Of a DNA stretch of 64,000 nucleotides, positions 1 through 64,000 are shown one piece after another. Both the position numbers and the translations under genes were made by a program. The notes under the pieces are model-generated. The model saw only the letters and a list, made by a program, of their open reading frames with translations. It did no database searches and was not told the origin of the DNA. Numbering within the stretch: position 1 is the first letter of the stretch; the number at the start of each line of letters is the position of its first letter. The stretch lies in the IMG/VR virus record IMGVR_UViG_3300032236_000803, positions 1 to 64,000 of that record; one strand, 5' to 3'. Origin of the DNA: a virus.

Positions 1-80
1 CCAAATTGACAGTTGGATTCGAACCAACACCTTTTCTTTCGTATAGAAGTTAAAGTTTAATTTGCTGAAATGAACCTGGT
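1..80 (-). ncRNA. Partial permuted tRNA-like small RNA (element C)
   Basis: On the minus strand a canonical T-arm is visible (stem GTTGG/CCAAC, loop TTCGAAT, positions 28-12), followed by an acceptor-like strand TGTCAAT. No matching 5' acceptor strand or D-arm lies upstream, where an ordinary tRNA would have them. Instead the upstream flank (76-62) carries the same 15-nt element, GG-N6-W-C-D-GCAA, found in the four complete small RNAs near the Ro60-like gene. By analogy the D-arm half and the closing stem strand should lie just left of the window. This is inference: only the 3'-half-first part can be seen here. Confidence 0.6.
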
Positions 81-85
81 CTATT

Positions 86-487
86 TTAAATCAATCCGTA
101 CCTCAGTTGCCAGTATGATTGAGTTATTCTTGGCACCGCTAGTTTTTTAGGTTCAAACGTTTCAGGGTGTAAGGTATAATATTCATCAACTGTATTCCAA
201 TATTCAAATTTATATAGGAAGAATTTACTTTCATTCATTCTGAAAGTATTCATCTCTACATATAAATCTCTTATATCATAGAGTTTAATTACCTTCGCTT
301 CGATTGCTTTACCTTTATAAGCAGCAACAGGACCATTCATAAATCCATCTACATTAAACGTATTAACAAACCATTTACATGCATTTGTATTATTATCTTT
401 GTAATCTATCCATTCTTTAAAATCAATTACAGTAGTTTCATCGAATTTTAATAATGTATCTGTATATTTAAAATTATTCATATTCAT
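86..487 (-). CDS. Hypothetical protein
   Basis: A 133-residue soluble protein rich in aromatic and charged residues, with no family I recognise. There is no signal peptide or membrane segment. The start ATG is followed four bases later by a second possible ATG, and GGA lies a few bases upstream as a weak ribosome-binding site. The gene ends six bases before the partial small RNA at the window edge and reads in the same direction, so the RNA may be processed from its 3' region. It follows a small ferredoxin-like gene on the same strand. Function unknown. Confidence 0.6.
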   Translation of the reverse strand: MNMNNFKYTDTLLKFDETTVIDFKEWIDYKDNNTNACKWFVNTFNVDGFMNGPVAAYKGKAIEAKVIKLYDIRDLYVEMNTFRMNESKFFLYKFEYWNTVDEYYTLHPETFEPKKLAVPRITQSYWQLRYGLI

Positions 488-513
488 ATTCCATAGCAGG
501 ATAGCTTTGTCGA

Positions 514-675
514 TCAGGACAATTTCAAGGTTTGTTGATCTTTTTGTTTGCTGTAACTATCCGTTTGATCTATACATTTACCACATTGAATATCATCTTC
601 ATTCAATCGATTTAATAAATCTTCTTTTGTTTGATAATCTGATTCTTTTATATTTCTACAAATACAGACGATCAT
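514..675 (-). CDS. Bfd-like mini [2Fe-2S] ferredoxin
   Basis: A 53-residue protein that is easy to miss because of its size. It begins M-I-V-C-I-C and has a second pair C-G-K-C, giving four cysteines at 4, 6, 31 and 34. This C-x-C...C-x2-C layout at the extreme N-terminus is that of BFD-type [2Fe-2S] domains (bacterioferritin-associated ferredoxin), where the cysteines ligate the cluster. The helix between the pairs is a few residues shorter than in E. coli Bfd. The family's known role is releasing iron from ferritin or donating electrons; the partner here is unknown. The C-terminus is polar and lacks homology I can recognise. Confidence 0.75.
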   Translation of the reverse strand: MIVCICRNIKESDYQTKEDLLNRLNEDDIQCGKCIDQTDSYSKQKDQQTLKLS

Positions 676-683
676 TATTTTAT

Positions 684-1469
684 TTATTTTTCTACTACAA
701 ACCCATATTTTTCAAAATATGGATGCTTGATAACAGCATATTTACCTTCAAATTCATGCACAATTACTGGGACATCATAAAGGGCTGAATTTGGAGATTC
801 TCCTTTATAGAATACTGAGGTTATATTTTCAATTCTAACTTTTGTTTTACCAAATCCTCTGCGAGATTGTTTAGCAATCTCATTACCAATCCTACAGTAA
901 TTATAGAAATCTAATTCATCCTGCTTAGATTCTCTGTAAATGTATGGGAGAGGAATACGAAAAGGAACAACTCCAAAAGTAGGATGATTTTCAATAAGCC
1001 ACTTAGCATCATCCTTTGGAATATTATGTTTCGATTCAAATTCTTCATCAGATAACTTCTTTGAATCTTTTTTCAATTCTTTGATGTATTTACGTTTTTC
1101 ACTATCAACTTCATCCTTTCGATACCAAGGAATGTTCAATTCAATATAATTTTTTACATGAATTCTATCGCCATGAACAATTTTTGAATATGAACCGAAT
1201 CCATAAAACCATTTCTTTACATTATCAGTATCAAGTTTATCCCATTTCTCCCATTTAGGGAATTCTGATAGGATAGATTCAACAACGTTACCAACTTCAT
1301 CTTTCGTGTATTTGTATTCTTCAACAAGAAGATGTTTCTTCTCAATAGTAATAGAGTGGGCATTTTCTTCGTTCTTGATAACTCTCAATACAAAAACAAA
1401 ATTCCCAGTTTCACCAAATCTATTTTGGACTCTGGGCTGGAATCCAACGTAATCTTTCCAATTTTTCAT
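684..1469 (-). CDS. Hypothetical protein
   Basis: A 261-residue soluble protein with a high content of Lys, Glu and aromatic residues. I recognise no domain. It starts at an ATG about 25 bases downstream of the tRNA-Asn gene and reads in the same direction, so the two may be cotranscribed from the late-type promoter at 1596-1603. The small ferredoxin-like gene follows it. A Lys/Glu-rich helical stretch sits around residues 122-150. No signal peptide or transmembrane segment is visible. Function unknown. Confidence 0.65.
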   Translation of the reverse strand: MKNWKDYVGFQPRVQNRFGETGNFVFVLRVIKNEENAHSITIEKKHLLVEEYKYTKDEVGNVVESILSEFPKWEKWDKLDTDNVKKWFYGFGSYSKIVHGDRIHVKNYIELNIPWYRKDEVDSEKRKYIKELKKDSKKLSDEEFESKHNIPKDDAKWLIENHPTFGVVPFRIPLPYIYRESKQDELDFYNYCRIGNEIAKQSRRGFGKTKVRIENITSVFYKGESPNSALYDVPVIVHEFEGKYAVIKHPYFEKYGFVVEK

Positions 1470-1493
1470 AATATCCTCATACCAAAATAAATT

Positions 1494-1569
1494 TGGCTGG
1501 CAAGGAGGGCTTCGAACCCCCGACCCGATGATTAACAGTCATCTGCTCTACCTACTGAGCTACTTGCCA
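1494..1569 (-). tRNA. tRNA-Asn (GTT), CCA encoded
   Basis: A complete, conventionally ordered tRNA on the minus strand. The acceptor TGGCAAG pairs with CTTGCCA, the D-arm is GCTC...GAGC with GG in the loop, and the anticodon stem GATGA/TCATC holds the loop CTGTTAA with anticodon GTT. The T-arm has loop TTCGAAG and the discriminator G is followed by a genomically encoded CCA. It gives a useful internal contrast to the permuted tRNA-like elements elsewhere in the window. Phage tRNAs usually compensate for codon use; Asn codons are very abundant in the fibre genes here. Confidence 0.95.
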
Positions 1570-1595
1570 TCATTCTATTATTTAATTATACTCCT

Positions 1596-1603
1596 TATTT
1601 ATA
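1596..1603 (-). promoter_or_regulatory. T4-type late promoter
   Basis: The minus strand reads TATAAATA, the exact T4 late promoter -10 element, about 27 bases upstream of the tRNA-Asn gene. It would drive the tRNA and the minus-strand genes beyond it. Confidence 0.6.
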
Positions 1604-1614
1604 CTAAGTCAATA

Positions 1615-1622
1615 GATAAATA
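1615..1622 (+). promoter_or_regulatory. Late-promoter-like element
   Basis: GATAAATA, one mismatch from TATAAATA, 22 bases before the start of the plus-strand gene at 1645. With the exact element on the other strand it forms a divergent promoter region. Confidence 0.4.
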
Positions 1623-1644
1623 CTAGATTTTAAGGATTTTTTTT

Positions 1645-2160
1645 ATGTTGAGCTTCAAAGAATTTATCACAGAAAGTCATAACGCATCAGTTGATGAATT
1701 GGTTGATAGTCCAATGGATAGTCATCACCATATGGCATTGGAACATCCAGATCTTACATCTGCTCACATTGGAAAGATTTTGAGCAAAAGTAGAAATAAT
1801 ACCATTCAAAGAAAAGCAGTTAACCATCCATACGCTACAAAAGAACATATTACAGGATATTTAGATTCATTTAAACATCCTTATTATCATAATAAAATTA
1901 TGGATTTTTCCGATATCAGAAGCCATAAAAATGCTCCATTGGACCATGAAGTTTTGGTTAAGCATGGAAATGCTATGAAGAAAAGAGATGAGGAATATAG
2001 GAAAAATCAAGAAGAAATGATTGCTAAGAATAGAGATAGTCATGAAAAAGCTTTGAAGGCATGGCATAAATTATCACCAGAAGAAAAAGAAAAGATTCAC
2101 GGCGATCATATTCAGAAAACGTATTACAGCGGTGTTTCTGGAAGTTATACAGGAGATTAA
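1645..2160 (+). CDS. Putative head-targeted protein with HPNAT-type repeats
   Basis: A 171-residue protein starting M-L-S-F-K-E-F-I-T-E. This resembles the capsid-targeting sequence of T4 internal proteins (M-K-T-Y-Q-E-F-I-A-E), which is cleaved by the prohead protease after a Glu. Downstream are repeat-like units containing A-L-E-H-P-D-L-T, A-V-N-H-P-Y-A-T-K-E-H-I and similar. They look like the short helical repeats seen in many phage proteins. The C-terminal third is a charged helix. The next gene starts almost immediately and has the same kind of N-terminus. Packaging into the head is inferred from the N-terminus only. Confidence 0.6.
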   Translation: MLSFKEFITESHNASVDELVDSPMDSHHHMALEHPDLTSAHIGKILSKSRNNTIQRKAVNHPYATKEHITGYLDSFKHPYYHNKIMDFSDIRSHKNAPLDHEVLVKHGNAMKKRDEEYRKNQEEMIAKNRDSHEKALKAWHKLSPEEKEKIHGDHIQKTYYSGVSGSYTGD

Positions 2161-2161
2161 A

Positions 2162-2587
2162 ATGAAATCATTTAAACAATTCATGGTAGAGGTGAAAGAA
2201 CCAACGGGTGAACTTAAAAAAGCTTGTTGGAAAGGGTATACAGCGATTGGAACAAAGAAAAAGAACGGTAGAACCGTTCCTAACTGTGTTCCTGAAGACG
2301 TAGAACTAGATGAAACTGCGGCTTGGCAGAGAAAGGAAGGGAAAAATCCAGAAGGCGGTCTCAATAAGAAAGGAGTTGAGTCTTATAGAAAGGAACATCC
2401 TGGTTCAAAATTACAAACAGCAGTAACAACACCTCCTTCTAAACTGAAAAAGGGAAGTAAAGCAGCTAAAAGAAGAAAGTCTTTCTGTTCTAGAATGAAA
2501 GGGATGAAGAAAAGATTGACCTCTGCAGCAACTGCAAGAGATCCAGATTCTAGAATTAATAAAGCATTAAGAAAATGGAATTGTTAA
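2162..2587 (+). CDS. DUF6321-like small basic protein, capsid-targeting-like N-terminus
   Basis: A 141-residue very basic protein. I take the ATG at 2162 as start because it gives M-K-S-F-K-Q-F-M-V-E, matching the T4 capsid-targeting pattern and the N-terminus of the gene just upstream. The C-terminal half (W-Q-R-K-E-G-K-N-P-E-G-G-L-N ... K-A-L-R-K-W-N-C) is a strongly conserved block widespread in T4-like environmental phages and corresponds to DUF6321. Function is unknown. High Lys/Arg content suits DNA contact inside the head. The stop overlaps the stop of the convergent gene by four bases. Confidence 0.75.
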   Translation: MKSFKQFMVEVKEPTGELKKACWKGYTAIGTKKKNGRTVPNCVPEDVELDETAAWQRKEGKNPEGGLNKKGVESYRKEHPGSKLQTAVTTPPSKLKKGSKAAKRRKSFCSRMKGMKKRLTSAATARDPDSRINKALRKWNC

Positions 2588-2832
2588 TGCTTTTGTAATT
2601 TCATATTGAGATAGAAATTCTCAAGAATAAGGCAGGTAATCGAACTTAACATCGCTATCTGCCTTTCTTTTTCATCCAGACTACCGAATCTATCCAGAAC
2701 GTCAATACAAGCTAACTTCATAAATTCATTTTCATCAACTTGCATCATACCCCAATCAATAGGGTATTCTTTCAACGCTTCTTTGGTTAAATCAACCAAC
2801 AATTCTGGTGTTATATCTTCGAAGTCAATCAT
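2584..2832 (-). CDS. Conserved hypothetical protein
   Basis: An 82-residue acidic helical protein (N-terminus M-I-D-F-E-D-I-T-P-E). I recognise no domain with a known function. It overlaps the downstream end of the holin-like gene by four bases, which suggests translational coupling within the lysis operon. It has no clear transmembrane segment, although residues 61-72 are hydrophobic. A role in lysis timing is possible from position alone. Confidence 0.6.
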   Translation of the reverse strand: MIDFEDITPELLVDLTKEALKEYPIDWGMMQVDENEFMKLACIDVLDRFGSLDEKERQIAMLSSITCLILENFYLNMKLQKH

Positions 2833-3053
2833 TTATGTTCCGTAGTTTCTTTTAGTTTAATAGCTGCTCCATGACCAGCTGCAATAGTTGATAAAGCAAC
2901 AGCTAATTCAACTACTCCTACTGCTCCTCCAGTAAGAATCGTAGCTCCAGCCAAAGTACAAATAGCAACAAAAGAACTTCCCCAAGATACCCGACCCATG
3001 CAGAAAGTTTCATTATCCTTCTCCGTAAAGATATGTTTAGTTAATTTTCTCAT
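2829..3053 (-). CDS. Holin-like small membrane protein
   Basis: A 74-residue protein with a charged N-terminus (about 24 residues) and two hydrophobic, Ala/Gly-rich segments at roughly 25-46 and 47-62, then a short charged tail. This size and topology fit a small class II holin or a phage inner-membrane protein. The gene overlaps the end of the endolysin gene by four bases, and endolysin-holin adjacency is the main reason for the call. No sequence-specific holin family is recognised. Confidence 0.6.
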   Translation of the reverse strand: MRKLTKHIFTEKDNETFCMGRVSWGSSFVAICTLAGATILTGGAVGVVELAVALSTIAAGHGAAIKLKETTEHK

Positions 3054-3535
3054 GTTACTTTAGTCTCAAAATCTGCAGCAGACGCTAAAACTGGTAAATT
3101 AGAGGTTTTAATATCAGAACTTGGCCAACGATATCCAACTACATTATCAGTTTTGAATAGTTTGATATTAACTGCATCAGATTGATTACCGCCAAGAACA
3201 TATAGATTACCGTTCTTGTCTTTACCGACCACAATACCTACGTGACCACCACCTTTCCTTGTGAAAACAACAATACATCCAAGGGCAGGAGTTTTTAGGG
3301 CAATACCCCAATTAAGATAAGATTTAGCAAGACCACTACGAGTTGATTTCAACCCAACGTTTTCTAAGACTGCGCCAACAAAAGCAGCACACCAAGGAAC
3401 CTCATCGTTGCTGATTCCAGAAAGATGAATTCTTTTCCAGAAATCAACAACGGTGGAGTTATTTTTAGGACCAGAAACTTCTTTTAATCCAATATATTTT
3501 TCAGCTTCTACTAACCAAGAAGGTTTATCAGTCAT
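3050..3535 (-). CDS. Endolysin, TIGR02594-type NlpC/CHAP-like peptidase
   Basis: A 161-residue protein matching the TIGR02594 family of phage peptidoglycan hydrolases. The signature P-W-C-A-A-F-V carries the catalytic Cys at 49, G-G-G-H-V-G-I carries His 98, and the L-G-G-N-Q segment near 114-118 completes the fold, ending with the family's G-Y-R-W-P. It cleaves peptide cross-links in the cell wall. There is no signal peptide, so it needs a holin; the small two-helix membrane protein is encoded next to it. A hairpin overlaps its ribosome-binding site. Confidence 0.85.
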   Translation of the reverse strand: MTDKPSWLVEAEKYIGLKEVSGPKNNSTVVDFWKRIHLSGISNDEVPWCAAFVGAVLENVGLKSTRSGLAKSYLNWGIALKTPALGCIVVFTRKGGGHVGIVVGKDKNGNLYVLGGNQSDAVNIKLFKTDNVVGYRWPSSDIKTSNLPVLASAADFETKVT

Positions 3536-3538
3536 AAT

Positions 3539-3567
3539 GAATCCTCAAATAAAAGTATTTAGGATTC
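3539..3567 (-). promoter_or_regulatory. Hairpin over the endolysin ribosome-binding site
   Basis: On the minus strand GAATCC (3567-3562) can pair with GGATTC (3544-3539). The GAGG Shine-Dalgarno of the endolysin gene (3546-3543) partly lies in the second arm. T4 gene e uses a comparable hairpin to block early translation. Only six base pairs with a 17-nt loop, so this is weak. Confidence 0.3.
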
Positions 3568-3972
3568 AAGAAACTCCTTAGCAATAGCTGAAGCAATTCG
3601 TCCATCATAACGATTTGCGTGATTTGTCTTTAGATGGTTCATAATTTGAGCAAGACTTTCTTTTGGAGTGATATTAGAAATGATATCTTTCAATTGATCT
3701 GTAGTAAGTAATCTAGGAAGATATCGCTCATATAATTCAATCTCAGATTTAAGTTCTTCATTCAATCCTTTGATTTTAGCAATTTCTTCTACACCAATTT
3801 TGAATTTCTTTGCTACAGAAATAACTTCATCATCAGTAGATTCACCATTTCTCTTAGTTTTACCAATCATTGACGCTTCTGAATATAACGTTGTTAACAG
3901 AGTAAGCGTGTTTTGATCCTTTTGGCGTCTAGCAAAATCCAGATCACTTTTAATTTCTTCTAATAAACTCAT
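3559..3972 (-). CDS. YqeY-like (GatB/YqeY domain) protein
   Basis: A 137-residue helical protein that matches the bacterial YqeY family along most of its length: M-S-L-L-E-E-I-K-S-D-L at the start, the central E-L-K-S-E-I-E-L-Y-E-R-Y-L-P segment, and a C-terminal R-I-A-S-A-I-A-K-E-F-L. The GatB/YqeY domain is the tail of the tRNA-dependent amidotransferase subunit GatB, where it contacts tRNA; the role of stand-alone YqeY is not established. Here it sits in a minus-strand group with a macro-domain protein and a Ro60-like RNA-binding protein, which hints at tRNA or RNA metabolism. Confidence 0.8.
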   Translation of the reverse strand: MSLLEEIKSDLDFARRQKDQNTLTLLTTLYSEASMIGKTKRNGESTDDEVISVAKKFKIGVEEIAKIKGLNEELKSEIELYERYLPRLLTTDQLKDIISNITPKESLAQIMNHLKTNHANRYDGRIASAIAKEFLES

Positions 3973-3977
3973 AATGT

Positions 3978-4466
3978 TTATCCTAATAGTACAAGAGTAA
4001 CTGTTGAATCTGAAGGTTCAACGGCTTTAGAGAATTTTTCAAGAATTTGCATAACAATTTCTTTATTACCTCTTGCAAGACCACATCCAATCAATGGAAA
4101 GCCATAACGAATATTACGACCAAAACGTTTGTGAAGTTTTTGAAGAATCAGAATAAATGCTTCATATTCAAACAGATCATGATTAGGATCGTCATCGAAA
4201 CAGGTAAATTGAGTATACGCATTAACAATGGTAAATGATCTAATAGGGTCAGTTTTGGTAGTTACTTGCGCAGAAGTAAAATTACCAAGTTTATTGTAAT
4301 CGCCTCTGGTAGTTCTTTGATCAGCCTCATACGCTGCAGGGTAGAGTTTAGAAATTGGCAGAGCAATTCCTGCGCCCATTACATTAAGACAGTTACAACC
4401 GTGTACAATTACATCAAACTCGCCTTGCTCTGCTAACGTTAAAAGATTACCAGTGACAATTTTCAT
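3978..4466 (-). CDS. Macro-domain ADP-ribose-binding protein
   Basis: A 162-residue single macro domain. Visible motifs are T-G-N near the start, H-G-C-N-C (22-26), the loop M-G-A-G-I-A (30-35) and the G-F-P-L-I-G-C-G-L-A-R-G-N stretch around 122-134 that binds the distal phosphate. The layout resembles Poa1p-type ADP-ribose-1''-phosphate phosphatases, which in eukaryotes process a by-product of tRNA splicing; other members remove ADP-ribose from proteins. The substrate cannot be told from sequence. Its neighbours (YqeY-like, Ro60-like, tRNA-like RNAs) make an RNA-processing role worth considering. Confidence 0.85.
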   Translation of the reverse strand: MKIVTGNLLTLAEQGEFDVIVHGCNCLNVMGAGIALPISKLYPAAYEADQRTTRGDYNKLGNFTSAQVTTKTDPIRSFTIVNAYTQFTCFDDDPNHDLFEYEAFILILQKLHKRFGRNIRYGFPLIGCGLARGNKEIVMQILEKFSKAVEPSDSTVTLVLLG

Positions 4467-4467
4467 A

Positions 4468-4848
4468 TTAATAACTCTTATAAAGGGCGCCAGAAGTCAT
4501 AAATGAATTCTTCCAAATCCATTCATCAAGAACCAACTGATTAAAAATATCTTCTTCAACATCAATCTCGTTTTCAATACTCAATTCAAGCATACGAATT
4601 GCTTTCGTATATTGATTTTCGTATGAAATAGGAGTAGTTGGAAATTGCTTGAACTTCATTTTTTCTAGATCATTAGTCTTAGCTGCTTCAAGATTATATT
4701 GCGCAACTTTAACAACTGCTACTTTATAATCCTCTACAGATTCTTCATAAAGTTTAACATGAGTTTCTTTATTTTTCTTGACAATCCCTAAAAGGGTCAT
4801 ACGATTCATCTTAACCGACTTCATAGCGTTTCTCTTTGAATTTAACAT
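4468..4848 (-). CDS. Conserved hypothetical protein
   Basis: A 126-residue protein with a basic N-terminus (M-L-N-S-K-R-N-A-M-K) followed by M-N-R-M-T-L-L-G-I-V-K-K-N and helical segments. Similar short proteins with an R-x-x-L-L-x-I-V-K-x-N start occur in many T4-like phages, but I know of no function. Internal ATGs (for example at M-K-S-V-K-M-N-R-M) could be the true start. It follows the small RNA at 4868-4918 and the Ro60-like gene in the same direction, so it may belong to the same transcript. Confidence 0.6.
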   Translation of the reverse strand: MLNSKRNAMKSVKMNRMTLLGIVKKNKETHVKLYEESVEDYKVAVVKVAQYNLEAAKTNDLEKMKFKQFPTTPISYENQYTKAIRMLELSIENEIDVEEDIFNQLVLDEWIWKNSFMTSGALYKSY

Positions 4849-4867
4849 ATCATTAATTTTATTAAAC

Positions 4868-4918
4868 GGGGTGTATTTTTTTAGAGTTGCAGTCTATTTT
4901 TATTGCCGTAAACACCCC
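4868..4918 (-). ncRNA. Minimal Y-like small RNA (element D)
   Basis: A 51-nt element whose ends pair perfectly, GGGGTGT (4918-4912) with ACACCCC (4874-4868). The 5' strand continues with the shared motif (4917-4903, GG...TTACGGCAA) and the 3' strand has the shared TAAAAA run (from 4883). The interior is a single hairpin TAGA-CTGCAAC-TCTA, whose seven-base loop resembles a tRNA anticodon loop with GCA (Cys) and U33. It begins about eight bases after the stop codon of the Ro60-like gene. A terminator is less likely because only three T residues follow the stem. Confidence 0.65.
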
Positions 4919-4925
4919 AATTCCA

Positions 4926-6359
4926 TTAGAAATCGTATCTTGGATTCATAATAGCTTGCATCATAATTCCTTCAGGAGTAAAGGAAGACGTATCAGCCTT
5001 CAGAACAGCCTTCAGAATAGCAGGACTAAAACCAGATACCAACCCAACGCCAGAAGCATCATAACGAACAGGAACATTATCGTTAGAGTTAAGATTCCAG
5101 AATACAATTGCAGGCATAGAATATCCGGCATTTTCGTACATACGTTTAACCATCTGATACGCGCTATCGTCAAAATTAGTACAATAATTAAACTGCATAT
5201 CCGATAGAATCAATAGCATTTCTGGCATTTCTTCGTTAGGAACATTAGAATTAATAGCAGTTTCCAGAATCAAATCAAGAGCGCCATACAAATTTGTACT
5301 CATACCCCACTTAGACTTAATCATTTGTTCGCAACGATCAACTACGTTTCCGGTAAGACGAAGAATTTCTGGTGTCGTAGAGAATGTTACGAACAAATCC
5401 TTGAATTTACCAGTGTTCTTTTCAGATAGATATAACCCAAGAGATACTGAAACGTCAAGACAAGTAACTGAATTATTCTTTCCAGCAGGACAAGTCATTG
5501 ACCCGGAAACGTCTACTAAAGGTAGAATATTCGAATCACCAACAAAGTTCTCAAGAGCATTCCACTGATTAACAATCAGATCAGTTTCAGTTTTACCATA
5601 AGAATTACTTACGCCATAAGGGCTGATGATACCCTTTAGAACATCATAAGGATAAACTGCTCCAGCATTAACCTTAACAGAAGTATCGCCAGAGTTCAAC
5701 TTATTAACATAGTTAGAATAACCTACTGGATCATGCTTGTTAAACGCCTTCTTGTAACGAGCAGAAGCCAAAGAAGGAACATGACTGTAGTTAATATCTT
5801 CCCATGAATTCGAACACATCTTAGTTTCTACAACTTCGGTATTAGAAGCCAGAAACTTACGATACTGACGAGGAGTCATATTCCAATAAGTCATAATCTC
5901 AGTAGCAAGCGCAGACTTAGATGACTTTTCTCTTGGAAGCCACTTAGCAACAAGTTGATTACCTGAGCGAATACCTTCAAACAATGAATCAAATGCTTTA
6001 TTCTTGAAAGTCTTAGTTTCGAAAACCAATAGATCATCCCAACGACCAATTTCTGGAATTTTGTCCCAGATACGATTCAAGATTTCTGGATTCTTCTTTT
6101 CAAGATAGACAAGAATATCTCTGAACAGTTTACGTTCACCAGCACCACCACGAACATCGCGAGTCCAAAGAGCAATACGAGTAGCTAATTCTGGATCTTC
6201 TACAAAAGCAGAAGAGAATTGCGGAATGATATCTTTACCACGACTTGCGCCGATTTTAAAGAAAAGATTAGTTAATTCCTGACCAGAACTTTTAAAGGCT
6301 TTCATACCATTTTCAGTTCTAGTAATACGATTATCGACAGCATAAGCAAACGAATTCAT
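4926..6359 (-). CDS. Ro60-like TROVE/vWA RNA-binding protein (DUF2828 type)
   Basis: A 477-residue protein. The N-terminal half is a helical-repeat region containing motifs such as T-R-D-V-R-G-G-A-G-E-R, I-P-E-I-G-R-W-D-D-L-L and the A-K-W-L-P-R-E block, typical of TROVE domains. The C-terminal half is a von Willebrand A domain with a complete metal site D283-V-S285-G-S287, T355 and D387 (S-D-M-Q-F). This combination and the wording of the motifs match the DUF2828/TROVE family related to Ro60, a ring protein that binds Y RNAs and misfolded RNAs. I start it at the ATG at 6359 because GAGG lies six bases upstream; a GTG four codons earlier is less likely. Small RNAs with a shared terminal module flank it on both sides. 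Confidence 0.85.
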   Translation of the reverse strand: MNSFAYAVDNRITRTENGMKAFKSSGQELTNLFFKIGASRGKDIIPQFSSAFVEDPELATRIALWTRDVRGGAGERKLFRDILVYLEKKNPEILNRIWDKIPEIGRWDDLLVFETKTFKNKAFDSLFEGIRSGNQLVAKWLPREKSSKSALATEIMTYWNMTPRQYRKFLASNTEVVETKMCSNSWEDINYSHVPSLASARYKKAFNKHDPVGYSNYVNKLNSGDTSVKVNAGAVYPYDVLKGIISPYGVSNSYGKTETDLIVNQWNALENFVGDSNILPLVDVSGSMTCPAGKNNSVTCLDVSVSLGLYLSEKNTGKFKDLFVTFSTTPEILRLTGNVVDRCEQMIKSKWGMSTNLYGALDLILETAINSNVPNEEMPEMLLILSDMQFNYCTNFDDSAYQMVKRMYENAGYSMPAIVFWNLNSNDNVPVRYDASGVGLVSGFSPAILKAVLKADTSSFTPEGIMMQAIMNPRYDF

Positions 6360-6439
6360 AACATACCTCACAGGTTTACACGGTTTTAGACAAATTTAAA
6401 GTTTGTTTATTATTTCTTGCGGAAATAAACCTAATACAA

Positions 6440-12671: not shown

Positions 12672-13320
12672 TCATTGTCCTCCTGTAACGTTACGAGAAC
12701 TCACTACAGAGTCAATTAACGGTAAACGACATTATGTAACTGATAAGGGAAAATATGTTTCTATAACGACTATGCTTGGTGAATTCAAGAAAAAGTCAAT
12801 ATGGGAATGGAGACAACGAGTAGGTAATGAAGAAGCAAATAGAATTTCATCAACTGCTTCGTCAAGAGGTACAAAAGTACATACTCTGTGTGAAACTTAT
12901 CTCAATAATAAAGAAGTAACTACCAAATCCGCTTTTCCAGACGCAATAGCTGCTTTCTTTTCTATAAAACACATTCTACATAACATAAACAACATACATT
13001 TTTTAGAATGCGCTTTATATTCAAATCAATTGATGGTTGCTGGAAGGTGTGATTGTATTGGTGAATATGATGGCGTTTTATCAGTAATAGATTTTAAAAC
13101 ATCATTAAGAGAAAAAGAGGAAGAATGGATTGAAGATTATTTTATTCAAGCAACGTTTTATGCTGCTGCATATTATGAATTGACTGGAATAAAAATTTCT
13201 CAAGTTGTTATTATCATTGCTGTTGATGATGGAAATCCTCAAGTATTTGTTAAACAAACGAAAGATTATATTAAACCTTTGATTTCTAAGGTAAATTATT
13301 ATAGGGAAAATTATGCGTAA
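12661..13320 (+). CDS. PD-(D/E)XK exonuclease, MGME1/RecB-like
   Basis: A 219-residue nuclease from the ATG at 12661; a TTG at 12649 would add four residues, but neither has an ideal ribosome-binding site. The C-terminal half has the RecB-type signature: E116 in H-F-L-E-C, D131 in G-R-C-D-C-I-G, and D144-F-K146 (V-I-D-F-K-T-S), followed by Q-A-T-F-Y-A-A-A-Y-Y. This is the motif set of MGME1-like single-strand exonucleases found in many T4-like phages. A role in recombination or DNA end processing is likely. Confidence 0.85.
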   Translation: MQFNHCPPVTLRELTTESINGKRHYVTDKGKYVSITTMLGEFKKKSIWEWRQRVGNEEANRISSTASSRGTKVHTLCETYLNNKEVTTKSAFPDAIAAFFSIKHILHNINNIHFLECALYSNQLMVAGRCDCIGEYDGVLSVIDFKTSLREKEEEWIEDYFIQATFYAAAYYELTGIKISQVVIIIAVDDGNPQVFVKQTKDYIKPLISKVNYYRENYA

Positions 13321-13762
13321 ATTATTTTTATTGTTTATTCTTTCGGTAAATGTGTATTCATTTGAATTACCGAATAAAGAAGTAACTTCAGGCGATTATG
13401 ATACATTATTAGATAAGAAAACTCTTTGCGTACCAAACTACACATCAGGTAAAGATGAAGATGGAAATAATGTCCGCCATGTACCTCAGAAAATTAAGAA
13501 TATTGTTTTCCAAGAATATGGAATTCTTAAAGAAGACAGATCGAATTATGTTATTGATCATTTAGTCAATCTTTCTAATGGTGGATTGAATAATTTATAT
13601 AATCTATGGCCACAACCAAAAGAAGAAGGTCATAAGAAAGATAGATTAGAAAATAAACTACATAAAATGGTTTGTAATGGCGAGATATCTTTGAAAGAAG
13701 CTCAAGAAGCTATTAAGGATAATTGGGTTGTTGCTTATTCCAAATATGTAGAAGAAGAATAA
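13313..13762 (+). CDS. Secreted HNH-like nuclease
   Basis: A 149-residue protein with an N-terminal signal peptide (M-R-K-L-F-L-L-F-I-L-S-V-N-V-Y-S). The mature part has the HNH-type core I-D-H-L-V-N-L-S-N-G-G-L-N-N-L-Y-N-L-W (residues 81-99), with D82-H83, N94 and a downstream H107. Related secreted proteins with D-H-x-I/V-x-L-x-x-G-G-S/L-N are annotated as HNH nucleases. The target is unknown; a periplasmic nuclease could degrade incoming or host DNA, or act at superinfection. The gene overlaps the end of the exonuclease gene. Confidence 0.75.
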   Translation: MRKLFLLFILSVNVYSFELPNKEVTSGDYDTLLDKKTLCVPNYTSGKDEDGNNVRHVPQKIKNIVFQEYGILKEDRSNYVIDHLVNLSNGGLNNLYNLWPQPKEEGHKKDRLENKLHKMVCNGEISLKEAQEAIKDNWVVAYSKYVEEE

Positions 13763-13796
13763 TTCTTTACTTTTGTAATATTAGGATTTAAACTTA

Positions 13797-13804
13797 TATA
13801 AATA
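13797..13804 (+). promoter_or_regulatory. T4-type late promoter
   Basis: An exact TATAAATA, 108 bases upstream of the RlpA-like gene. The long leader between it and the gene holds the palindrome at 13877-13893. Confidence 0.65.
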
Positions 13805-13876
13805 GAAAACCGACTTATAAAATAAGTCTATTAGAATACTTTTCAAAGTAAAAGTAATCTTTTCATCAAATAGTAA

Positions 13877-13893
13877 AGCGTCAATTTGACGCT
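13877..13893 (+). promoter_or_regulatory. 17-bp palindrome in the RlpA leader
   Basis: AGCGTCAA-T-TTGACGCT, perfectly symmetrical, ending six bases before the AGGAG ribosome-binding site of the RlpA-like gene. It could be an operator for a dimeric protein or form a GCGTC/GACGC hairpin in the mRNA leader. Confidence 0.45.
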
Positions 13894-13911
13894 CCAATAG
13901 GAGAAATAAAG

Positions 13912-14250
13912 ATGAAATTATTATCAATAATTGTTATGTTTTTGGTGCTCAGTTTTTCGGTAGCTGCGGAACAAGTAGGAACCGCTTCTTGGTATGGTGG
14001 AAAATTCCACGGAAGAAAGACGGCATCAGGACAAATCTTTAATACGCATAAATTAACTGCTGCGCATAAAACGCTAAAGCTTGGATCTAAAATTAAAGTT
14101 ACTAATCTACATAATCATAGATCAGTGATTGTATTAATTAACGACCGTGGTCCATTTGTCAGAGGAAGGATTATTGATCTTTCTTATGCTGCCAAAGAAG
14201 CTTTAGATATGGGCGGTACTGCTAAAGTCTCAATAAAGGTGTTAGATTAG
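13912..14250 (+). CDS. RlpA-like double-psi beta-barrel protein (exported)
   Basis: A 112-residue protein with a signal peptide of about 19 residues and then a complete RlpA domain. G-T-A-S-W-Y-G-G-K-F-H-G-R-K-T-A-S-G (about 23-40) and N-D-R-G-P-F-V-R-G-R-I-I-D-L-S (about 77-91) are family signatures. RlpA cleaves glycan strands lacking stem peptides or binds them. There is no lipobox Cys and no SPOR domain. It is under a late promoter, so it probably helps in cell-wall remodelling or lysis from the periplasm, alongside the cytoplasmic endolysin encoded at 3050-3535. Confidence 0.9.
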   Translation: MKLLSIIVMFLVLSFSVAAEQVGTASWYGGKFHGRKTASGQIFNTHKLTAAHKTLKLGSKIKVTNLHNHRSVIVLINDRGPFVRGRIIDLSYAAKEALDMGGTAKVSIKVLD

Positions 14251-14253
14251 ATT

Positions 14254-14493
14254 ATGAAAAAGAAATTGACAAAACCTAAACTTGAAGAAATGGAAAAGTT
14301 CTCAAGGAATATACTAGAAATAGTTGAACGCGATAAATTGGAATATATTGAAGCGATAACAGAATACTCTGAATCAATCGGATTAGAGATTGATGTTGCC
14401 GCTAGTCTTATAACTCCATATCTAAAAGATAAGATATCTGAAGAAGCAAGAAAGAATAATCTTATTGAGAAAATGCCAGTAATATTGTTTTAA
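14254..14493 (+). CDS. 33: gp33-like late transcription coactivator
   Basis: A 79-residue acidic helical protein. The spacing of the segments Y-I-E-A-I-T-E-Y and L-I-T-P-Y-L-K-D-K-I-S-E-E-A resembles the short gp33 proteins of T4-like environmental phages, which end with a similar L-K-x-K-I-x-x-E-A block. T4 gp33 links RNA polymerase to the sliding clamp for transcription from TATAAATA promoters, which are abundant in this genome. It sits directly before gp59 and gp32. The match is by pattern and context, so the confidence is moderate. Confidence 0.6.
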   Translation: MKKKLTKPKLEEMEKFSRNILEIVERDKLEYIEAITEYSESIGLEIDVAASLITPYLKDKISEEARKNNLIEKMPVILF

Positions 14494-14495
14494 TT

Positions 14496-15083
14496 ATGTC
14501 CCCGCTTGACTCTGGAAATATGTACAATTCGTTAAAGTTACATTTTAACGATGATAAGTATGATTATTTTAAATATAACGGAAAAACCAGAATCCGTATG
14601 ATTCCATCGAATCATTTGGAGATTTTTGGTATACTTAATACCAAGTATAAAGAGAATCTACAAAACTTTTATATTTCAAATTTTCTTATTGATTCTAAAG
14701 TTTGGATAGGCGATTTATTATCCGAAGAATGTGACAGTATATACAAAGAATGGAATAAGAAAAGTAATAATTTGACTTATATCTATAAAAACAATATTAT
14801 AGCATTAATGGGTGAAGTATCAGATGTAAATGATCTAATACTCGTTAAAGACGATTATCCTTTATTATTAAAAAGGGTTTTCCAGGAAAAGATTTCTTTA
14901 GAGACTTTGTTAATAACAAACTCAATAATCAAGTTTTTTCCAATTTGGAATAGAGATATCAAGGAAGATATCATTTGGCCTCAATTCAAGAAGAAATGTA
15001 TTAAGTATTTCCCGTTCCTATCATTCGATAAAGATAGGATGACGGAGATTCTTAAAATAGAGGTAAAAAGAGCGTATAAATAG
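14496..15083 (+). CDS. 59: gp59 helicase loader
   Basis: A 195-residue protein matching T4 gp59: M-S-P-L-D-S-G-N-M-Y-N-S-L-K-L-H-F, followed by K-Y-D-Y-F-K-Y-N-G-K-T and the C-terminal F-P-I-W-N-R-D-I-K block. gp59 loads the replicative helicase gp41 onto forked DNA covered with gp32. Its position next to gp32 matches the T4 order (33, 59, 32), which further supports the gp33 call upstream. The length is close to that of the T4 protein (217 residues). Confidence 0.9.
   Translation: MSPLDSGNMYNSLKLHFNDDKYDYFKYNGKTRIRMIPSNHLEIFGILNTKYKENLQNFYISNFLIDSKVWIGDLLSEECDSIYKEWNKKSNNLTYIYKNNIIALMGEVSDVNDLILVKDDYPLLLKRVFQEKISLETLLITNSIIKFFPIWNRDIKEDIIWPQFKKKCIKYFPFLSFDKDRMTEILKIEVKRAYK
15075..15082 (+). 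promoter_or_regulatory. T4-type late promoter
   Basis: Exact TATAAATA overlapping the last codons and stop of gp59, 69 bases before gp32. Confidence 0.55.
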
Positions 15084-15151
15084 TAATATATTATGCGTTT
15101 GTGGATAAGTTGTTAAAATTGTAATACGAATGTTAATAAGAGGTAATACGT

Positions 15152-16042
15152 ATGTCATTTGCTAATTTAAAAAGAAATTCAGGTTCTAGTCTAGAAAAGC
15201 TTGCTAAGGCAGCTGAGTCTATGAATTCTGGTAATCAAAATCCCGATGCTGAAAAGTATTGGAAGTGTCAAGTAGATAAGGCTGGTAACGGCTATGCTAT
15301 CATTCGATTCCTTCCTGCCCCTCCTCAAGACGGTGATAATGGTCTTCCATGGATCAAGTATTATGATCACGGTTTCCAAGGTCCAGGCGGTTGGTACATC
15401 GAAAAGAGTCTAACTTCAATCAATAAGGAAGATCCAGTCTCTAAATATAATTCCGATCTTTGGGCTTCAGGTATCGACGCAAATAAGGAAATTGCTCGTA
15501 AGCAGAAGCGTAGATTGCATTATGTATCAAACATTTACGTAATTAAGGATTCTGCTAATCCTCAGAATGAGGGAAAGACTTTTTACTTTGAATATGGTAA
15601 GAAGATTTTTGAAAAGATCACTCAAGCAATGAATCCTCAATTTGAAGATGATCAAAAAATCGATCCCTTTAATCTTTGGACTGGCGGTAACTTCAAGCTG
15701 AAGATTCGTAAGGTTGATGGATATCAAAATTATGATCTATCAGAATTTGATAAATCTGCTCCTTTGTTTGATAATGATGATGAATTAGAAGTTGTTTATA
15801 ATTCAGAATACTCTCTTTCTGAACTTCTCGATAATAAGAATTTTAAGTCTTATGAAGATTTAGAGAAGAGATTGAATAAAGTTCTCGGATTAAACGCTAC
15901 TACCGCAAAACCATCTACGATGGAAAGTATTAAGCAAACTAATATTTCCAATAAAGAAAAGGAAATTGAAGAATCTTTTGTTGATTCGTTAGAAGAAGAC
16001 GAGAGTATGGATTTCTTCGCTGATCTTTTAGGCGAAGATTGA
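15152..16042 (+). CDS. 32: gp32 single-stranded DNA-binding protein
   Basis: A 296-residue T4 gp32 homologue. It has the basic N-terminal LAST-type stretch (N-L-K-R-N-S-G), the OB-fold core with A-I-I-R-F-L-P and the K-Y-Y-D-H-G-F segment, and a long acidic C-terminal tail ending F-F-A-D-L-L-G-E-D. T4 gp32 binds zinc through His and three Cys; here only one Cys (39) is present, so the zinc site is lost, as in many relatives. It coats single-stranded DNA in replication, recombination and repair. A strong terminator follows. Confidence 0.95.
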   Translation: MSFANLKRNSGSSLEKLAKAAESMNSGNQNPDAEKYWKCQVDKAGNGYAIIRFLPAPPQDGDNGLPWIKYYDHGFQGPGGWYIEKSLTSINKEDPVSKYNSDLWASGIDANKEIARKQKRRLHYVSNIYVIKDSANPQNEGKTFYFEYGKKIFEKITQAMNPQFEDDQKIDPFNLWTGGNFKLKIRKVDGYQNYDLSEFDKSAPLFDNDDELEVVYNSEYSLSELLDNKNFKSYEDLEKRLNKVLGLNATTAKPSTMESIKQTNISNKEKEIEESFVDSLEEDESMDFFADLLGED

Positions 16043-16053
16043 TCCTAATATTT

Positions 16054-16078
16054 AAGGGGGCTTTCGCCCCCTTTTTTT
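16054..16078 (+). terminator. Rho-independent terminator after gp32
   Basis: GGGGGC (16056-16061), loop TTTC, GCCCCC (16066-16071) and a seven-T run. The facing gene ends inside the T run, so the hairpin separates convergent transcription units. Confidence 0.9.
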
Positions 16079-18185
16079 ATAATGGTCTTACTGAATTATA
16101 TTGAGCTTTTAATAGAGTAGGTTCATTTGATCTTGCTCCTATTTCTATGCCCATAGGAGATTCGTTTGAAGTTGTTTTCCTAGCACTAGCTTTTCCTTGA
16201 CTTCCTCCTGCGCCTCCTCCTTGATTAACGACTATTGGTTGTTGTGGTTGTGGCTGTGCATTTTTTTCTTTTATGTCTGCAATATTTCTAGATATGTTAT
16301 CTATCATCAATCCTTGCGTTGCTTCGTTTTGCCCTGCGGGTTTTAATTCAGCCGTTTTTGTAGGCCCATATTTGGTAGTATTTTCAGCTTGAACTGAATT
16401 GATTTTATTAACCAATTGCGGATCATTTTGGCCTTTCGCCATACCAGAAACCAATTCTCCTCCGCTTTTTAATACTCCTTTAACGGTATTAGTAGCGGCA
16501 ACTGTTTCTCCCGCTAAAGAACCTCCTAAAGTTTGTCCAGCTTTTTGCGTCAATGGAGTTTCTGGTTTTGCAACTTTTTCAGCAGTTTCGGATTTTATTG
16601 GTCCGTAGTTAGCCATTTTTTCGGCTTCTACTGGTTTAATTTTTTCAACCAATCCAGGATCGTTTAACCCTTTCATGAATCCTATTCCAGTTTGGCCTCC
16701 TACTTTCAACAACCCTTTAACGGTATTAGTCGCAGCAACTGTTTCACCCGCTAAAGAACCTCCTAAAGTTTCTCCAGCTTTTTGCATCAACGGAGTTTCC
16801 GGTTTTGCAACTTTTGCAGAAGCAGTAGAACCGCTGGAACCATTGGATGCTGCTGCAGTATTAATTTGTTCTTCTGAATATGGGTTTTTGCCGTTTTCAA
16901 TTTTAATAATTGAAGTCATCATCTTAGCCATTACTTTGGGATCATTTACGTCTATTTGATCCGTTGGCGAAACTCCTAATTCTTTAGATACGTTATTAAT
17001 ATACGCTGCTGTATTATTTTCTGAAGGAGGTGCGAATTTACCTATCATGGAAGATACGGTGTTTATTCCTCTCTTATCGTATAATTTTAATTGATGGGAT
17101 AATGCGGATAATCCTTCTTCTGGCGTATCAAACGATGCAAATCTAGCATTTTGTCCGGCTTCTAATGATGCTCCTGGTTGATTTGCAAAATTCAAATTTC
17201 CTGGATTATTATTTCTAATTCCTCTTGGTTGATTTTTTACAGCTGGATTCACTTCAGTATTTCCAGTAATAGAATCTATACCCTTTGCTATAGATTCCCC
17301 CATTTTGTTCGTTACATTACCTATTGCTGGAATTTCATTTAATGCCTTTCCTGCAAAAAATCCTCCAGCTAATGCTCCTAATGGTAAACTGATCCTAGTC
17401 AAAACGGTAGAAAGTCCTTCTAACAAAGTTGGTAATCTAGCTAATATAGGTCTTAGCGTTTTACTGATATTTTCAACGAACGGTTCTATCATTTTTGATA
17501 AATTTTTAAATAAACTTTCCATAGTTTCCGGAAGTTTTTTTAAAGCGTTTCCTATATTTTTAATAGATTTTGCTAAAGTCTCTCCTAAACTAGCTATCAT
17601 TTTTTTCAAAGAATCGGCTAAATTTTTTAATACTGAAGACCCTGATTTTTTGGAATTTGGACGAGTAGATGGTTTATTAGGTTTCTGTTTTTTATCGGAT
17701 TTAGATTTTTCTTTATTATTATCAAGATCAGTCAAATCCAAAGCAGGATTTCTAAAAGGAGCATCTAACCTTTCTATTTTCAAATGTTTTACATTAAGTT
17801 CGTTTATATCCAGCTTTTCTATTTTCAAATGTTTTATATTGTCTAATATAATTTGTTCTTTATTATCCTTTATTTCAGTTTGAAAATCTTCTGGCTTTGC
17901 GTCTAATAAATCTTGTTGGATAATCTCTTTCTTTAATTCGCTTCCTACAAATTTGACTAAATTTTGATTAATAGAATTCAAAACATTTTGGATGTCTTTA
18001 AGAGCTTTTAACGTTTTATCGTTTTCTTTAGCGTAAGTAGATATAAATTTATTATCATTAGCTGAAGCAGTATTAGTACCTACAAACCCAAATGAACCCA
18101 AAATCCTTTGTGATGCCATTTCTCGGAAATCTCTATTATCCGATTCTGGATTTTTGTTATATTTTAGTTGCGGTAAATTCGCCAT
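16077..18185 (-). CDS. Baseplate hub or tail protein with lytic domain
   Basis: A 702-residue virion protein. The N-terminal 200 residues are helical, with repeated H-L-K-I-E-K/R-L-D segments and a basic linker. Residues about 190-300 include amphipathic and Ala/Gly-rich membrane-like segments. A domain starting R-G-I-R-N-N-N-P-G-N-L (about residue 325) is typical of phage tail-associated peptidoglycan hydrolases. It is followed by two tandem copies of a roughly 80-residue unit (V-A-K-P-E-T-P-L-x-Q-K-A-G...). The gene is downstream of gp26/gp51, where T4-like phages place hub genes, so a role in penetrating the wall during injection is likely. I cannot assign it to a single T4 gene. Confidence 0.6.
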   Translation of the reverse strand: MANLPQLKYNKNPESDNRDFREMASQRILGSFGFVGTNTASANDNKFISTYAKENDKTLKALKDIQNVLNSINQNLVKFVGSELKKEIIQQDLLDAKPEDFQTEIKDNKEQIILDNIKHLKIEKLDINELNVKHLKIERLDAPFRNPALDLTDLDNNKEKSKSDKKQKPNKPSTRPNSKKSGSSVLKNLADSLKKMIASLGETLAKSIKNIGNALKKLPETMESLFKNLSKMIEPFVENISKTLRPILARLPTLLEGLSTVLTRISLPLGALAGGFFAGKALNEIPAIGNVTNKMGESIAKGIDSITGNTEVNPAVKNQPRGIRNNNPGNLNFANQPGASLEAGQNARFASFDTPEEGLSALSHQLKLYDKRGINTVSSMIGKFAPPSENNTAAYINNVSKELGVSPTDQIDVNDPKVMAKMMTSIIKIENGKNPYSEEQINTAAASNGSSGSTASAKVAKPETPLMQKAGETLGGSLAGETVAATNTVKGLLKVGGQTGIGFMKGLNDPGLVEKIKPVEAEKMANYGPIKSETAEKVAKPETPLTQKAGQTLGGSLAGETVAATNTVKGVLKSGGELVSGMAKGQNDPQLVNKINSVQAENTTKYGPTKTAELKPAGQNEATQGLMIDNISRNIADIKEKNAQPQPQQPIVVNQGGGAGGSQGKASARKTTSNESPMGIEIGARSNEPTLLKAQYNSVRPL

Positions 18186-18189
18186 TTTA

Positions 18190-18383
18190 TTATCCGTATT
18201 GTTGTTTTTGTCTTTCTAAACGATCATTTGTTTCTTTAATGTAATGTTCCAATTGCATAACATATAATTCTCTTTCCCACGGAATCATATTTTCTAAATC
18301 AGCAAGATTATATTTGTGGTGCTGCATCAATGCAAAATTAGTTCTAAAATAATTTGCTAAGTTATCATGACAAAAAGTTAAGC
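18190..18383 (-). CDS. 51: gp51-like baseplate hub assembly sequence, -1 frame of gp26
   Basis: An open frame of 64 codons with no start codon before an internal TTG-ATG (ATG at 18327-18325). Its sequence Y-F-R-T-N-F-A-L-M-Q-H-H-K-Y-N and E-N-M-I-P-W-E-R-E-L-Y-V matches the gp51 family, the catalyst of T4 hub assembly. The conserved part begins before the first ATG, so independent initiation would truncate it to 45 residues. The frame overlaps the end of gp26 and is reached by a -1 shift at T TTT TTA. Either a frameshift fusion or a short separate protein is made; the fusion is favoured. Confidence 0.7.
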
Positions 18384-19097
18384 TAAAAAATTCTCAAGTC
18401 CCTCCATGGTAATTTTATGCTCAAATCCGCATTTAGCACAAACTATGTCTATTTCTTTTTTTAATTTTGGTAAATGGTTAAAATGTTCTTCTATCTTTTT
18501 AAATTGCTCGTTATTTAAACCGTCTAACCAATTCGTCAATTCAGATTTAGTGAATTCGTCTCTGTAATAAACTTTTTCGGAATCAAATACGTAATCTACG
18601 CAATCAGCTATAATATCTGTTGTCATTTCTAATATATCTGAATCTTCTTTAAAATTCTTTACTATATCAAAATTAGGATGTTTCATTTTAAGACCAAGTT
18701 CTGGTTCTAACTGGATAATATCATTATAATCATTTAAATCGACATCTACTTCTAAAATATTGATAGAAGTTTCCATCTGATTACCGCATTCTTCATTTTC
18801 GATATTATTTTTACAAACATATCTCGGTTTAATTACTTCTCCAATAGACCTAGCTCTTAATTGTAAGAAAAAGAATTCAGTATCTGTTGTGGATAATGAA
18901 TCAATATCAATTTTACTTTTACAGCAATTTTTTATGACTTCTTTAATATTGTCGTTTATAAAAATAGGATCATCAGATTCTAAAGCAATCATTAAAATCT
19001 TTTGTTCTTTCACCGTAAAAGGTCTGTATTTAACTTTTTCGTTTTTAATAGGTAAAGTCAATTCATACGTAGGTGCATTAATTATAGGCAAACTCAT
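18378..19097 (-). CDS. 26: gp26-like baseplate hub subunit
   Basis: A 239-residue homologue of T4 gp26. It begins with a P-x-Y-E-L-T-L-P-I-K-N-E-K-V-K-Y-R-P-F-T-V-K-E-Q-K-type block and continues with F-L-Q-L-R-A-R-S-I-G-E. Two Cys pairs, C95/C104 and C220-x2-C223, could form a zinc site, as the family has. gp26 is part of the T4 hub assembly pathway. Its last sense codons carry GGAGGG, nine bases and T TTT TTA, so a fraction of ribosomes may continue in the gp51 frame. Confidence 0.88.
   Translation of the reverse strand: MSLPIINAPTYELTLPIKNEKVKYRPFTVKEQKILMIALESDDPIFINDNIKEVIKNCCKSKIDIDSLSTTDTEFFFLQLRARSIGEVIKPRYVCKNNIENEECGNQMETSINILEVDVDLNDYNDIIQLEPELGLKMKHPNFDIVKNFKEDSDILEMTTDIIADCVDYVFDSEKVYYRDEFTKSELTNWLDGLNNEQFKKIEEHFNHLPKLKKEIDIVCAKCGFEHKITMEGLENFLA
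18384..18405 (-). promoter_or_regulatory. Candidate -1 ribosomal frameshift signal
   Basis: Within the end of gp26, on the minus strand: Shine-Dalgarno-like GGAGGG (18405-18400), a 9-nt spacer, and slippery heptamer T TTT TTA (18390-18384) in the correct phase, three codons before the zero-frame stop counting from the start of TTT. The layout copies E. coli dnaX, where an SD-like sequence about 10 nt upstream stimulates -1 slippage. No clear downstream hairpin is seen. Confidence 0.65.
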
Positions 19098-19108
19098 TTA
19101 TTTCTCCA

Positions 19109-19639
19109 TTATTTTTGTAAATATCTGTATGCAAAAGTGACCATTAATTTATGAACTTCATTTGCTGCTGCCCAATCAAGTTTCATAGGATGTACTGAAA
19201 TAGGAAACGCTTCAAATAATCTCGCTTTATATGACTCTTTACCGGCTAAATCATATTGAATTATTTCTACCGTTCCTCTATAATTATCTTTGTATTCAAA
19301 ATCAAATTGTACTCCTTCTGGAGTATTCGTAGCAGCATTGGACATTATATCCATCCAAGAATCAAATAATTCTTTCTCTCTCATATCATCAGAACATATA
19401 AAGGTAAGATTGACCTTTTCATAAAAATTCTGCACTGGAAAATATTGCACAGGACCGTACGTTTTCTGTTCAACTAAAGAAAACGTTCTTGACGGCAACT
19501 CAGAACCTTCGCATCTAAAACTCAAAGAACGAGTATCAAACGGGCTTATTATAGGACCAGTTATATTAACGGTGAAATTATATGGTCTTGCGACTTCTTT
19601 AGGAAAACTGTTTAGGAATTCGGATATATTTGCGACCAT
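19109..19639 (-). CDS. Tail-tube-like protein (T4 gp19 family, gp54 candidate)
   Basis: A 176-residue protein with the fold pattern of the T4 gp19 tail-tube family: A-R-P-Y-N-F-T-V near the start, S-F-R-C-E-G-S-E-L-P-S-R-T-F, then a conserved Y-K-D-N-Y-R-G-T-V and a closing F-P-I-S-V-H-P-M-K-L-D-W. The main tail tube gene usually lies next to the sheath gene gp18, which is not here. Beside gp26 and gp48 this copy is more likely gp54, the baseplate protein that starts tube assembly, which shares the fold. Exact identity uncertain. Confidence 0.75.
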   Translation of the reverse strand: MVANISEFLNSFPKEVARPYNFTVNITGPIISPFDTRSLSFRCEGSELPSRTFSLVEQKTYGPVQYFPVQNFYEKVNLTFICSDDMREKELFDSWMDIMSNAATNTPEGVQFDFEYKDNYRGTVEIIQYDLAGKESYKARLFEAFPISVHPMKLDWAAANEVHKLMVTFAYRYLQK

Positions 19640-19640
19640 T

Positions 19641-20432
19641 TTATTTTCTTCTTATAGTTTGTAAGGAATCTTTCCAAACAGTATTTCTACCTTTCTTTTG
19701 GAATTTGTCTACTTCTAATTCAGCAGCAAATAACCATTCATGCGCTTGTATAGGCAAAATTCTACTTTTTATTTGTTGCGTTAAATACATTTTGATACAA
19801 GGTTTAAATGCTTTCAAATTGGATTTGGATTTTAAAAAATCATAAGTTATTTTCAATCTTATAATATCAGTTTGTTTATTATGGATTTTTGGAATAGTTA
19901 ACAATTCTGCTAGAAATGCTAATCGTAAATCTGTTGGAAGGTAATGTAAATTCAATCCCAAAAAACCATCTCCGTTTTTTAATTTCTTTTTTTCTAACAA
20001 TATCATTAAAGGGAGTTTATCCCAATAAGGTAATTCGTCTTTCCAATAAGCATCATACAAATAAAAATACATACCGCCAGTAACAAATCGGTTGTTATAA
20101 TAATTTGTCGTTATAATGTTTTCGTTCTGGATATTTGTCTGTAATGCTTTTAATTTTAATTGTAACCAACCAATAGAAATTTCTCTTAATTGTTCTCTTT
20201 CTTGTCTTGATGCGCGTAAAAACCTTTCCAGAATCGGTGGAAGTTCTGCCATACCGAAAAAATTTGAATTCAATTCGGTTTGTAAATTTTTTTCAGCAAT
20301 TTTTACTGGTTTATTATCAGCGCTTAAATAATGCCACAATCCAATCCCCTGGGCATATGGATTGAATATGAATTTTTTGTCTTTATATTCGACAATAACC
20401 CAATCAGTATATTTTTTAAATTCTTGTGGCAT
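19641..20432 (-). CDS. Conserved phage structural-region protein
   Basis: A 263-residue protein, tryptophan- and tyrosine-rich in its first 40 residues and strongly helical after that (L-E-R-F-L-R-A-S-R-Q-E-R-E-Q-L-R). Proteins at this position between gp54-like and gp4 are conserved in T4-like environmental phages but have no known function that I can state. No signal peptide or catalytic motif is apparent. It is followed almost without gap by the tube-like gene, so all the genes from gp4 to the hub protein form one minus-strand late operon. Confidence 0.6.
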   Translation of the reverse strand: MPQEFKKYTDWVIVEYKDKKFIFNPYAQGIGLWHYLSADNKPVKIAEKNLQTELNSNFFGMAELPPILERFLRASRQEREQLREISIGWLQLKLKALQTNIQNENIITTNYYNNRFVTGGMYFYLYDAYWKDELPYWDKLPLMILLEKKKLKNGDGFLGLNLHYLPTDLRLAFLAELLTIPKIHNKQTDIIRLKITYDFLKSKSNLKAFKPCIKMYLTQQIKSRILPIQAHEWLFAAELEVDKFQKKGRNTVWKDSLQTIRRK

Positions 20433-20444
20433 AAGGTATTTATT

Positions 20445-20894
20445 TTAAAACGTTACATCTTTTTCTGTCATCAGTTTAAAAACCCATCCTTTATCCCTGC
20501 AATATTTTACTGCCGCTTGCCACTTTGCCGAATTGATTCCCCAAGTATATACTTCGTTGATATATCTTTTCGTTACTCTTTTTTTCGGGGTAGGTTCTAA
20601 TGTCTGCTCATATGGTTTAATCTCAATCATATAAGTTACTATTGAACCGTCCATTTTCTTTACTTTGGCAATGATATCTGGATAATAATTATGTTTCTTT
20701 TTGTCTATTGGCGATATATAAGGTACTTTAACTTCTTCTGAACTGTATTGTATAACGCTAGGATTCATATCCATCCAATCCAATGCTTTTCTTTCCCAAG
20801 ACGATCTAACCCAAATATTAGATACATCTCCGACATATTTTGTCGGGTTTTTCGGATACCAACGTTTTGGTTCTGGATATTTTTTAGAAACCAT
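20445..20894 (-). CDS. 4: gp4-like head completion nuclease
   Basis: A 149-residue homologue of T4 gp4 (gp50/65). It has W-Y-P-K-N-P-x-K-Y, the R-S-S-W-E-R-K segment with E34, Y-Y-P-D-I with D73, and E91-I-K93 (I-E-I-K-P-Y). Together E...D...E-x-K is a restriction-type nuclease core. In T4 it completes the head before tail attachment and is needed for particles to join. It is divergent from gp48, with late-promoter elements in the 48-bp gap. Confidence 0.9.
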   Translation of the reverse strand: MVSKKYPEPKRWYPKNPTKYVGDVSNIWVRSSWERKALDWMDMNPSVIQYSSEEVKVPYISPIDKKKHNYYPDIIAKVKKMDGSIVTYMIEIKPYEQTLEPTPKKRVTKRYINEVYTWGINSAKWQAAVKYCRDKGWVFKLMTEKDVTF

Positions 20895-20903
20895 AATAAA
20901 TTA

Positions 20904-20911
20904 TATAAATA
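20904..20911 (+). promoter_or_regulatory. T4-type late promoter for gp48 operon
   Basis: Exact TATAAATA, 31 bases before the gp48 start. It drives the long plus-strand baseplate operon. Confidence 0.75.
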
Positions 20912-20924
20912 GTTGAAATATTAG

Positions 20925-20932
20925 TATTTATT
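20925..20932 (-). promoter_or_regulatory. Late-promoter-like element for gp4 operon
   Basis: Minus strand AATAAATA, one mismatch from the late consensus, 30 bases before the gp4 start. It overlaps the transcript leader of the divergent gp48 promoter. Confidence 0.5.
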
Positions 20933-20942
20933 TAAAACATAT

Positions 20943-21926
20943 ATGGCTTCACAACCAGCAGTAAACCCAGCTAGTCCGATAGACGTACTAAATACGAATC
21001 CGTTTTCGGTTTCGTCTTTAACATACCCTCTTGACTTAGAAAGTTCAGTAGGACATTACGTTAATTTTTTTATTAACGTAAATAGAGCAAGTCAATTTTA
21101 CCAATCTTCTGGTGCATTCAGTTACGGGCAACCAAATTCTGCGCAATATAATATCGTTCCTGATGTAGCTACTGGCGGAAATGGTGGTAATGTGATTTTT
21201 GGTACAACTGGTAATGGCAGTGGTACATCAATTGGTAATTTAACAAATCAAAGAATAGCGCAAACTATTTCATTGTACATACCAGACTCAATGGGATATG
21301 GTCAGAATATTAAATGGGAAAATGCTTCTCTATATGAACTAGGCGCTGCTTTGTTGGATGCTGGCGGGGCTTTAAAGTCTGGCGTGGATTGGATATCAAA
21401 ATCTTTAAATTTAAATGCTTTACGTACTACAGCTGGACAAACTAATGGAGGATTCGGGTCTTTAGCGGGTTTGCCTGAAGGATTGGCTACGATAGCAGGA
21501 GCAGCAAACCAAGCAATGGGTCCACTTGGATGGGCTTTCAATCCTCAATTATTAGTTCTTTTCAGAGGTATTGATTTTAGAAGTTTTCAATATGATTTCT
21601 TTTTTACGCCAAGAAGCCAAGCTGAAGCTGCAGCAGTAAGAAATATTATACAAGCGTTTAGATTCCATTCTCATCCAGAACTGAATACTGCTGGAGGTAT
21701 TTTCTATGGAGCGCCAGCCACTTTTGATATTCAGTTTATGCATAAAGGAGCAATCAATACTAAAATTCAACAAGTAGCAACTTGCGTATTGGTTGGGTAT
21801 GATGTGGATTATGCTCCTTATGGTTGGTCTACGTATACCGATGGTATGCCTGTACAAACAAGATTAACTTTAAGATTCCAAGAAACTGAAATATTGGATA
21901 AAACTAAAATTCTCCAAGGATACTAA
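20943..21926 (+). CDS. 48: gp48-like baseplate tail-tube cap
   Basis: A 327-residue protein typical of gp48 in T4-like phages. It opens with P-L-D-L-E-S-S-V-G-H-Y-V-N-F-F-I-N-V after a flexible N-terminus and contains a gp19-fold C-terminal half with F-R-S-F-Q-Y-D-F-F-F-T-P-R-S-Q-A-E-A and F-R-F-H-S-H-P-E. It sits on the hub and starts tube polymerisation with gp54. The stop codon overlaps the start of gp53 by one base. Confidence 0.85.
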   Translation: MASQPAVNPASPIDVLNTNPFSVSSLTYPLDLESSVGHYVNFFINVNRASQFYQSSGAFSYGQPNSAQYNIVPDVATGGNGGNVIFGTTGNGSGTSIGNLTNQRIAQTISLYIPDSMGYGQNIKWENASLYELGAALLDAGGALKSGVDWISKSLNLNALRTTAGQTNGGFGSLAGLPEGLATIAGAANQAMGPLGWAFNPQLLVLFRGIDFRSFQYDFFFTPRSQAEAAAVRNIIQAFRFHSHPELNTAGGIFYGAPATFDIQFMHKGAINTKIQQVATCVLVGYDVDYAPYGWSTYTDGMPVQTRLTLRFQETEILDKTKILQGY

Positions 21927-22558
21927 TGGCTTTTTTCTCATATTTTCCAACTATATTAAATTCCGATGGATCGTTATTAACGGATGTAACCATCAGAACT
22001 AAAATCAAAGCAACTTGGTTAGCTAATGACAGGTTGTATTATTTGTATAACTATCAAGATCATGATAGACCGGAAGATATTGCGCAAAAATATTATGGAG
22101 ATCAAGGACTTGGTTGGATAATTTTATATTCAAATAATATTCTTGATCCTAATTTCGATTTTCCATTGTCTTCAAATGATTTTGAAGCGTATTTAAATGA
22201 CAAATATTATGAACAAGGTCAAGCATTAAATATATCTGGGGTTGATTATGCGGCATCTACGGTAGACCCAATATACGGGTATCAAAAACAAATAACATAT
22301 CAATATACATATAATACAGTTAATGAATATTATCCAGTAGATCAAAACACATATAGTCAATTGATTCCATTTAGTACGACAGTTAATGATCCGATAACTA
22401 ATGATCCTATTGTATATTCATTAAAACCAAGAATTCCATTAGTTACCATATATGATACTGAATTTCAGAATAATGAAAATAAGAGAACAATAAAAATATT
22501 GAAAAAAGAATATGTAAATCAAGCTAAAACCGAATTATTGAATCTACTTAAAAAATGA
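21926..22558 (+). CDS. 53: gp53-like baseplate wedge protein
   Basis: A 210-residue wedge protein. Family features include the start M-A-F-F-S-Y-F-P-T-I, the D-H-D-R-P-E-D-I-A-Q-K-Y-Y-G-D segment of a LysM-like fold and the G-W-I-I-L-Y-S-N-N-I-L-D-P block. gp53 links neighbouring baseplate wedges around the hub. Translation is coupled to both neighbours by start-stop overlaps. Confidence 0.88.
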   Translation: MAFFSYFPTILNSDGSLLTDVTIRTKIKATWLANDRLYYLYNYQDHDRPEDIAQKYYGDQGLGWIILYSNNILDPNFDFPLSSNDFEAYLNDKYYEQGQALNISGVDYAASTVDPIYGYQKQITYQYTYNTVNEYYPVDQNTYSQLIPFSTTVNDPITNDPIVYSLKPRIPLVTIYDTEFQNNENKRTIKILKKEYVNQAKTELLNLLKK

Positions 22559-24021
22559 CAGTATCAAGCCAAAATGATTATACTTCGCAAACCGTAACTG
22601 GATTAACGGTAAATAAATGCTTAATTACTTCGGCAGCAGCTTCTATGGAATTCAAAAATGCTGTTGTAGAATTTGCATATTTTGAAGACATATTCACTAA
22701 TACTGTACACGGAACTTTGTTAATAAATGATTCTTCTGCATTTCCAAATATTCTATCTTGGTGCGGAGAAGAACGGTTAGATTTGGAAATCAGTAAACCC
22801 GGAATAGAAGATTCTGCTTTTTCTGGAACATTCAGAATTTACAATATATCAAGAAGACATTTAACAAAAGACGATAACGAAAATTATCTAGTGAATTTTT
22901 GTTCAGAACAATTAGTATTATCTGAAAAATCTAGGGTATGTAAAACATATACGAACACGAAAGTTTCCGATATTGTTAAAGATATCGCTTTTAATTATTT
23001 GAATATAACAGCGTCAGAATTTCCAGATTCAAATATAGAAGAAACTTTTGGTAATGTTACAATTACTATACCAAATATGAAACCTTTTGAAGCAATCAAT
23101 TGGCTTTGCACAATGGCAATTGTTGGCGATACAAAATTTGGAAATCATTCTGGACCAGATGGAGGAGCGTCATATTTATTTTGGAGAAATAGAAATGGAT
23201 ATAACTTTAGGTCATTATTATCCATTTTCAATACCTCCAATATCAATAGTCCATATACATCAACATATATGCACCCTCTCGCTAATAAGAGAAATTTTAT
23301 TGGTTATTGGTACGGTATTAAAAACATAGACACTCCTCAAGGTTCTACTATATTTGATCCATATTCGCAAATTATTTCATACGAAGTTTTAAATAGTTAT
23401 GATGCGCTAGAATCTCAACAAAGAGGAATGTTCTGTAATAGAACGATAACGGTTGATTATATAACTAGATTATATCAAAATAATGATTTTGATTATAACA
23501 ATTACTTTAATAACTTTTTAAAACAAAAAGTAGATTTGTATAAGACATTAAATACATTGCCTGTAGTTAGTAATGCAACAGATGGATTTGGTAAAAGCGA
23601 AAACCAATATCCTGAAGGAACTATAAAAGTATATACTTCTACGACTGCACAGGCAAACAACCAATATGTTCAACAGAATTCTCCAAACATATCTGCTAAT
23701 TATGTTGAAAACACTATTCCATACAGATTAGCTCAATTATCTTTGATAGGAGTTAATAGGATAAAAATGGCTATTCCTGGTGATCCGTATATAACCGTTG
23801 GTAAATTAATCGATGTTTATATACCACAAACCGGAACTGATAAAAATGGTAACAAAATAAACGATAGGTTTTTAACCGGAACGTATTTAATAACTTGCGT
23901 AAGACATGCGCTTGATCAAGAAAACGAATTTAAAACTATTATTGAAATAACCAAAGATGCGTTCAAAGAATTAGATGTAACAAATGGTTTATCTCCGTTC
24001 AACGCTCCTCTTTTACCTTAA
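22555..24021 (+). CDS. gp27-like baseplate hub protein
   Basis: A 488-residue protein. The early part (V-V-E-F-A-Y-F-E-D-I-F-T-N-T-V-H-G-T-L) and the later phage-tail-hub features (G-D-P-Y-I-T-V-G-K-L-I-D-V-Y-I-P, then T-G-T-Y-L-I-T-C-V-R-H) follow the pattern of gp27/VgrG-type hub proteins, which make a trimeric ring between tube and spike. No spike or lysozyme domain is attached. Located between gp53 and gp25. Homology is by pattern, so the exact T4 number is not certain. Confidence 0.7.
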   Translation: MTVSSQNDYTSQTVTGLTVNKCLITSAAASMEFKNAVVEFAYFEDIFTNTVHGTLLINDSSAFPNILSWCGEERLDLEISKPGIEDSAFSGTFRIYNISRRHLTKDDNENYLVNFCSEQLVLSEKSRVCKTYTNTKVSDIVKDIAFNYLNITASEFPDSNIEETFGNVTITIPNMKPFEAINWLCTMAIVGDTKFGNHSGPDGGASYLFWRNRNGYNFRSLLSIFNTSNINSPYTSTYMHPLANKRNFIGYWYGIKNIDTPQGSTIFDPYSQIISYEVLNSYDALESQQRGMFCNRTITVDYITRLYQNNDFDYNNYFNNFLKQKVDLYKTLNTLPVVSNATDGFGKSENQYPEGTIKVYTSTTAQANNQYVQQNSPNISANYVENTIPYRLAQLSLIGVNRIKMAIPGDPYITVGKLIDVYIPQTGTDKNGNKINDRFLTGTYLITCVRHALDQENEFKTIIEITKDAFKELDVTNGLSPFNAPLLP

Positions 24022-24027
24022 TAAATA
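24020..24027 (+). promoter_or_regulatory. Late-promoter-like element
   Basis: AATAAATA, one mismatch from TATAAATA, immediately upstream of gp25. It is very close to the start codon, so a transcript would have almost no leader. Confidence 0.25.
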
Positions 24028-24031
24028 ATAT

Positions 24032-24418
24032 ATGGCGTATCAATATTTTTCAGATTTAGATTTACGGTTTAATATACATCCTGTAACAAAGGATTTGGTA
24101 TTGTCAGCCGACGATCAGGCTATAACCAGATCCATAAAAAATCTAGTATTGACCAACCATTATGAACGGTTAATGCAAGCTACTATAGGTTCTAATGTTA
24201 ACGGAATGTTATTCGAATTGATGACACCGCTCACAGCGAATCAAGTACAAAGAGAAATTTATGATGTAATAACAGCGTTTGAACCTAGAGCGATAAATGT
24301 AACTGTAACGGTGGATGCTGTTTCCGAACAAAATGCATTAACTGCTACTATTCAATATTTTATAGAAAACTCACCAATTCCAATTGTCGTAGACATACTA
24401 CTAGAAAGGATCAGATAA
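24032..24418 (+). CDS. 25: gp25-like baseplate wedge protein
   Basis: A 128-residue gp25 (lysozyme-like fold, GPW/gp25 family). Visible hallmarks: D-L-D-L-R-F near the start, S-I-K-N-L-V-L-T-N-H-Y-E-R-L (about 35-48), the E-R motif of the wedge core, and A-I-N-V-T-V-T-V near the end. In contractile tails it holds wedge and sheath start together. Placed directly before gp6 as in other T4-like phages. Confidence 0.93.
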   Translation: MAYQYFSDLDLRFNIHPVTKDLVLSADDQAITRSIKNLVLTNHYERLMQATIGSNVNGMLFELMTPLTANQVQREIYDVITAFEPRAINVTVTVDAVSEQNALTATIQYFIENSPIPIVVDILLERIR

Positions 24419-24419
24419 C

Positions 24420-26501
24420 ATGGCTGGATCTAATAGCAATTTCCAATTAGCTGGAACAGATTTTGAACAGATAAAAGGTAATTTGATCACCTATCTGAAA
24501 GGCCAGAACATATTAACTGACGCCAATTATACCGGCAGTGCTTTATCTATCTTACTAGATATATTAGCCTATAACACATATTATAACGCGACATATTTAA
24601 ATTTAATTGGTAGTGAATTATTTCTAGATAGCGCAATTAAAAGAAGTTCGGTAGTATCTAAAGCTAAAGAATTAGGATATGTTCCTGCGTCAGCAACGAG
24701 TGCGCAAGCTATAATAGACTTATCGATTACTGGTCTACAATCAACCACTTTTGTATTACCAAAATATTCTAGATTTATTTCTGGCCAAGTAAATAATAAA
24801 ACATATACATTCATAACAACTCAACAATATTCTACCATAGTAGATTCTAATGGTAATGGAACTATTTCCGACATTACCATATACGAAGGCGAACCTGTAA
24901 CTTATAATTTCACGTATATAGCAGCGTCTAATCCGAATTCTACATTTAATATTCCTGATGTTAGCGTTGATATTGATTCTTTAATTGTTGGAGTGCAGCA
25001 ATCTTCTGTATCTTCAAACACGACAATATTTACTAAAGCAACTAATTACTTAAATCTTGATTCCACTAGTACCGTTTATTTCATTCAAGAAGCTTCTGAC
25101 GGAACGTATGACATTTATTTCGGTGATGGCATATTAGGCACGCAATTGATTGATGGTAATATTGTTTCTGTGACTTATATATCCACTTCAGGGTCTGCTG
25201 GAAACGGTATTCAGAATTTTAAATTAGTAAATGTTCCTACGGCAACATTTACTAGAATTACAGCAAACACAACTCAAATTGCTTTTTCTGGGGGAGACAA
25301 AGAATCCATAGATTCTATAAAATTCCAAGCGCCTAAAGCATACGCTTCTCAGAATAGAGCAGTAACAAAAGATGATTACATAAATTTAATACAAAAAAAC
25401 AGTCTTCAATTGAAATTTGATGCAGTTAATGTTTGGGGCGGTGAAGAAAATTCTCCTCCTGTTTATGGCCAGGTTTTTGTTTGTTTGAAACCAAAGGGTG
25501 CCTACACTCTAACTGATACTCAAAAAACAAGATTAATCAATGATGTTATAAAACCAATTTCGGTTATGACCGTGGAACCGACAATAATTGATCCTGATTA
25601 TACTTATGTTAAGCTAGATGTAAATGTTGTATATAACCAATCTAAAACGGTATTGGCCCCGTCAGATATAAACGCATTAGTAGTGAATGCAATAAACAAT
25701 TACGCTAATACTAACTTAAATACGTTTAATTCTATTTTTTCATCTAGCGATCTTATAAATCAGATTCAGAATGTTGATCAATCGATTATAGCAAATGAAT
25801 TATCAGTACAGTTGCAGAAAAAGATTTATCCAAATCTCACCACTCCTTCAACTTATAATTTCTACTATGGCGTTCCGTTAGCAAAAGGAATGTTCCAAAG
25901 CGGTGTCTCAAGTTCACCTGCTGTACAATTCAGAAATCCGTTGAATTTAGCCGAAATAATTGACGGCATTTATGTTGAAGAAATTCCTTCTTCTACTGGC
26001 GGTATTGAATCTATATCATTAATTAATGCTGGATATAGTTACCAATATACTCCAACAGTAGCCATATTAGGTGATGGTACTGGAGCTACTGCAGAAGCAA
26101 TCATCAATAATAACGGAACAATAAATTCAATAAACGTATTAACTTCAGGTAATAATTATACTAGTGCAATAGTCACAATAACCCCTGCTTCCGGGGACGT
26201 TACTGGTACTGGTGCTGCAGCTATTCCTATTTTGCAAGGACAATACGGAACTTTGCGTACATATTACAACAACAACGCACAAGTTAAGACTATATTTAAT
26301 CCAAATGCAGGAACAATAGATTACGTTAATGGTATCATAACTTTGAATTCATTTGGGCCAATAGATGTTGATAATCCTTTAGGACAATTAGCAATAACAG
26401 CTAATCCAAAAACAACGATTATATCGTCTTCAATGAACAGAATAATTACTATTGATCCATTTGATCCTAACGCAATTACCGTAACCGTAACTGCAAAATA
26501 A
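24420..26501 (+). CDS. 6: gp6-like baseplate wedge protein (Baseplate J)
   Basis: A 693-residue protein. The first part (F-E-Q-I-K-G-N-L-I-T-Y-L, then L-L-D-I-L-A-Y-N-T-Y-Y-N) and the S-G-G-D-K-E-S-I-D-S-I-K-F-Q-A-P-K block are standard gp6/Baseplate_J features. The C-terminal portion has repeats of the type I-S-L-I-N-A-G-Y-S-Y-x-x-T-P-T-V, beta-structured units also found in gp7- and gp8-like neighbours. gp6 dimers bridge wedges into the ring. Confidence 0.92.
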   Translation: MAGSNSNFQLAGTDFEQIKGNLITYLKGQNILTDANYTGSALSILLDILAYNTYYNATYLNLIGSELFLDSAIKRSSVVSKAKELGYVPASATSAQAIIDLSITGLQSTTFVLPKYSRFISGQVNNKTYTFITTQQYSTIVDSNGNGTISDITIYEGEPVTYNFTYIAASNPNSTFNIPDVSVDIDSLIVGVQQSSVSSNTTIFTKATNYLNLDSTSTVYFIQEASDGTYDIYFGDGILGTQLIDGNIVSVTYISTSGSAGNGIQNFKLVNVPTATFTRITANTTQIAFSGGDKESIDSIKFQAPKAYASQNRAVTKDDYINLIQKNSLQLKFDAVNVWGGEENSPPVYGQVFVCLKPKGAYTLTDTQKTRLINDVIKPISVMTVEPTIIDPDYTYVKLDVNVVYNQSKTVLAPSDINALVVNAINNYANTNLNTFNSIFSSSDLINQIQNVDQSIIANELSVQLQKKIYPNLTTPSTYNFYYGVPLAKGMFQSGVSSSPAVQFRNPLNLAEIIDGIYVEEIPSSTGGIESISLINAGYSYQYTPTVAILGDGTGATAEAIINNNGTINSINVLTSGNNYTSAIVTITPASGDVTGTGAAAIPILQGQYGTLRTYYNNNAQVKTIFNPNAGTIDYVNGIITLNSFGPIDVDNPLGQLAITANPKTTIISSSMNRIITIDPFDPNAITVTVTAK

Positions 26502-26503
26502 TT

Positions 26504-29500
26504 ATGAGCAATACAATAAATCCATCAGTATTAATACCAAATCAGCTCCCTGAGTTTATTAGGGATAATCCTGATTACAATACATTCGTTGCTTTTTTAC
26601 AGGCCTACTACGAATGGATGGAACAAGCTAATAACGTAGTAAATACCTCACAGAATTTATTATCATACAGCGACATTGACGAAACGTCTGATCAATTTTT
26701 GCAATATTATGTAAATGATTTTCTTCCTAACTTTCCGCAAGAAACTTTAGTAGACCAAAGAAAGTTGGTGAAATATGCAAAACAACTTTATCAAACAAAA
26801 GGAACTTTAGCTTCTTACAAATTTTTATTCAGAGTTTTGTATGATTCTGATTTTGATGTGTTTTATACTAAAGATGCAGTATTAAAAGCGTCTGCTGGTA
26901 GTTGGTACGTTCCTAAAAGTTTAAAGTTGTCAACTAGTGATTTTAGATTTCTTAATATACAGAATTATAGAGTATTCGGTGAAACTACAAAATCTATTGC
27001 AACTATCGAAAATTCCGTAATTTCAGGTAATAAAATTGAAGTATTCATTTCTAATATAGAAAGATTATTTCAATCAGGCGAATACATTAGAGTTGTTGAT
27101 AACAATAATAAAGACGTTATCATTGACGGAAATAATTTACGCGCAAAAATAGTAGGACAGATCAGCCAAATTAATATTGATCCGAATAACAGAGGATCAT
27201 TTTATGCGCCAGGTTATCCAGTAGTTGTATACGGAGGGTTAGATTCTCCTTTGGGTATAGGCGCAACTGCAGTAGTAGCAAATACAACTGCTGGCGGCGT
27301 GACTAGCGTATCAGTAGTCAATGGCGGATTTGGATACAGAAGCGATCCTAATACAATTATATCATTTTCTAATTTGAATGCTGGAGCAAAAACTCCAATA
27401 GCAAATGTTGCTTCGTTGTCTCCGTTCACGTTACCGTTAGTTACAATAACTAATGGAGGTATTGGTTATCAAAATAATGATCCTGTTTACACGATAATCA
27501 ATTCAAATAAATACAAATTTGCATATGTTTCTTCTGTCGATGCGAATGGTAAAATATTAACTATAGCATATAATCCTGGAGTTAATCCTAGTGCTGTAAT
27601 GGGTATTTCTGCTAACGTTAGTTCTGCTAATGCTTATGCTAATGGAGCATCTTTAACTATAGCTAATAGCGTAAGTAGTGCAGTATCCAACGTAACTTAT
27701 GCTCCTACAAATTCTATAGGGTTTTCTAAAAATGTAAAAATAGGAAATACTTACACTTTCCTTAGTTTACATCCTACTGCAAATGCTAATACAACTTTGG
27801 CTAATAGTCTATCGTTTGCGTCATTCGCAACATATCCAATTTCTTCAATATTAGTAGCTAATGAAGGCGGCGGGATAACGCAAGAACCTTCCGTTACTGC
27901 TTTATCAGTATATTCTACTGATGATATAACCCCAGCTTTAATTAGTTCTCTCGGCATACTTGGTCCTGTTCAGATTGTCAGTGGGGGCTATGGGTATGTT
28001 GCTAATGATAAAATAGTATTTTCTGGAGGTTCTGGATATGGCGCTTATGCTAACGTTTCTTCGGTAGATTCGCATGGTACAATTACTAGCATAACATATC
28101 AACAAGGAAATAAATTATATTCATTAGGAGGAATGGGATATGGAAGTGCTCTTCCAACTTTGTCTGTCAATTCTTCTAATAATTCTGCCTATGGAGCGCA
28201 ATTAGTTGTTACCGGAATATTAGGAGCAGGGGCACAATTCTCGGCAACAACAGATAGAGCAGGAGCAATATCAACAATTGCATTAGAAACATACGGAGAA
28301 GATTATGTCGCTACTCCAAACGTTTCGCTAAAGATACAAGATATTGTTGTTTCTGGATTGACTCTGGTAAATTTACCGCAAAAAGGAGATTTGGTTTACC
28401 AAGGTATATCTGCAAATACATCAAGTTATCAATCATATGTTGATTCCGTTTCTTTATTGATTCCTTATGCTAATGCTACAAGTTCTTTATATAATTTAAG
28501 AGTTTATAATTACACATCAATACCAGACCCTGCCCTGAAGTTAAAAATAGACAGGAATAATATTGTAATTACAGTAGCAAACGAAATTCCAGTTGGGTTT
28601 GAATCAGTCTATCCGTACAATTATAATTTGAATATCCAAGGATTTAACGTATATGGCGATGGTACTGCTAAAGCAACTACGAAATTCTTAAATGGTCTTG
28701 TAATTGGACAAGGACAGTATCTTGATAGTCAAGGACAGCCAAGTTCATTTGACGTATTGCAAAGTACTGATTATAACAATTACACGTATCAGATTACAGT
28801 ACAAAAAGAAATTGCAAAATATAGAGAAATATTATTGAATTTATTACATCCTTCAGGTACAAAACTGATAGGACGATATGCGATGGAAACTCAAAACCAT
28901 TTTGATTTCCATTCTCAAGACGCATTGTATACTGGAATACCATTGGATCAGCTTACAGGATATCCTGGTAGTACTGTTACAATGACTTCTGATTTCAATA
29001 ACAAAAGTAATAATTTATTGAATTTCCAATATCTATTGGGAATAGATTTATCAAACATTATCACCACTAGCGATATTATAGAAGTAACTCCTCCAAATGG
29101 ACCAACTATACGATCAGAAGTTGCTAACGTTTTCCCAATTATTAACACGATTGAATTAAAATCTAATACTTGGTTAACGTATCCAAATGTTGCTTACGTT
29201 ACTGCAAATGCTGGATCCAATTCTATAAATATATTATCATTAACTGGTTCATACGATATAATAAATAACGGTATATACTCAGATCCAAACTATCCGTTAA
29301 AAGACATTGTTTACGTAGGTGATACTGTAAAGATTACTGGAAACAATACTGTTTTCTCAGTAATTAATATGAATTATACAAATGGTAATATAATAGTATC
29401 TCCGTTATTACCTGCTGTAACTAATTCAACCATAGCAGTAAACAGAACGTTTGGTCCAACAAGTTGTGTTAGAATATATGGTCCAATTGGAACCCAGTAT

Positions 29501-29575
29501 TATAACCAGTTAACAACACAAGACGGCAAAATAATAACAACGCAAGATGGCACTACTATAATAGTGTTGGGGTAA
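26504..29575 (+). CDS. 7: gp7-like baseplate wedge initiator
   Basis: A 1023-residue protein with a P2-gpI/gp7-like N-terminal domain: L-I-P-N-Q-L-P-E-F-I-R-D, F-L-Q-A-Y-Y-E-W-M and Y-Q-T-K-G-T-L-A-S-Y-K-F-L-F-R. The central part has many short beta repeats of the G-G-x-G-Y type. The size is near T4 gp7 (1032), which starts wedge assembly. It sits between gp6 and fibre/gp8 genes. Sequence similarity to T4 gp7 itself is low, and the name follows the usage for related phages. Confidence 0.75.
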   Translation: MSNTINPSVLIPNQLPEFIRDNPDYNTFVAFLQAYYEWMEQANNVVNTSQNLLSYSDIDETSDQFLQYYVNDFLPNFPQETLVDQRKLVKYAKQLYQTKGTLASYKFLFRVLYDSDFDVFYTKDAVLKASAGSWYVPKSLKLSTSDFRFLNIQNYRVFGETTKSIATIENSVISGNKIEVFISNIERLFQSGEYIRVVDNNNKDVIIDGNNLRAKIVGQISQINIDPNNRGSFYAPGYPVVVYGGLDSPLGIGATAVVANTTAGGVTSVSVVNGGFGYRSDPNTIISFSNLNAGAKTPIANVASLSPFTLPLVTITNGGIGYQNNDPVYTIINSNKYKFAYVSSVDANGKILTIAYNPGVNPSAVMGISANVSSANAYANGASLTIANSVSSAVSNVTYAPTNSIGFSKNVKIGNTYTFLSLHPTANANTTLANSLSFASFATYPISSILVANEGGGITQEPSVTALSVYSTDDITPALISSLGILGPVQIVSGGYGYVANDKIVFSGGSGYGAYANVSSVDSHGTITSITYQQGNKLYSLGGMGYGSALPTLSVNSSNNSAYGAQLVVTGILGAGAQFSATTDRAGAISTIALETYGEDYVATPNVSLKIQDIVVSGLTLVNLPQKGDLVYQGISANTSSYQSYVDSVSLLIPYANATSSLYNLRVYNYTSIPDPALKLKIDRNNIVITVANEIPVGFESVYPYNYNLNIQGFNVYGDGTAKATTKFLNGLVIGQGQYLDSQGQPSSFDVLQSTDYNNYTYQITVQKEIAKYREILLNLLHPSGTKLIGRYAMETQNHFDFHSQDALYTGIPLDQLTGYPGSTVTMTSDFNNKSNNLLNFQYLLGIDLSNIITTSDIIEVTPPNGPTIRSEVANVFPIINTIELKSNTWLTYPNVAYVTANAGSNSINILSLTGSYDIINNGIYSDPNYPLKDIVYVGDTVKITGNNTVFSVINMNYTNGNIIVSPLLPAVTNSTIAVNRTFGPTSCVRIYGPIGTQYYNQLTTQDGKIITTQDGTTIIVLG

Positions 29576-29578
29576 AGG

Positions 29579-32398
29579 ATGGCAGAAGTAAAAATTACGC
29601 AGTTAAGTTCAGCATATTTTAACGCTAATACGGCTAACACCGTATTTCTAGTCGTTGATCTACCCACAGACATTACTGGGCAGATGACTGGTACTTCTTT
29701 AGCCAAAGGATTATATTCAAATAATCCGCTAAACGTTGGTAACAATCAAATATTATTCGCAAATACTATTGCTCAATTTTCGGGTAATAGTAATACGTTT
29801 ATGCAACTTAATATTCAGAATTTCCAATCAAATGGATCTTCTGATGTTGTATTGACTTCAGATACCGGAACAAACGCCAACAATTACGTAGATTTGGGTA
29901 TTAATAACTCAACGTTTAATGATCCAAATTATTCAGCAATGGGTGCTCTTGATGGTTATTTGTACGTTGCCGGTCCAAATGGAGGCTCCAATCAAGCTAA
30001 TCTTATGATTGGTACTGCTTCGTATGGAGCAAACATTAATTTCGTTGCTGGCGGTACTACTATTAATGATATAGTTGCAGTATTTAACGAAGATGTTATT
30101 ACTTTTAACGAACCTACTATAATTAATCAGGCTCCAGTTGATCCTGATGATACCAGTTATGTTGCGTTACAAGTTAACAACTATGGTAACGGTTATTCAT
30201 TTGTTGTAAATGATGATGTTAATGATTATTCTCCATTCGCTATTGATCAAAGCGGTAACGTTTCGATTGGAGCGGTATCTGCGAATGGGTATAAATTATT
30301 AGTAGTTGGTAATACATATATTTCCGGAAACGTAGTAACTGCCAATAATTTCGTTTTATCTGATGGGTCGTTTGCTGCGTCAAATAATTATGTCAATGCT
30401 AATGATGCTTCTACATTAACTTCTGCCAAAAATTACACTAATTCGGCTAATCTTTGGTTACAAGCAAATGACTCATTGACTTTATCTACTGCCCAGGCGT
30501 TTTCTAATTCGGCTAATCTATGGTTACAAGCTAATGACGTTTTAACTTTAGCAACTGCTAAGAATTATGCTAATTCAGCAAATCTCTGGTTACAGGCAAA
30601 TGACGTTTTAACTTTAGCAACTGCTAAGAATTATGCTAATTCAGCAAATCTCTGGTTACAGGCAAATGACTCATTGACTTTATCTACTGCTCAATCATAT
30701 ACAAATGCAGCTAATTTATTTGCTCAAAATACGTATATTGCAAAATCAAATAATTTAACTTTTAATAATGTATCCATCACTGGTAATTTATTTGCAAATA
30801 CTGTAGGAACTTCTGTTTCGGTTGATAGTATATCATCGAATAATGCAACATTTTCTAAAAATATAACCGTTCTAGGAACTTTGACTTGTAATACGGCTCA
30901 AGGTAATGTATTCTTCGCTAATATTACAACAATAACTTCGCAAGCTAATGCAATTCAATGGGTTTCGCAACAAACCTCTCCTCCTCAGACTTACGGTCAA
31001 ATTTGGTTTTCTGCTAATGACGTTTCTTTAGTTGAAGATACTGATGTTACTAATGATAGGCCATTAATAGGTAAGGTATTATATGAAAAAGTATACAATG
31101 GTTCTGGTACAACTATTGCAGCTAATTCATGGGTAAGATTAGCTGGTGCCGTAACAAATACCGCAATTCCATATGTAGTATTAGCAGATGCTGGAAACGC
31201 GGCTAATTCATTTGTTTCTGGTTTTGTTAAAAATAGTATCGCAAATAATGCATACGGATACATTTATACGCAGGGAATTGTTAATAATTTAAATTCTTCA
31301 ACATATAACGTTGGCGATATATTGTTCTTATCAACAACCCCTGGCGCATCGCAAAATACTCCTCCAACCGGAGCAAATGTTGTAATTCAGTTAGCGAAAG
31401 TTTTGAGCAATAGCTCGACAATGGGTAAATTACAAGTGAATATTTTACCTCAACCAGCTTGGGGAAAAACTTCCGGTTCCATAATCTATTCCAGTAATAA
31501 TATACTTGTTTCTAGTAACACTATAACAATCAACGATTCCACACAAACATTGAATTTGAGTGGTAGTATTGTTATGAGCGGTTCAGTAACAATGAACAAC
31601 TCTACGTTTTCCGCAAATTCTGCAGCAGTTTCGATTATTGGTTCCTCTAATGGCGCAATCCAAGCACCTTCGGCAGATGGAACCATGTTACAGATTACTG
31701 GTAAAGACGGAGTTAATGCTAAAGTAATAACGGATGCAGCAGGTGCTGGTGTTTATGCTTTATATAATGGCCGTTCTATGCGAGGAACTGCGCAAAATCC
31801 GACCGCTAGTTTGGCTGGTGATGTATTAGTACGCTTTGGCGGTACTGGATATGGTACTACCGGATTCGGACTGCTCTCTGGCGGCGCAAAAATGGATTAT
31901 ATTGCGTTAGAAAATTATACTGATACCTCAAAGGGAACGCAAATATTATTAGCGACTACCCCAGTTGGTTCAAACGCTTTAGTAAATGTCGTGACTTATG
32001 CTGCTAATTCAGCTACATATTCTCCTAATACAGCATTATTTGTTGCTAATACAATCCATTATAATGCAAATTATAATAACGCAAACGTAGCTCAAACAGG
32101 TACTAAAGCAACTGCGGTATATGCTAATGGACGTACTGGACAGATCACTACTGTAAATACCAATATAAACAAAGGCGCTGCAACATACTTCGTGATGTAT
32201 AACACGTATATTACAAGTTCTAAAGATGTGGTCATATTGAATATATCCAGCGGAGCTAGTGTTAATTATGCATTAGCGGTAAATAACGTAATTCCTGGAA
32301 GTTGTAATGTTGTAATAAACAATTGCGACGGTACTCCATCTGGATCTAATGCTGCAGATACGTTGACAATCAACTTCGCAATTATCAATGTAACTTAA
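29579..32398 (+). CDS. Large repeat-containing tail fibre or baseplate structural protein
   Basis: A 939-residue fibre-like protein. After an N-terminal attachment domain (about 1-270), it has a 22-residue repeat of the type A-N-D-x-L-T-L-A-T-A-K-N-Y-A-N-S-A-N-L-W-L-Q in about four copies (residues about 270-380), probably a trimeric coiled-coil shaft. A beta-rich C-terminal region follows. The same repeat recurs in the fibre at 40449-43211. Position between gp7 and gp8 suggests that it attaches near the wedge, like gp10 or a short fibre. Confidence 0.7.
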   Translation: MAEVKITQLSSAYFNANTANTVFLVVDLPTDITGQMTGTSLAKGLYSNNPLNVGNNQILFANTIAQFSGNSNTFMQLNIQNFQSNGSSDVVLTSDTGTNANNYVDLGINNSTFNDPNYSAMGALDGYLYVAGPNGGSNQANLMIGTASYGANINFVAGGTTINDIVAVFNEDVITFNEPTIINQAPVDPDDTSYVALQVNNYGNGYSFVVNDDVNDYSPFAIDQSGNVSIGAVSANGYKLLVVGNTYISGNVVTANNFVLSDGSFAASNNYVNANDASTLTSAKNYTNSANLWLQANDSLTLSTAQAFSNSANLWLQANDVLTLATAKNYANSANLWLQANDVLTLATAKNYANSANLWLQANDSLTLSTAQSYTNAANLFAQNTYIAKSNNLTFNNVSITGNLFANTVGTSVSVDSISSNNATFSKNITVLGTLTCNTAQGNVFFANITTITSQANAIQWVSQQTSPPQTYGQIWFSANDVSLVEDTDVTNDRPLIGKVLYEKVYNGSGTTIAANSWVRLAGAVTNTAIPYVVLADAGNAANSFVSGFVKNSIANNAYGYIYTQGIVNNLNSSTYNVGDILFLSTTPGASQNTPPTGANVVIQLAKVLSNSSTMGKLQVNILPQPAWGKTSGSIIYSSNNILVSSNTITINDSTQTLNLSGSIVMSGSVTMNNSTFSANSAAVSIIGSSNGAIQAPSADGTMLQITGKDGVNAKVITDAAGAGVYALYNGRSMRGTAQNPTASLAGDVLVRFGGTGYGTTGFGLLSGGAKMDYIALENYTDTSKGTQILLATTPVGSNALVNVVTYAANSATYSPNTALFVANTIHYNANYNNANVAQTGTKATAVYANGRTGQITTVNTNINKGAATYFVMYNTYITSSKDVVILNISSGASVNYALAVNNVIPGSCNVVINNCDGTPSGSNAADTLTINFAIINVT
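30535..30666 (+). repeat. Perfect 66-bp tandem repeat within a fibre gene
   Basis: Two identical 66-bp copies (30535-30600 and 30601-30666), encoding one 22-residue shaft unit each. Identity at synonymous positions indicates a recent duplication. Confidence 0.85.
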
Positions 32399-32405
32399 TT
32401 TGAGA

Positions 32406-32413
32406 AATAAATA
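32406..32413 (+). promoter_or_regulatory. Late-promoter-like element
   Basis: AATAAATA, one mismatch from the late consensus, six bases before the gp8 start. Weak, with little room for a leader. Confidence 0.25.
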
Positions 32414-32418
32414 AACCT

Positions 32419-33786
32419 ATGGCAAGTACATCACTATTAACATATGCAGCTAAAGTTGCTTCAGTAGAACAGGTATATTATTCTCCTGTTGTCACGTTAC
32501 CAACTACAAATGAAGTTTTGTCTTCTATGTATTGTGTTCTTGCAAAGGTTGATACCTGGATTAACGATGTAAGTCCCCCTTCTCCTACTCAAGATCAAAA
32601 AGCAGTTAAGAATTTTTTGAAAAATGTATTTGTTGCCAAGTTAGTAACAAGTAATGATATTTCTCCTGTTATTCCAAGAGTAGATTGGACTTTGGATACT
32701 GTTTATGATCAATACGCAGACGATGTTGATATGTTTGCTCTGGATCCATTCGGTAATCAAGTTTATACATTTTACGTTAAAAATAGATACGATCAAGTAT
32801 TCAAATGTCTCTCCAACAACAACGGAGGACCATCATTATATGAACCTTATTTTGAACCCGGAACATATACGACAAATAATATCTACCAAAACGTAGACGG
32901 ATATAAATGGAAATATATTTTCACCGTTGATTTATCGTCTAAAGTTAAATTCATGGATCAATATTGGATCCCAGTTTTAGTTGGTCAAAATACACCTAAT
33001 CCTATTGCTTCTTCTGCAGGAACGGGAAGTCTTGATGTAATAAACGTTATTAGCGGAGGATCAGGATATGATCCAACAACCTCTGTCATAACGTTAAATA
33101 TTACAGGTGATGGAAGCGGCGCAAATGGCGTAGCAATTGTTGCTAATGGCGCAATTACTGATATATTAATGACTTCTCCTGGATCAAACTATACATATGC
33201 AAATGCTAGTATAATTTCGGCAAATGGATCTGGTGCAATATTGGCTGCAAATACATCGTCTCCAATTGGAGGTCATGGATACGATCCAGTTTCCGATCTT
33301 GGTTGTATGCATGTTATGATATCTGTTGAATTTAATGGTTCAGAAAACCAAAATATACCGACTGATATCACATATCACCAAATAGGGCTTTTAATAAATC
33401 CGACTACAAACAGCCTGAGTCCATTATCTGCAAATGGATCCATATATAACACGAGTACAAGCGTAATTGTTGCGGGCGGTTTTGGTTCATTCGTAAATGA
33501 TGAATTAGTATTCCAAGGAGCGTCTTTGGCTTCTGCTACTTTTATAGGAACCGTATTAGATTTCAATACATCAAGTAATGAATTATCTCTAATAAATATA
33601 ACTGGAACATTAACAGTCAATGCGCCAATTTTCGGAAATGGTTCTGGTACTGCTAGAACCGTATTAGCATATAACGAACCGGATTTTGTTCCTCTCTCCG
33701 GTTATCTTTCATATATGGAAAATAGGTCTGGTATAACAAGAAGTCCTGATGGAATTGAACAATTTAAAATAGTATTAGGTTATTAA
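32419..33786 (+). CDS. 8: gp8-like baseplate wedge protein
   Basis: A 455-residue protein with the gp8 signature: F-Y-V-K-N-R-Y-D-Q-V-F-K-C-L (about 119-132), N-G-G-P-S, and D-G-Y-K-W-K-Y-I-F-T-V (about 157-167), as in T4 gp8, a wedge dimer that connects to gp7 and gp10. Inserted beta repeats (N-V-I-S-G-G-S-G-Y-D-P and similar) lengthen it compared with T4's 334 residues. Confidence 0.88.
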   Translation: MASTSLLTYAAKVASVEQVYYSPVVTLPTTNEVLSSMYCVLAKVDTWINDVSPPSPTQDQKAVKNFLKNVFVAKLVTSNDISPVIPRVDWTLDTVYDQYADDVDMFALDPFGNQVYTFYVKNRYDQVFKCLSNNNGGPSLYEPYFEPGTYTTNNIYQNVDGYKWKYIFTVDLSSKVKFMDQYWIPVLVGQNTPNPIASSAGTGSLDVINVISGGSGYDPTTSVITLNITGDGSGANGVAIVANGAITDILMTSPGSNYTYANASIISANGSGAILAANTSSPIGGHGYDPVSDLGCMHVMISVEFNGSENQNIPTDITYHQIGLLINPTTNSLSPLSANGSIYNTSTSVIVAGGFGSFVNDELVFQGASLASATFIGTVLDFNTSSNELSLINITGTLTVNAPIFGNGSGTARTVLAYNEPDFVPLSGYLSYMENRSGITRSPDGIEQFKIVLGY

Positions 33787-33798
33787 GGTAAATAAAAT

Positions 33799-36700
33799 AT
33801 GTCACTAAATTTTAACGTTTCGCCATATTTCGATGACTTTGATTCATCAAAAAATTTCCACAGAATACTATTTAAACCTGGTGTTGCTGTACAGGCTAGA
33901 GAATTAACTCAGTCTCAAACAATATTACAGAACCAAGTAACTTCTTTTGCTGACAATATTTTCAAACAAAATTCTCCGGTTACTGGTGGACAAGTAACAA
34001 CTAATTTTAATTGCTATTATATCAAGTTAGAACCAACCTATAATGGCGCATCTATTGACGTTACTCAATTTAATAATCTTCTTGTAACAAACGCAGACGG
34101 GTCTGTTGTCGCTAGGGTCATTGCTGTCGTTCAAGGAACTGGGACCACTGGTCTTGGCGATCCTCCTACTATCATTATATCATATAAATCAGGAATACAT
34201 TTCGTTGATAACGATATCATATATGATGTAAATTCAAATTTAGCAGCACAAGCAATTTCTCTATATTCTTCCGGATTATCTTCTGTTGCTTCAATTGCTA
34301 AAGGCGTTTTTTACGTATTAGGCAATTTCGTACAAGTATCTGATTCAACGGTAGTTTTGTCGAAATATAGTAACAATCCAAGCATAAGAATCGGATTGAC
34401 GATAACTGAAACGGTTTACGATTATATTAATGATTCTTCGTTATTAGATCCAGCCATTGGAGCATCTAATTATCAAGCACCTGGTGCTGACAGATATTTA
34501 ATTTCTCTTACTCTTGATACGAGAAATCTGCTATTAGGTGATGACCAAAACTTTATTGAATTGGTTAGAGTACAAGACGGAAATGTATATAAAATGGTTG
34601 ATGGTTCAGTTTATGCAACCATCGATGATTATTTCGCAAAAAGAGATTATGAAACTAACGGTGATTATATTGTAAATAACTTTAAATTAACTCCTAAAGT
34701 TAATTCTAGTAATTCAAGTACGTATATTTTAAACGTTGGTAAAGGTCTTGCTTACGTAAGAGGATATAGAGTTGAGAATCCTTCTCCAGTAGAACTTATT
34801 TCTGATAAAGCAAGAACAACTGCGTCAATTACAAATGATCCTGTGTATACAGGATATGGTAGTTACTTCTACGTTAGTAATCTTCGTGGAGCAAATGGTT
34901 CGTTCTTCGACGTAACTACAGAACAAGCAATTGATCTTCATTGCGTTGCGCCTTCTAGCGTAAATGTATCAAGTTCAATTACATATAATTCTACTTTAGT
35001 AGCCTCTGGATATACTAGAGGATTGACTTTTAGCAACGCTTCTGATACAGCAAATGCTAATACATTTGTTTACAATCTTTATACTAATGATTTACAGTAT
35101 GCTACTTTATCTGGTAATTGTATATCTTCTACTGCTAATACAGTAACTTTACCTATCACGTTATCCGCTATCGACAGCGCTTATAATGGAGTATCAATCT
35201 CTATAACTAACGGGACTGATTACGGAGATTTTAAAACAATTATTGCATATAACGGATCAACCAGAGTAGCGACTGTTGATAGTAATTGGGCGATTAATCC
35301 AGATACTTCTTCTGTGTTCTCATTAAATTTCACTTCTGGTGACGTTGAGAGTATTCTAACAGTTAATAAAGCATCATATCCTGCTACGCTGTACGGTACT
35401 GCGAAAATTGACAACAGCGGGAAAGTCGGTGGATTATCAAATGGTTATAGTATTTTAGAGAACCCAGGTTCTCCTGAGTTACTGTTCACAATAGGTAATC
35501 CTTTTGTACAATCCATTTCATCTGGTTCATATGTAACTACGCAAGAAATTAGAAATGTTGGATTCACTTCATCAGGTTCTACTCTCAGCGCACAGATTTC
35601 ATATACTGGTAATTACAATGGTATCATCACACACATTGGTCCAACTACTGGTAATTTACCAATTAGTCAGGTGTTACAACAATATACAATTGTAGTAACT
35701 AACGCAGGAACTAACACTAAAATTAAAGTTGGTGATATAATTCCTTGGACTACTACAGCAAATGCTAATCGCACAGTAGCGTTAAGTAGCGGTGGAATAA
35801 CTGCAACATTTTCTACTACAACTTCGGATTTATCGCCTTTCACAGCTACTATTGTTGCTAAAGTATTTGTAGAAAACGCAGTCGATACAAACCAAAACGC
35901 CATATTAAAATATAAAACTTTAGTTACTGCTAATAGTAACACTGTTAATATGGCCGGTACTCAAATTAACACATATACATTTGTTGATGATTCAGCATCT
36001 TCTACTGGCCAGATTTATATTATAAATGCTGGTATTGTTTCTCCAGGATCAAAACAATCATTATATCTGTCAGACGTTTTAAAAATTAATAAGATCATCG
36101 ATACAGGATCACCTTCAGCTAATGCAACATTAGCTATGTTATCTAATCCTAATTATGACGTTACTGGTAATTATATATTTGATAACGGTCAAAGAGATAG
36201 CTATTACGATCACGCGTCAATAACTTTAAGACCAGGTGCTCCTAAACCTGCTGGTAATCTATTAGTCTTAGTAAATTATTTCAAACATAGCGGAGGAGAT
36301 GGATACTTTAGTGTTGCATCTTATCCTACCGTAGTAAATGGACAGGATTTTTATAGACAGATTCCAGTATATCAAGCTAAATCTGGTACATATTACAACC
36401 TACGCGATAGTTTGGATTTTAGACCAGCGAGATTAAATGCGCAAACAAGTTTTATTTTCCGATATGGTAATAACAACGTTTCAAATTATGGAGTTCTGTT
36501 ACCAATAGATTCTGGATTATTCACTTGTAATTATTCGTATTATCTTGGTAGAAAAGACTTATTGGTAATAACAAAAGACAGAAACATTCAAATAATCGAA
36601 GGAACGCCTTCATTATCTCCGATCTTACCTAACGGTCCAGATGGATGTTTGATTCTTGCTAATTTGTTATTGAATCCATATACAGGATATTTACCAACTG

Positions 36701-39700
36701 AAATTCAAAACGGAATTGCGGATTTATCAATCCAACCAGTTCAGCATAGAAGATATACTATGGCTGACATTGCCGGATTGGACGCAAGATTAGGACAAGT
36801 TGAATACTATACTTCATTGTCTGCTTTAGAGCAATCAGCAACCGGAATGCAAATCACTGACGCGTTTGGATTAAATAGATTCAAAAACGGTATTTTGACT
36901 GATGATTTTTCAAGTTTCTCTACTGCAGATACTGTTAATTCAGATTACAATGCAGCAATTAATAAGAGAACTCGTCAAATGTCTGCGCCACAGACAGTAC
37001 AAAATTTCCCACTTAAAAACCTTGCATTAGTATACAATGATTCATCTCCTTCTGCGAGTTTAATTGCGTCGTTGAATTATAAGATTTCCAAAGATGGATC
37101 AATTAATTATTTTAGTTTACCTTATACTTCAGCAAATCTCGTAGTTCAACAGATTGCTAGTAGGGTAACTAATATCAACCCCTTCTCAGTATCGTCATCT
37201 GTAGGAACTATATCTTTAACTCCTAATGTTGATACTTGGGTTGATACGAAATATGCTCCATCTCTGTTAATTACAGATCCATCTCTGCAGGTATTCAGAC
37301 AGTCTAATAGCATTAATGTTTTAAGCGTTGGTGATTGGCAAACTATTTCCGGAACAACCTATCTATCAGGTTCTTCTTCATCATCATCTTCGTCTACCAG
37401 CTATGATTTAAATCACAATTGGACTGTTGATAGAGGGTTTGGTTTAGGCGTTGGTACTCAAACTACCACAACTACTACGTCTACGACAGATACATATACA
37501 ACAGTATTACAACAGCAACAGAATAATATTCTGGGACCATACAGCAGTATCAACAACACGTACTCATTAAATAATGGTTATATTACAGACGTTAGTGTTG
37601 CTGCTTGGATTAGACCACAGGAAGTTGCGTTTAGAACTACTGGATTATTATTTAATTCTTATGTATCCAATTTCTTTGATAATACGAATGTTGATAACTA
37701 TATCCGTAAACCAAATATCATTGAATTAACCAATGTCAGCGGCACTTTCAATCCTTTTGATATTATAGGATATCCAGTTAGCGGAGGATTTATTTCTACT
37801 GCTAAGATTTTGGATGTATATCCGCATCCCGGCACTAACAATGTTAGGTTATATGTTGCTGCTGATGGATATTCTTCTTTATATACCAACGGTACTGTAA
37901 TTTATAAAGGAACATTTGACGCTAGTGGAAACTGGATATTAACTTCAAGTACGCCACAGGGAACAATTTCAGTTTCTCAACATTTTGGCGGAGTTGTTCA
38001 TAGTAATGCTAATTCAGCAACAAACATGGTACAATTGTCTTCTGTTGCTCCTGTTGTTACTAACTATTACGGAACAGATAGTTCAAATACCATTTACATT
38101 CTATCCGGTACTGGCGCGGGACAATCTGCTAATATTGTTTCATATAATGCTGCGTCTAAAATGGTTACAATTTCTCCTTCTATTTACACAAAATACGGAG
38201 ACATGTATTCCATTGGAAAGACAAAAGGAACTACTATAACTTCGTTTAAAGTTAATGAAGAAGGTAATTATTCTGGTGTTTTTGTTATTCCTAATGGCCA
38301 ATTCCATACTGGACAAAGAGTATTTTCTGTTGATAACAGAATTAACAATGACGCGACCACAATAACAACTAGTGCCCAATCAGTATTTTATGCAGAAGGG
38401 TTACAAACAACTGCTCAGAAATTGAATTTTGGCGCATCACCTGCTGGGGCAGCTGGAACATTTACGCAAACCAATTATCAAACAGTTTCGTTTACTACGA
38501 CATCTAGTTCGTCGTCTAGTTCGTCTTCAACGTCTGCTTGGGATCCATTAGCGCAGACGTTTATTATAGATCCAACGAATTATCCTAATGGAGCGTTTTT
38601 AAGTTCTCTGAAAGTGTTTTTCTCATCAGCACCTACAAGCGATACGTCTACTGTTACTTTGTCTATTGTAGGAACTCTGAACGGATATCCTAACGGAGAT
38701 GTTCTGGATCACTCTATTGTTACTTTGAAACCTTCTCAAGTTAATACTTCGCAGAATCCGCAATATCTTGATTCTACGACTTATACTGAGTTTGTTTTCT
38801 CTGCACCAGTTTATATTGCTTCTGGTACTTTATATGCGTTTATTTTGAAATCAAATTCAAATGAATATAAATTATGGACTGCTGCAAACGGTGATACTGC
38901 GATCCCGTCATCTGTTAAGAATTATCCAACAGACCCAACGCCAACTAACATAACTAAAATCACTACAGCACCTTATGTTGGTGGATTGTTCATATCACAG
39001 AATGCACAGACTTGGACTGCTGATCAAAATCAAAGTTTAATGTTTGTTATTAATCGTTGCGTATTTGATACAACCCAAAATCCGTTAATAAGAATGGTTG
39101 TTCCTCAAATGTTGCCTGGTAGAACTTTGATTGAACAAAGCGTTAATTATTTGAATAACGCCAATTCAATAGCAAATACAGTAGCAACATACTCAGCTAA
39201 CAACGTTCTTGTTGATGCGTTTAATTTGACGACAACGGATTTTATTCCTACTGCCACTCAGATAAATTATGGATATCAAGCAACATTGGCTTCGTCTTTT
39301 GCTGCTACTGGAATACAAAACATTAATCCGGGTAGATACGGTACTAGTATTTTCGATCACATTTATCTTAATGATAACAATGGTGAAAGAGTGTTGATTT
39401 CTAATACATCAACTTCATTCTCTATGTATGCACAGTTAAGTTCAACTGATGATAAAGTGAGTCCAATTCTTTCTGATGCTGGATCAACTGTCTACACTAT
39501 AACCTATAATATCAATAATTGTCCTTTATCAAATAGTTTAATTACTATTGCTAATGGCGGTAGCGGTTACAACGTGAATACAACAAGCGTATCAATTTCT
39601 TCTCCTACAGGAAAGAACGGTTCGCAAGCATATGCCACTGCTAATATAGCAAATGGGTCAATTAACCGTATTGATATAATTGTTCCAGGTTCTGGTTATA

Positions 39701-40224
39701 TTACTACGCCAACAATAACAATTACTGACGCTAATTCTTCGCCTGGTAATGGCGCTTCTGTTATAATTACTGGCGAAACTTCCGTACACGGAGGACCAGC
39801 TGCAACTAAATATTTCACTAAGAAAGTTGTATTAGCAGCAGGAAATGATTCTGGAGATTTAAACGTTTACTTAACTGCATATCGTCCAGTTAATACTGAT
39901 ATTCTTGTTTATTATAAAATTTTAAGTTCTTCTGATCCGCAAACTTTCGAAAGCGGATATTGGCAATTAATGACCAAGACCCAAAGTTCAGATACTTTAT
40001 ATTCAACAACAAGAACTGACCTACACGAATATGTATTTGCTCCAGGAGTAAATGGCACTGATCAAGGATATATATCGTATGTTAGTACGAATGGTCAAAC
40101 TTATTACAACTTTATACAGTTTGCTATAAAAGTTGTATTAGTTTCAACTGACAATACTAGCGTTCCTTTCCTGAGCGATTTAAGAGCAATAGCATTACCT
40201 GCTAACGTTAATACTACATCATAA
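33799..40224 (+). CDS. DUF4815-like giant baseplate/tail structural protein
   Basis: A 2141-residue protein, the largest in the window. The N-terminal block (F-D-S-S-K-N-F-H-R-I-L-F-K-P-G-V-A-V-Q-A-R-E-L-T-Q-type) is the DUF4815 domain of T4-like environmental phages, located after gp8 and taken as a gp10-like connector between baseplate and fibres. Two Ser-rich linkers (residues about 1193-1203 and 1571-1581) separate beta-rich regions. The second half has C-terminal units with Y-I-T-T-P-T-I. The assembly role is inferred from position. Confidence 0.8.
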   Translation: MSLNFNVSPYFDDFDSSKNFHRILFKPGVAVQARELTQSQTILQNQVTSFADNIFKQNSPVTGGQVTTNFNCYYIKLEPTYNGASIDVTQFNNLLVTNADGSVVARVIAVVQGTGTTGLGDPPTIIISYKSGIHFVDNDIIYDVNSNLAAQAISLYSSGLSSVASIAKGVFYVLGNFVQVSDSTVVLSKYSNNPSIRIGLTITETVYDYINDSSLLDPAIGASNYQAPGADRYLISLTLDTRNLLLGDDQNFIELVRVQDGNVYKMVDGSVYATIDDYFAKRDYETNGDYIVNNFKLTPKVNSSNSSTYILNVGKGLAYVRGYRVENPSPVELISDKARTTASITNDPVYTGYGSYFYVSNLRGANGSFFDVTTEQAIDLHCVAPSSVNVSSSITYNSTLVASGYTRGLTFSNASDTANANTFVYNLYTNDLQYATLSGNCISSTANTVTLPITLSAIDSAYNGVSISITNGTDYGDFKTIIAYNGSTRVATVDSNWAINPDTSSVFSLNFTSGDVESILTVNKASYPATLYGTAKIDNSGKVGGLSNGYSILENPGSPELLFTIGNPFVQSISSGSYVTTQEIRNVGFTSSGSTLSAQISYTGNYNGIITHIGPTTGNLPISQVLQQYTIVVTNAGTNTKIKVGDIIPWTTTANANRTVALSSGGITATFSTTTSDLSPFTATIVAKVFVENAVDTNQNAILKYKTLVTANSNTVNMAGTQINTYTFVDDSASSTGQIYIINAGIVSPGSKQSLYLSDVLKINKIIDTGSPSANATLAMLSNPNYDVTGNYIFDNGQRDSYYDHASITLRPGAPKPAGNLLVLVNYFKHSGGDGYFSVASYPTVVNGQDFYRQIPVYQAKSGTYYNLRDSLDFRPARLNAQTSFIFRYGNNNVSNYGVLLPIDSGLFTCNYSYYLGRKDLLVITKDRNIQIIEGTPSLSPILPNGPDGCLILANLLLNPYTGYLPTEIQNGIADLSIQPVQHRRYTMADIAGLDARLGQVEYYTSLSALEQSATGMQITDAFGLNRFKNGILTDDFSSFSTADTVNSDYNAAINKRTRQMSAPQTVQNFPLKNLALVYNDSSPSASLIASLNYKISKDGSINYFSLPYTSANLVVQQIASRVTNINPFSVSSSVGTISLTPNVDTWVDTKYAPSLLITDPSLQVFRQSNSINVLSVGDWQTISGTTYLSGSSSSSSSSTSYDLNHNWTVDRGFGLGVGTQTTTTTTSTTDTYTTVLQQQQNNILGPYSSINNTYSLNNGYITDVSVAAWIRPQEVAFRTTGLLFNSYVSNFFDNTNVDNYIRKPNIIELTNVSGTFNPFDIIGYPVSGGFISTAKILDVYPHPGTNNVRLYVAADGYSSLYTNGTVIYKGTFDASGNWILTSSTPQGTISVSQHFGGVVHSNANSATNMVQLSSVAPVVTNYYGTDSSNTIYILSGTGAGQSANIVSYNAASKMVTISPSIYTKYGDMYSIGKTKGTTITSFKVNEEGNYSGVFVIPNGQFHTGQRVFSVDNRINNDATTITTSAQSVFYAEGLQTTAQKLNFGASPAGAAGTFTQTNYQTVSFTTTSSSSSSSSSTSAWDPLAQTFIIDPTNYPNGAFLSSLKVFFSSAPTSDTSTVTLSIVGTLNGYPNGDVLDHSIVTLKPSQVNTSQNPQYLDSTTYTEFVFSAPVYIASGTLYAFILKSNSNEYKLWTAANGDTAIPSSVKNYPTDPTPTNITKITTAPYVGGLFISQNAQTWTADQNQSLMFVINRCVFDTTQNPLIRMVVPQMLPGRTLIEQSVNYLNNANSIANTVATYSANNVLVDAFNLTTTDFIPTATQINYGYQATLASSFAATGIQNINPGRYGTSIFDHIYLNDNNGERVLISNTSTSFSMYAQLSSTDDKVSPILSDAGSTVYTITYNINNCPLSNSLITIANGGSGYNVNTTSVSISSPTGKNGSQAYATANIANGSINRIDIIVPGSGYITTPTITITDANSSPGNGASVIITGETSVHGGPAATKYFTKKVVLAAGNDSGDLNVYLTAYRPVNTDILVYYKILSSSDPQTFESGYWQLMTKTQSSDTLYSTTRTDLHEYVFAPGVNGTDQGYISYVSTNGQTYYNFIQFAIKVVLVSTDNTSVPFLSDLRAIALPANVNTTS

Positions 40225-40225
40225 T

Positions 40226-40456
40226 ATGACAATACTTAAAGTGCAGGGTACTCATCTGATAAGGGACACCAATAGCGGTGCCCTTATCAACAGGGATATG
40301 AATGGCCTACAAGAATATAATAAAAAAAGACAAATGATGGCCAATCAAAAAGAAGAAATAAATACTATTAAAACAGATGTCGATAACATCAAAAAAGATT
40401 TGTCTGAAATAAAGCAAATGATGCTACAACTATTAGATAAAGGTCCAAATGTCTAA
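40226..40456 (+). CDS. Small coiled-coil structural-region protein
   Basis: A 76-residue protein starting M-T-I-L-K-V-Q-G-T-H-L-I-R-D-T. The first 35 residues resemble a short conserved protein found in T4-like phages behind the DUF4815 gene. The second half is a clear heptad coiled coil (I-N-T-I-K-T-D-V-D-N-I-K-K-D-L). It overlaps the next fibre gene by eight bases. It may be a trimerising connector or chaperone; function unknown. Confidence 0.65.
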   Translation: MTILKVQGTHLIRDTNSGALINRDMNGLQEYNKKRQMMANQKEEINTIKTDVDNIKKDLSEIKQMMLQLLDKGPNV

Positions 40457-43211
40457 CTTTACTCCAGCGCAACAATTTAATATTCTCAACTATGCCAATA
40501 CGTTTGGTGATTGGGTAGTAACAACTAACGCTTTAGTTCTGCAAAATAACGATCTTGCTGCTAATAACTTTACTAAAGCATCAGGAACGCTTTATCTTTC
40601 TGATCCATCTCTTGCTTTGCAAGCTAATACTGCTTCAATTTTCCAGAGTTCTGTACAGGTTATCGGCGTTGGTTCATATGCTTATATACAGAACAATTTA
40701 ACTGTTGGTGCTCCGGGTACAACCAGTAACGGACAAGTATATTTAAATTATCTTGGTGCTGGTCCTGCGCTAACTTCATACGGTTCTATTTTCGCAGACG
40801 GGGCAAACACAGGACTTCTTGTAGCGAATACCGCAAATATTGGCGGTAAATTATACGTATCTAATACTGCATCGTTTTCTAATACAGTAACAATATATGG
40901 TACTGCATACGTTGCGAATAATCTATTCTCTTCTAATACGGTATATGCCGATAAAATCCAAGGCAATACCAGCGTAAATACTTTAGTATTAACTGCGCTG
41001 ACTGAAGTTTATACTAATCTGTTGCAGTCTAATACTGCTGTAAGTACGAATTACCTAGTTTCTGATAGAGTTCAAGCTAATACAAGCGTAACAACAACTA
41101 GTGTTTATGCGTCTAATAGCGTAACTGCAATGACTGTATCTGCTGTAAGTAATGTATTTACAAATTCTATACAATCTAACAGCAGCATTAATACAACCAA
41201 TTCTATTGCAAATGTTGTACAAGCTAATTCGTATGTAAATACTGCTACATTAATAGCAACAAGTAATGTCTTCACTAATACATTACAAGCAAATGTTTCA
41301 GTTAATACTGCATCAGTTTATGCTAACAATATTCAAGCTAATACCATAAGTACGCTTGCGTTCATTGCAAACACTATACAATCGAATACTTCTGTTAATA
41401 CTGCATCATTGACTGTAACTGGTATTGCTACTATCGGTAATGTAATGACTAATATTGTTACTGCAAACTCAGCGGTAATTGGGGCTGGTGGATTAACAAT
41501 TGGCGGTAATTTCGTAATAAGTGGCGCAACAGTTTTCAATTCTCCTACTTTTACAATAAGCGCAAACAGTCCAAATCCTCCTGTAATATTAAATCCTGGA
41601 TATGCTGTTTATAGATCAACCGCTAATGCTTTAATCCGTTGGAATGAAGCTAATACTTATTGGGATATGAACGATGTCAATAGCGGAGCATTCTATAGAG
41701 TATTAACTGACAAATATTTAAGTAATTCTGGCGTATTGAATAGTTCTGGGAATGTTGCAACTTCTTCTGCGTTATATTATGCTAATAATTGGTTACAGGC
41801 AAACGATTCATTAACTTTATCTAATGCTGTAGCTTACGCAAACGCAGCTAATCTTTGGTTACAGGCAAATGACTCATTGACATTGGCAACTGCCCAAACG
41901 TTTTCAAGTAATGCCAATAACATAACTTCTGGTATTTTATCTTTAACACGATTACCTACTTCTGGCGTTGTTGCTGGCGTTTATGGTAATACTGTTAGTA
42001 TACCTACTGTTACGGTTGACCAATACGGAAGAGTAACTGCAGTAAGTAATAACGCAGTATCAACCACGATCAATTTAGCAGGTTCTATTGGAACTGGATC
42101 TGTTGCTGGCGGCGGGACATTAACTTTATCATCTTCTAATACAGCAATAACTAATGTAACTGCCTCTGGATCTACGTTAACAATTAATCCTCAATTATCA
42201 GGAGTTGTTTCAGGATCATATGGTAATGCTACGACTATACCAACAATTACAGTTGATCAATATGGTAGAGTTTTATCAGTTGCAAATAATGCAGTATCAA
42301 CCACGATCAATTTAACAGGTAATTCTGGAACTGGTTCTGTTGCTGGTGGTAATACTTTAATACTAAGTTCATCAAATTCTTCAGTAACAAATGTAGCTGC
42401 TTCCGGAAATACGTTAACAATAAATCCGCAATTATCTGGTGTTACTCCCGGTTCGTATATAATATCTAGTATAACTGTTGACCAATATGGTCGCGTAACT
42501 AGCGCAAGTTCTGGATCTGTTGCTGGCGTAAGTATAAACAATGATACTACATCAGCTTATACTTTCTATCCTTTATTATCGCTTACTACTACTGGAAGTT
42601 TGGCAACAACCAATACTTCAAGTACGAAGTTATCGTTTACTCCGTCCACAGGTATATTATCTGCAACAGGATTTTCTGGATCGGGAGCAGGGTTAACAGG
42701 AACTGGTATTAATTTCACAGCCAATACTGTGGCTAATATCACAGGAACTCAAGTTACTAATGCTCTTGGATATACTCCTTATAATTCAAGCAATCCAAAT
42801 GGATATCTTGCAAATACTTCATCTGCTTCATTTTCAGGGTTAGCTGTAACTGGACAAACTACTTCAACAAAAGGCTACAGAGAAGGTGTGGTTGCAGTCG
42901 GTACAGTAACAGGAGCAACCAATTTAGATTTATCGCAAGGAAATATATTTACAATTACGTTGGGCGCAAGCGGTGTAGCATTTACATTCACAAATCCTCC
43001 GGCATCTGGCGTTGCTTGTACAATAACGTTGATAATAACACAAGACGGTACTGGATCTAGAACGTTTGGATCAATTACTGGTTCTGTTTGGACAGATGGT
43101 AATAAACCAGTTTTAACAACCACTGCTAGTAAAACGGATATGTTATCATTAATGACTGTTAATGGCGGCAGTACTTATTATGGCTCATTCGCAGGAGCAA
43201 ATTTCGGATAA
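40449..43211 (+). CDS. Tail fibre protein
   Basis: A 920-residue fibre. Residues about 150-350 comprise a repeat alternating short beta pieces with N-T-A-S-V or Q-A-N-T-S-V, and two copies of the A-N-x-W-L-Q-A-N-D-S-L-T-L unit shared with 29579-32398 lie around 440-480. Then come two near-identical roughly 80-residue blocks (V-D-Q-Y-G-R-V-T/L...S-N-N-A-V-S-T-T-I-N-L). The C-terminal region ends in a beta sandwich common in fibre tips. It probably binds the host surface. Confidence 0.75.
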   Translation: MSNFTPAQQFNILNYANTFGDWVVTTNALVLQNNDLAANNFTKASGTLYLSDPSLALQANTASIFQSSVQVIGVGSYAYIQNNLTVGAPGTTSNGQVYLNYLGAGPALTSYGSIFADGANTGLLVANTANIGGKLYVSNTASFSNTVTIYGTAYVANNLFSSNTVYADKIQGNTSVNTLVLTALTEVYTNLLQSNTAVSTNYLVSDRVQANTSVTTTSVYASNSVTAMTVSAVSNVFTNSIQSNSSINTTNSIANVVQANSYVNTATLIATSNVFTNTLQANVSVNTASVYANNIQANTISTLAFIANTIQSNTSVNTASLTVTGIATIGNVMTNIVTANSAVIGAGGLTIGGNFVISGATVFNSPTFTISANSPNPPVILNPGYAVYRSTANALIRWNEANTYWDMNDVNSGAFYRVLTDKYLSNSGVLNSSGNVATSSALYYANNWLQANDSLTLSNAVAYANAANLWLQANDSLTLATAQTFSSNANNITSGILSLTRLPTSGVVAGVYGNTVSIPTVTVDQYGRVTAVSNNAVSTTINLAGSIGTGSVAGGGTLTLSSSNTAITNVTASGSTLTINPQLSGVVSGSYGNATTIPTITVDQYGRVLSVANNAVSTTINLTGNSGTGSVAGGNTLILSSSNSSVTNVAASGNTLTINPQLSGVTPGSYIISSITVDQYGRVTSASSGSVAGVSINNDTTSAYTFYPLLSLTTTGSLATTNTSSTKLSFTPSTGILSATGFSGSGAGLTGTGINFTANTVANITGTQVTNALGYTPYNSSNPNGYLANTSSASFSGLAVTGQTTSTKGYREGVVAVGTVTGATNLDLSQGNIFTITLGASGVAFTFTNPPASGVACTITLIITQDGTGSRTFGSITGSVWTDGNKPVLTTTASKTDMLSLMTVNGGSTYYGSFAGANFG

Positions 43212-43237
43212 TATATACTTTTATTTTATGGTATAGT

Positions 43238-44815
43238 ATGAAGAATCAAGTAGAATCTATTTTGATAGTGGGTGGAGGCAGCTCTGGTTGGATGACTGGA
43301 GCTGCTTTAGTAAAACATTTACCAAATGTTAAAATTTCTTTGGTTGAATCTCCTGATATTAAAACAATAGGAGTTGGAGAAAGTACGTTAGGACACATAA
43401 ATGAATTTTTTCATTTTTTAGGATTGCGAGATGAGGATTGGATGAAGCATTGTAATGCTACATACAAAACTTCAATTAAGTTTACTGATTTTAGAGACAA
43501 CCCAAAAGATAAACCTTATGTGTTTCATTATCCGTTTGGGCTTTGGGACTTAACAGACAAACCAAATGGGTTAATGGATTGGTTTGATTATAAAGCAAAA
43601 TATCCAGAAACTCCCTGTGAAAATTTCGCAGAATTTTATCATGACGCAGTATTAATGACTGATCATAATAAAATGACATATAACCAAAATGGCGCAATAA
43701 GGAATTTTAATCCATTCAATGATGTGGCTTATCATATGAATGCTGCGTTATTTGGTGAGTATTTAAGAGATTACGTTTGTAAGCCAAATGGTTTAAATCA
43801 TATATTGGCTACAGTTAAAGGCGCCAGTAAAGACGAATCCGGATGTATTTCAAAGATACATACAGATAAAGGGGATTTAACTGCCGATCTCTATATAGAT
43901 TGTACTGGATTCAAATCATTTCTATTAGAAGAAATTATGGGAATTCAGTTTGAATCTTTTGATGACTTATTAATGAATGATAGAGCTATAGCAGCTCCTA
44001 TTCAATACATTGATAAAAATAAAGAAATGGAATGTGTTACCAATTGTACTGCCATTGAAAATGGATGGGTATGGAATACCCCTTTATGGGATAGGATTGG
44101 AACTGGGTATGTTTATTCCAGTCAATTTGTATCAGATGATGATGCGTTAGGACAGTTTAAAAAACATTTGAAGTCGAATCGTATGATTTGTCAAAATGAT
44201 GCTAGAATAGATACAGCGGAATTTAGGCAACTTAAAATCAGACATGGTAAACACGAAAAGGCTTGGGAGAAAAATGTTGTTGCAGTAGGGTTATCAAATG
44301 GTTTTGTTGAACCTTTAGAATCAACAGGATTATTGATGACTCATGAAGCAATTATAAAATTAGTAAACATTTTAAAGGCAAGAAATAATTATTATAATAA
44401 ACTTGATGTTGATAGTTTTAATTTTTCTTTAAATAACCAAATAGATGGATTTAAAAATTTTATAGCTTTACATTATGCATTAAGTAAAAGGGATGACACG
44501 GAATATTGGAGACACGTCACGAATAATATTTCGTATAAAAATACAGGAATATTTGAATTTTTTTCGCATTCAATGATCAATTCTAGACGGTTTGCATCTA
44601 ATGTAACTGAAGGATTATTTTATATAGCAGCTGGTATGGGATACAATCCTACTGATAGTAGTAGATTAGATTTTCATAACATGGTATATAATGATGATCC
44701 ATATATTCCAGAAAAAGTTATGGATGAATGGTTAAAACATAAAAGACTCGTTATGAAAATTATTGATAGACTACCTACTCATTATGAATTTTTGAAGAAC
44801 AATATATATAAATAA
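43238..44815 (+). CDS. Flavin-dependent tryptophan-halogenase-like enzyme
   Basis: A 525-residue member of the tryptophan halogenase family. The FAD-binding G-G-G-S-S-G-W (12-18) opens the protein. The catalytic lysine position is K77 in A-T-Y-K-T-S-I-K-F. W277-V-W279-N-T-P282 corresponds to the family's W-x-W-x-I-P. The E-P-L-E-S-T-G segment (358-364) holds the catalytic glutamate. These enzymes chlorinate, brominate or iodinate aromatic substrates; a cyanophage member (VirX1) iodinates varied substrates. The Ile-to-Thr change in the W-x-W motif is unusual. A flavin reductase would have to come from the host. Confidence 0.88.
   Translation: MKNQVESILIVGGGSSGWMTGAALVKHLPNVKISLVESPDIKTIGVGESTLGHINEFFHFLGLRDEDWMKHCNATYKTSIKFTDFRDNPKDKPYVFHYPFGLWDLTDKPNGLMDWFDYKAKYPETPCENFAEFYHDAVLMTDHNKMTYNQNGAIRNFNPFNDVAYHMNAALFGEYLRDYVCKPNGLNHILATVKGASKDESGCISKIHTDKGDLTADLYIDCTGFKSFLLEEIMGIQFESFDDLLMNDRAIAAPIQYIDKNKEMECVTNCTAIENGWVWNTPLWDRIGTGYVYSSQFVSDDDALGQFKKHLKSNRMICQNDARIDTAEFRQLKIRHGKHEKAWEKNVVAVGLSNGFVEPLESTGLLMTHEAIIKLVNILKARNNYYNKLDVDSFNFSLNNQIDGFKNFIALHYALSKRDDTEYWRHVTNNISYKNTGIFEFFSHSMINSRRFASNVTEGLFYIAAGMGYNPTDSSRLDFHNMVYNDDPYIPEKVMDEWLKHKRLVMKIIDRLPTHYEFLKNNIYK
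44807..44814 (+). promoter_or_regulatory. T4-type late promoter
   Basis: Exact TATAAATA overlapping the end of the halogenase gene, 33 bases before the gene at 44848. It would start the adhesin-oxygenase transcript. Confidence 0.6.
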
Positions 44816-44847
44816 TTAAAGATAACATTTTATAAGGGTTTGTAAAG

Positions 44848-45150
44848 ATGAAACAAAACATTTTCCTATTTCATAGATTTGACAAACATGCGTCAGATCA
44901 TTTTAACATTAAAAACGTTATATTAAGAAATAAGAATATCCAAGTTCAAACTAGAGGTTATGGAACAGAAGCATCTTGGTCTGAATTTGTCAGTTCATTT
45001 ATTACTTCTTATAGCAAAATCATACTTGAAAATAACATTAAAATAGACCCTAATTTTGATGGATTTATTTTAATGTACGATGATACTATTTTAGAACAAA
45101 GAGTCATTTTAACTGATCTCAACGCAATAATCGCAGAATTATCAAGCTAA
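44848..45150 (+). CDS. Hypothetical protein before the adhesin
   Basis: A 100-residue soluble protein (M-K-Q-N-I-F-L-F-H-R-F-D-K) with no recognised domain. It begins 33 bases downstream of an exact late promoter and ends four bases before the Gly-rich adhesin gene, so the two are co-translated. A specific chaperone for the adhesin is plausible from position, as for T4 gp57/gp38-type helpers, but nothing in the sequence proves it. Confidence 0.55.
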   Translation: MKQNIFLFHRFDKHASDHFNIKNVILRNKNIQVQTRGYGTEASWSEFVSSFITSYSKIILENNIKIDPNFDGFILMYDDTILEQRVILTDLNAIIAELSS

Positions 45151-45154
45151 AACT

Positions 45155-46510
45155 ATGCCAGGGTTTTTCAGAACATTAGCTCCAGCAGGATCGCAGACGC
45201 ATAATTCTGGTACATCCGGTTCATGGGCAGCACCGTTTCGCGTAAGAACCGTTAATATTTCAGTATTAGGCCAACCGGGAAATTCAGGTAATCCTGGAAA
45301 TCCTGGAAATGGCGGATCAGGAGGAAGCGCAGGTAATCCTGGAAATTCAGGTAATCCTGGAAGCCAAGGTAATTCTGGAAATCCAGGAGGACATGCTGGT
45401 GGCGGCGGTGGCGGCGGTGGCGGTGGCGGTGGTGTAGCGCACGTTGTAGTTAGAAATTACCCATATGGTAATTGTAGGGCTACTAATTCTATAGGACAAA
45501 TTAGTGGAAATTACGGGTGTGGTTCTGGCGGGCACTGCAGTAATGCTCCATATGGCGGAGGATGGGGAGGTAGCGGAGCGTCACACCAAGGCCAAGGGAA
45601 CAATTTCGGATGTTACGGAAAAGCTGGTGTGGGCGGTTCTGGCGGAAGCCACGGAAGAGCAGGAACTTTTTGCAGCAATTGTCATTCTCACTGCGGATTT
45701 AGTGGAAATCCAGGGACTGGCGGTCAACCAGGTGCTGCTGGTAATTCGGGAAATTACGGAGCTAGTGGGTCTAATGGTAATAGCGGTAATGGAGGAGGAT
45801 CAGGAAATCCAGGTAATGCAGGATCAGCAGGATCAACAGGAAATAGAGGAGCCAACACTAGTTTTAATATAGTAAATCAGACATATGTTGGTAGCGGGGG
45901 TTCTGGAGGTTCAGCAGGAAACGCAGGCAATCCTGGAAATGCAGGCAATCCAGGTTATGCTGGAAACGGCGGTTCTGCTGGAAACGGAGGCGCTGGAGGA
46001 AACGGAGGCAGCGGAGGATACAGCGTAACAGGAAATGCTGGCGGTGGCGGTAGTGGCATTGGCTTTCCTGGTAATCCAGGCCAACAAGGAGGAAGTATTA
46101 ATGGAAACTGGGGAGGCGGTGGACACGCAAATGCTGGCGTATCTTGGAATTCTGGTTCTGGCGGCGGAAGTGGCGGTGCTGGTGGACATGCTGGCGCAGG
46201 TATATGGTGTTTTCTTTATGGAAATGGACTTAACGCAGGTGGTACTGGCGGTCCAGGCGGTGCTGGCGGTGCTGGTGGGGGAACTTATGGTAATGGAGGT
46301 AACGGAGGTTCGCCAGGTAATTCAGGTTCAGGAGGAAATCCAGGAGGAGCTGGTTCTAACGGAAATGCTGGATCTGGAGCAGGTTCAGGAGGAAGCGGAA
46401 GCCCTGCATCAACATCTAATTATGGTTCACAAAATATAACATACAGAGTAGCCTACCCATATAGCGTAGCGCCATCTGGTTCAGTAACAATAAGTTGGAG
46501 TAGACAATAA
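45155..46510 (+). CDS. Glycine-rich collagen-like adhesin
   Basis: A 451-residue protein. A 40-residue N-terminal domain (M-P-G-F-F-R-T-L-A-P-A-G-S) is followed by about 370 residues of Gly-rich sequence in which triplets Gly-Asn-Pro, Gly-Asn-Ala, Gly-Ser-Gly and Gly-Asn-Gly alternate, with a run of about 13 Gly near residue 90. Several Cys and His lie at about 107-190. The C-terminus returns to a beta-type sequence (Y-S-V-A-P-S-G-S-V-T-I-S-W-S-R). Such Gly-rich tips form collagen-like or polyglycine-II sheets, as in T-even gp38 adhesins, and bind the receptor. Pro falls mostly in the Y position of the triplets, and two prolyl-hydroxylase-type genes follow. Confidence 0.8.
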   Translation: MPGFFRTLAPAGSQTHNSGTSGSWAAPFRVRTVNISVLGQPGNSGNPGNPGNGGSGGSAGNPGNSGNPGSQGNSGNPGGHAGGGGGGGGGGGGVAHVVVRNYPYGNCRATNSIGQISGNYGCGSGGHCSNAPYGGGWGGSGASHQGQGNNFGCYGKAGVGGSGGSHGRAGTFCSNCHSHCGFSGNPGTGGQPGAAGNSGNYGASGSNGNSGNGGGSGNPGNAGSAGSTGNRGANTSFNIVNQTYVGSGGSGGSAGNAGNPGNAGNPGYAGNGGSAGNGGAGGNGGSGGYSVTGNAGGGGSGIGFPGNPGQQGGSINGNWGGGGHANAGVSWNSGSGGGSGGAGGHAGAGIWCFLYGNGLNAGGTGGPGGAGGAGGGTYGNGGNGGSPGNSGSGGNPGGAGSNGNAGSGAGSGGSGSPASTSNYGSQNITYRVAYPYSVAPSGSVTISWSRQ

Positions 46511-46935
46511 TGACAGAAGATAATTACAGTTATACGTATCAAGTAACAGGAACTAATATAGAAACTGGAACTTTTGTAGTAGAATATATGCCAGTTAGCA
46601 CAAATCTAACACCAATCAGCGTTAATTTACAATTAATTCCTTTATATTATACAGATATTGTTGACGCTAACAATGCTCCCATATATACATCTCAAGATGC
46701 AATCCCATTTGAATTACACCTAGAAAGCACTATTAATAGATATGCTCCTCTTATTCAATGGAGGAATCAATATATGATGAGCGATAACATTTCTAATATT
46801 GAATCAGCAAATGGAGCATTTAATCTTAGCGCAAATACTGTTTCTTATCCAAGCGGATTAACTGTGGTAAGAAATCCTAACGATGTAATATTTTCAACAG
46901 CATACAGTATTAAAGTTGTGGAATCTTCTAATTAA
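46510..46935 (+). CDS. Hypothetical fibre-associated protein
   Basis: A 141-residue protein beginning M-T-E-D-N-Y-S-Y-T-Y-Q. It is beta-rich, with V-S-T-N-L-T-P-I-S-V-N-L-Q-L-I-P in the middle and no recognised domain. The start codon overlaps the adhesin stop (TAATG), so it is translationally coupled with the adhesin. It may be a chaperone, a fibre cap or a decoration. Function unknown. Confidence 0.55.
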   Translation: MTEDNYSYTYQVTGTNIETGTFVVEYMPVSTNLTPISVNLQLIPLYYTDIVDANNAPIYTSQDAIPFELHLESTINRYAPLIQWRNQYMMSDNISNIESANGAFNLSANTVSYPSGLTVVRNPNDVIFSTAYSIKVVESSN

Positions 46936-46950
46936 TTATAAAACAAATTT

Positions 46951-47547
46951 ATGAAATTGAGTACTATTCGTATTGAAGATTCATTCTGTTCTTGGAATGA
47001 TTTATTTACTGAAGATGAAATTGATGAAATAGTAAAATATTGCGAAGAAGCACCTAGAATAGACGGTCAAATAGGTGCTGGTGCTGGTGAAAAATTAGAT
47101 ATTGATATAAGAAAATCAAAAGTTTCTTTTATTGAAAGAAACGAAGAAAATAATTGGTTTTTTTCTAGAATACAAGCAGCAAGTAATAAGTTAAATTCAA
47201 AATTTTTTGGATTTGACATCGAAGTTTTAAATACTATGCAATACACTGTTTATGATGAAGAAGGCAGTCATTATGATTGGCATTGGGATATATACACAGG
47301 AAACGCTTTAAATAATTTAGAAGATATTAAACAAAGAAAACTTACATCCGTTTTACAATTAGATAATCCTGATGATTATGAAGAAGGATTTCTTCAATTG
47401 AATTCTTGCGGTACAATATCAGAAGTTGATCGTAAAAAAGGATATATGGTTTGTTTTCCGTCTTTTCTTGTGCACAGAGTTACTCCAGTGAAATCTGGAA
47501 AAAGAAGAACTTTGGTTGCTTGGTTTAATGGTCCTGATTGGAGATAG
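46951..47547 (+). CDS. PKHD-type 2OG-Fe(II) oxygenase (prolyl hydroxylase-like)
   Basis: A 198-residue oxygenase. Iron ligands are visible: H111-W-D113 in H-Y-D-W-H-W-D, and distal H175 in F-P-S-F-L-V-H-R-V-T-P-V, with R185/R186 positioned to bind 2-oxoglutarate (G-K-R-R-T-L-V-A-W). The F-P-S-F-L-x-H-R-V-T-P-V signature is that of PKHD-type hydroxylases related to prolyl 4-hydroxylase. It follows an adhesin with many Gly-Asn-Pro triplets, and the likely target (Pro or Asn of that protein) is inferred from position only. Confidence 0.88.
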   Translation: MKLSTIRIEDSFCSWNDLFTEDEIDEIVKYCEEAPRIDGQIGAGAGEKLDIDIRKSKVSFIERNEENNWFFSRIQAASNKLNSKFFGFDIEVLNTMQYTVYDEEGSHYDWHWDIYTGNALNNLEDIKQRKLTSVLQLDNPDDYEEGFLQLNSCGTISEVDRKKGYMVCFPSFLVHRVTPVKSGKRRTLVAWFNGPDWR

Positions 47548-47549
47548 TA

Positions 47550-48152
47550 ATGATTGATGAATATTATGGTTATCCTGAAGATTTTATAAGAGCATATCCT
47601 AAAGCAGTTAGTAGAGAATTTTGTAGGGGTATGATTGATTATTTTGAATGGTGTAATAAAAACAATAGAACATTCAAAAGAACTGAAGCTACCAAATTGT
47701 TCAAGGATGATGAATCTTGTACAGTCCAACCTTTGGACTATTGGGATATTACATTTTCTAATGACAATCTTGGAGGATATGTTCAAGAATTTAATAATTC
47801 TTTTTGGAATGAATGTTGGCCTTCGTATATTTCTGAAGTAGATATTCTAAGACAAATAAATAGCTGTACAATTTTTTCATATAAAATACAGAAAACTATA
47901 CCTTCTGGCGGTTATCATGTATGGCATTTTGAACAGTCAGAAAGACATTCAAGAAGAATTGCTGCATATGTTCTTTATTTAAATGATGTTCCTGAGGGTG
48001 GTGAAACGGAATTTCTTTATCAACAAAAGAGAATTCCTCCAAGTGAAGGTACATTAGTTATTTTTCCAGCATCATATACGCATACGCATAGAGGAAATCC
48101 ACCACTACGTGGAGTCAAATATATTATGACTGGTTGGATTGAATACGGATAA
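47550..48152 (+). CDS. 2OG-Fe(II) oxygenase, prolyl 4-hydroxylase-like
   Basis: A 200-residue oxygenase started at the ATG at 47550, six bases after a GGAG ribosome-binding site; a TTG four codons earlier is not needed. It has G-G-Y-H-V-W-H126-F-E128 for the proximal ligands (Glu replacing the usual Asp), V-L-Y-L-N-D-V-P-E-G-G-E-T-E-F typical of prolyl 4-hydroxylases, and distal His in Y-T-H-T-H-R-G with K190 for 2-oxoglutarate. It is the second oxygenase in tandem and the last gene before a terminator. Confidence 0.85.
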   Translation: MIDEYYGYPEDFIRAYPKAVSREFCRGMIDYFEWCNKNNRTFKRTEATKLFKDDESCTVQPLDYWDITFSNDNLGGYVQEFNNSFWNECWPSYISEVDILRQINSCTIFSYKIQKTIPSGGYHVWHFEQSERHSRRIAAYVLYLNDVPEGGETEFLYQQKRIPPSEGTLVIFPASYTHTHRGNPPLRGVKYIMTGWIEYG

Positions 48153-48156
48153 ATAG

Positions 48157-48179
48157 AAACCCTCGAAAGAGGGTTTTTT
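48157..48179 (+). terminator. Rho-independent terminator
   Basis: AAACCCTC-GAAA-GAGGGTTT with six T, just after the second oxygenase gene. It closes the adhesin-oxygenase transcript. Confidence 0.9.
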
Positions 48180-48185
48180 AATAAA

Positions 48186-48193
48186 TATAAATA
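48186..48193 (+). promoter_or_regulatory. T4-type late promoter
   Basis: Exact TATAAATA, 28 bases before the gene at 48222, directly after the terminator. It starts the second fibre operon. Confidence 0.75.
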
Positions 48194-48221
48194 ATACTAT
48201 AACTAAAATTAGGATTGTGTA

Positions 48222-48560
48222 ATGGCCGCAGGATATTTAGACCTTTTTATCGACCAAGGACAAGATTTTTCCGCAACAATAACTTTGGATAATATGAATG
48301 GTGGAAGTTATAATACAGCAGGATATTTTGCAGAAGGTACAATAAAATCTTCGTATATTTCAGCCAATGCTGCTGCTTATTTCAATACAACCATCGATGC
48401 GACTGGTGATTTGACAATATCGCTTGATTATCTGACAACCCAAAATTTATCATATGGCCGATATGTTTATGATGTATTTCTAATCAATCCAGCAAATACC
48501 CATTCTAAAGTATTAGAAGGAATTGTTTATTTGAACCCTAGCGCAACGACATTTACCTAA
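48222..48560 (+). CDS. Baseplate/fibre-adaptor-like protein
   Basis: A 112-residue beta-rich protein (M-A-A-G-Y-L-D-L-F-I-D-Q-G-Q-D-F-S-A-T-I-T-L). The D-x-G-x-D-F-x-x-T-I-x-L start and the closing V-L-E-G-I-V-Y-L-N-P-S-A-T resemble an Ig-like adaptor seen in phages before fibre genes. It probably connects the fibre at 48784 to the particle. Function is inferred. Confidence 0.6.
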   Translation: MAAGYLDLFIDQGQDFSATITLDNMNGGSYNTAGYFAEGTIKSSYISANAAAYFNTTIDATGDLTISLDYLTTQNLSYGRYVYDVFLINPANTHSKVLEGIVYLNPSATTFT

Positions 48561-48572
48561 TAGGATATTTTT

Positions 48573-48776
48573 ATGGGAATAAATAATAGTATCAGTGTTA
48601 GAGTCAATAATCAACAAGATTACAAAGTTAAAACTGTAAATCTACAATCCGTTAGACTCCAAAATTTAGTAGATGTCTCCTCAGTAAATCCTCAAGACGG
48701 AGACACCTTGGTATATAATGCTACGACTCAATTATATGAAGCTAAACAGATAAATTTAGACTTCGGAGAATATTAA
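48573..48776 (+). CDS. Small fibre-associated protein
   Basis: A 67-residue protein with the motif V-D-V-S-S-V-N-P-Q-D-G-D-T-L-V-Y-N-A-T-T-Q-L-Y-E-A. The L-x-D-V...D-G-x-x-L-V-Y-N segment also occurs as a module in many phage fibre proteins. It lies just before the largest fibre gene, eight bases upstream. It is probably a joint or connector; function unknown. Confidence 0.6.
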   Translation: MGINNSISVRVNNQQDYKVKTVNLQSVRLQNLVDVSSVNPQDGDTLVYNATTQLYEAKQINLDFGEY

Positions 48777-48783
48777 TATACCA

Positions 48784-51700
48784 ATGGCAAATACAGCTCC
48801 AATTCAATTTATAAGGTCATTTACGCCAGGTAAAGTACCTGATGCGGCAAATGTAGCAGTTGGCGGTCTTGCTTTAAATCTAGCAGATAGAATAATTTAT
48901 TCTAAAGATCCAACTGGTAATGTGATTTATTTCATTGATCCAGATGTTAATTCTCTGGCAAACATTGCGAACTCATTATTAGCTGCAGCTAATTCTATTA
49001 CCCCTGCATATACGCAAGCCAATTCAGCATATGCTCAGGCCAATTTAGCGCTGTCTGTAGGTCAACAAGCATATAATACTGCAAATATAGTTTGGAAAGA
49101 AGCTAATTCTGCTTGGATTGAAGCAAACAACGCTTATAATACCGCTAACGCTGCATGGATTCAGGCTAATTCAGCATATAACATAGCAAATTCAATATGG
49201 TCTGAAGCAAATAGTGCTTACATACAAGCAAATAACGCATATAATTTAGCGAGTTACACCTATAGTTTTGCCGCTAATGCTTATATATTTGCATCAAGTA
49301 TAGCTAATAATGCATACAACACTGCTAATTCTGCTTGGTTTACTGCTAACACAGCAAACGCAACTGCTAATATAGCATTAACAAATTCAAAATCAGCATA
49401 TAACACAGCCAATGCTGGATATAATGTTGCTAATCTAGCTTTTGCTTCTGCTAATTCAGCTTGGAATACTGCTAACGCTGGATATAACGTAGCAAATCTT
49501 TCATTCTCGGTTGCCAATGCTGGATTCAATACCGCTAACGCTGGATACAATGTTGCTAATCTAGCTTTTGCTTCTGCTAATTCAGCTTGGAATACTGCTA
49601 ACACTGCTAATGGTACAGCTAATATTGCACTCAGTACAGCACAAGCTGGATACAACAACGCTAATAATGCATATAATAGGGCTAATACAGCATACGCTCA
49701 AGCAAATAGCGCATACACATATGCTTCTAATACTGCAAATAGTGCATTTATTTCAGCTAACTCTGCTTGGAATACAGCTAACGCTGGATATAACGTAGCG
49801 AACCTTTCTTTTGCTGTTGCTAATGCTGGATTCAATACGGCTAATGCTGGATATAATGTAGCTAATCTTTCCTATGTTGTAGCAAATTCAGGTTGGAATA
49901 CAGCTAACGCTGGATACAATGTTGCTAATTTATCGTTTGTTGTCGCTAATTCTGCTTGGAATACTGCAAATACTGCAAACGGTACAGCTAATATTGCTCT
50001 AAGTGTTGCTCAATCCGGATACAATACTGCCAATGCTGGTTATAACACTGCAAATGCAGCGTACAACGTAGCTAATTTATCGTTCAACGTAGCAAATAGT
50101 GCTTGGAATACTGCTAACGCTTCATACGGAGTTGCTAATCTTTCTTATGTTGTAGCAAATAGTGCATGGAATACAGCTAACGCTGCATATGGAGTTGCTA
50201 ATTTATCGTTTGTTGTCGCTAATTCTGCTTGGAATACAGCTAACACCGCTAACGGTACAGCTAATATTGCACTTAGCGTTGCTCAATCGGCATATGGACA
50301 AGCCAATAATGAACCAAAGGGCACAGCTGCGTATGGCGTAGCTAATCTAGCGTTTGCTTCTGCTAACTCTGCTTGGAATACAGCTAACGCAGGATATAAT
50401 GTTGCTAATCTATCATTTGTTGTCGCTAATTCTGCTTGGAATACAGCTAACACCGCAAACGGTACAGCTAATATTGCTTTAAGCGTTGCTCAATCAGCAT
50501 ATAATAATTCAAATTCTGCATTTAATACAGCTAATGCTGGATATAATGTTGCTAATTTATCGTTCAACGTAGCTAACAATGCGTACAATACAGCTAATGC
50601 TGCTTGGGCTGGCGCAAACGCTTCTTATACATATGCATCAAGTACCGCTAACAATGCGTACAATACAGCTAATGCTGCTTGGAGCACGGCTAATTCTAAA
50701 TTTAATACTTCTGGCGGAACTATAACTGGTCCAGTTGTCATTAGTTCATCGTTAAATGTTACAGGAAACGTATATTTTGGAGGTAATGTTACTACGATTA
50801 ATGCTAATAATTTAGCTATCGAAGATAACATGATCTATTTAAACAATGGATCAAACGTTGCTAATCCAGATTTAGGGTTTGCTGGTAATTATAATGACGG
50901 CATTTACCATCATGCTGGTTTTTTCAGAAAAGCATCTGATGGAATTTGGAGAGTTTTTGATAGTTATTTACCAGAACCAGATGCGTCCCCGTACATTGAC
51001 ACGAGTAATTCGTCATTCAGGATTGCTGATTTCCAAGCTAATACAGTATACGCAAATACATTAATAATTTCTTCTAATACGTTAATTACCAATTTAAATT
51101 CAACGTTATTAGGTAATCAACCAAGAAGTTATTACGAAAATTTATCGATTGCTGCGTACGCTACTGGGAATTCTGCATATAATACCGCAAATGCAGGGTA
51201 CAACGTTGCTAATCTCTCATTCAACGTAGCTAATTCTGCGTACAATACAGCTAACGCGGGATACAATGTTGCTAACTTATCTTTTGCAGTTGCCAACGCA
51301 GCATTTAATACAGCCAATGCAGGGTACAATGTTGCTAATCTTTCTTTCAACGTAGCTAATTCAGCTTGGAACACTGCGAATACAGCGAACGGTACTGCTA
51401 ATGTTGCATTAAGTGTTGCTCAATCAAGTTACAATACAGCTAACTCTGGTTATAATGTCGCCAACCTATCTTTTAACGTTGCGAATTCAGCTTGGAATAC
51501 TGCAAATACTGCTAATGGTACTGCTAATATAGCATTAAGCGTTGCTCAATCAAGTTACAATACAGCTAACGCTGGATACAACGTTGCTAATTTAGCATTT
51601 AATTCTGCTAATAACGCATATAGTTACGCGTCAAGTACAGCAAACAACGCTTACATCACCGCGAATTCAGCTTGGGATACTGCTAACACTGCTAACGGTA

Positions 51701-53334
51701 CTGCAAATGTAGCATTAAGCGTTGCGCAATCAAGTTATAATACCGCCAATGCAGGTTATAACGTTGCTAATCTTTCGTTTAACGTAGCTAATTCAGCTTG
51801 GTTTACTGCGAATACTGCTAACGGTACTGCTAACATAGCATTAACAAATGCATCATCAGCGTACAATACTGCCAACGCCGGATACAATGTTGCTAATCTG
51901 TCATTCAATATTGCAAATTCAGCTTGGTTTACTGCGAATACTGCTAACGGAACAGCTAACATTGCGTTGTCTGTTGCTCAGGCAGGATACAATTTAACAA
52001 ATCTTTCGTTTAACGTAGCTAACTCTGCTTGGAATACTGCTAATACTGCTAACGGCACGGCTAACGTTGCATTAAGCGTTGCGCAATCTGGATACAATAC
52101 TGCCAACGCAGGATATAATGTAGCCAATCTATCGTTTGTTGTAGCAAATAACGCTTGGTTTACCGCTAACACAGCTAACGGAACAGCTAACATTGCATTA
52201 AGCGTTGCTCAAGCAGCATATAATCAAGCTAATACAGGCGGCGGTAATACAGTATATGCTGCCTATAACCAAGCAAATGCGGCATATTTGACTGCTAATA
52301 CTGCGAACGGTACAGCTAATATTGCATTAAGCGTTGCTCAAGCAGCATATAATCAAGCTAATACAGGCGGTGGTAATACAGTATATGCTGCTTATAATCA
52401 AGCAAATATTGCATATTTAACTGCCAACACTAAAGTTTACAATTTCAGACAAAATACTGCTCCAACGTCAGCAAATACTAGTGATACTTGGACAAATATT
52501 GATACAGGAGTTATATACGAAAATTGGGGAAATACATCAAATCCTGTTTGGGCAGAATTTGGTCCAACTGGAGTTATGTCTAATTCTGCTCCTGGTATAT
52601 TTTCCGCAATAAGCATTACGTCTGCAAATGGCATATATTCTAACGGACAGATAATAACAAATTATCTACCTACAACGACAACTGGGGCAGCAATACAAAT
52701 TACTTCCGCCAATACAAAAGGCGGTACTGGTTATGCGGATTTTTTACAATTTACAAACCTCTCTGGTGGCGTAACCAATCCGAATAAATGGATTCGTTTA
52801 GATTCTATTGGAAATTTACAAATTGTTAATAGTGCATATCAATCAACATCATTGTCGTTGTCCGATGGAGGAGATTTAACGCTTGCTGGTAATACAACAG
52901 TTAATGGTATAGCTGCTGGATATGCTCCGAATCGTCCTGCATTCCGTATAACAGGTAATGGCGGTTCGATTAGTGCTACTACAACAGTTGCTGGCGGATA
53001 CATGGTTGTCGATTTTAATCAAGGTAGTTATTTGAATACGACAACAGGTATATTTACTGCTCCAGTTGCTGGTTTATATCAAGTCAATGTTGTGGTTAGA
53101 ACACAATCAAACGCTAATCCAACGATTAACCAAATTATCATTAGAAAAACTACATCGGGTAATACTGTTACATCAATCATTATGGTTGAATTTGGAGTTA
53201 ATACTTCGATGAATCACGCTGGCGGTTCTACAATAGTAAAACTGTCGGCTGGAGATACTTTAAAATTTGACGTAACTAGTGGTACAATTAGTTTCGACGG
53301 TAATGATAATTGGTCAGTAGCATACATAGGTTAA
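48784..53334 (+). CDS. Giant repeat-rich tail fibre with C1q-like tip
   Basis: A 1516-residue fibre. After a short N-terminal domain (about 1-70), it has hundreds of residues of a degenerate repeat, N-T-A-N-A-G-Y-N-V-A-N-L-S-F, alternating with N-S-A-W-N-T-A-N-T-A-N-G-T-A-N-I-A-L-S-V-A-Q, which predicts a long trimeric helical shaft. A globular module near 630-780 (D-L-G-F-A-G-N-Y-N-D-G-I-Y-H-H) interrupts the shaft and is shared with the fibre at 57498. The last about 130 residues have the pattern of a C1q/TNF-like head (T-G-I-F-T-A-P-V-A-G-L-Y). It is the probable long tail fibre. Confidence 0.85.
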   Translation: MANTAPIQFIRSFTPGKVPDAANVAVGGLALNLADRIIYSKDPTGNVIYFIDPDVNSLANIANSLLAAANSITPAYTQANSAYAQANLALSVGQQAYNTANIVWKEANSAWIEANNAYNTANAAWIQANSAYNIANSIWSEANSAYIQANNAYNLASYTYSFAANAYIFASSIANNAYNTANSAWFTANTANATANIALTNSKSAYNTANAGYNVANLAFASANSAWNTANAGYNVANLSFSVANAGFNTANAGYNVANLAFASANSAWNTANTANGTANIALSTAQAGYNNANNAYNRANTAYAQANSAYTYASNTANSAFISANSAWNTANAGYNVANLSFAVANAGFNTANAGYNVANLSYVVANSGWNTANAGYNVANLSFVVANSAWNTANTANGTANIALSVAQSGYNTANAGYNTANAAYNVANLSFNVANSAWNTANASYGVANLSYVVANSAWNTANAAYGVANLSFVVANSAWNTANTANGTANIALSVAQSAYGQANNEPKGTAAYGVANLAFASANSAWNTANAGYNVANLSFVVANSAWNTANTANGTANIALSVAQSAYNNSNSAFNTANAGYNVANLSFNVANNAYNTANAAWAGANASYTYASSTANNAYNTANAAWSTANSKFNTSGGTITGPVVISSSLNVTGNVYFGGNVTTINANNLAIEDNMIYLNNGSNVANPDLGFAGNYNDGIYHHAGFFRKASDGIWRVFDSYLPEPDASPYIDTSNSSFRIADFQANTVYANTLIISSNTLITNLNSTLLGNQPRSYYENLSIAAYATGNSAYNTANAGYNVANLSFNVANSAYNTANAGYNVANLSFAVANAAFNTANAGYNVANLSFNVANSAWNTANTANGTANVALSVAQSSYNTANSGYNVANLSFNVANSAWNTANTANGTANIALSVAQSSYNTANAGYNVANLAFNSANNAYSYASSTANNAYITANSAWDTANTANGTANVALSVAQSSYNTANAGYNVANLSFNVANSAWFTANTANGTANIALTNASSAYNTANAGYNVANLSFNIANSAWFTANTANGTANIALSVAQAGYNLTNLSFNVANSAWNTANTANGTANVALSVAQSGYNTANAGYNVANLSFVVANNAWFTANTANGTANIALSVAQAAYNQANTGGGNTVYAAYNQANAAYLTANTANGTANIALSVAQAAYNQANTGGGNTVYAAYNQANIAYLTANTKVYNFRQNTAPTSANTSDTWTNIDTGVIYENWGNTSNPVWAEFGPTGVMSNSAPGIFSAISITSANGIYSNGQIITNYLPTTTTGAAIQITSANTKGGTGYADFLQFTNLSGGVTNPNKWIRLDSIGNLQIVNSAYQSTSLSLSDGGDLTLAGNTTVNGIAAGYAPNRPAFRITGNGGSISATTTVAGGYMVVDFNQGSYLNTTTGIFTAPVAGLYQVNVVVRTQSNANPTINQIIIRKTTSGNTVTSIIMVEFGVNTSMNHAGGSTIVKLSAGDTLKFDVTSGTISFDGNDNWSVAYIG
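50644..51162 (+). repeat. Fibre module duplicated at 58386-58901
   Basis: A roughly 170-codon module, S-K-F-N-T-S-G-G through N-L-S-I-A-A-Y, recurs almost unchanged in protein sequence in the fibre at 57498-61589 (nucleotides about 58386-58901). Nucleotide copies differ mainly at third positions. This marks a duplicated or recombining receptor-binding domain. Confidence 0.8.
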
Positions 53335-53337
53335 ACG

Positions 53338-54519
53338 ATGTCTATAATTCAATTTCCAAGTAATCCATTTTTATACCAAACATTTACAGTCGGTAGTAAG
53401 ACTTGGATATGGAACGGGTATGCTTGGGATTTACAAACAGCCAATAATTCAAGTTTAACTACAAACATTACAGCAGCTTGGAATACGGCTAATACTGCAA
53501 ATGCTACTGCTAACATTGCATTAAGCGTTGCGCAAGCAGCATATAACCAAGCGAATATTGGCGGTGGTGGGGGAAGCAGCACAGCTAATGCAGCATACAG
53601 CGTTGCTAATACTGCATATTTAACAGCTAACTCTGCTTGGTTTACTGCGAATACGGCTAATGCTACTGCTAATATAGCTCTATCCGTTTCTCAATCCGCG
53701 TATAACAATTCTAATGCGGCATTTAATACAGCCAATGCAGGATACAACGTAGCAAATCTTTCATTCAATGTAGCTAATTCAGCTTGGAACACTGCAAATA
53801 CAGCGAACGGTACTGCTAATATTGCATTAAGTGTTGCTCAATCTGGATATAATAATTCTAATGCGGCATTTAATACAGCCAATGCAGCGTATAACGTTGC
53901 TAATTTAGCGTTTGTTGTAGCAAACTCTGCTTGGTTTACTGCGAATACAGCAAACGCTACTGCTAATATCGCCCTATCCATTTCTCAATCTGCATATAAC
54001 CAAGGAAACGCTGCATACTCCCAAGCTAATTCTAAAATATATGCATTTTTCCAGAATACGGCTCCAACTTCAGCAAATTCTCATGATTTATGGATAAACA
54101 ATGATACCGGAAGCGTTTATGAAAATTTCGGAAATACTTCCGCTCCTATATGGGCAGAATTTGGTCCAACAGGCATATCTATCAGTTCAACCACGACTAG
54201 AATACAAACTATTTCTGATTCAACTTCTATAACAATTAATACAGATATAACTGATATTGCTATACAAGTAAATACGCAAGCAGCAGGAACTTTGACAATT
54301 AATTCTCCAACTGGATCTTTTATCGAAGGACAAAAATTTATATTAAGACTGAAATGTACCAATTCACAAACATTATCTTGGAATCCTATATTTGTTGGAT
54401 CATCGGACGTGGCTCTTCCATCAACTACAACTGGAAGTTCAAAAACGGATTATCTTGGATTCGTATATAACGCTATAGACAGTAAATGGAACTTATTGGC
54501 AAAGAATTTTGGTTATTAA
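53338..54519 (+). CDS. Tail fibre protein with shared N-terminus
   Basis: A 393-residue fibre. Its N-terminus (Q-F-P-S-N-P-F-L-Y-Q-T-F-T-V-G-S-K-T-W-I-W-N-G) closely resembles that of the fibre at 57498, suggesting a common attachment module. The middle is the A-N-T-A-N-A-T-A-N-I-A-L-S-V shaft repeat. The C-terminal about 110 residues are a beta-type domain (T-I-N-S-P-T-G-S-F-I-E-G-Q-K-F). It starts directly after the giant fibre. Confidence 0.75.
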   Translation: MSIIQFPSNPFLYQTFTVGSKTWIWNGYAWDLQTANNSSLTTNITAAWNTANTANATANIALSVAQAAYNQANIGGGGGSSTANAAYSVANTAYLTANSAWFTANTANATANIALSVSQSAYNNSNAAFNTANAGYNVANLSFNVANSAWNTANTANGTANIALSVAQSGYNNSNAAFNTANAAYNVANLAFVVANSAWFTANTANATANIALSISQSAYNQGNAAYSQANSKIYAFFQNTAPTSANSHDLWINNDTGSVYENFGNTSAPIWAEFGPTGISISSTTTRIQTISDSTSITINTDITDIAIQVNTQAAGTLTINSPTGSFIEGQKFILRLKCTNSQTLSWNPIFVGSSDVALPSTTTGSSKTDYLGFVYNAIDSKWNLLAKNFGY

Positions 54520-54536
54520 TTGGCGGTATTTTTTAG

Positions 54537-54737
54537 ATGAACGAATTACATATTTTAGAAAATGGATGGTATAAAATAGATTTTGAAGCTGGTATTTATC
54601 CTTACATATGCAAAGATTCTATAATTTTGCCTCCTGAAAAATACAACCAATTATCAAAAGATGATATTAATGCATTAATATCAGAAAAATATAATATTTG
54701 GATTGATTACATTAACAACTTAAATTCTGAAAATTAA
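54537..54737 (+). CDS. Small putative fibre chaperone
   Basis: A 66-residue acidic protein (M-N-E-L-H-I-L-E-N-G-W-Y-K-I-D-F) with no recognised domain. It sits between two fibre genes, two bases before the next start, in the place where T4-like phages often encode short assembly helpers. Function unknown. Confidence 0.5.
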   Translation: MNELHILENGWYKIDFEAGIYPYICKDSIILPPEKYNQLSKDDINALISEKYNIWIDYINNLNSEN

Positions 54738-54739
54738 TT

Positions 54740-57463
54740 ATGACTACTTATTATTGGGTCGGAGGATCAGGAACTTGGGATAATGCCAATACAATTAATT
54801 GGTCAACTAGCTCTGGCGGAGCTGGTTCTGCGGGAATACCGACTGGTTCAGATGATGTATTTTTTGACGCTAATTCTAATTCTAGCTCATACATAATAAC
54901 TCTTGCTTCCAGTACTTTAACGGCAGGAAATTGCAGAAACCTAACTATTTCAGGGCCATCGAGTGGAAACGTAAGTTTCGGTACTTCAGCTTTTGGGTAT
55001 CTTAATTTAACTGGATCAATGTACATGAGTTCCTCTGGAATATTAGTTGGTAGCGGATATAAACAAATAACACATTCGCCTTATGCTAATTCAACTATAG
55101 CAGTTTCTCTCCCATACAATACTCTTTATATAAATTACATATTAAATCCAAATCAATATGAAATAACATTAGCGTCTGCTTTTATGGCTGGAGGAAGTTG
55201 GACTATTAATAGTAGTTTAAATACCGCTGGATATGCTATATCCACGTTAGGATTTACTAATACAGGAACCGCGACAAGATCATTAAAATTAGGTTCTAGT
55301 ATCATATACATGAACGGTAACGCTTTTGCATTAAACGGTACTGGATTGATATTAGATGCTGGGACTTCGACAATAATACAAACATCAACAACGGGATATC
55401 CTATAACGTTAACAGGAACATCTGTAAATTTATATAATCTCGTCTATATCGCAAATGCTACTAACTATAATATAACAACAGTAAATCCTGCGACTTTTAA
55501 TACAATCAGTTTAGGGAGAAGCGACAACTCTACTGTATCTACTAAATGGGCAGGTAGAATAAATGCCAATACGTTAGACTTAGGATCACCTTTAAATCCG
55601 TCGTCAAGAATATTTTTCGAAGGATTATATGGAACCCCAGCGACAATAAATGCTAATGTCGTTAATAATTTTTCATATTTGGATTTTTTCAATATTAATG
55701 GATCTGGTGGCTTATCGTCAACAGCAAACAGTATTGGTGATTGGGGAGGAAATAGTGGAATAACTTTCGACCCGCCAATGACTCTTTATTGGGCAGGTCC
55801 AATTAATGGTGGGACTTTACAAGATAGTAATGTTTGGGCTTCTTTTGATGGCGGTTCTGCAAATTCCGCATTATATCCATTAGCACAACATACGATAAAC
55901 GTTACAGACACTATATTAAGTAATACTGCTAATTTATATTTAGGAAAAATTGGTACGGTAGTTCCAACTTATAAAAATACTATTGGATCAATTAATACGC
56001 TATCTAGATCATTACCATTAACTATTGGAACAGGCGTTTCGACTTATACCACAATTTGGTGTTCTGGTGATATGATATTCGGCCCATCGATATCATATAA
56101 AAGCATAGTCGGTTCATCATCCATTGTGTTCTATGGTAATAATAATCAATTTTATTATTATTCGAATACGTCTGGTCCAAACGTATCATTTATTAATGTG
56201 GACAAATATTCCGGTAAGTTGACGTTGGGCAGTAATTTAAATTCAACCGCGTCAATTTCTTTCAGTTCAGGAATTATAGATTTAAATGCAAAATCATTAA
56301 CCACATCATCTTTTAGTGGATATGATTCAGCCAACACATCTAAACCAGTAACTATAATATCAAACGGAGCAAATATAACTGTTACCGGAGCAGGAACTAC
56401 GATATCGTCACCTTTCGATCTATCGTACACGACTCCTTCTAATTTCAATTTAAACGGTCTTTTAAACGTTAGCGTAGTTAATCCAACTTCTACTCCTACT
56501 GGCGTATATACTGGATCGGCTCAATCGGTATCAACTAATGTTAATATAAGGTTTGTAAGCGGATCATACCCGTTAACGTTTACAACTTCCGCTAACAACG
56601 TGACATTCTCCGGATTTTCTGGTTCATTAGTTGCTGGCACTAGAACAATTTATGGTTCATTAACGTTGTCACCTAATATGACTGTAGCGCCTACTACGTT
56701 AGTGACTACTTTCAGCACTGGTAGTAATACCTTTATAAAAACGTCAAACGTAGCGATGCCAATACCTATAACAATATTTACACAAGGGTCAGGGTCTTTT
56801 ACAGCGTTGGACAATCTTAATATGGGAACTTCGGCATTTACCATATCTCCTTATGGAACGTTTAACGCAAACAACAACAATATAATTTGCGGTAGCGTTA
56901 ATGTCCCAGCTGCATGTGCCGCTCCAAAAATAATTACAATGGGAAATGGAACTTGGAATATAACAGGAAATGCTTGGAATATGTTAGGTAGTAACATAAC
57001 CATATATCCGAATAATTCCACCATCATTTTAAGTAATAATACAATAAGTAAAACGTTTGTTGGCGGGTCTAGCCAAACCTATTACAATTTAGTCATAGGA
57101 GGAATTGGAAATACTACAATATCGGGAAATAATACGTTTAATAACATAACAAATACCATAGCTCCTGCTAACGTAATTTTCACTTCCAACACCATACAAA
57201 CAGTTTCTAATTTCGGATTATCTGGTAATTCTGGGAATTTAATATCAATATATTCAACTTCTCCGAATTACAAATCGACGTTAGTTAAATCTGGCGCAGG
57301 AACAATAACAGTAAATTATTTGAACATTTCTTCTAGTAATGCTTACCCAACATTAACTTGGTATGCTAATAATTCATCTAACGTTTCTAATGTAATTGGA
57401 TGGATTTTTAACGCTAATCCAATCACAATGGTTACGACTGGGAATTTCTTTGCTTTCTTCTGA
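54740..57463 (+). CDS. Large beta-rich adhesin-like protein
   Basis: A 907-residue protein beginning T-Y-Y-W-V-G-G-S-G-T-W-D-N-A-N-T-I-N-W-S. The Y-W-V-G-G-S-G-T-W-D opening is found in large bacterial and phage surface proteins with repeated beta-helix units. The rest is Ser/Thr/Asn-rich with regularly spaced I-T-L and L-T-L strands, consistent with a parallel beta-helix. A related motif W-A-G-P-I-N-G-G-T-L-Q-D-S-N-V-W appears near residue 354. A role in receptor binding or polysaccharide contact is likely, but no catalytic motif is seen. Confidence 0.65.
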   Translation: MTTYYWVGGSGTWDNANTINWSTSSGGAGSAGIPTGSDDVFFDANSNSSSYIITLASSTLTAGNCRNLTISGPSSGNVSFGTSAFGYLNLTGSMYMSSSGILVGSGYKQITHSPYANSTIAVSLPYNTLYINYILNPNQYEITLASAFMAGGSWTINSSLNTAGYAISTLGFTNTGTATRSLKLGSSIIYMNGNAFALNGTGLILDAGTSTIIQTSTTGYPITLTGTSVNLYNLVYIANATNYNITTVNPATFNTISLGRSDNSTVSTKWAGRINANTLDLGSPLNPSSRIFFEGLYGTPATINANVVNNFSYLDFFNINGSGGLSSTANSIGDWGGNSGITFDPPMTLYWAGPINGGTLQDSNVWASFDGGSANSALYPLAQHTINVTDTILSNTANLYLGKIGTVVPTYKNTIGSINTLSRSLPLTIGTGVSTYTTIWCSGDMIFGPSISYKSIVGSSSIVFYGNNNQFYYYSNTSGPNVSFINVDKYSGKLTLGSNLNSTASISFSSGIIDLNAKSLTTSSFSGYDSANTSKPVTIISNGANITVTGAGTTISSPFDLSYTTPSNFNLNGLLNVSVVNPTSTPTGVYTGSAQSVSTNVNIRFVSGSYPLTFTTSANNVTFSGFSGSLVAGTRTIYGSLTLSPNMTVAPTTLVTTFSTGSNTFIKTSNVAMPIPITIFTQGSGSFTALDNLNMGTSAFTISPYGTFNANNNNIICGSVNVPAACAAPKIITMGNGTWNITGNAWNMLGSNITIYPNNSTIILSNNTISKTFVGGSSQTYYNLVIGGIGNTTISGNNTFNNITNTIAPANVIFTSNTIQTVSNFGLSGNSGNLISIYSTSPNYKSTLVKSGAGTITVNYLNISSSNAYPTLTWYANNSSNVSNVIGWIFNANPITMVTTGNFFAFF

Positions 57464-57464
57464 T

Positions 57465-57472
57465 TATAAATA
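57465..57472 (+). promoter_or_regulatory. T4-type late promoter
   Basis: Exact TATAAATA, 25 bases before the fibre gene at 57498. Confidence 0.7.
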
Positions 57473-57497
57473 ATAAAAACCACAGAGTATAGTATAA

Positions 57498-60400
57498 ATG
57501 GCTATAAATTTCCCACTATCCCCAGCGTTAAATCAACTATATACATATGGGTCAAAAACTTGGTATTGGAATGGTAGCGCATGGAATTTATCCACTATAG
57601 ATGCTACCCCAATATCCACTACGGCAAATTTAGCATTCGTACAAGCAAATAACGCTTGGTTAGCTGCTAACACCGCTAATGCTACTGCTAACATTGCGTT
57701 GTCTGTTGCACAATCAGCATATGGACAAGCGAATTCTGAACCTGCTGGTACTGCTGCATATAGAACAGCTAATGCAGGATACAACGTTGCTAACTTATCG
57801 TTCTCTGTCGCTAACTCTGCTTGGTTTACAGCCAATACTGCTAACGGTACAGCTAATATTGCGTTAAGCGTTGCGCAGTCAGCATATAACAATTCAAATT
57901 CTGGATACAATACCGCTAACGCAGCGTATAACGTTGCTAACTTGGCATTTGCTTCTGCCAATTCCGCTTGGAACACTGCTAATACTGCTAATACAACAGC
58001 TAATATCGCATTGTCTGTTGCCCAATCCGGATACAACACTGCTAATGCAGGATACAACGTTGCTAACTTGGCATTTGCTTCTGCCAATTCCGCTTGGAAC
58101 ACTGCTAACGCAGGATATAATGTAGCGAATCTTTCATTCAATGTAGCTAACTCTGCTTGGAACACTGCCAATACTGCTAATGGAACTGCAAATATAGCAT
58201 TGAGCGTTGCGCAGTCAGCGTATAATAATTCAAATTCTGGATACAATACAGCTAACGCAGGATACAATGTTGCTAATTTATCATTTGCAGCTGCTAATTC
58301 TGCTTGGAACACCGCTAACGCAGCGTATAATGTTGCTAATAACGCTTGGGCTGGAGCTAATGCTGCATATACATACGCTTCTAGTACAGCAAATAATGCT
58401 TACAATACAGCTAACTCTGCTTGGAGCACTGCTAATTCCAAATTTAATACTTCTGGCGGTAATATAACTGGACCAGTAACTATTAATTCTACGTTGACTG
58501 TAACAGGAAACGTAACTTTCGGCGGTAATGTATTTAATTTAAACGCAAATAATTTAACTATTGAAGATAATATGATTTATCTCAATAGTACATCGAATGT
58601 TGCTAATCCCGATCTTGGGTTTGCTGGTAATTATAATGACGGTATTTACCATCATGCTGGTTTTTTCAGAAAAGCATCTGACGGTATTTGGAGAGTTTTT
58701 GACAGTTATCTTCCAGAACCTGACGCTTCGCCTTATATCGATACCAGTAATTCTTCGTTTAGAATTGCTGATTTCCAAGCTAACACGGTTTATGCTAACA
58801 CTTTAATAATTTCTTCTAATACGCTAATAGCAAATTTAAATTCAACATTATTAGGAAATCAGCCAAGAAGTTATTACGAAAATTTATCAATTGCTGCGTA
58901 TAACACCGCTAATGCTGGCTATAGCGTTGCTAATTCCGCATTTAATACGGCAAATGCTGGATACAATGTAGCTAATTTATCGTTCAGCGTAGCAAATAGT
59001 GCATATAATACTGCAAATGCTGGATACAATGTAGCTAATTTATCGTTCAGCGTAGCAAATAGTGCATATAATACAGCTAACGCTGGATACAATGTAGCAA
59101 ATCTTTCATTCAACGTAGCTAACTCTGCTTGGAACACAGCTAACACCGCTAATGGTACAGCTAACATTGCATTAAGCATTGCTCAATCAGGTTACAATAC
59201 TGCTAACGCTGGTTATAATGTAGCTAATTTATCGTTCAGCGTAGCAAATAGTGCATATAATACAGCTAACGCTGGATACAATGTTGCGAACAATGCTTGG
59301 TTTACTGCCAATACAGCCAATTCCACAGCTAATATAGCATTAAGCGTTTCTCAATCTGGATATAATACAGCTAACGCAGGGTATAATGTAGCAAATCTTT
59401 CATTCAATGTAGCTAACTCTGCTTGGAATACTGCTAACACGGCTAATGGTACAGCTAATATAGCATTGTCTGTCGCGCAAGCAGCATACGGACAAGCAAA
59501 TACAGAACCAACTGGTACAGCCGCATATAAAACCGCTAATGCTGCATATAATGTTGCAAATAGCGCTTGGTTTACTGCTAATACAGCTAATGCAACTGCT
59601 AATATTGCGTTGAGCATTGCCCAATCAGGATATAACGCGGCTAATAACGCTTTATCAAACACAGGGAATATCATAACAGTAAATTCCCAATCGATATTAT
59701 TTGTATCAAACACAACTCCATCTAACGCAATCAATAATGGCGCATTAGTCGTTTCTGGCGGTGTTGGTATTGCTGGTAACGCTTATCATGGCGGTCTTGT
59801 ATCTGCAAATAATGGATTATATTCAAGTAACAATTTCACTGGTTCATATACAGACGGTATTGTCGTTGATTACGTAACTGGTAATGGTAGAATTTCAGTT
59901 GGTACTGCTGACGGCATTACTTTCTATAACGGCGGTGTTGCTAATAACCAATTATTAGCTATTTCATCTAACGGCGTTATGTTTGCCGGACAGATATATT
60001 CGTCTAATACGATAACTGCAAACACGTTTACAGGGTCCGGAGCTGGATTAACCGGAACAGCGTCAAATTTAACGGCTAACGTCGCAACGTATGTAACAAT
60101 ATCAAATACAACCAACGGAATATATTATCCGCAGTTGACAAATAATGTATCCGGTAACAACCAAACGTATGCTAATAGTGCATATGTGTTTGATGTTGCT
60201 AATAGTTACTTTGGCGTTGGTAATGCTCCTCAAGCGGCATTAGACGTTACTGGAGCTATCCGATCAAATGGTCTTTCCGTAATTTCAATAACTACAAATA
60301 CAGGAGCTAACGCTACAGTATACGCTGGGGCAGTAATCCAGAATCAAGTATCTGCGAATATTACTGGAGCTGTAGGAGTAGGTGGTTTTTATGGTTCTTC

Positions 60401-64000: not shown

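What the first reader, a model, noticed from the sequence alone, without database searches (positions are those of the whole stretch)
18190..18405. Candidate dnaX-like -1 frameshift fusing gp26 to gp51
Seen: at the end of gp26, GGAGGG, nine bases, T TTT TTA in phase, then zero-frame stop. The -1 frame continues 64 codons encoding a gp51-like sequence whose conserved part starts before any start codon. Known: T TTT TTA is a strong slippery site, and an SD-like sequence about 10 nt upstream stimulates -1 slippage in dnaX. In T4, gp26 and gp51 are separate hub-assembly proteins. Inference: the phage makes both gp26 and a gp26-gp51 fusion in a set ratio.
Basis: partly seen in the sequence, partly recalled or inferred. 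Interest (0 to 1): 0.78.

Follow-up and report, generated by a model that had tools for sequence, protein, structure and literature searches.

The report
Phage tail chaperone made by frameshifting
A gene end in this uncultured T4-related phage carries a conserved "slippery" signal that should make some ribosomes shift back one base and add a tail to gp26, so one gene gives a short and a long tail-assembly chaperone, a trick known from phage lambda and already reported for T4-like phages.

Summary
On the minus strand, gp26 (18378-19097) ends GGAGGG-9 nt-T TTT TTA-GCT-TAA. The -1 frame runs on for 66 codons from the heptamer, encodes gp51, and has no start codon before codon 21. Of 92 loci read, 91 keep an in-phase T TTT TTN there, with gp51 homology in the -1 frame from the shifted codons. 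The heptamer's synonymous T's are invariant (90/90; 56.7 and 64.7 expected). GGAGG is selected: 32 loci against 4.7 expected. -1 programmed frameshifting is the best explanation (about 0.92). The function is best read as a tail assembly chaperone (TAC): the gp26 model matches HK97 TAC (Z 7.5) and YqbN (Z 7.2), next hit 2.3, and gene order is tail tube, gp26/51, tape-measure-like, as in lambda. T4 gp26 and gp51 are paralogues: gp51 is a gp26 domain with the same tail fused in frame, so T4 makes both forms from two genes. TACs of T4-like phages are published (Vladimirov et al. 2022, seen only through citations): a new member of a known kind. Stimulators vary: the window has GGAGGG and no hairpin, while about 30% of relatives have strong 3' hairpins.

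The parts
18378..19097 (-). gp26 / TAC-N, zero-frame product, 239 aa
   Evidence: PF12322 T4_baseplate E 6.8e-57; phrog_150 baseplate hub E 6.5e-60; AlphaFold2 model pLDDT 88 matches HK97 TAC 2ob9 Z 7.5 over residues 1-85
18400..18405 (-). GGAGGG, Shine-Dalgarno-like stimulator 9 nt 5' of the heptamer
   Evidence: GGAGG within the 18 nt upstream in 32 of 90 relatives against 4.65 +/- 2.0 in synonymous resampling; GAG 45/77 at this Glu against 391/1824 elsewhere, p 7e-12
18384..18390 (-). T TTT TTA slippery heptamer, in phase with gp26
   Evidence: in-phase T TTT TTN in 91 of 92 loci; preceding third base T 90/90 (56.7 expected) and first Phe codon TTT 90/90 (64.7 expected)
18378..18380 (-). 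gp26 stop codon TAA, 10 nt after the first base of the heptamer
18190..18393 (-). -1 frame open stretch encoding the gp51 tail (TAC-C); joined to gp26 by -1 frameshift gives the long form
   Evidence: phrog_634 baseplate hub assembly catalyst E 7.8e-26, and the end of phrog_150 E 4e-6; dN/dS about 0.11-0.23 among the window and its nearest relatives; no start codon before codon 21
19109..19639 (-). tail-tube-like protein upstream in the same gene block
   Evidence: PF23849 Phage_TTP_2 E 6.2e-8; phrog_45 tail tube E 7.4e-30
16077..18185 (-). probable tape measure protein with an internal lysozyme/transglycosylase-like domain, directly downstream
   Evidence: phrog_2276 tail length tape measure E 4e-39, phrog_873 endolysin E 3e-49, phrog_7182 tail injection transglycosylase E 1e-37

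Best explanation
The locus is a tail assembly chaperone gene read in two ways. Most ribosomes finish gp26 (the short form, TAC-N). A minority, helped by the upstream GGAGGG pairing with 16S rRNA, slip back one base on T TTT TTA and read 64 more codons, giving gp26-gp51 (the long form, TAC-NC). By analogy with lambda gpG/gpGT, many short and few long forms would coat the tape measure protein made by the next gene, and the extra helical domain would recruit tail-tube subunits. Shown here: the signal, its conservation, selection on the heptamer and the SD-like site, coding constraint on the -1 frame, a TAC-like fold and lambda-like gene order. Inferred: that slippage happens, its ratio, and the binding partners.
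For: Heptamer and frame in the window. 91/92 loci with in-phase T TTT TTN and gp51 homology in the -1 frame from the FF codons. Invariant synonymous positions. No ATG/GTG/TTG in the first 14 codons of the -1 frame in 37 of 89 loci, no ATG in 61, and a start with an SD match of 4 nt or more in only 3. SD-like selection. Purifying selection on the -1 frame. The part of the gene block most similar at DNA level to cyanophage S-PM2 is 18260-18406, the heptamer plus gp51. TAC structural match. The same tail is fused in frame to a gp26-like domain in T4, Phi1, Aes508 and Cronus gp51, so a joined protein exists as an ordinary gene product in related phages. Lambda precedent: many gpG per gpGT, T binds the tube protein (PMC5009743). 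TAC assignment of T4-like phages as cited in PMC10885494 and PMC12846349.
Against: No protein or reporter data. No downstream RNA structure in the window (z +1.98 and +0.85). Ackermannviridae relatives (Ag3, VP-1, KpnM-20) keep gp51 in the -1 frame without a canonical heptamer, and KVP40, Cr30, Moby, phiM9, P10VF, Ag3 and VP-1 have an ATG overlapping the gp26 stop, so gp51 may also be made by re-initiation in some lineages. The TAC fold match covers one domain, with Z below 8.
Confidence: 0.92

Rival explanations
1. gp51 is a separate protein started by re-initiation or translational coupling at the gp26 stop, and the poly-T run is incidental.
For: KVP40, Cr30, Moby, phiM9, P10VF, Ag3 and VP-1 have an ATG overlapping the gp26 stop in the gp51 frame; several records annotate gp51 that way.
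Against: In the window there is no ATG, GTG, TTG, CTG or ATH codon before codon 21, though conservation begins at codon 1. 37 of 89 loci have no ATG/GTG/TTG in the region. Selection on the synonymous T's of the heptamer would be unexplained.
Confidence: 0.05
2. RNA polymerase slippage on the T run makes a mixed mRNA pool, so the long form arises by transcriptional rather than ribosomal slippage.
For: A T run sits at the junction in nearly every locus.
Against: The run is only six T, shorter than is usual for transcriptional slippage (general knowledge). What is conserved is a phased two-codon heptamer with an SD-like site at fixed spacing, which acts on ribosomes.
Confidence: 0.02
3. A sequencing or assembly indel splits one gp26-gp51 gene.
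For: Some phages (T4-type gp51) have the two parts in one frame.
Against: The same -1 arrangement is in 91 of 92 records, isolates and metagenomes alike.
Confidence: 0.005

Closest known systems
Tail assembly chaperones of T4-like phages, gp26 (TAC-N) and gp51 (TAC-NC) (Vladimirov, Gautam and Davidson 2022, Virology 566:9-15; known here only through PMC10885494 and PMC12846349)
   Same: Homologous proteins; short and long forms share the N-terminal domain; poly-T slippery sites in TAC-N genes of T4-like phages are attributed to that paper by PMC12846349.
   Different: T4, Phi1, Aes508 and Cronus have two divergent genes, with the long form fused in frame; the window has one gene and a -1 shift, with T TTT TTA rather than the commoner T TTT TTC.
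Lambda gpG/gpGT -1 frameshift
   Same: Short chaperone plus low-level -1 extended form, placed between tail tube and tape measure genes.
   Different: Different heptamer (lambda G GGA AAG, from memory), no sequence similarity shown, SD-like stimulator here, T4-type phage.
E. coli dnaX -1 frameshift cassette
   Same: Upstream SD-like sequence about 10 nt 5' of a two-codon slippery heptamer.
   Different: Heptamer T TTT TTA instead of A AAA AAG; no downstream stem-loop in the window; the product is an extended, not a truncated, protein.
Vandenendeviridae / Andersonviridae TAC locus, GTTTTT motif (PMC12846349)
   Same: Conserved poly-T -1 frameshift at the end of TAC-N, with the C-part annotated as a separate hypothetical protein.
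   Different: Different phage families; sequence relation not tested here.

Membership tests
Programmed -1 ribosomal frameshift site | X XXY YYZ heptamer in the zero frame near the end of the first gene | tested here: met
   T TTT TTA at 18384-18390
Programmed -1 ribosomal frameshift site | Heptamer conserved beyond amino-acid need | tested here: met
   91/92 loci; synonymous T's invariant 90/90
Programmed -1 ribosomal frameshift site | Stimulatory element (SD-like upstream or structure downstream) | tested here: met
   SD-like GGAGGG, under synonymous selection across relatives; downstream structure absent in the window. That it stimulates was not measured.
Programmed -1 ribosomal frameshift site | Frameshift product exists and depends on the heptamer | not testable with these tools
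   needs a reporter or mass spectrometry
Tail assembly chaperone, T4-like (gp26/gp51) | TAC-N domain of PF12322 | tested here: met
   E 6.8e-57
Tail assembly chaperone, T4-like (gp26/gp51) | gp51 C-terminal domain homologous to the end of T4 gp51 | tested here: met
   phrog_634 E 7.8e-26; profile of the -1 ORFs hits T4-type gp51 residues about 197-250, E 7e-9 to 1e-13
Tail assembly chaperone, T4-like (gp26/gp51) | Structural similarity to known TACs | tested here: met
   2ob9 HK97 TAC Z 7.5 and 3klu YqbN Z 7.2 over 84-85 residues, next hit Z 2.3; Foldseek alone weak, E 1.7
Tail assembly chaperone, T4-like (gp26/gp51) | Position between tail tube and tape measure genes | tested here: met
   tail-tube-like 19109-19639, tape-measure-like 16077-18185
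Tail assembly chaperone, T4-like (gp26/gp51) | Binds tape measure and tube protein, absent from the virion | not testable with these tools
   needs biochemistry
dnaX-type cassette | A AAA AAG heptamer with downstream stem-loop | tested here: not met
   T TTT TTA and no stem-loop; only the SD-like part is shared

The most novel reading that the evidence does not exclude
Frameshifting is the ancestral way in which T4-type phages make their two tail chaperones. The stimulators turn over between lineages (SD-like site only in the window's clade, different hairpins in others, a start codon at the stop in others), and T4 itself escaped recoding by duplicating the gene and fusing one copy in frame.
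Probability: 0.45. Interest if true: 0.55.

Novelty: new member of a known kind. Interest (0 to 1): 0.36.

Why it matters
It gives a sequence-level account of why marine T4-like phages seem to have a gp51 of only about 20% of T4's length (noted without explanation in the passages of PMC3037559 that I read): the missing 200 residues are gp26 itself, joined by frameshift. It also qualifies the review statement that G-T frameshifting is conserved in long-tailed phages "except T4" (PMC5009743). In the records opened here gp51 is often annotated from a late start codon or missed, so the survey can correct annotation.

Tried and rejected
Downstream hairpin in the window: none (z +1.98 for 64 nt, +1.0 for 101 nt; +0.85 for 55 nt); pseudoknots were not tested. 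Inverse link between SD strength and hairpin across loci: not seen. A solved relative by sequence: none. Foldseek in PDB gave no significant hit; the TAC match came from VIA-align on Foldseek's list. NCBIfam: no informative hit. The key prior paper (Virology 566:9-15) is not held, so its exact claims about frameshifting T4-like phages could not be read; the novelty call rests on two papers that cite it.

Full report
What is there. The window is 64 kb of a 91,190-base virus record, 34.7% GC, with T4-type structural genes. On the minus strand, gp26 (18378-19097, 239 aa) ends ATG GAG GGA CTT GAG AAT TTT TTA GCT TAA. GGAGGG (18400-18405) lies nine bases before T TTT TTA (18384-18390), which is in phase; one codon later comes the stop. 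Shifted by -1 at the heptamer, reading goes on FFSLTFCHDNLANYFRTNFALMQHHKYNLADLENMIPWERELYVMQLEHYIKETNDRLERQKQQYG. No ATG, GTG, TTG, CTG or ATH codon occurs before codon 21.

Identity of the parts. gp26 is PF12322 (E 6.8e-57) and phrog_150. The -1 stretch is phrog_634, the gp51 family (E 7.8e-26), and also hits the end of phrog_150. The gene before is tail-tube-like. The gene after (702 aa) matches tape measure and tail transglycosylase families.

Chance and conservation. In-phase T TTT TTN occurs 15 times in 18,881 codons of the window's long ORFs, and only this one is near a gene end; about 0.004 is expected in the last five codons of one given gene. Relatives were taken from isolates and from IMG/VR. 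Of 92 loci read, 91 have in-phase T TTT TTN (69 TTC, 18 TTT, 4 TTA), with the stop 7 to 31 and mostly 10 bases after its first base, and the -1 frame carrying gp51 from the first shifted codon. Third-base T before the Phe codons is found in 90 of 90 distinct loci against 56.7 expected from the same genes' codon use, and TTT for the first Phe in 90 of 90 against 64.7. Rows are related by descent, so these are not independent trials, but isolates as far apart as Vibrio, Caulobacter, Pseudomonas, Rhizobium and cyanobacterial phages share the site. dN/dS in the -1 frame among the window and its two nearest relatives is 0.11-0.23. The DNA stretch most similar to phage S-PM2 in the whole gene block is 18260-18406, which is this junction and gp51.

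Start codons. Of 89 loci with enough sequence, 61 have no ATG in the first 14 codons of the gp51 frame, 37 have no ATG, GTG or TTG, and only 3 have a start with an SD match of 4 or more. KVP40, Cr30, Moby, phiM9, P10VF, Ag3 and VP-1 do have an ATG overlapping the gp26 stop, so re-initiation remains open there. The Ackermannviridae read (Ag3, VP-1, KpnM-20) lack the heptamer.

Stimulators. GGAGG upstream occurs in 32 of 90 loci against 4.65 +/- 2.0 when codons are resampled synonymously; Glu is GAG in 45 of 77 against 391 of 1824 elsewhere. The window has no downstream structure. 28 of 95 loci have downstream folds with z below -2, such as a long hairpin in S-PM2 (z -4.7) and one in S-WAM1 (z -7.5), with differing shapes. 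So the upstream site and downstream hairpins seem to be used in varying mixtures, and the window's clade has the SD-like site.

T4. Genes 26 and 51 are divergent in T4, Phi1, Aes508 and Cronus. Phi1 gp51 itself is PF12322 (E 1.4e-43), its first 200 residues match gp26 (E 8e-14), and its last 55 match the -1 ORF profile (E 5e-11; T4 gp51 3e-8). On a tree the gp26 and gp51 N-domains of these phages are each one clade and sit together (99/97) apart from the frameshift phages (unrooted, long branches). T4 therefore makes the short and long forms from two genes. This explains the short gp51 of cyanophages and marine vibriophages noted in PMC3037559.

Function. The gp26 model (pLDDT 88) gives the HK97 tail assembly chaperone (Z 7.5) and YqbN (Z 7.2) as the only clear matches. 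Gene order and the short/long pair match lambda gpG/gpGT, where the tail of the long form binds the tube protein (PMC5009743). I therefore read gp26 and gp26-51 as TAC-N and TAC-NC. Binding and ratio are inferred.

What is known. PMC10885494 and PMC12846349 cite Vladimirov et al. 2022 for TAC genes of T4-like phages: for T4-like phages that carry a short gene plus a fused long gene, and for poly-T slippery sites in T4-like TAC-N genes. I could not read that paper. The kind is thus known; the window is a new member, with the rarer T TTT TTA. The stimulator survey and the synonymous-site tests are additions that I did not find in the papers searched.

Noticed in passing
window 43199-43240 (+): The tail-fibre-like gene 40449-43211 ends in an in-phase A AAT TTC, and its -1 frame is open straight into the tryptophan halogenase ORF at 43238. 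Probably chance; conservation not tested.
   Followed up: partly
window 43238-44815 (+): Tryptophan halogenase (PF04820, E 2e-105) inside the tail-fibre region of a phage.
   Followed up: no
window 48784-61589 (+): Very long repetitive fibre-like proteins with a NTANAGYNVANLSF-type repeat shared among three ORFs (48784-53334, 53338-54519, 57498-61589).
   Followed up: no
window 45155-46510 (+): Glycine/asparagine-rich collagen-like protein, 451 aa (weak PF01391).
   Followed up: no
window 4926-6371 (-): DUF7788/DUF2828 protein (E 2e-46, 4e-27), which by eye looks like a Ro60/vWA-type RNA-binding protein, in a phage.
   Followed up: no
window 7231-8619 (-): PurD-like ATP-grasp protein (GARS_A and GARS_C).
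   Followed up: no
L104, L105, L013 junctions: Ackermannviridae keep gp51 in the -1 frame but without an X XXY YYZ heptamer; KpnM-20 also lacks a start codon at the stop, so how it makes gp51 is unexplained.
   Followed up: partly
L108 (S-CREM2) 1739 onward: The phage with the longest cyanomyovirus tail (about 418 nm, PMC10665884) has a 1565-aa gene after gp26/51, longer than in S-PM2 (1167 aa) or P-HM2 (610 aa), in keeping with a tape measure role.
   Followed up: partly
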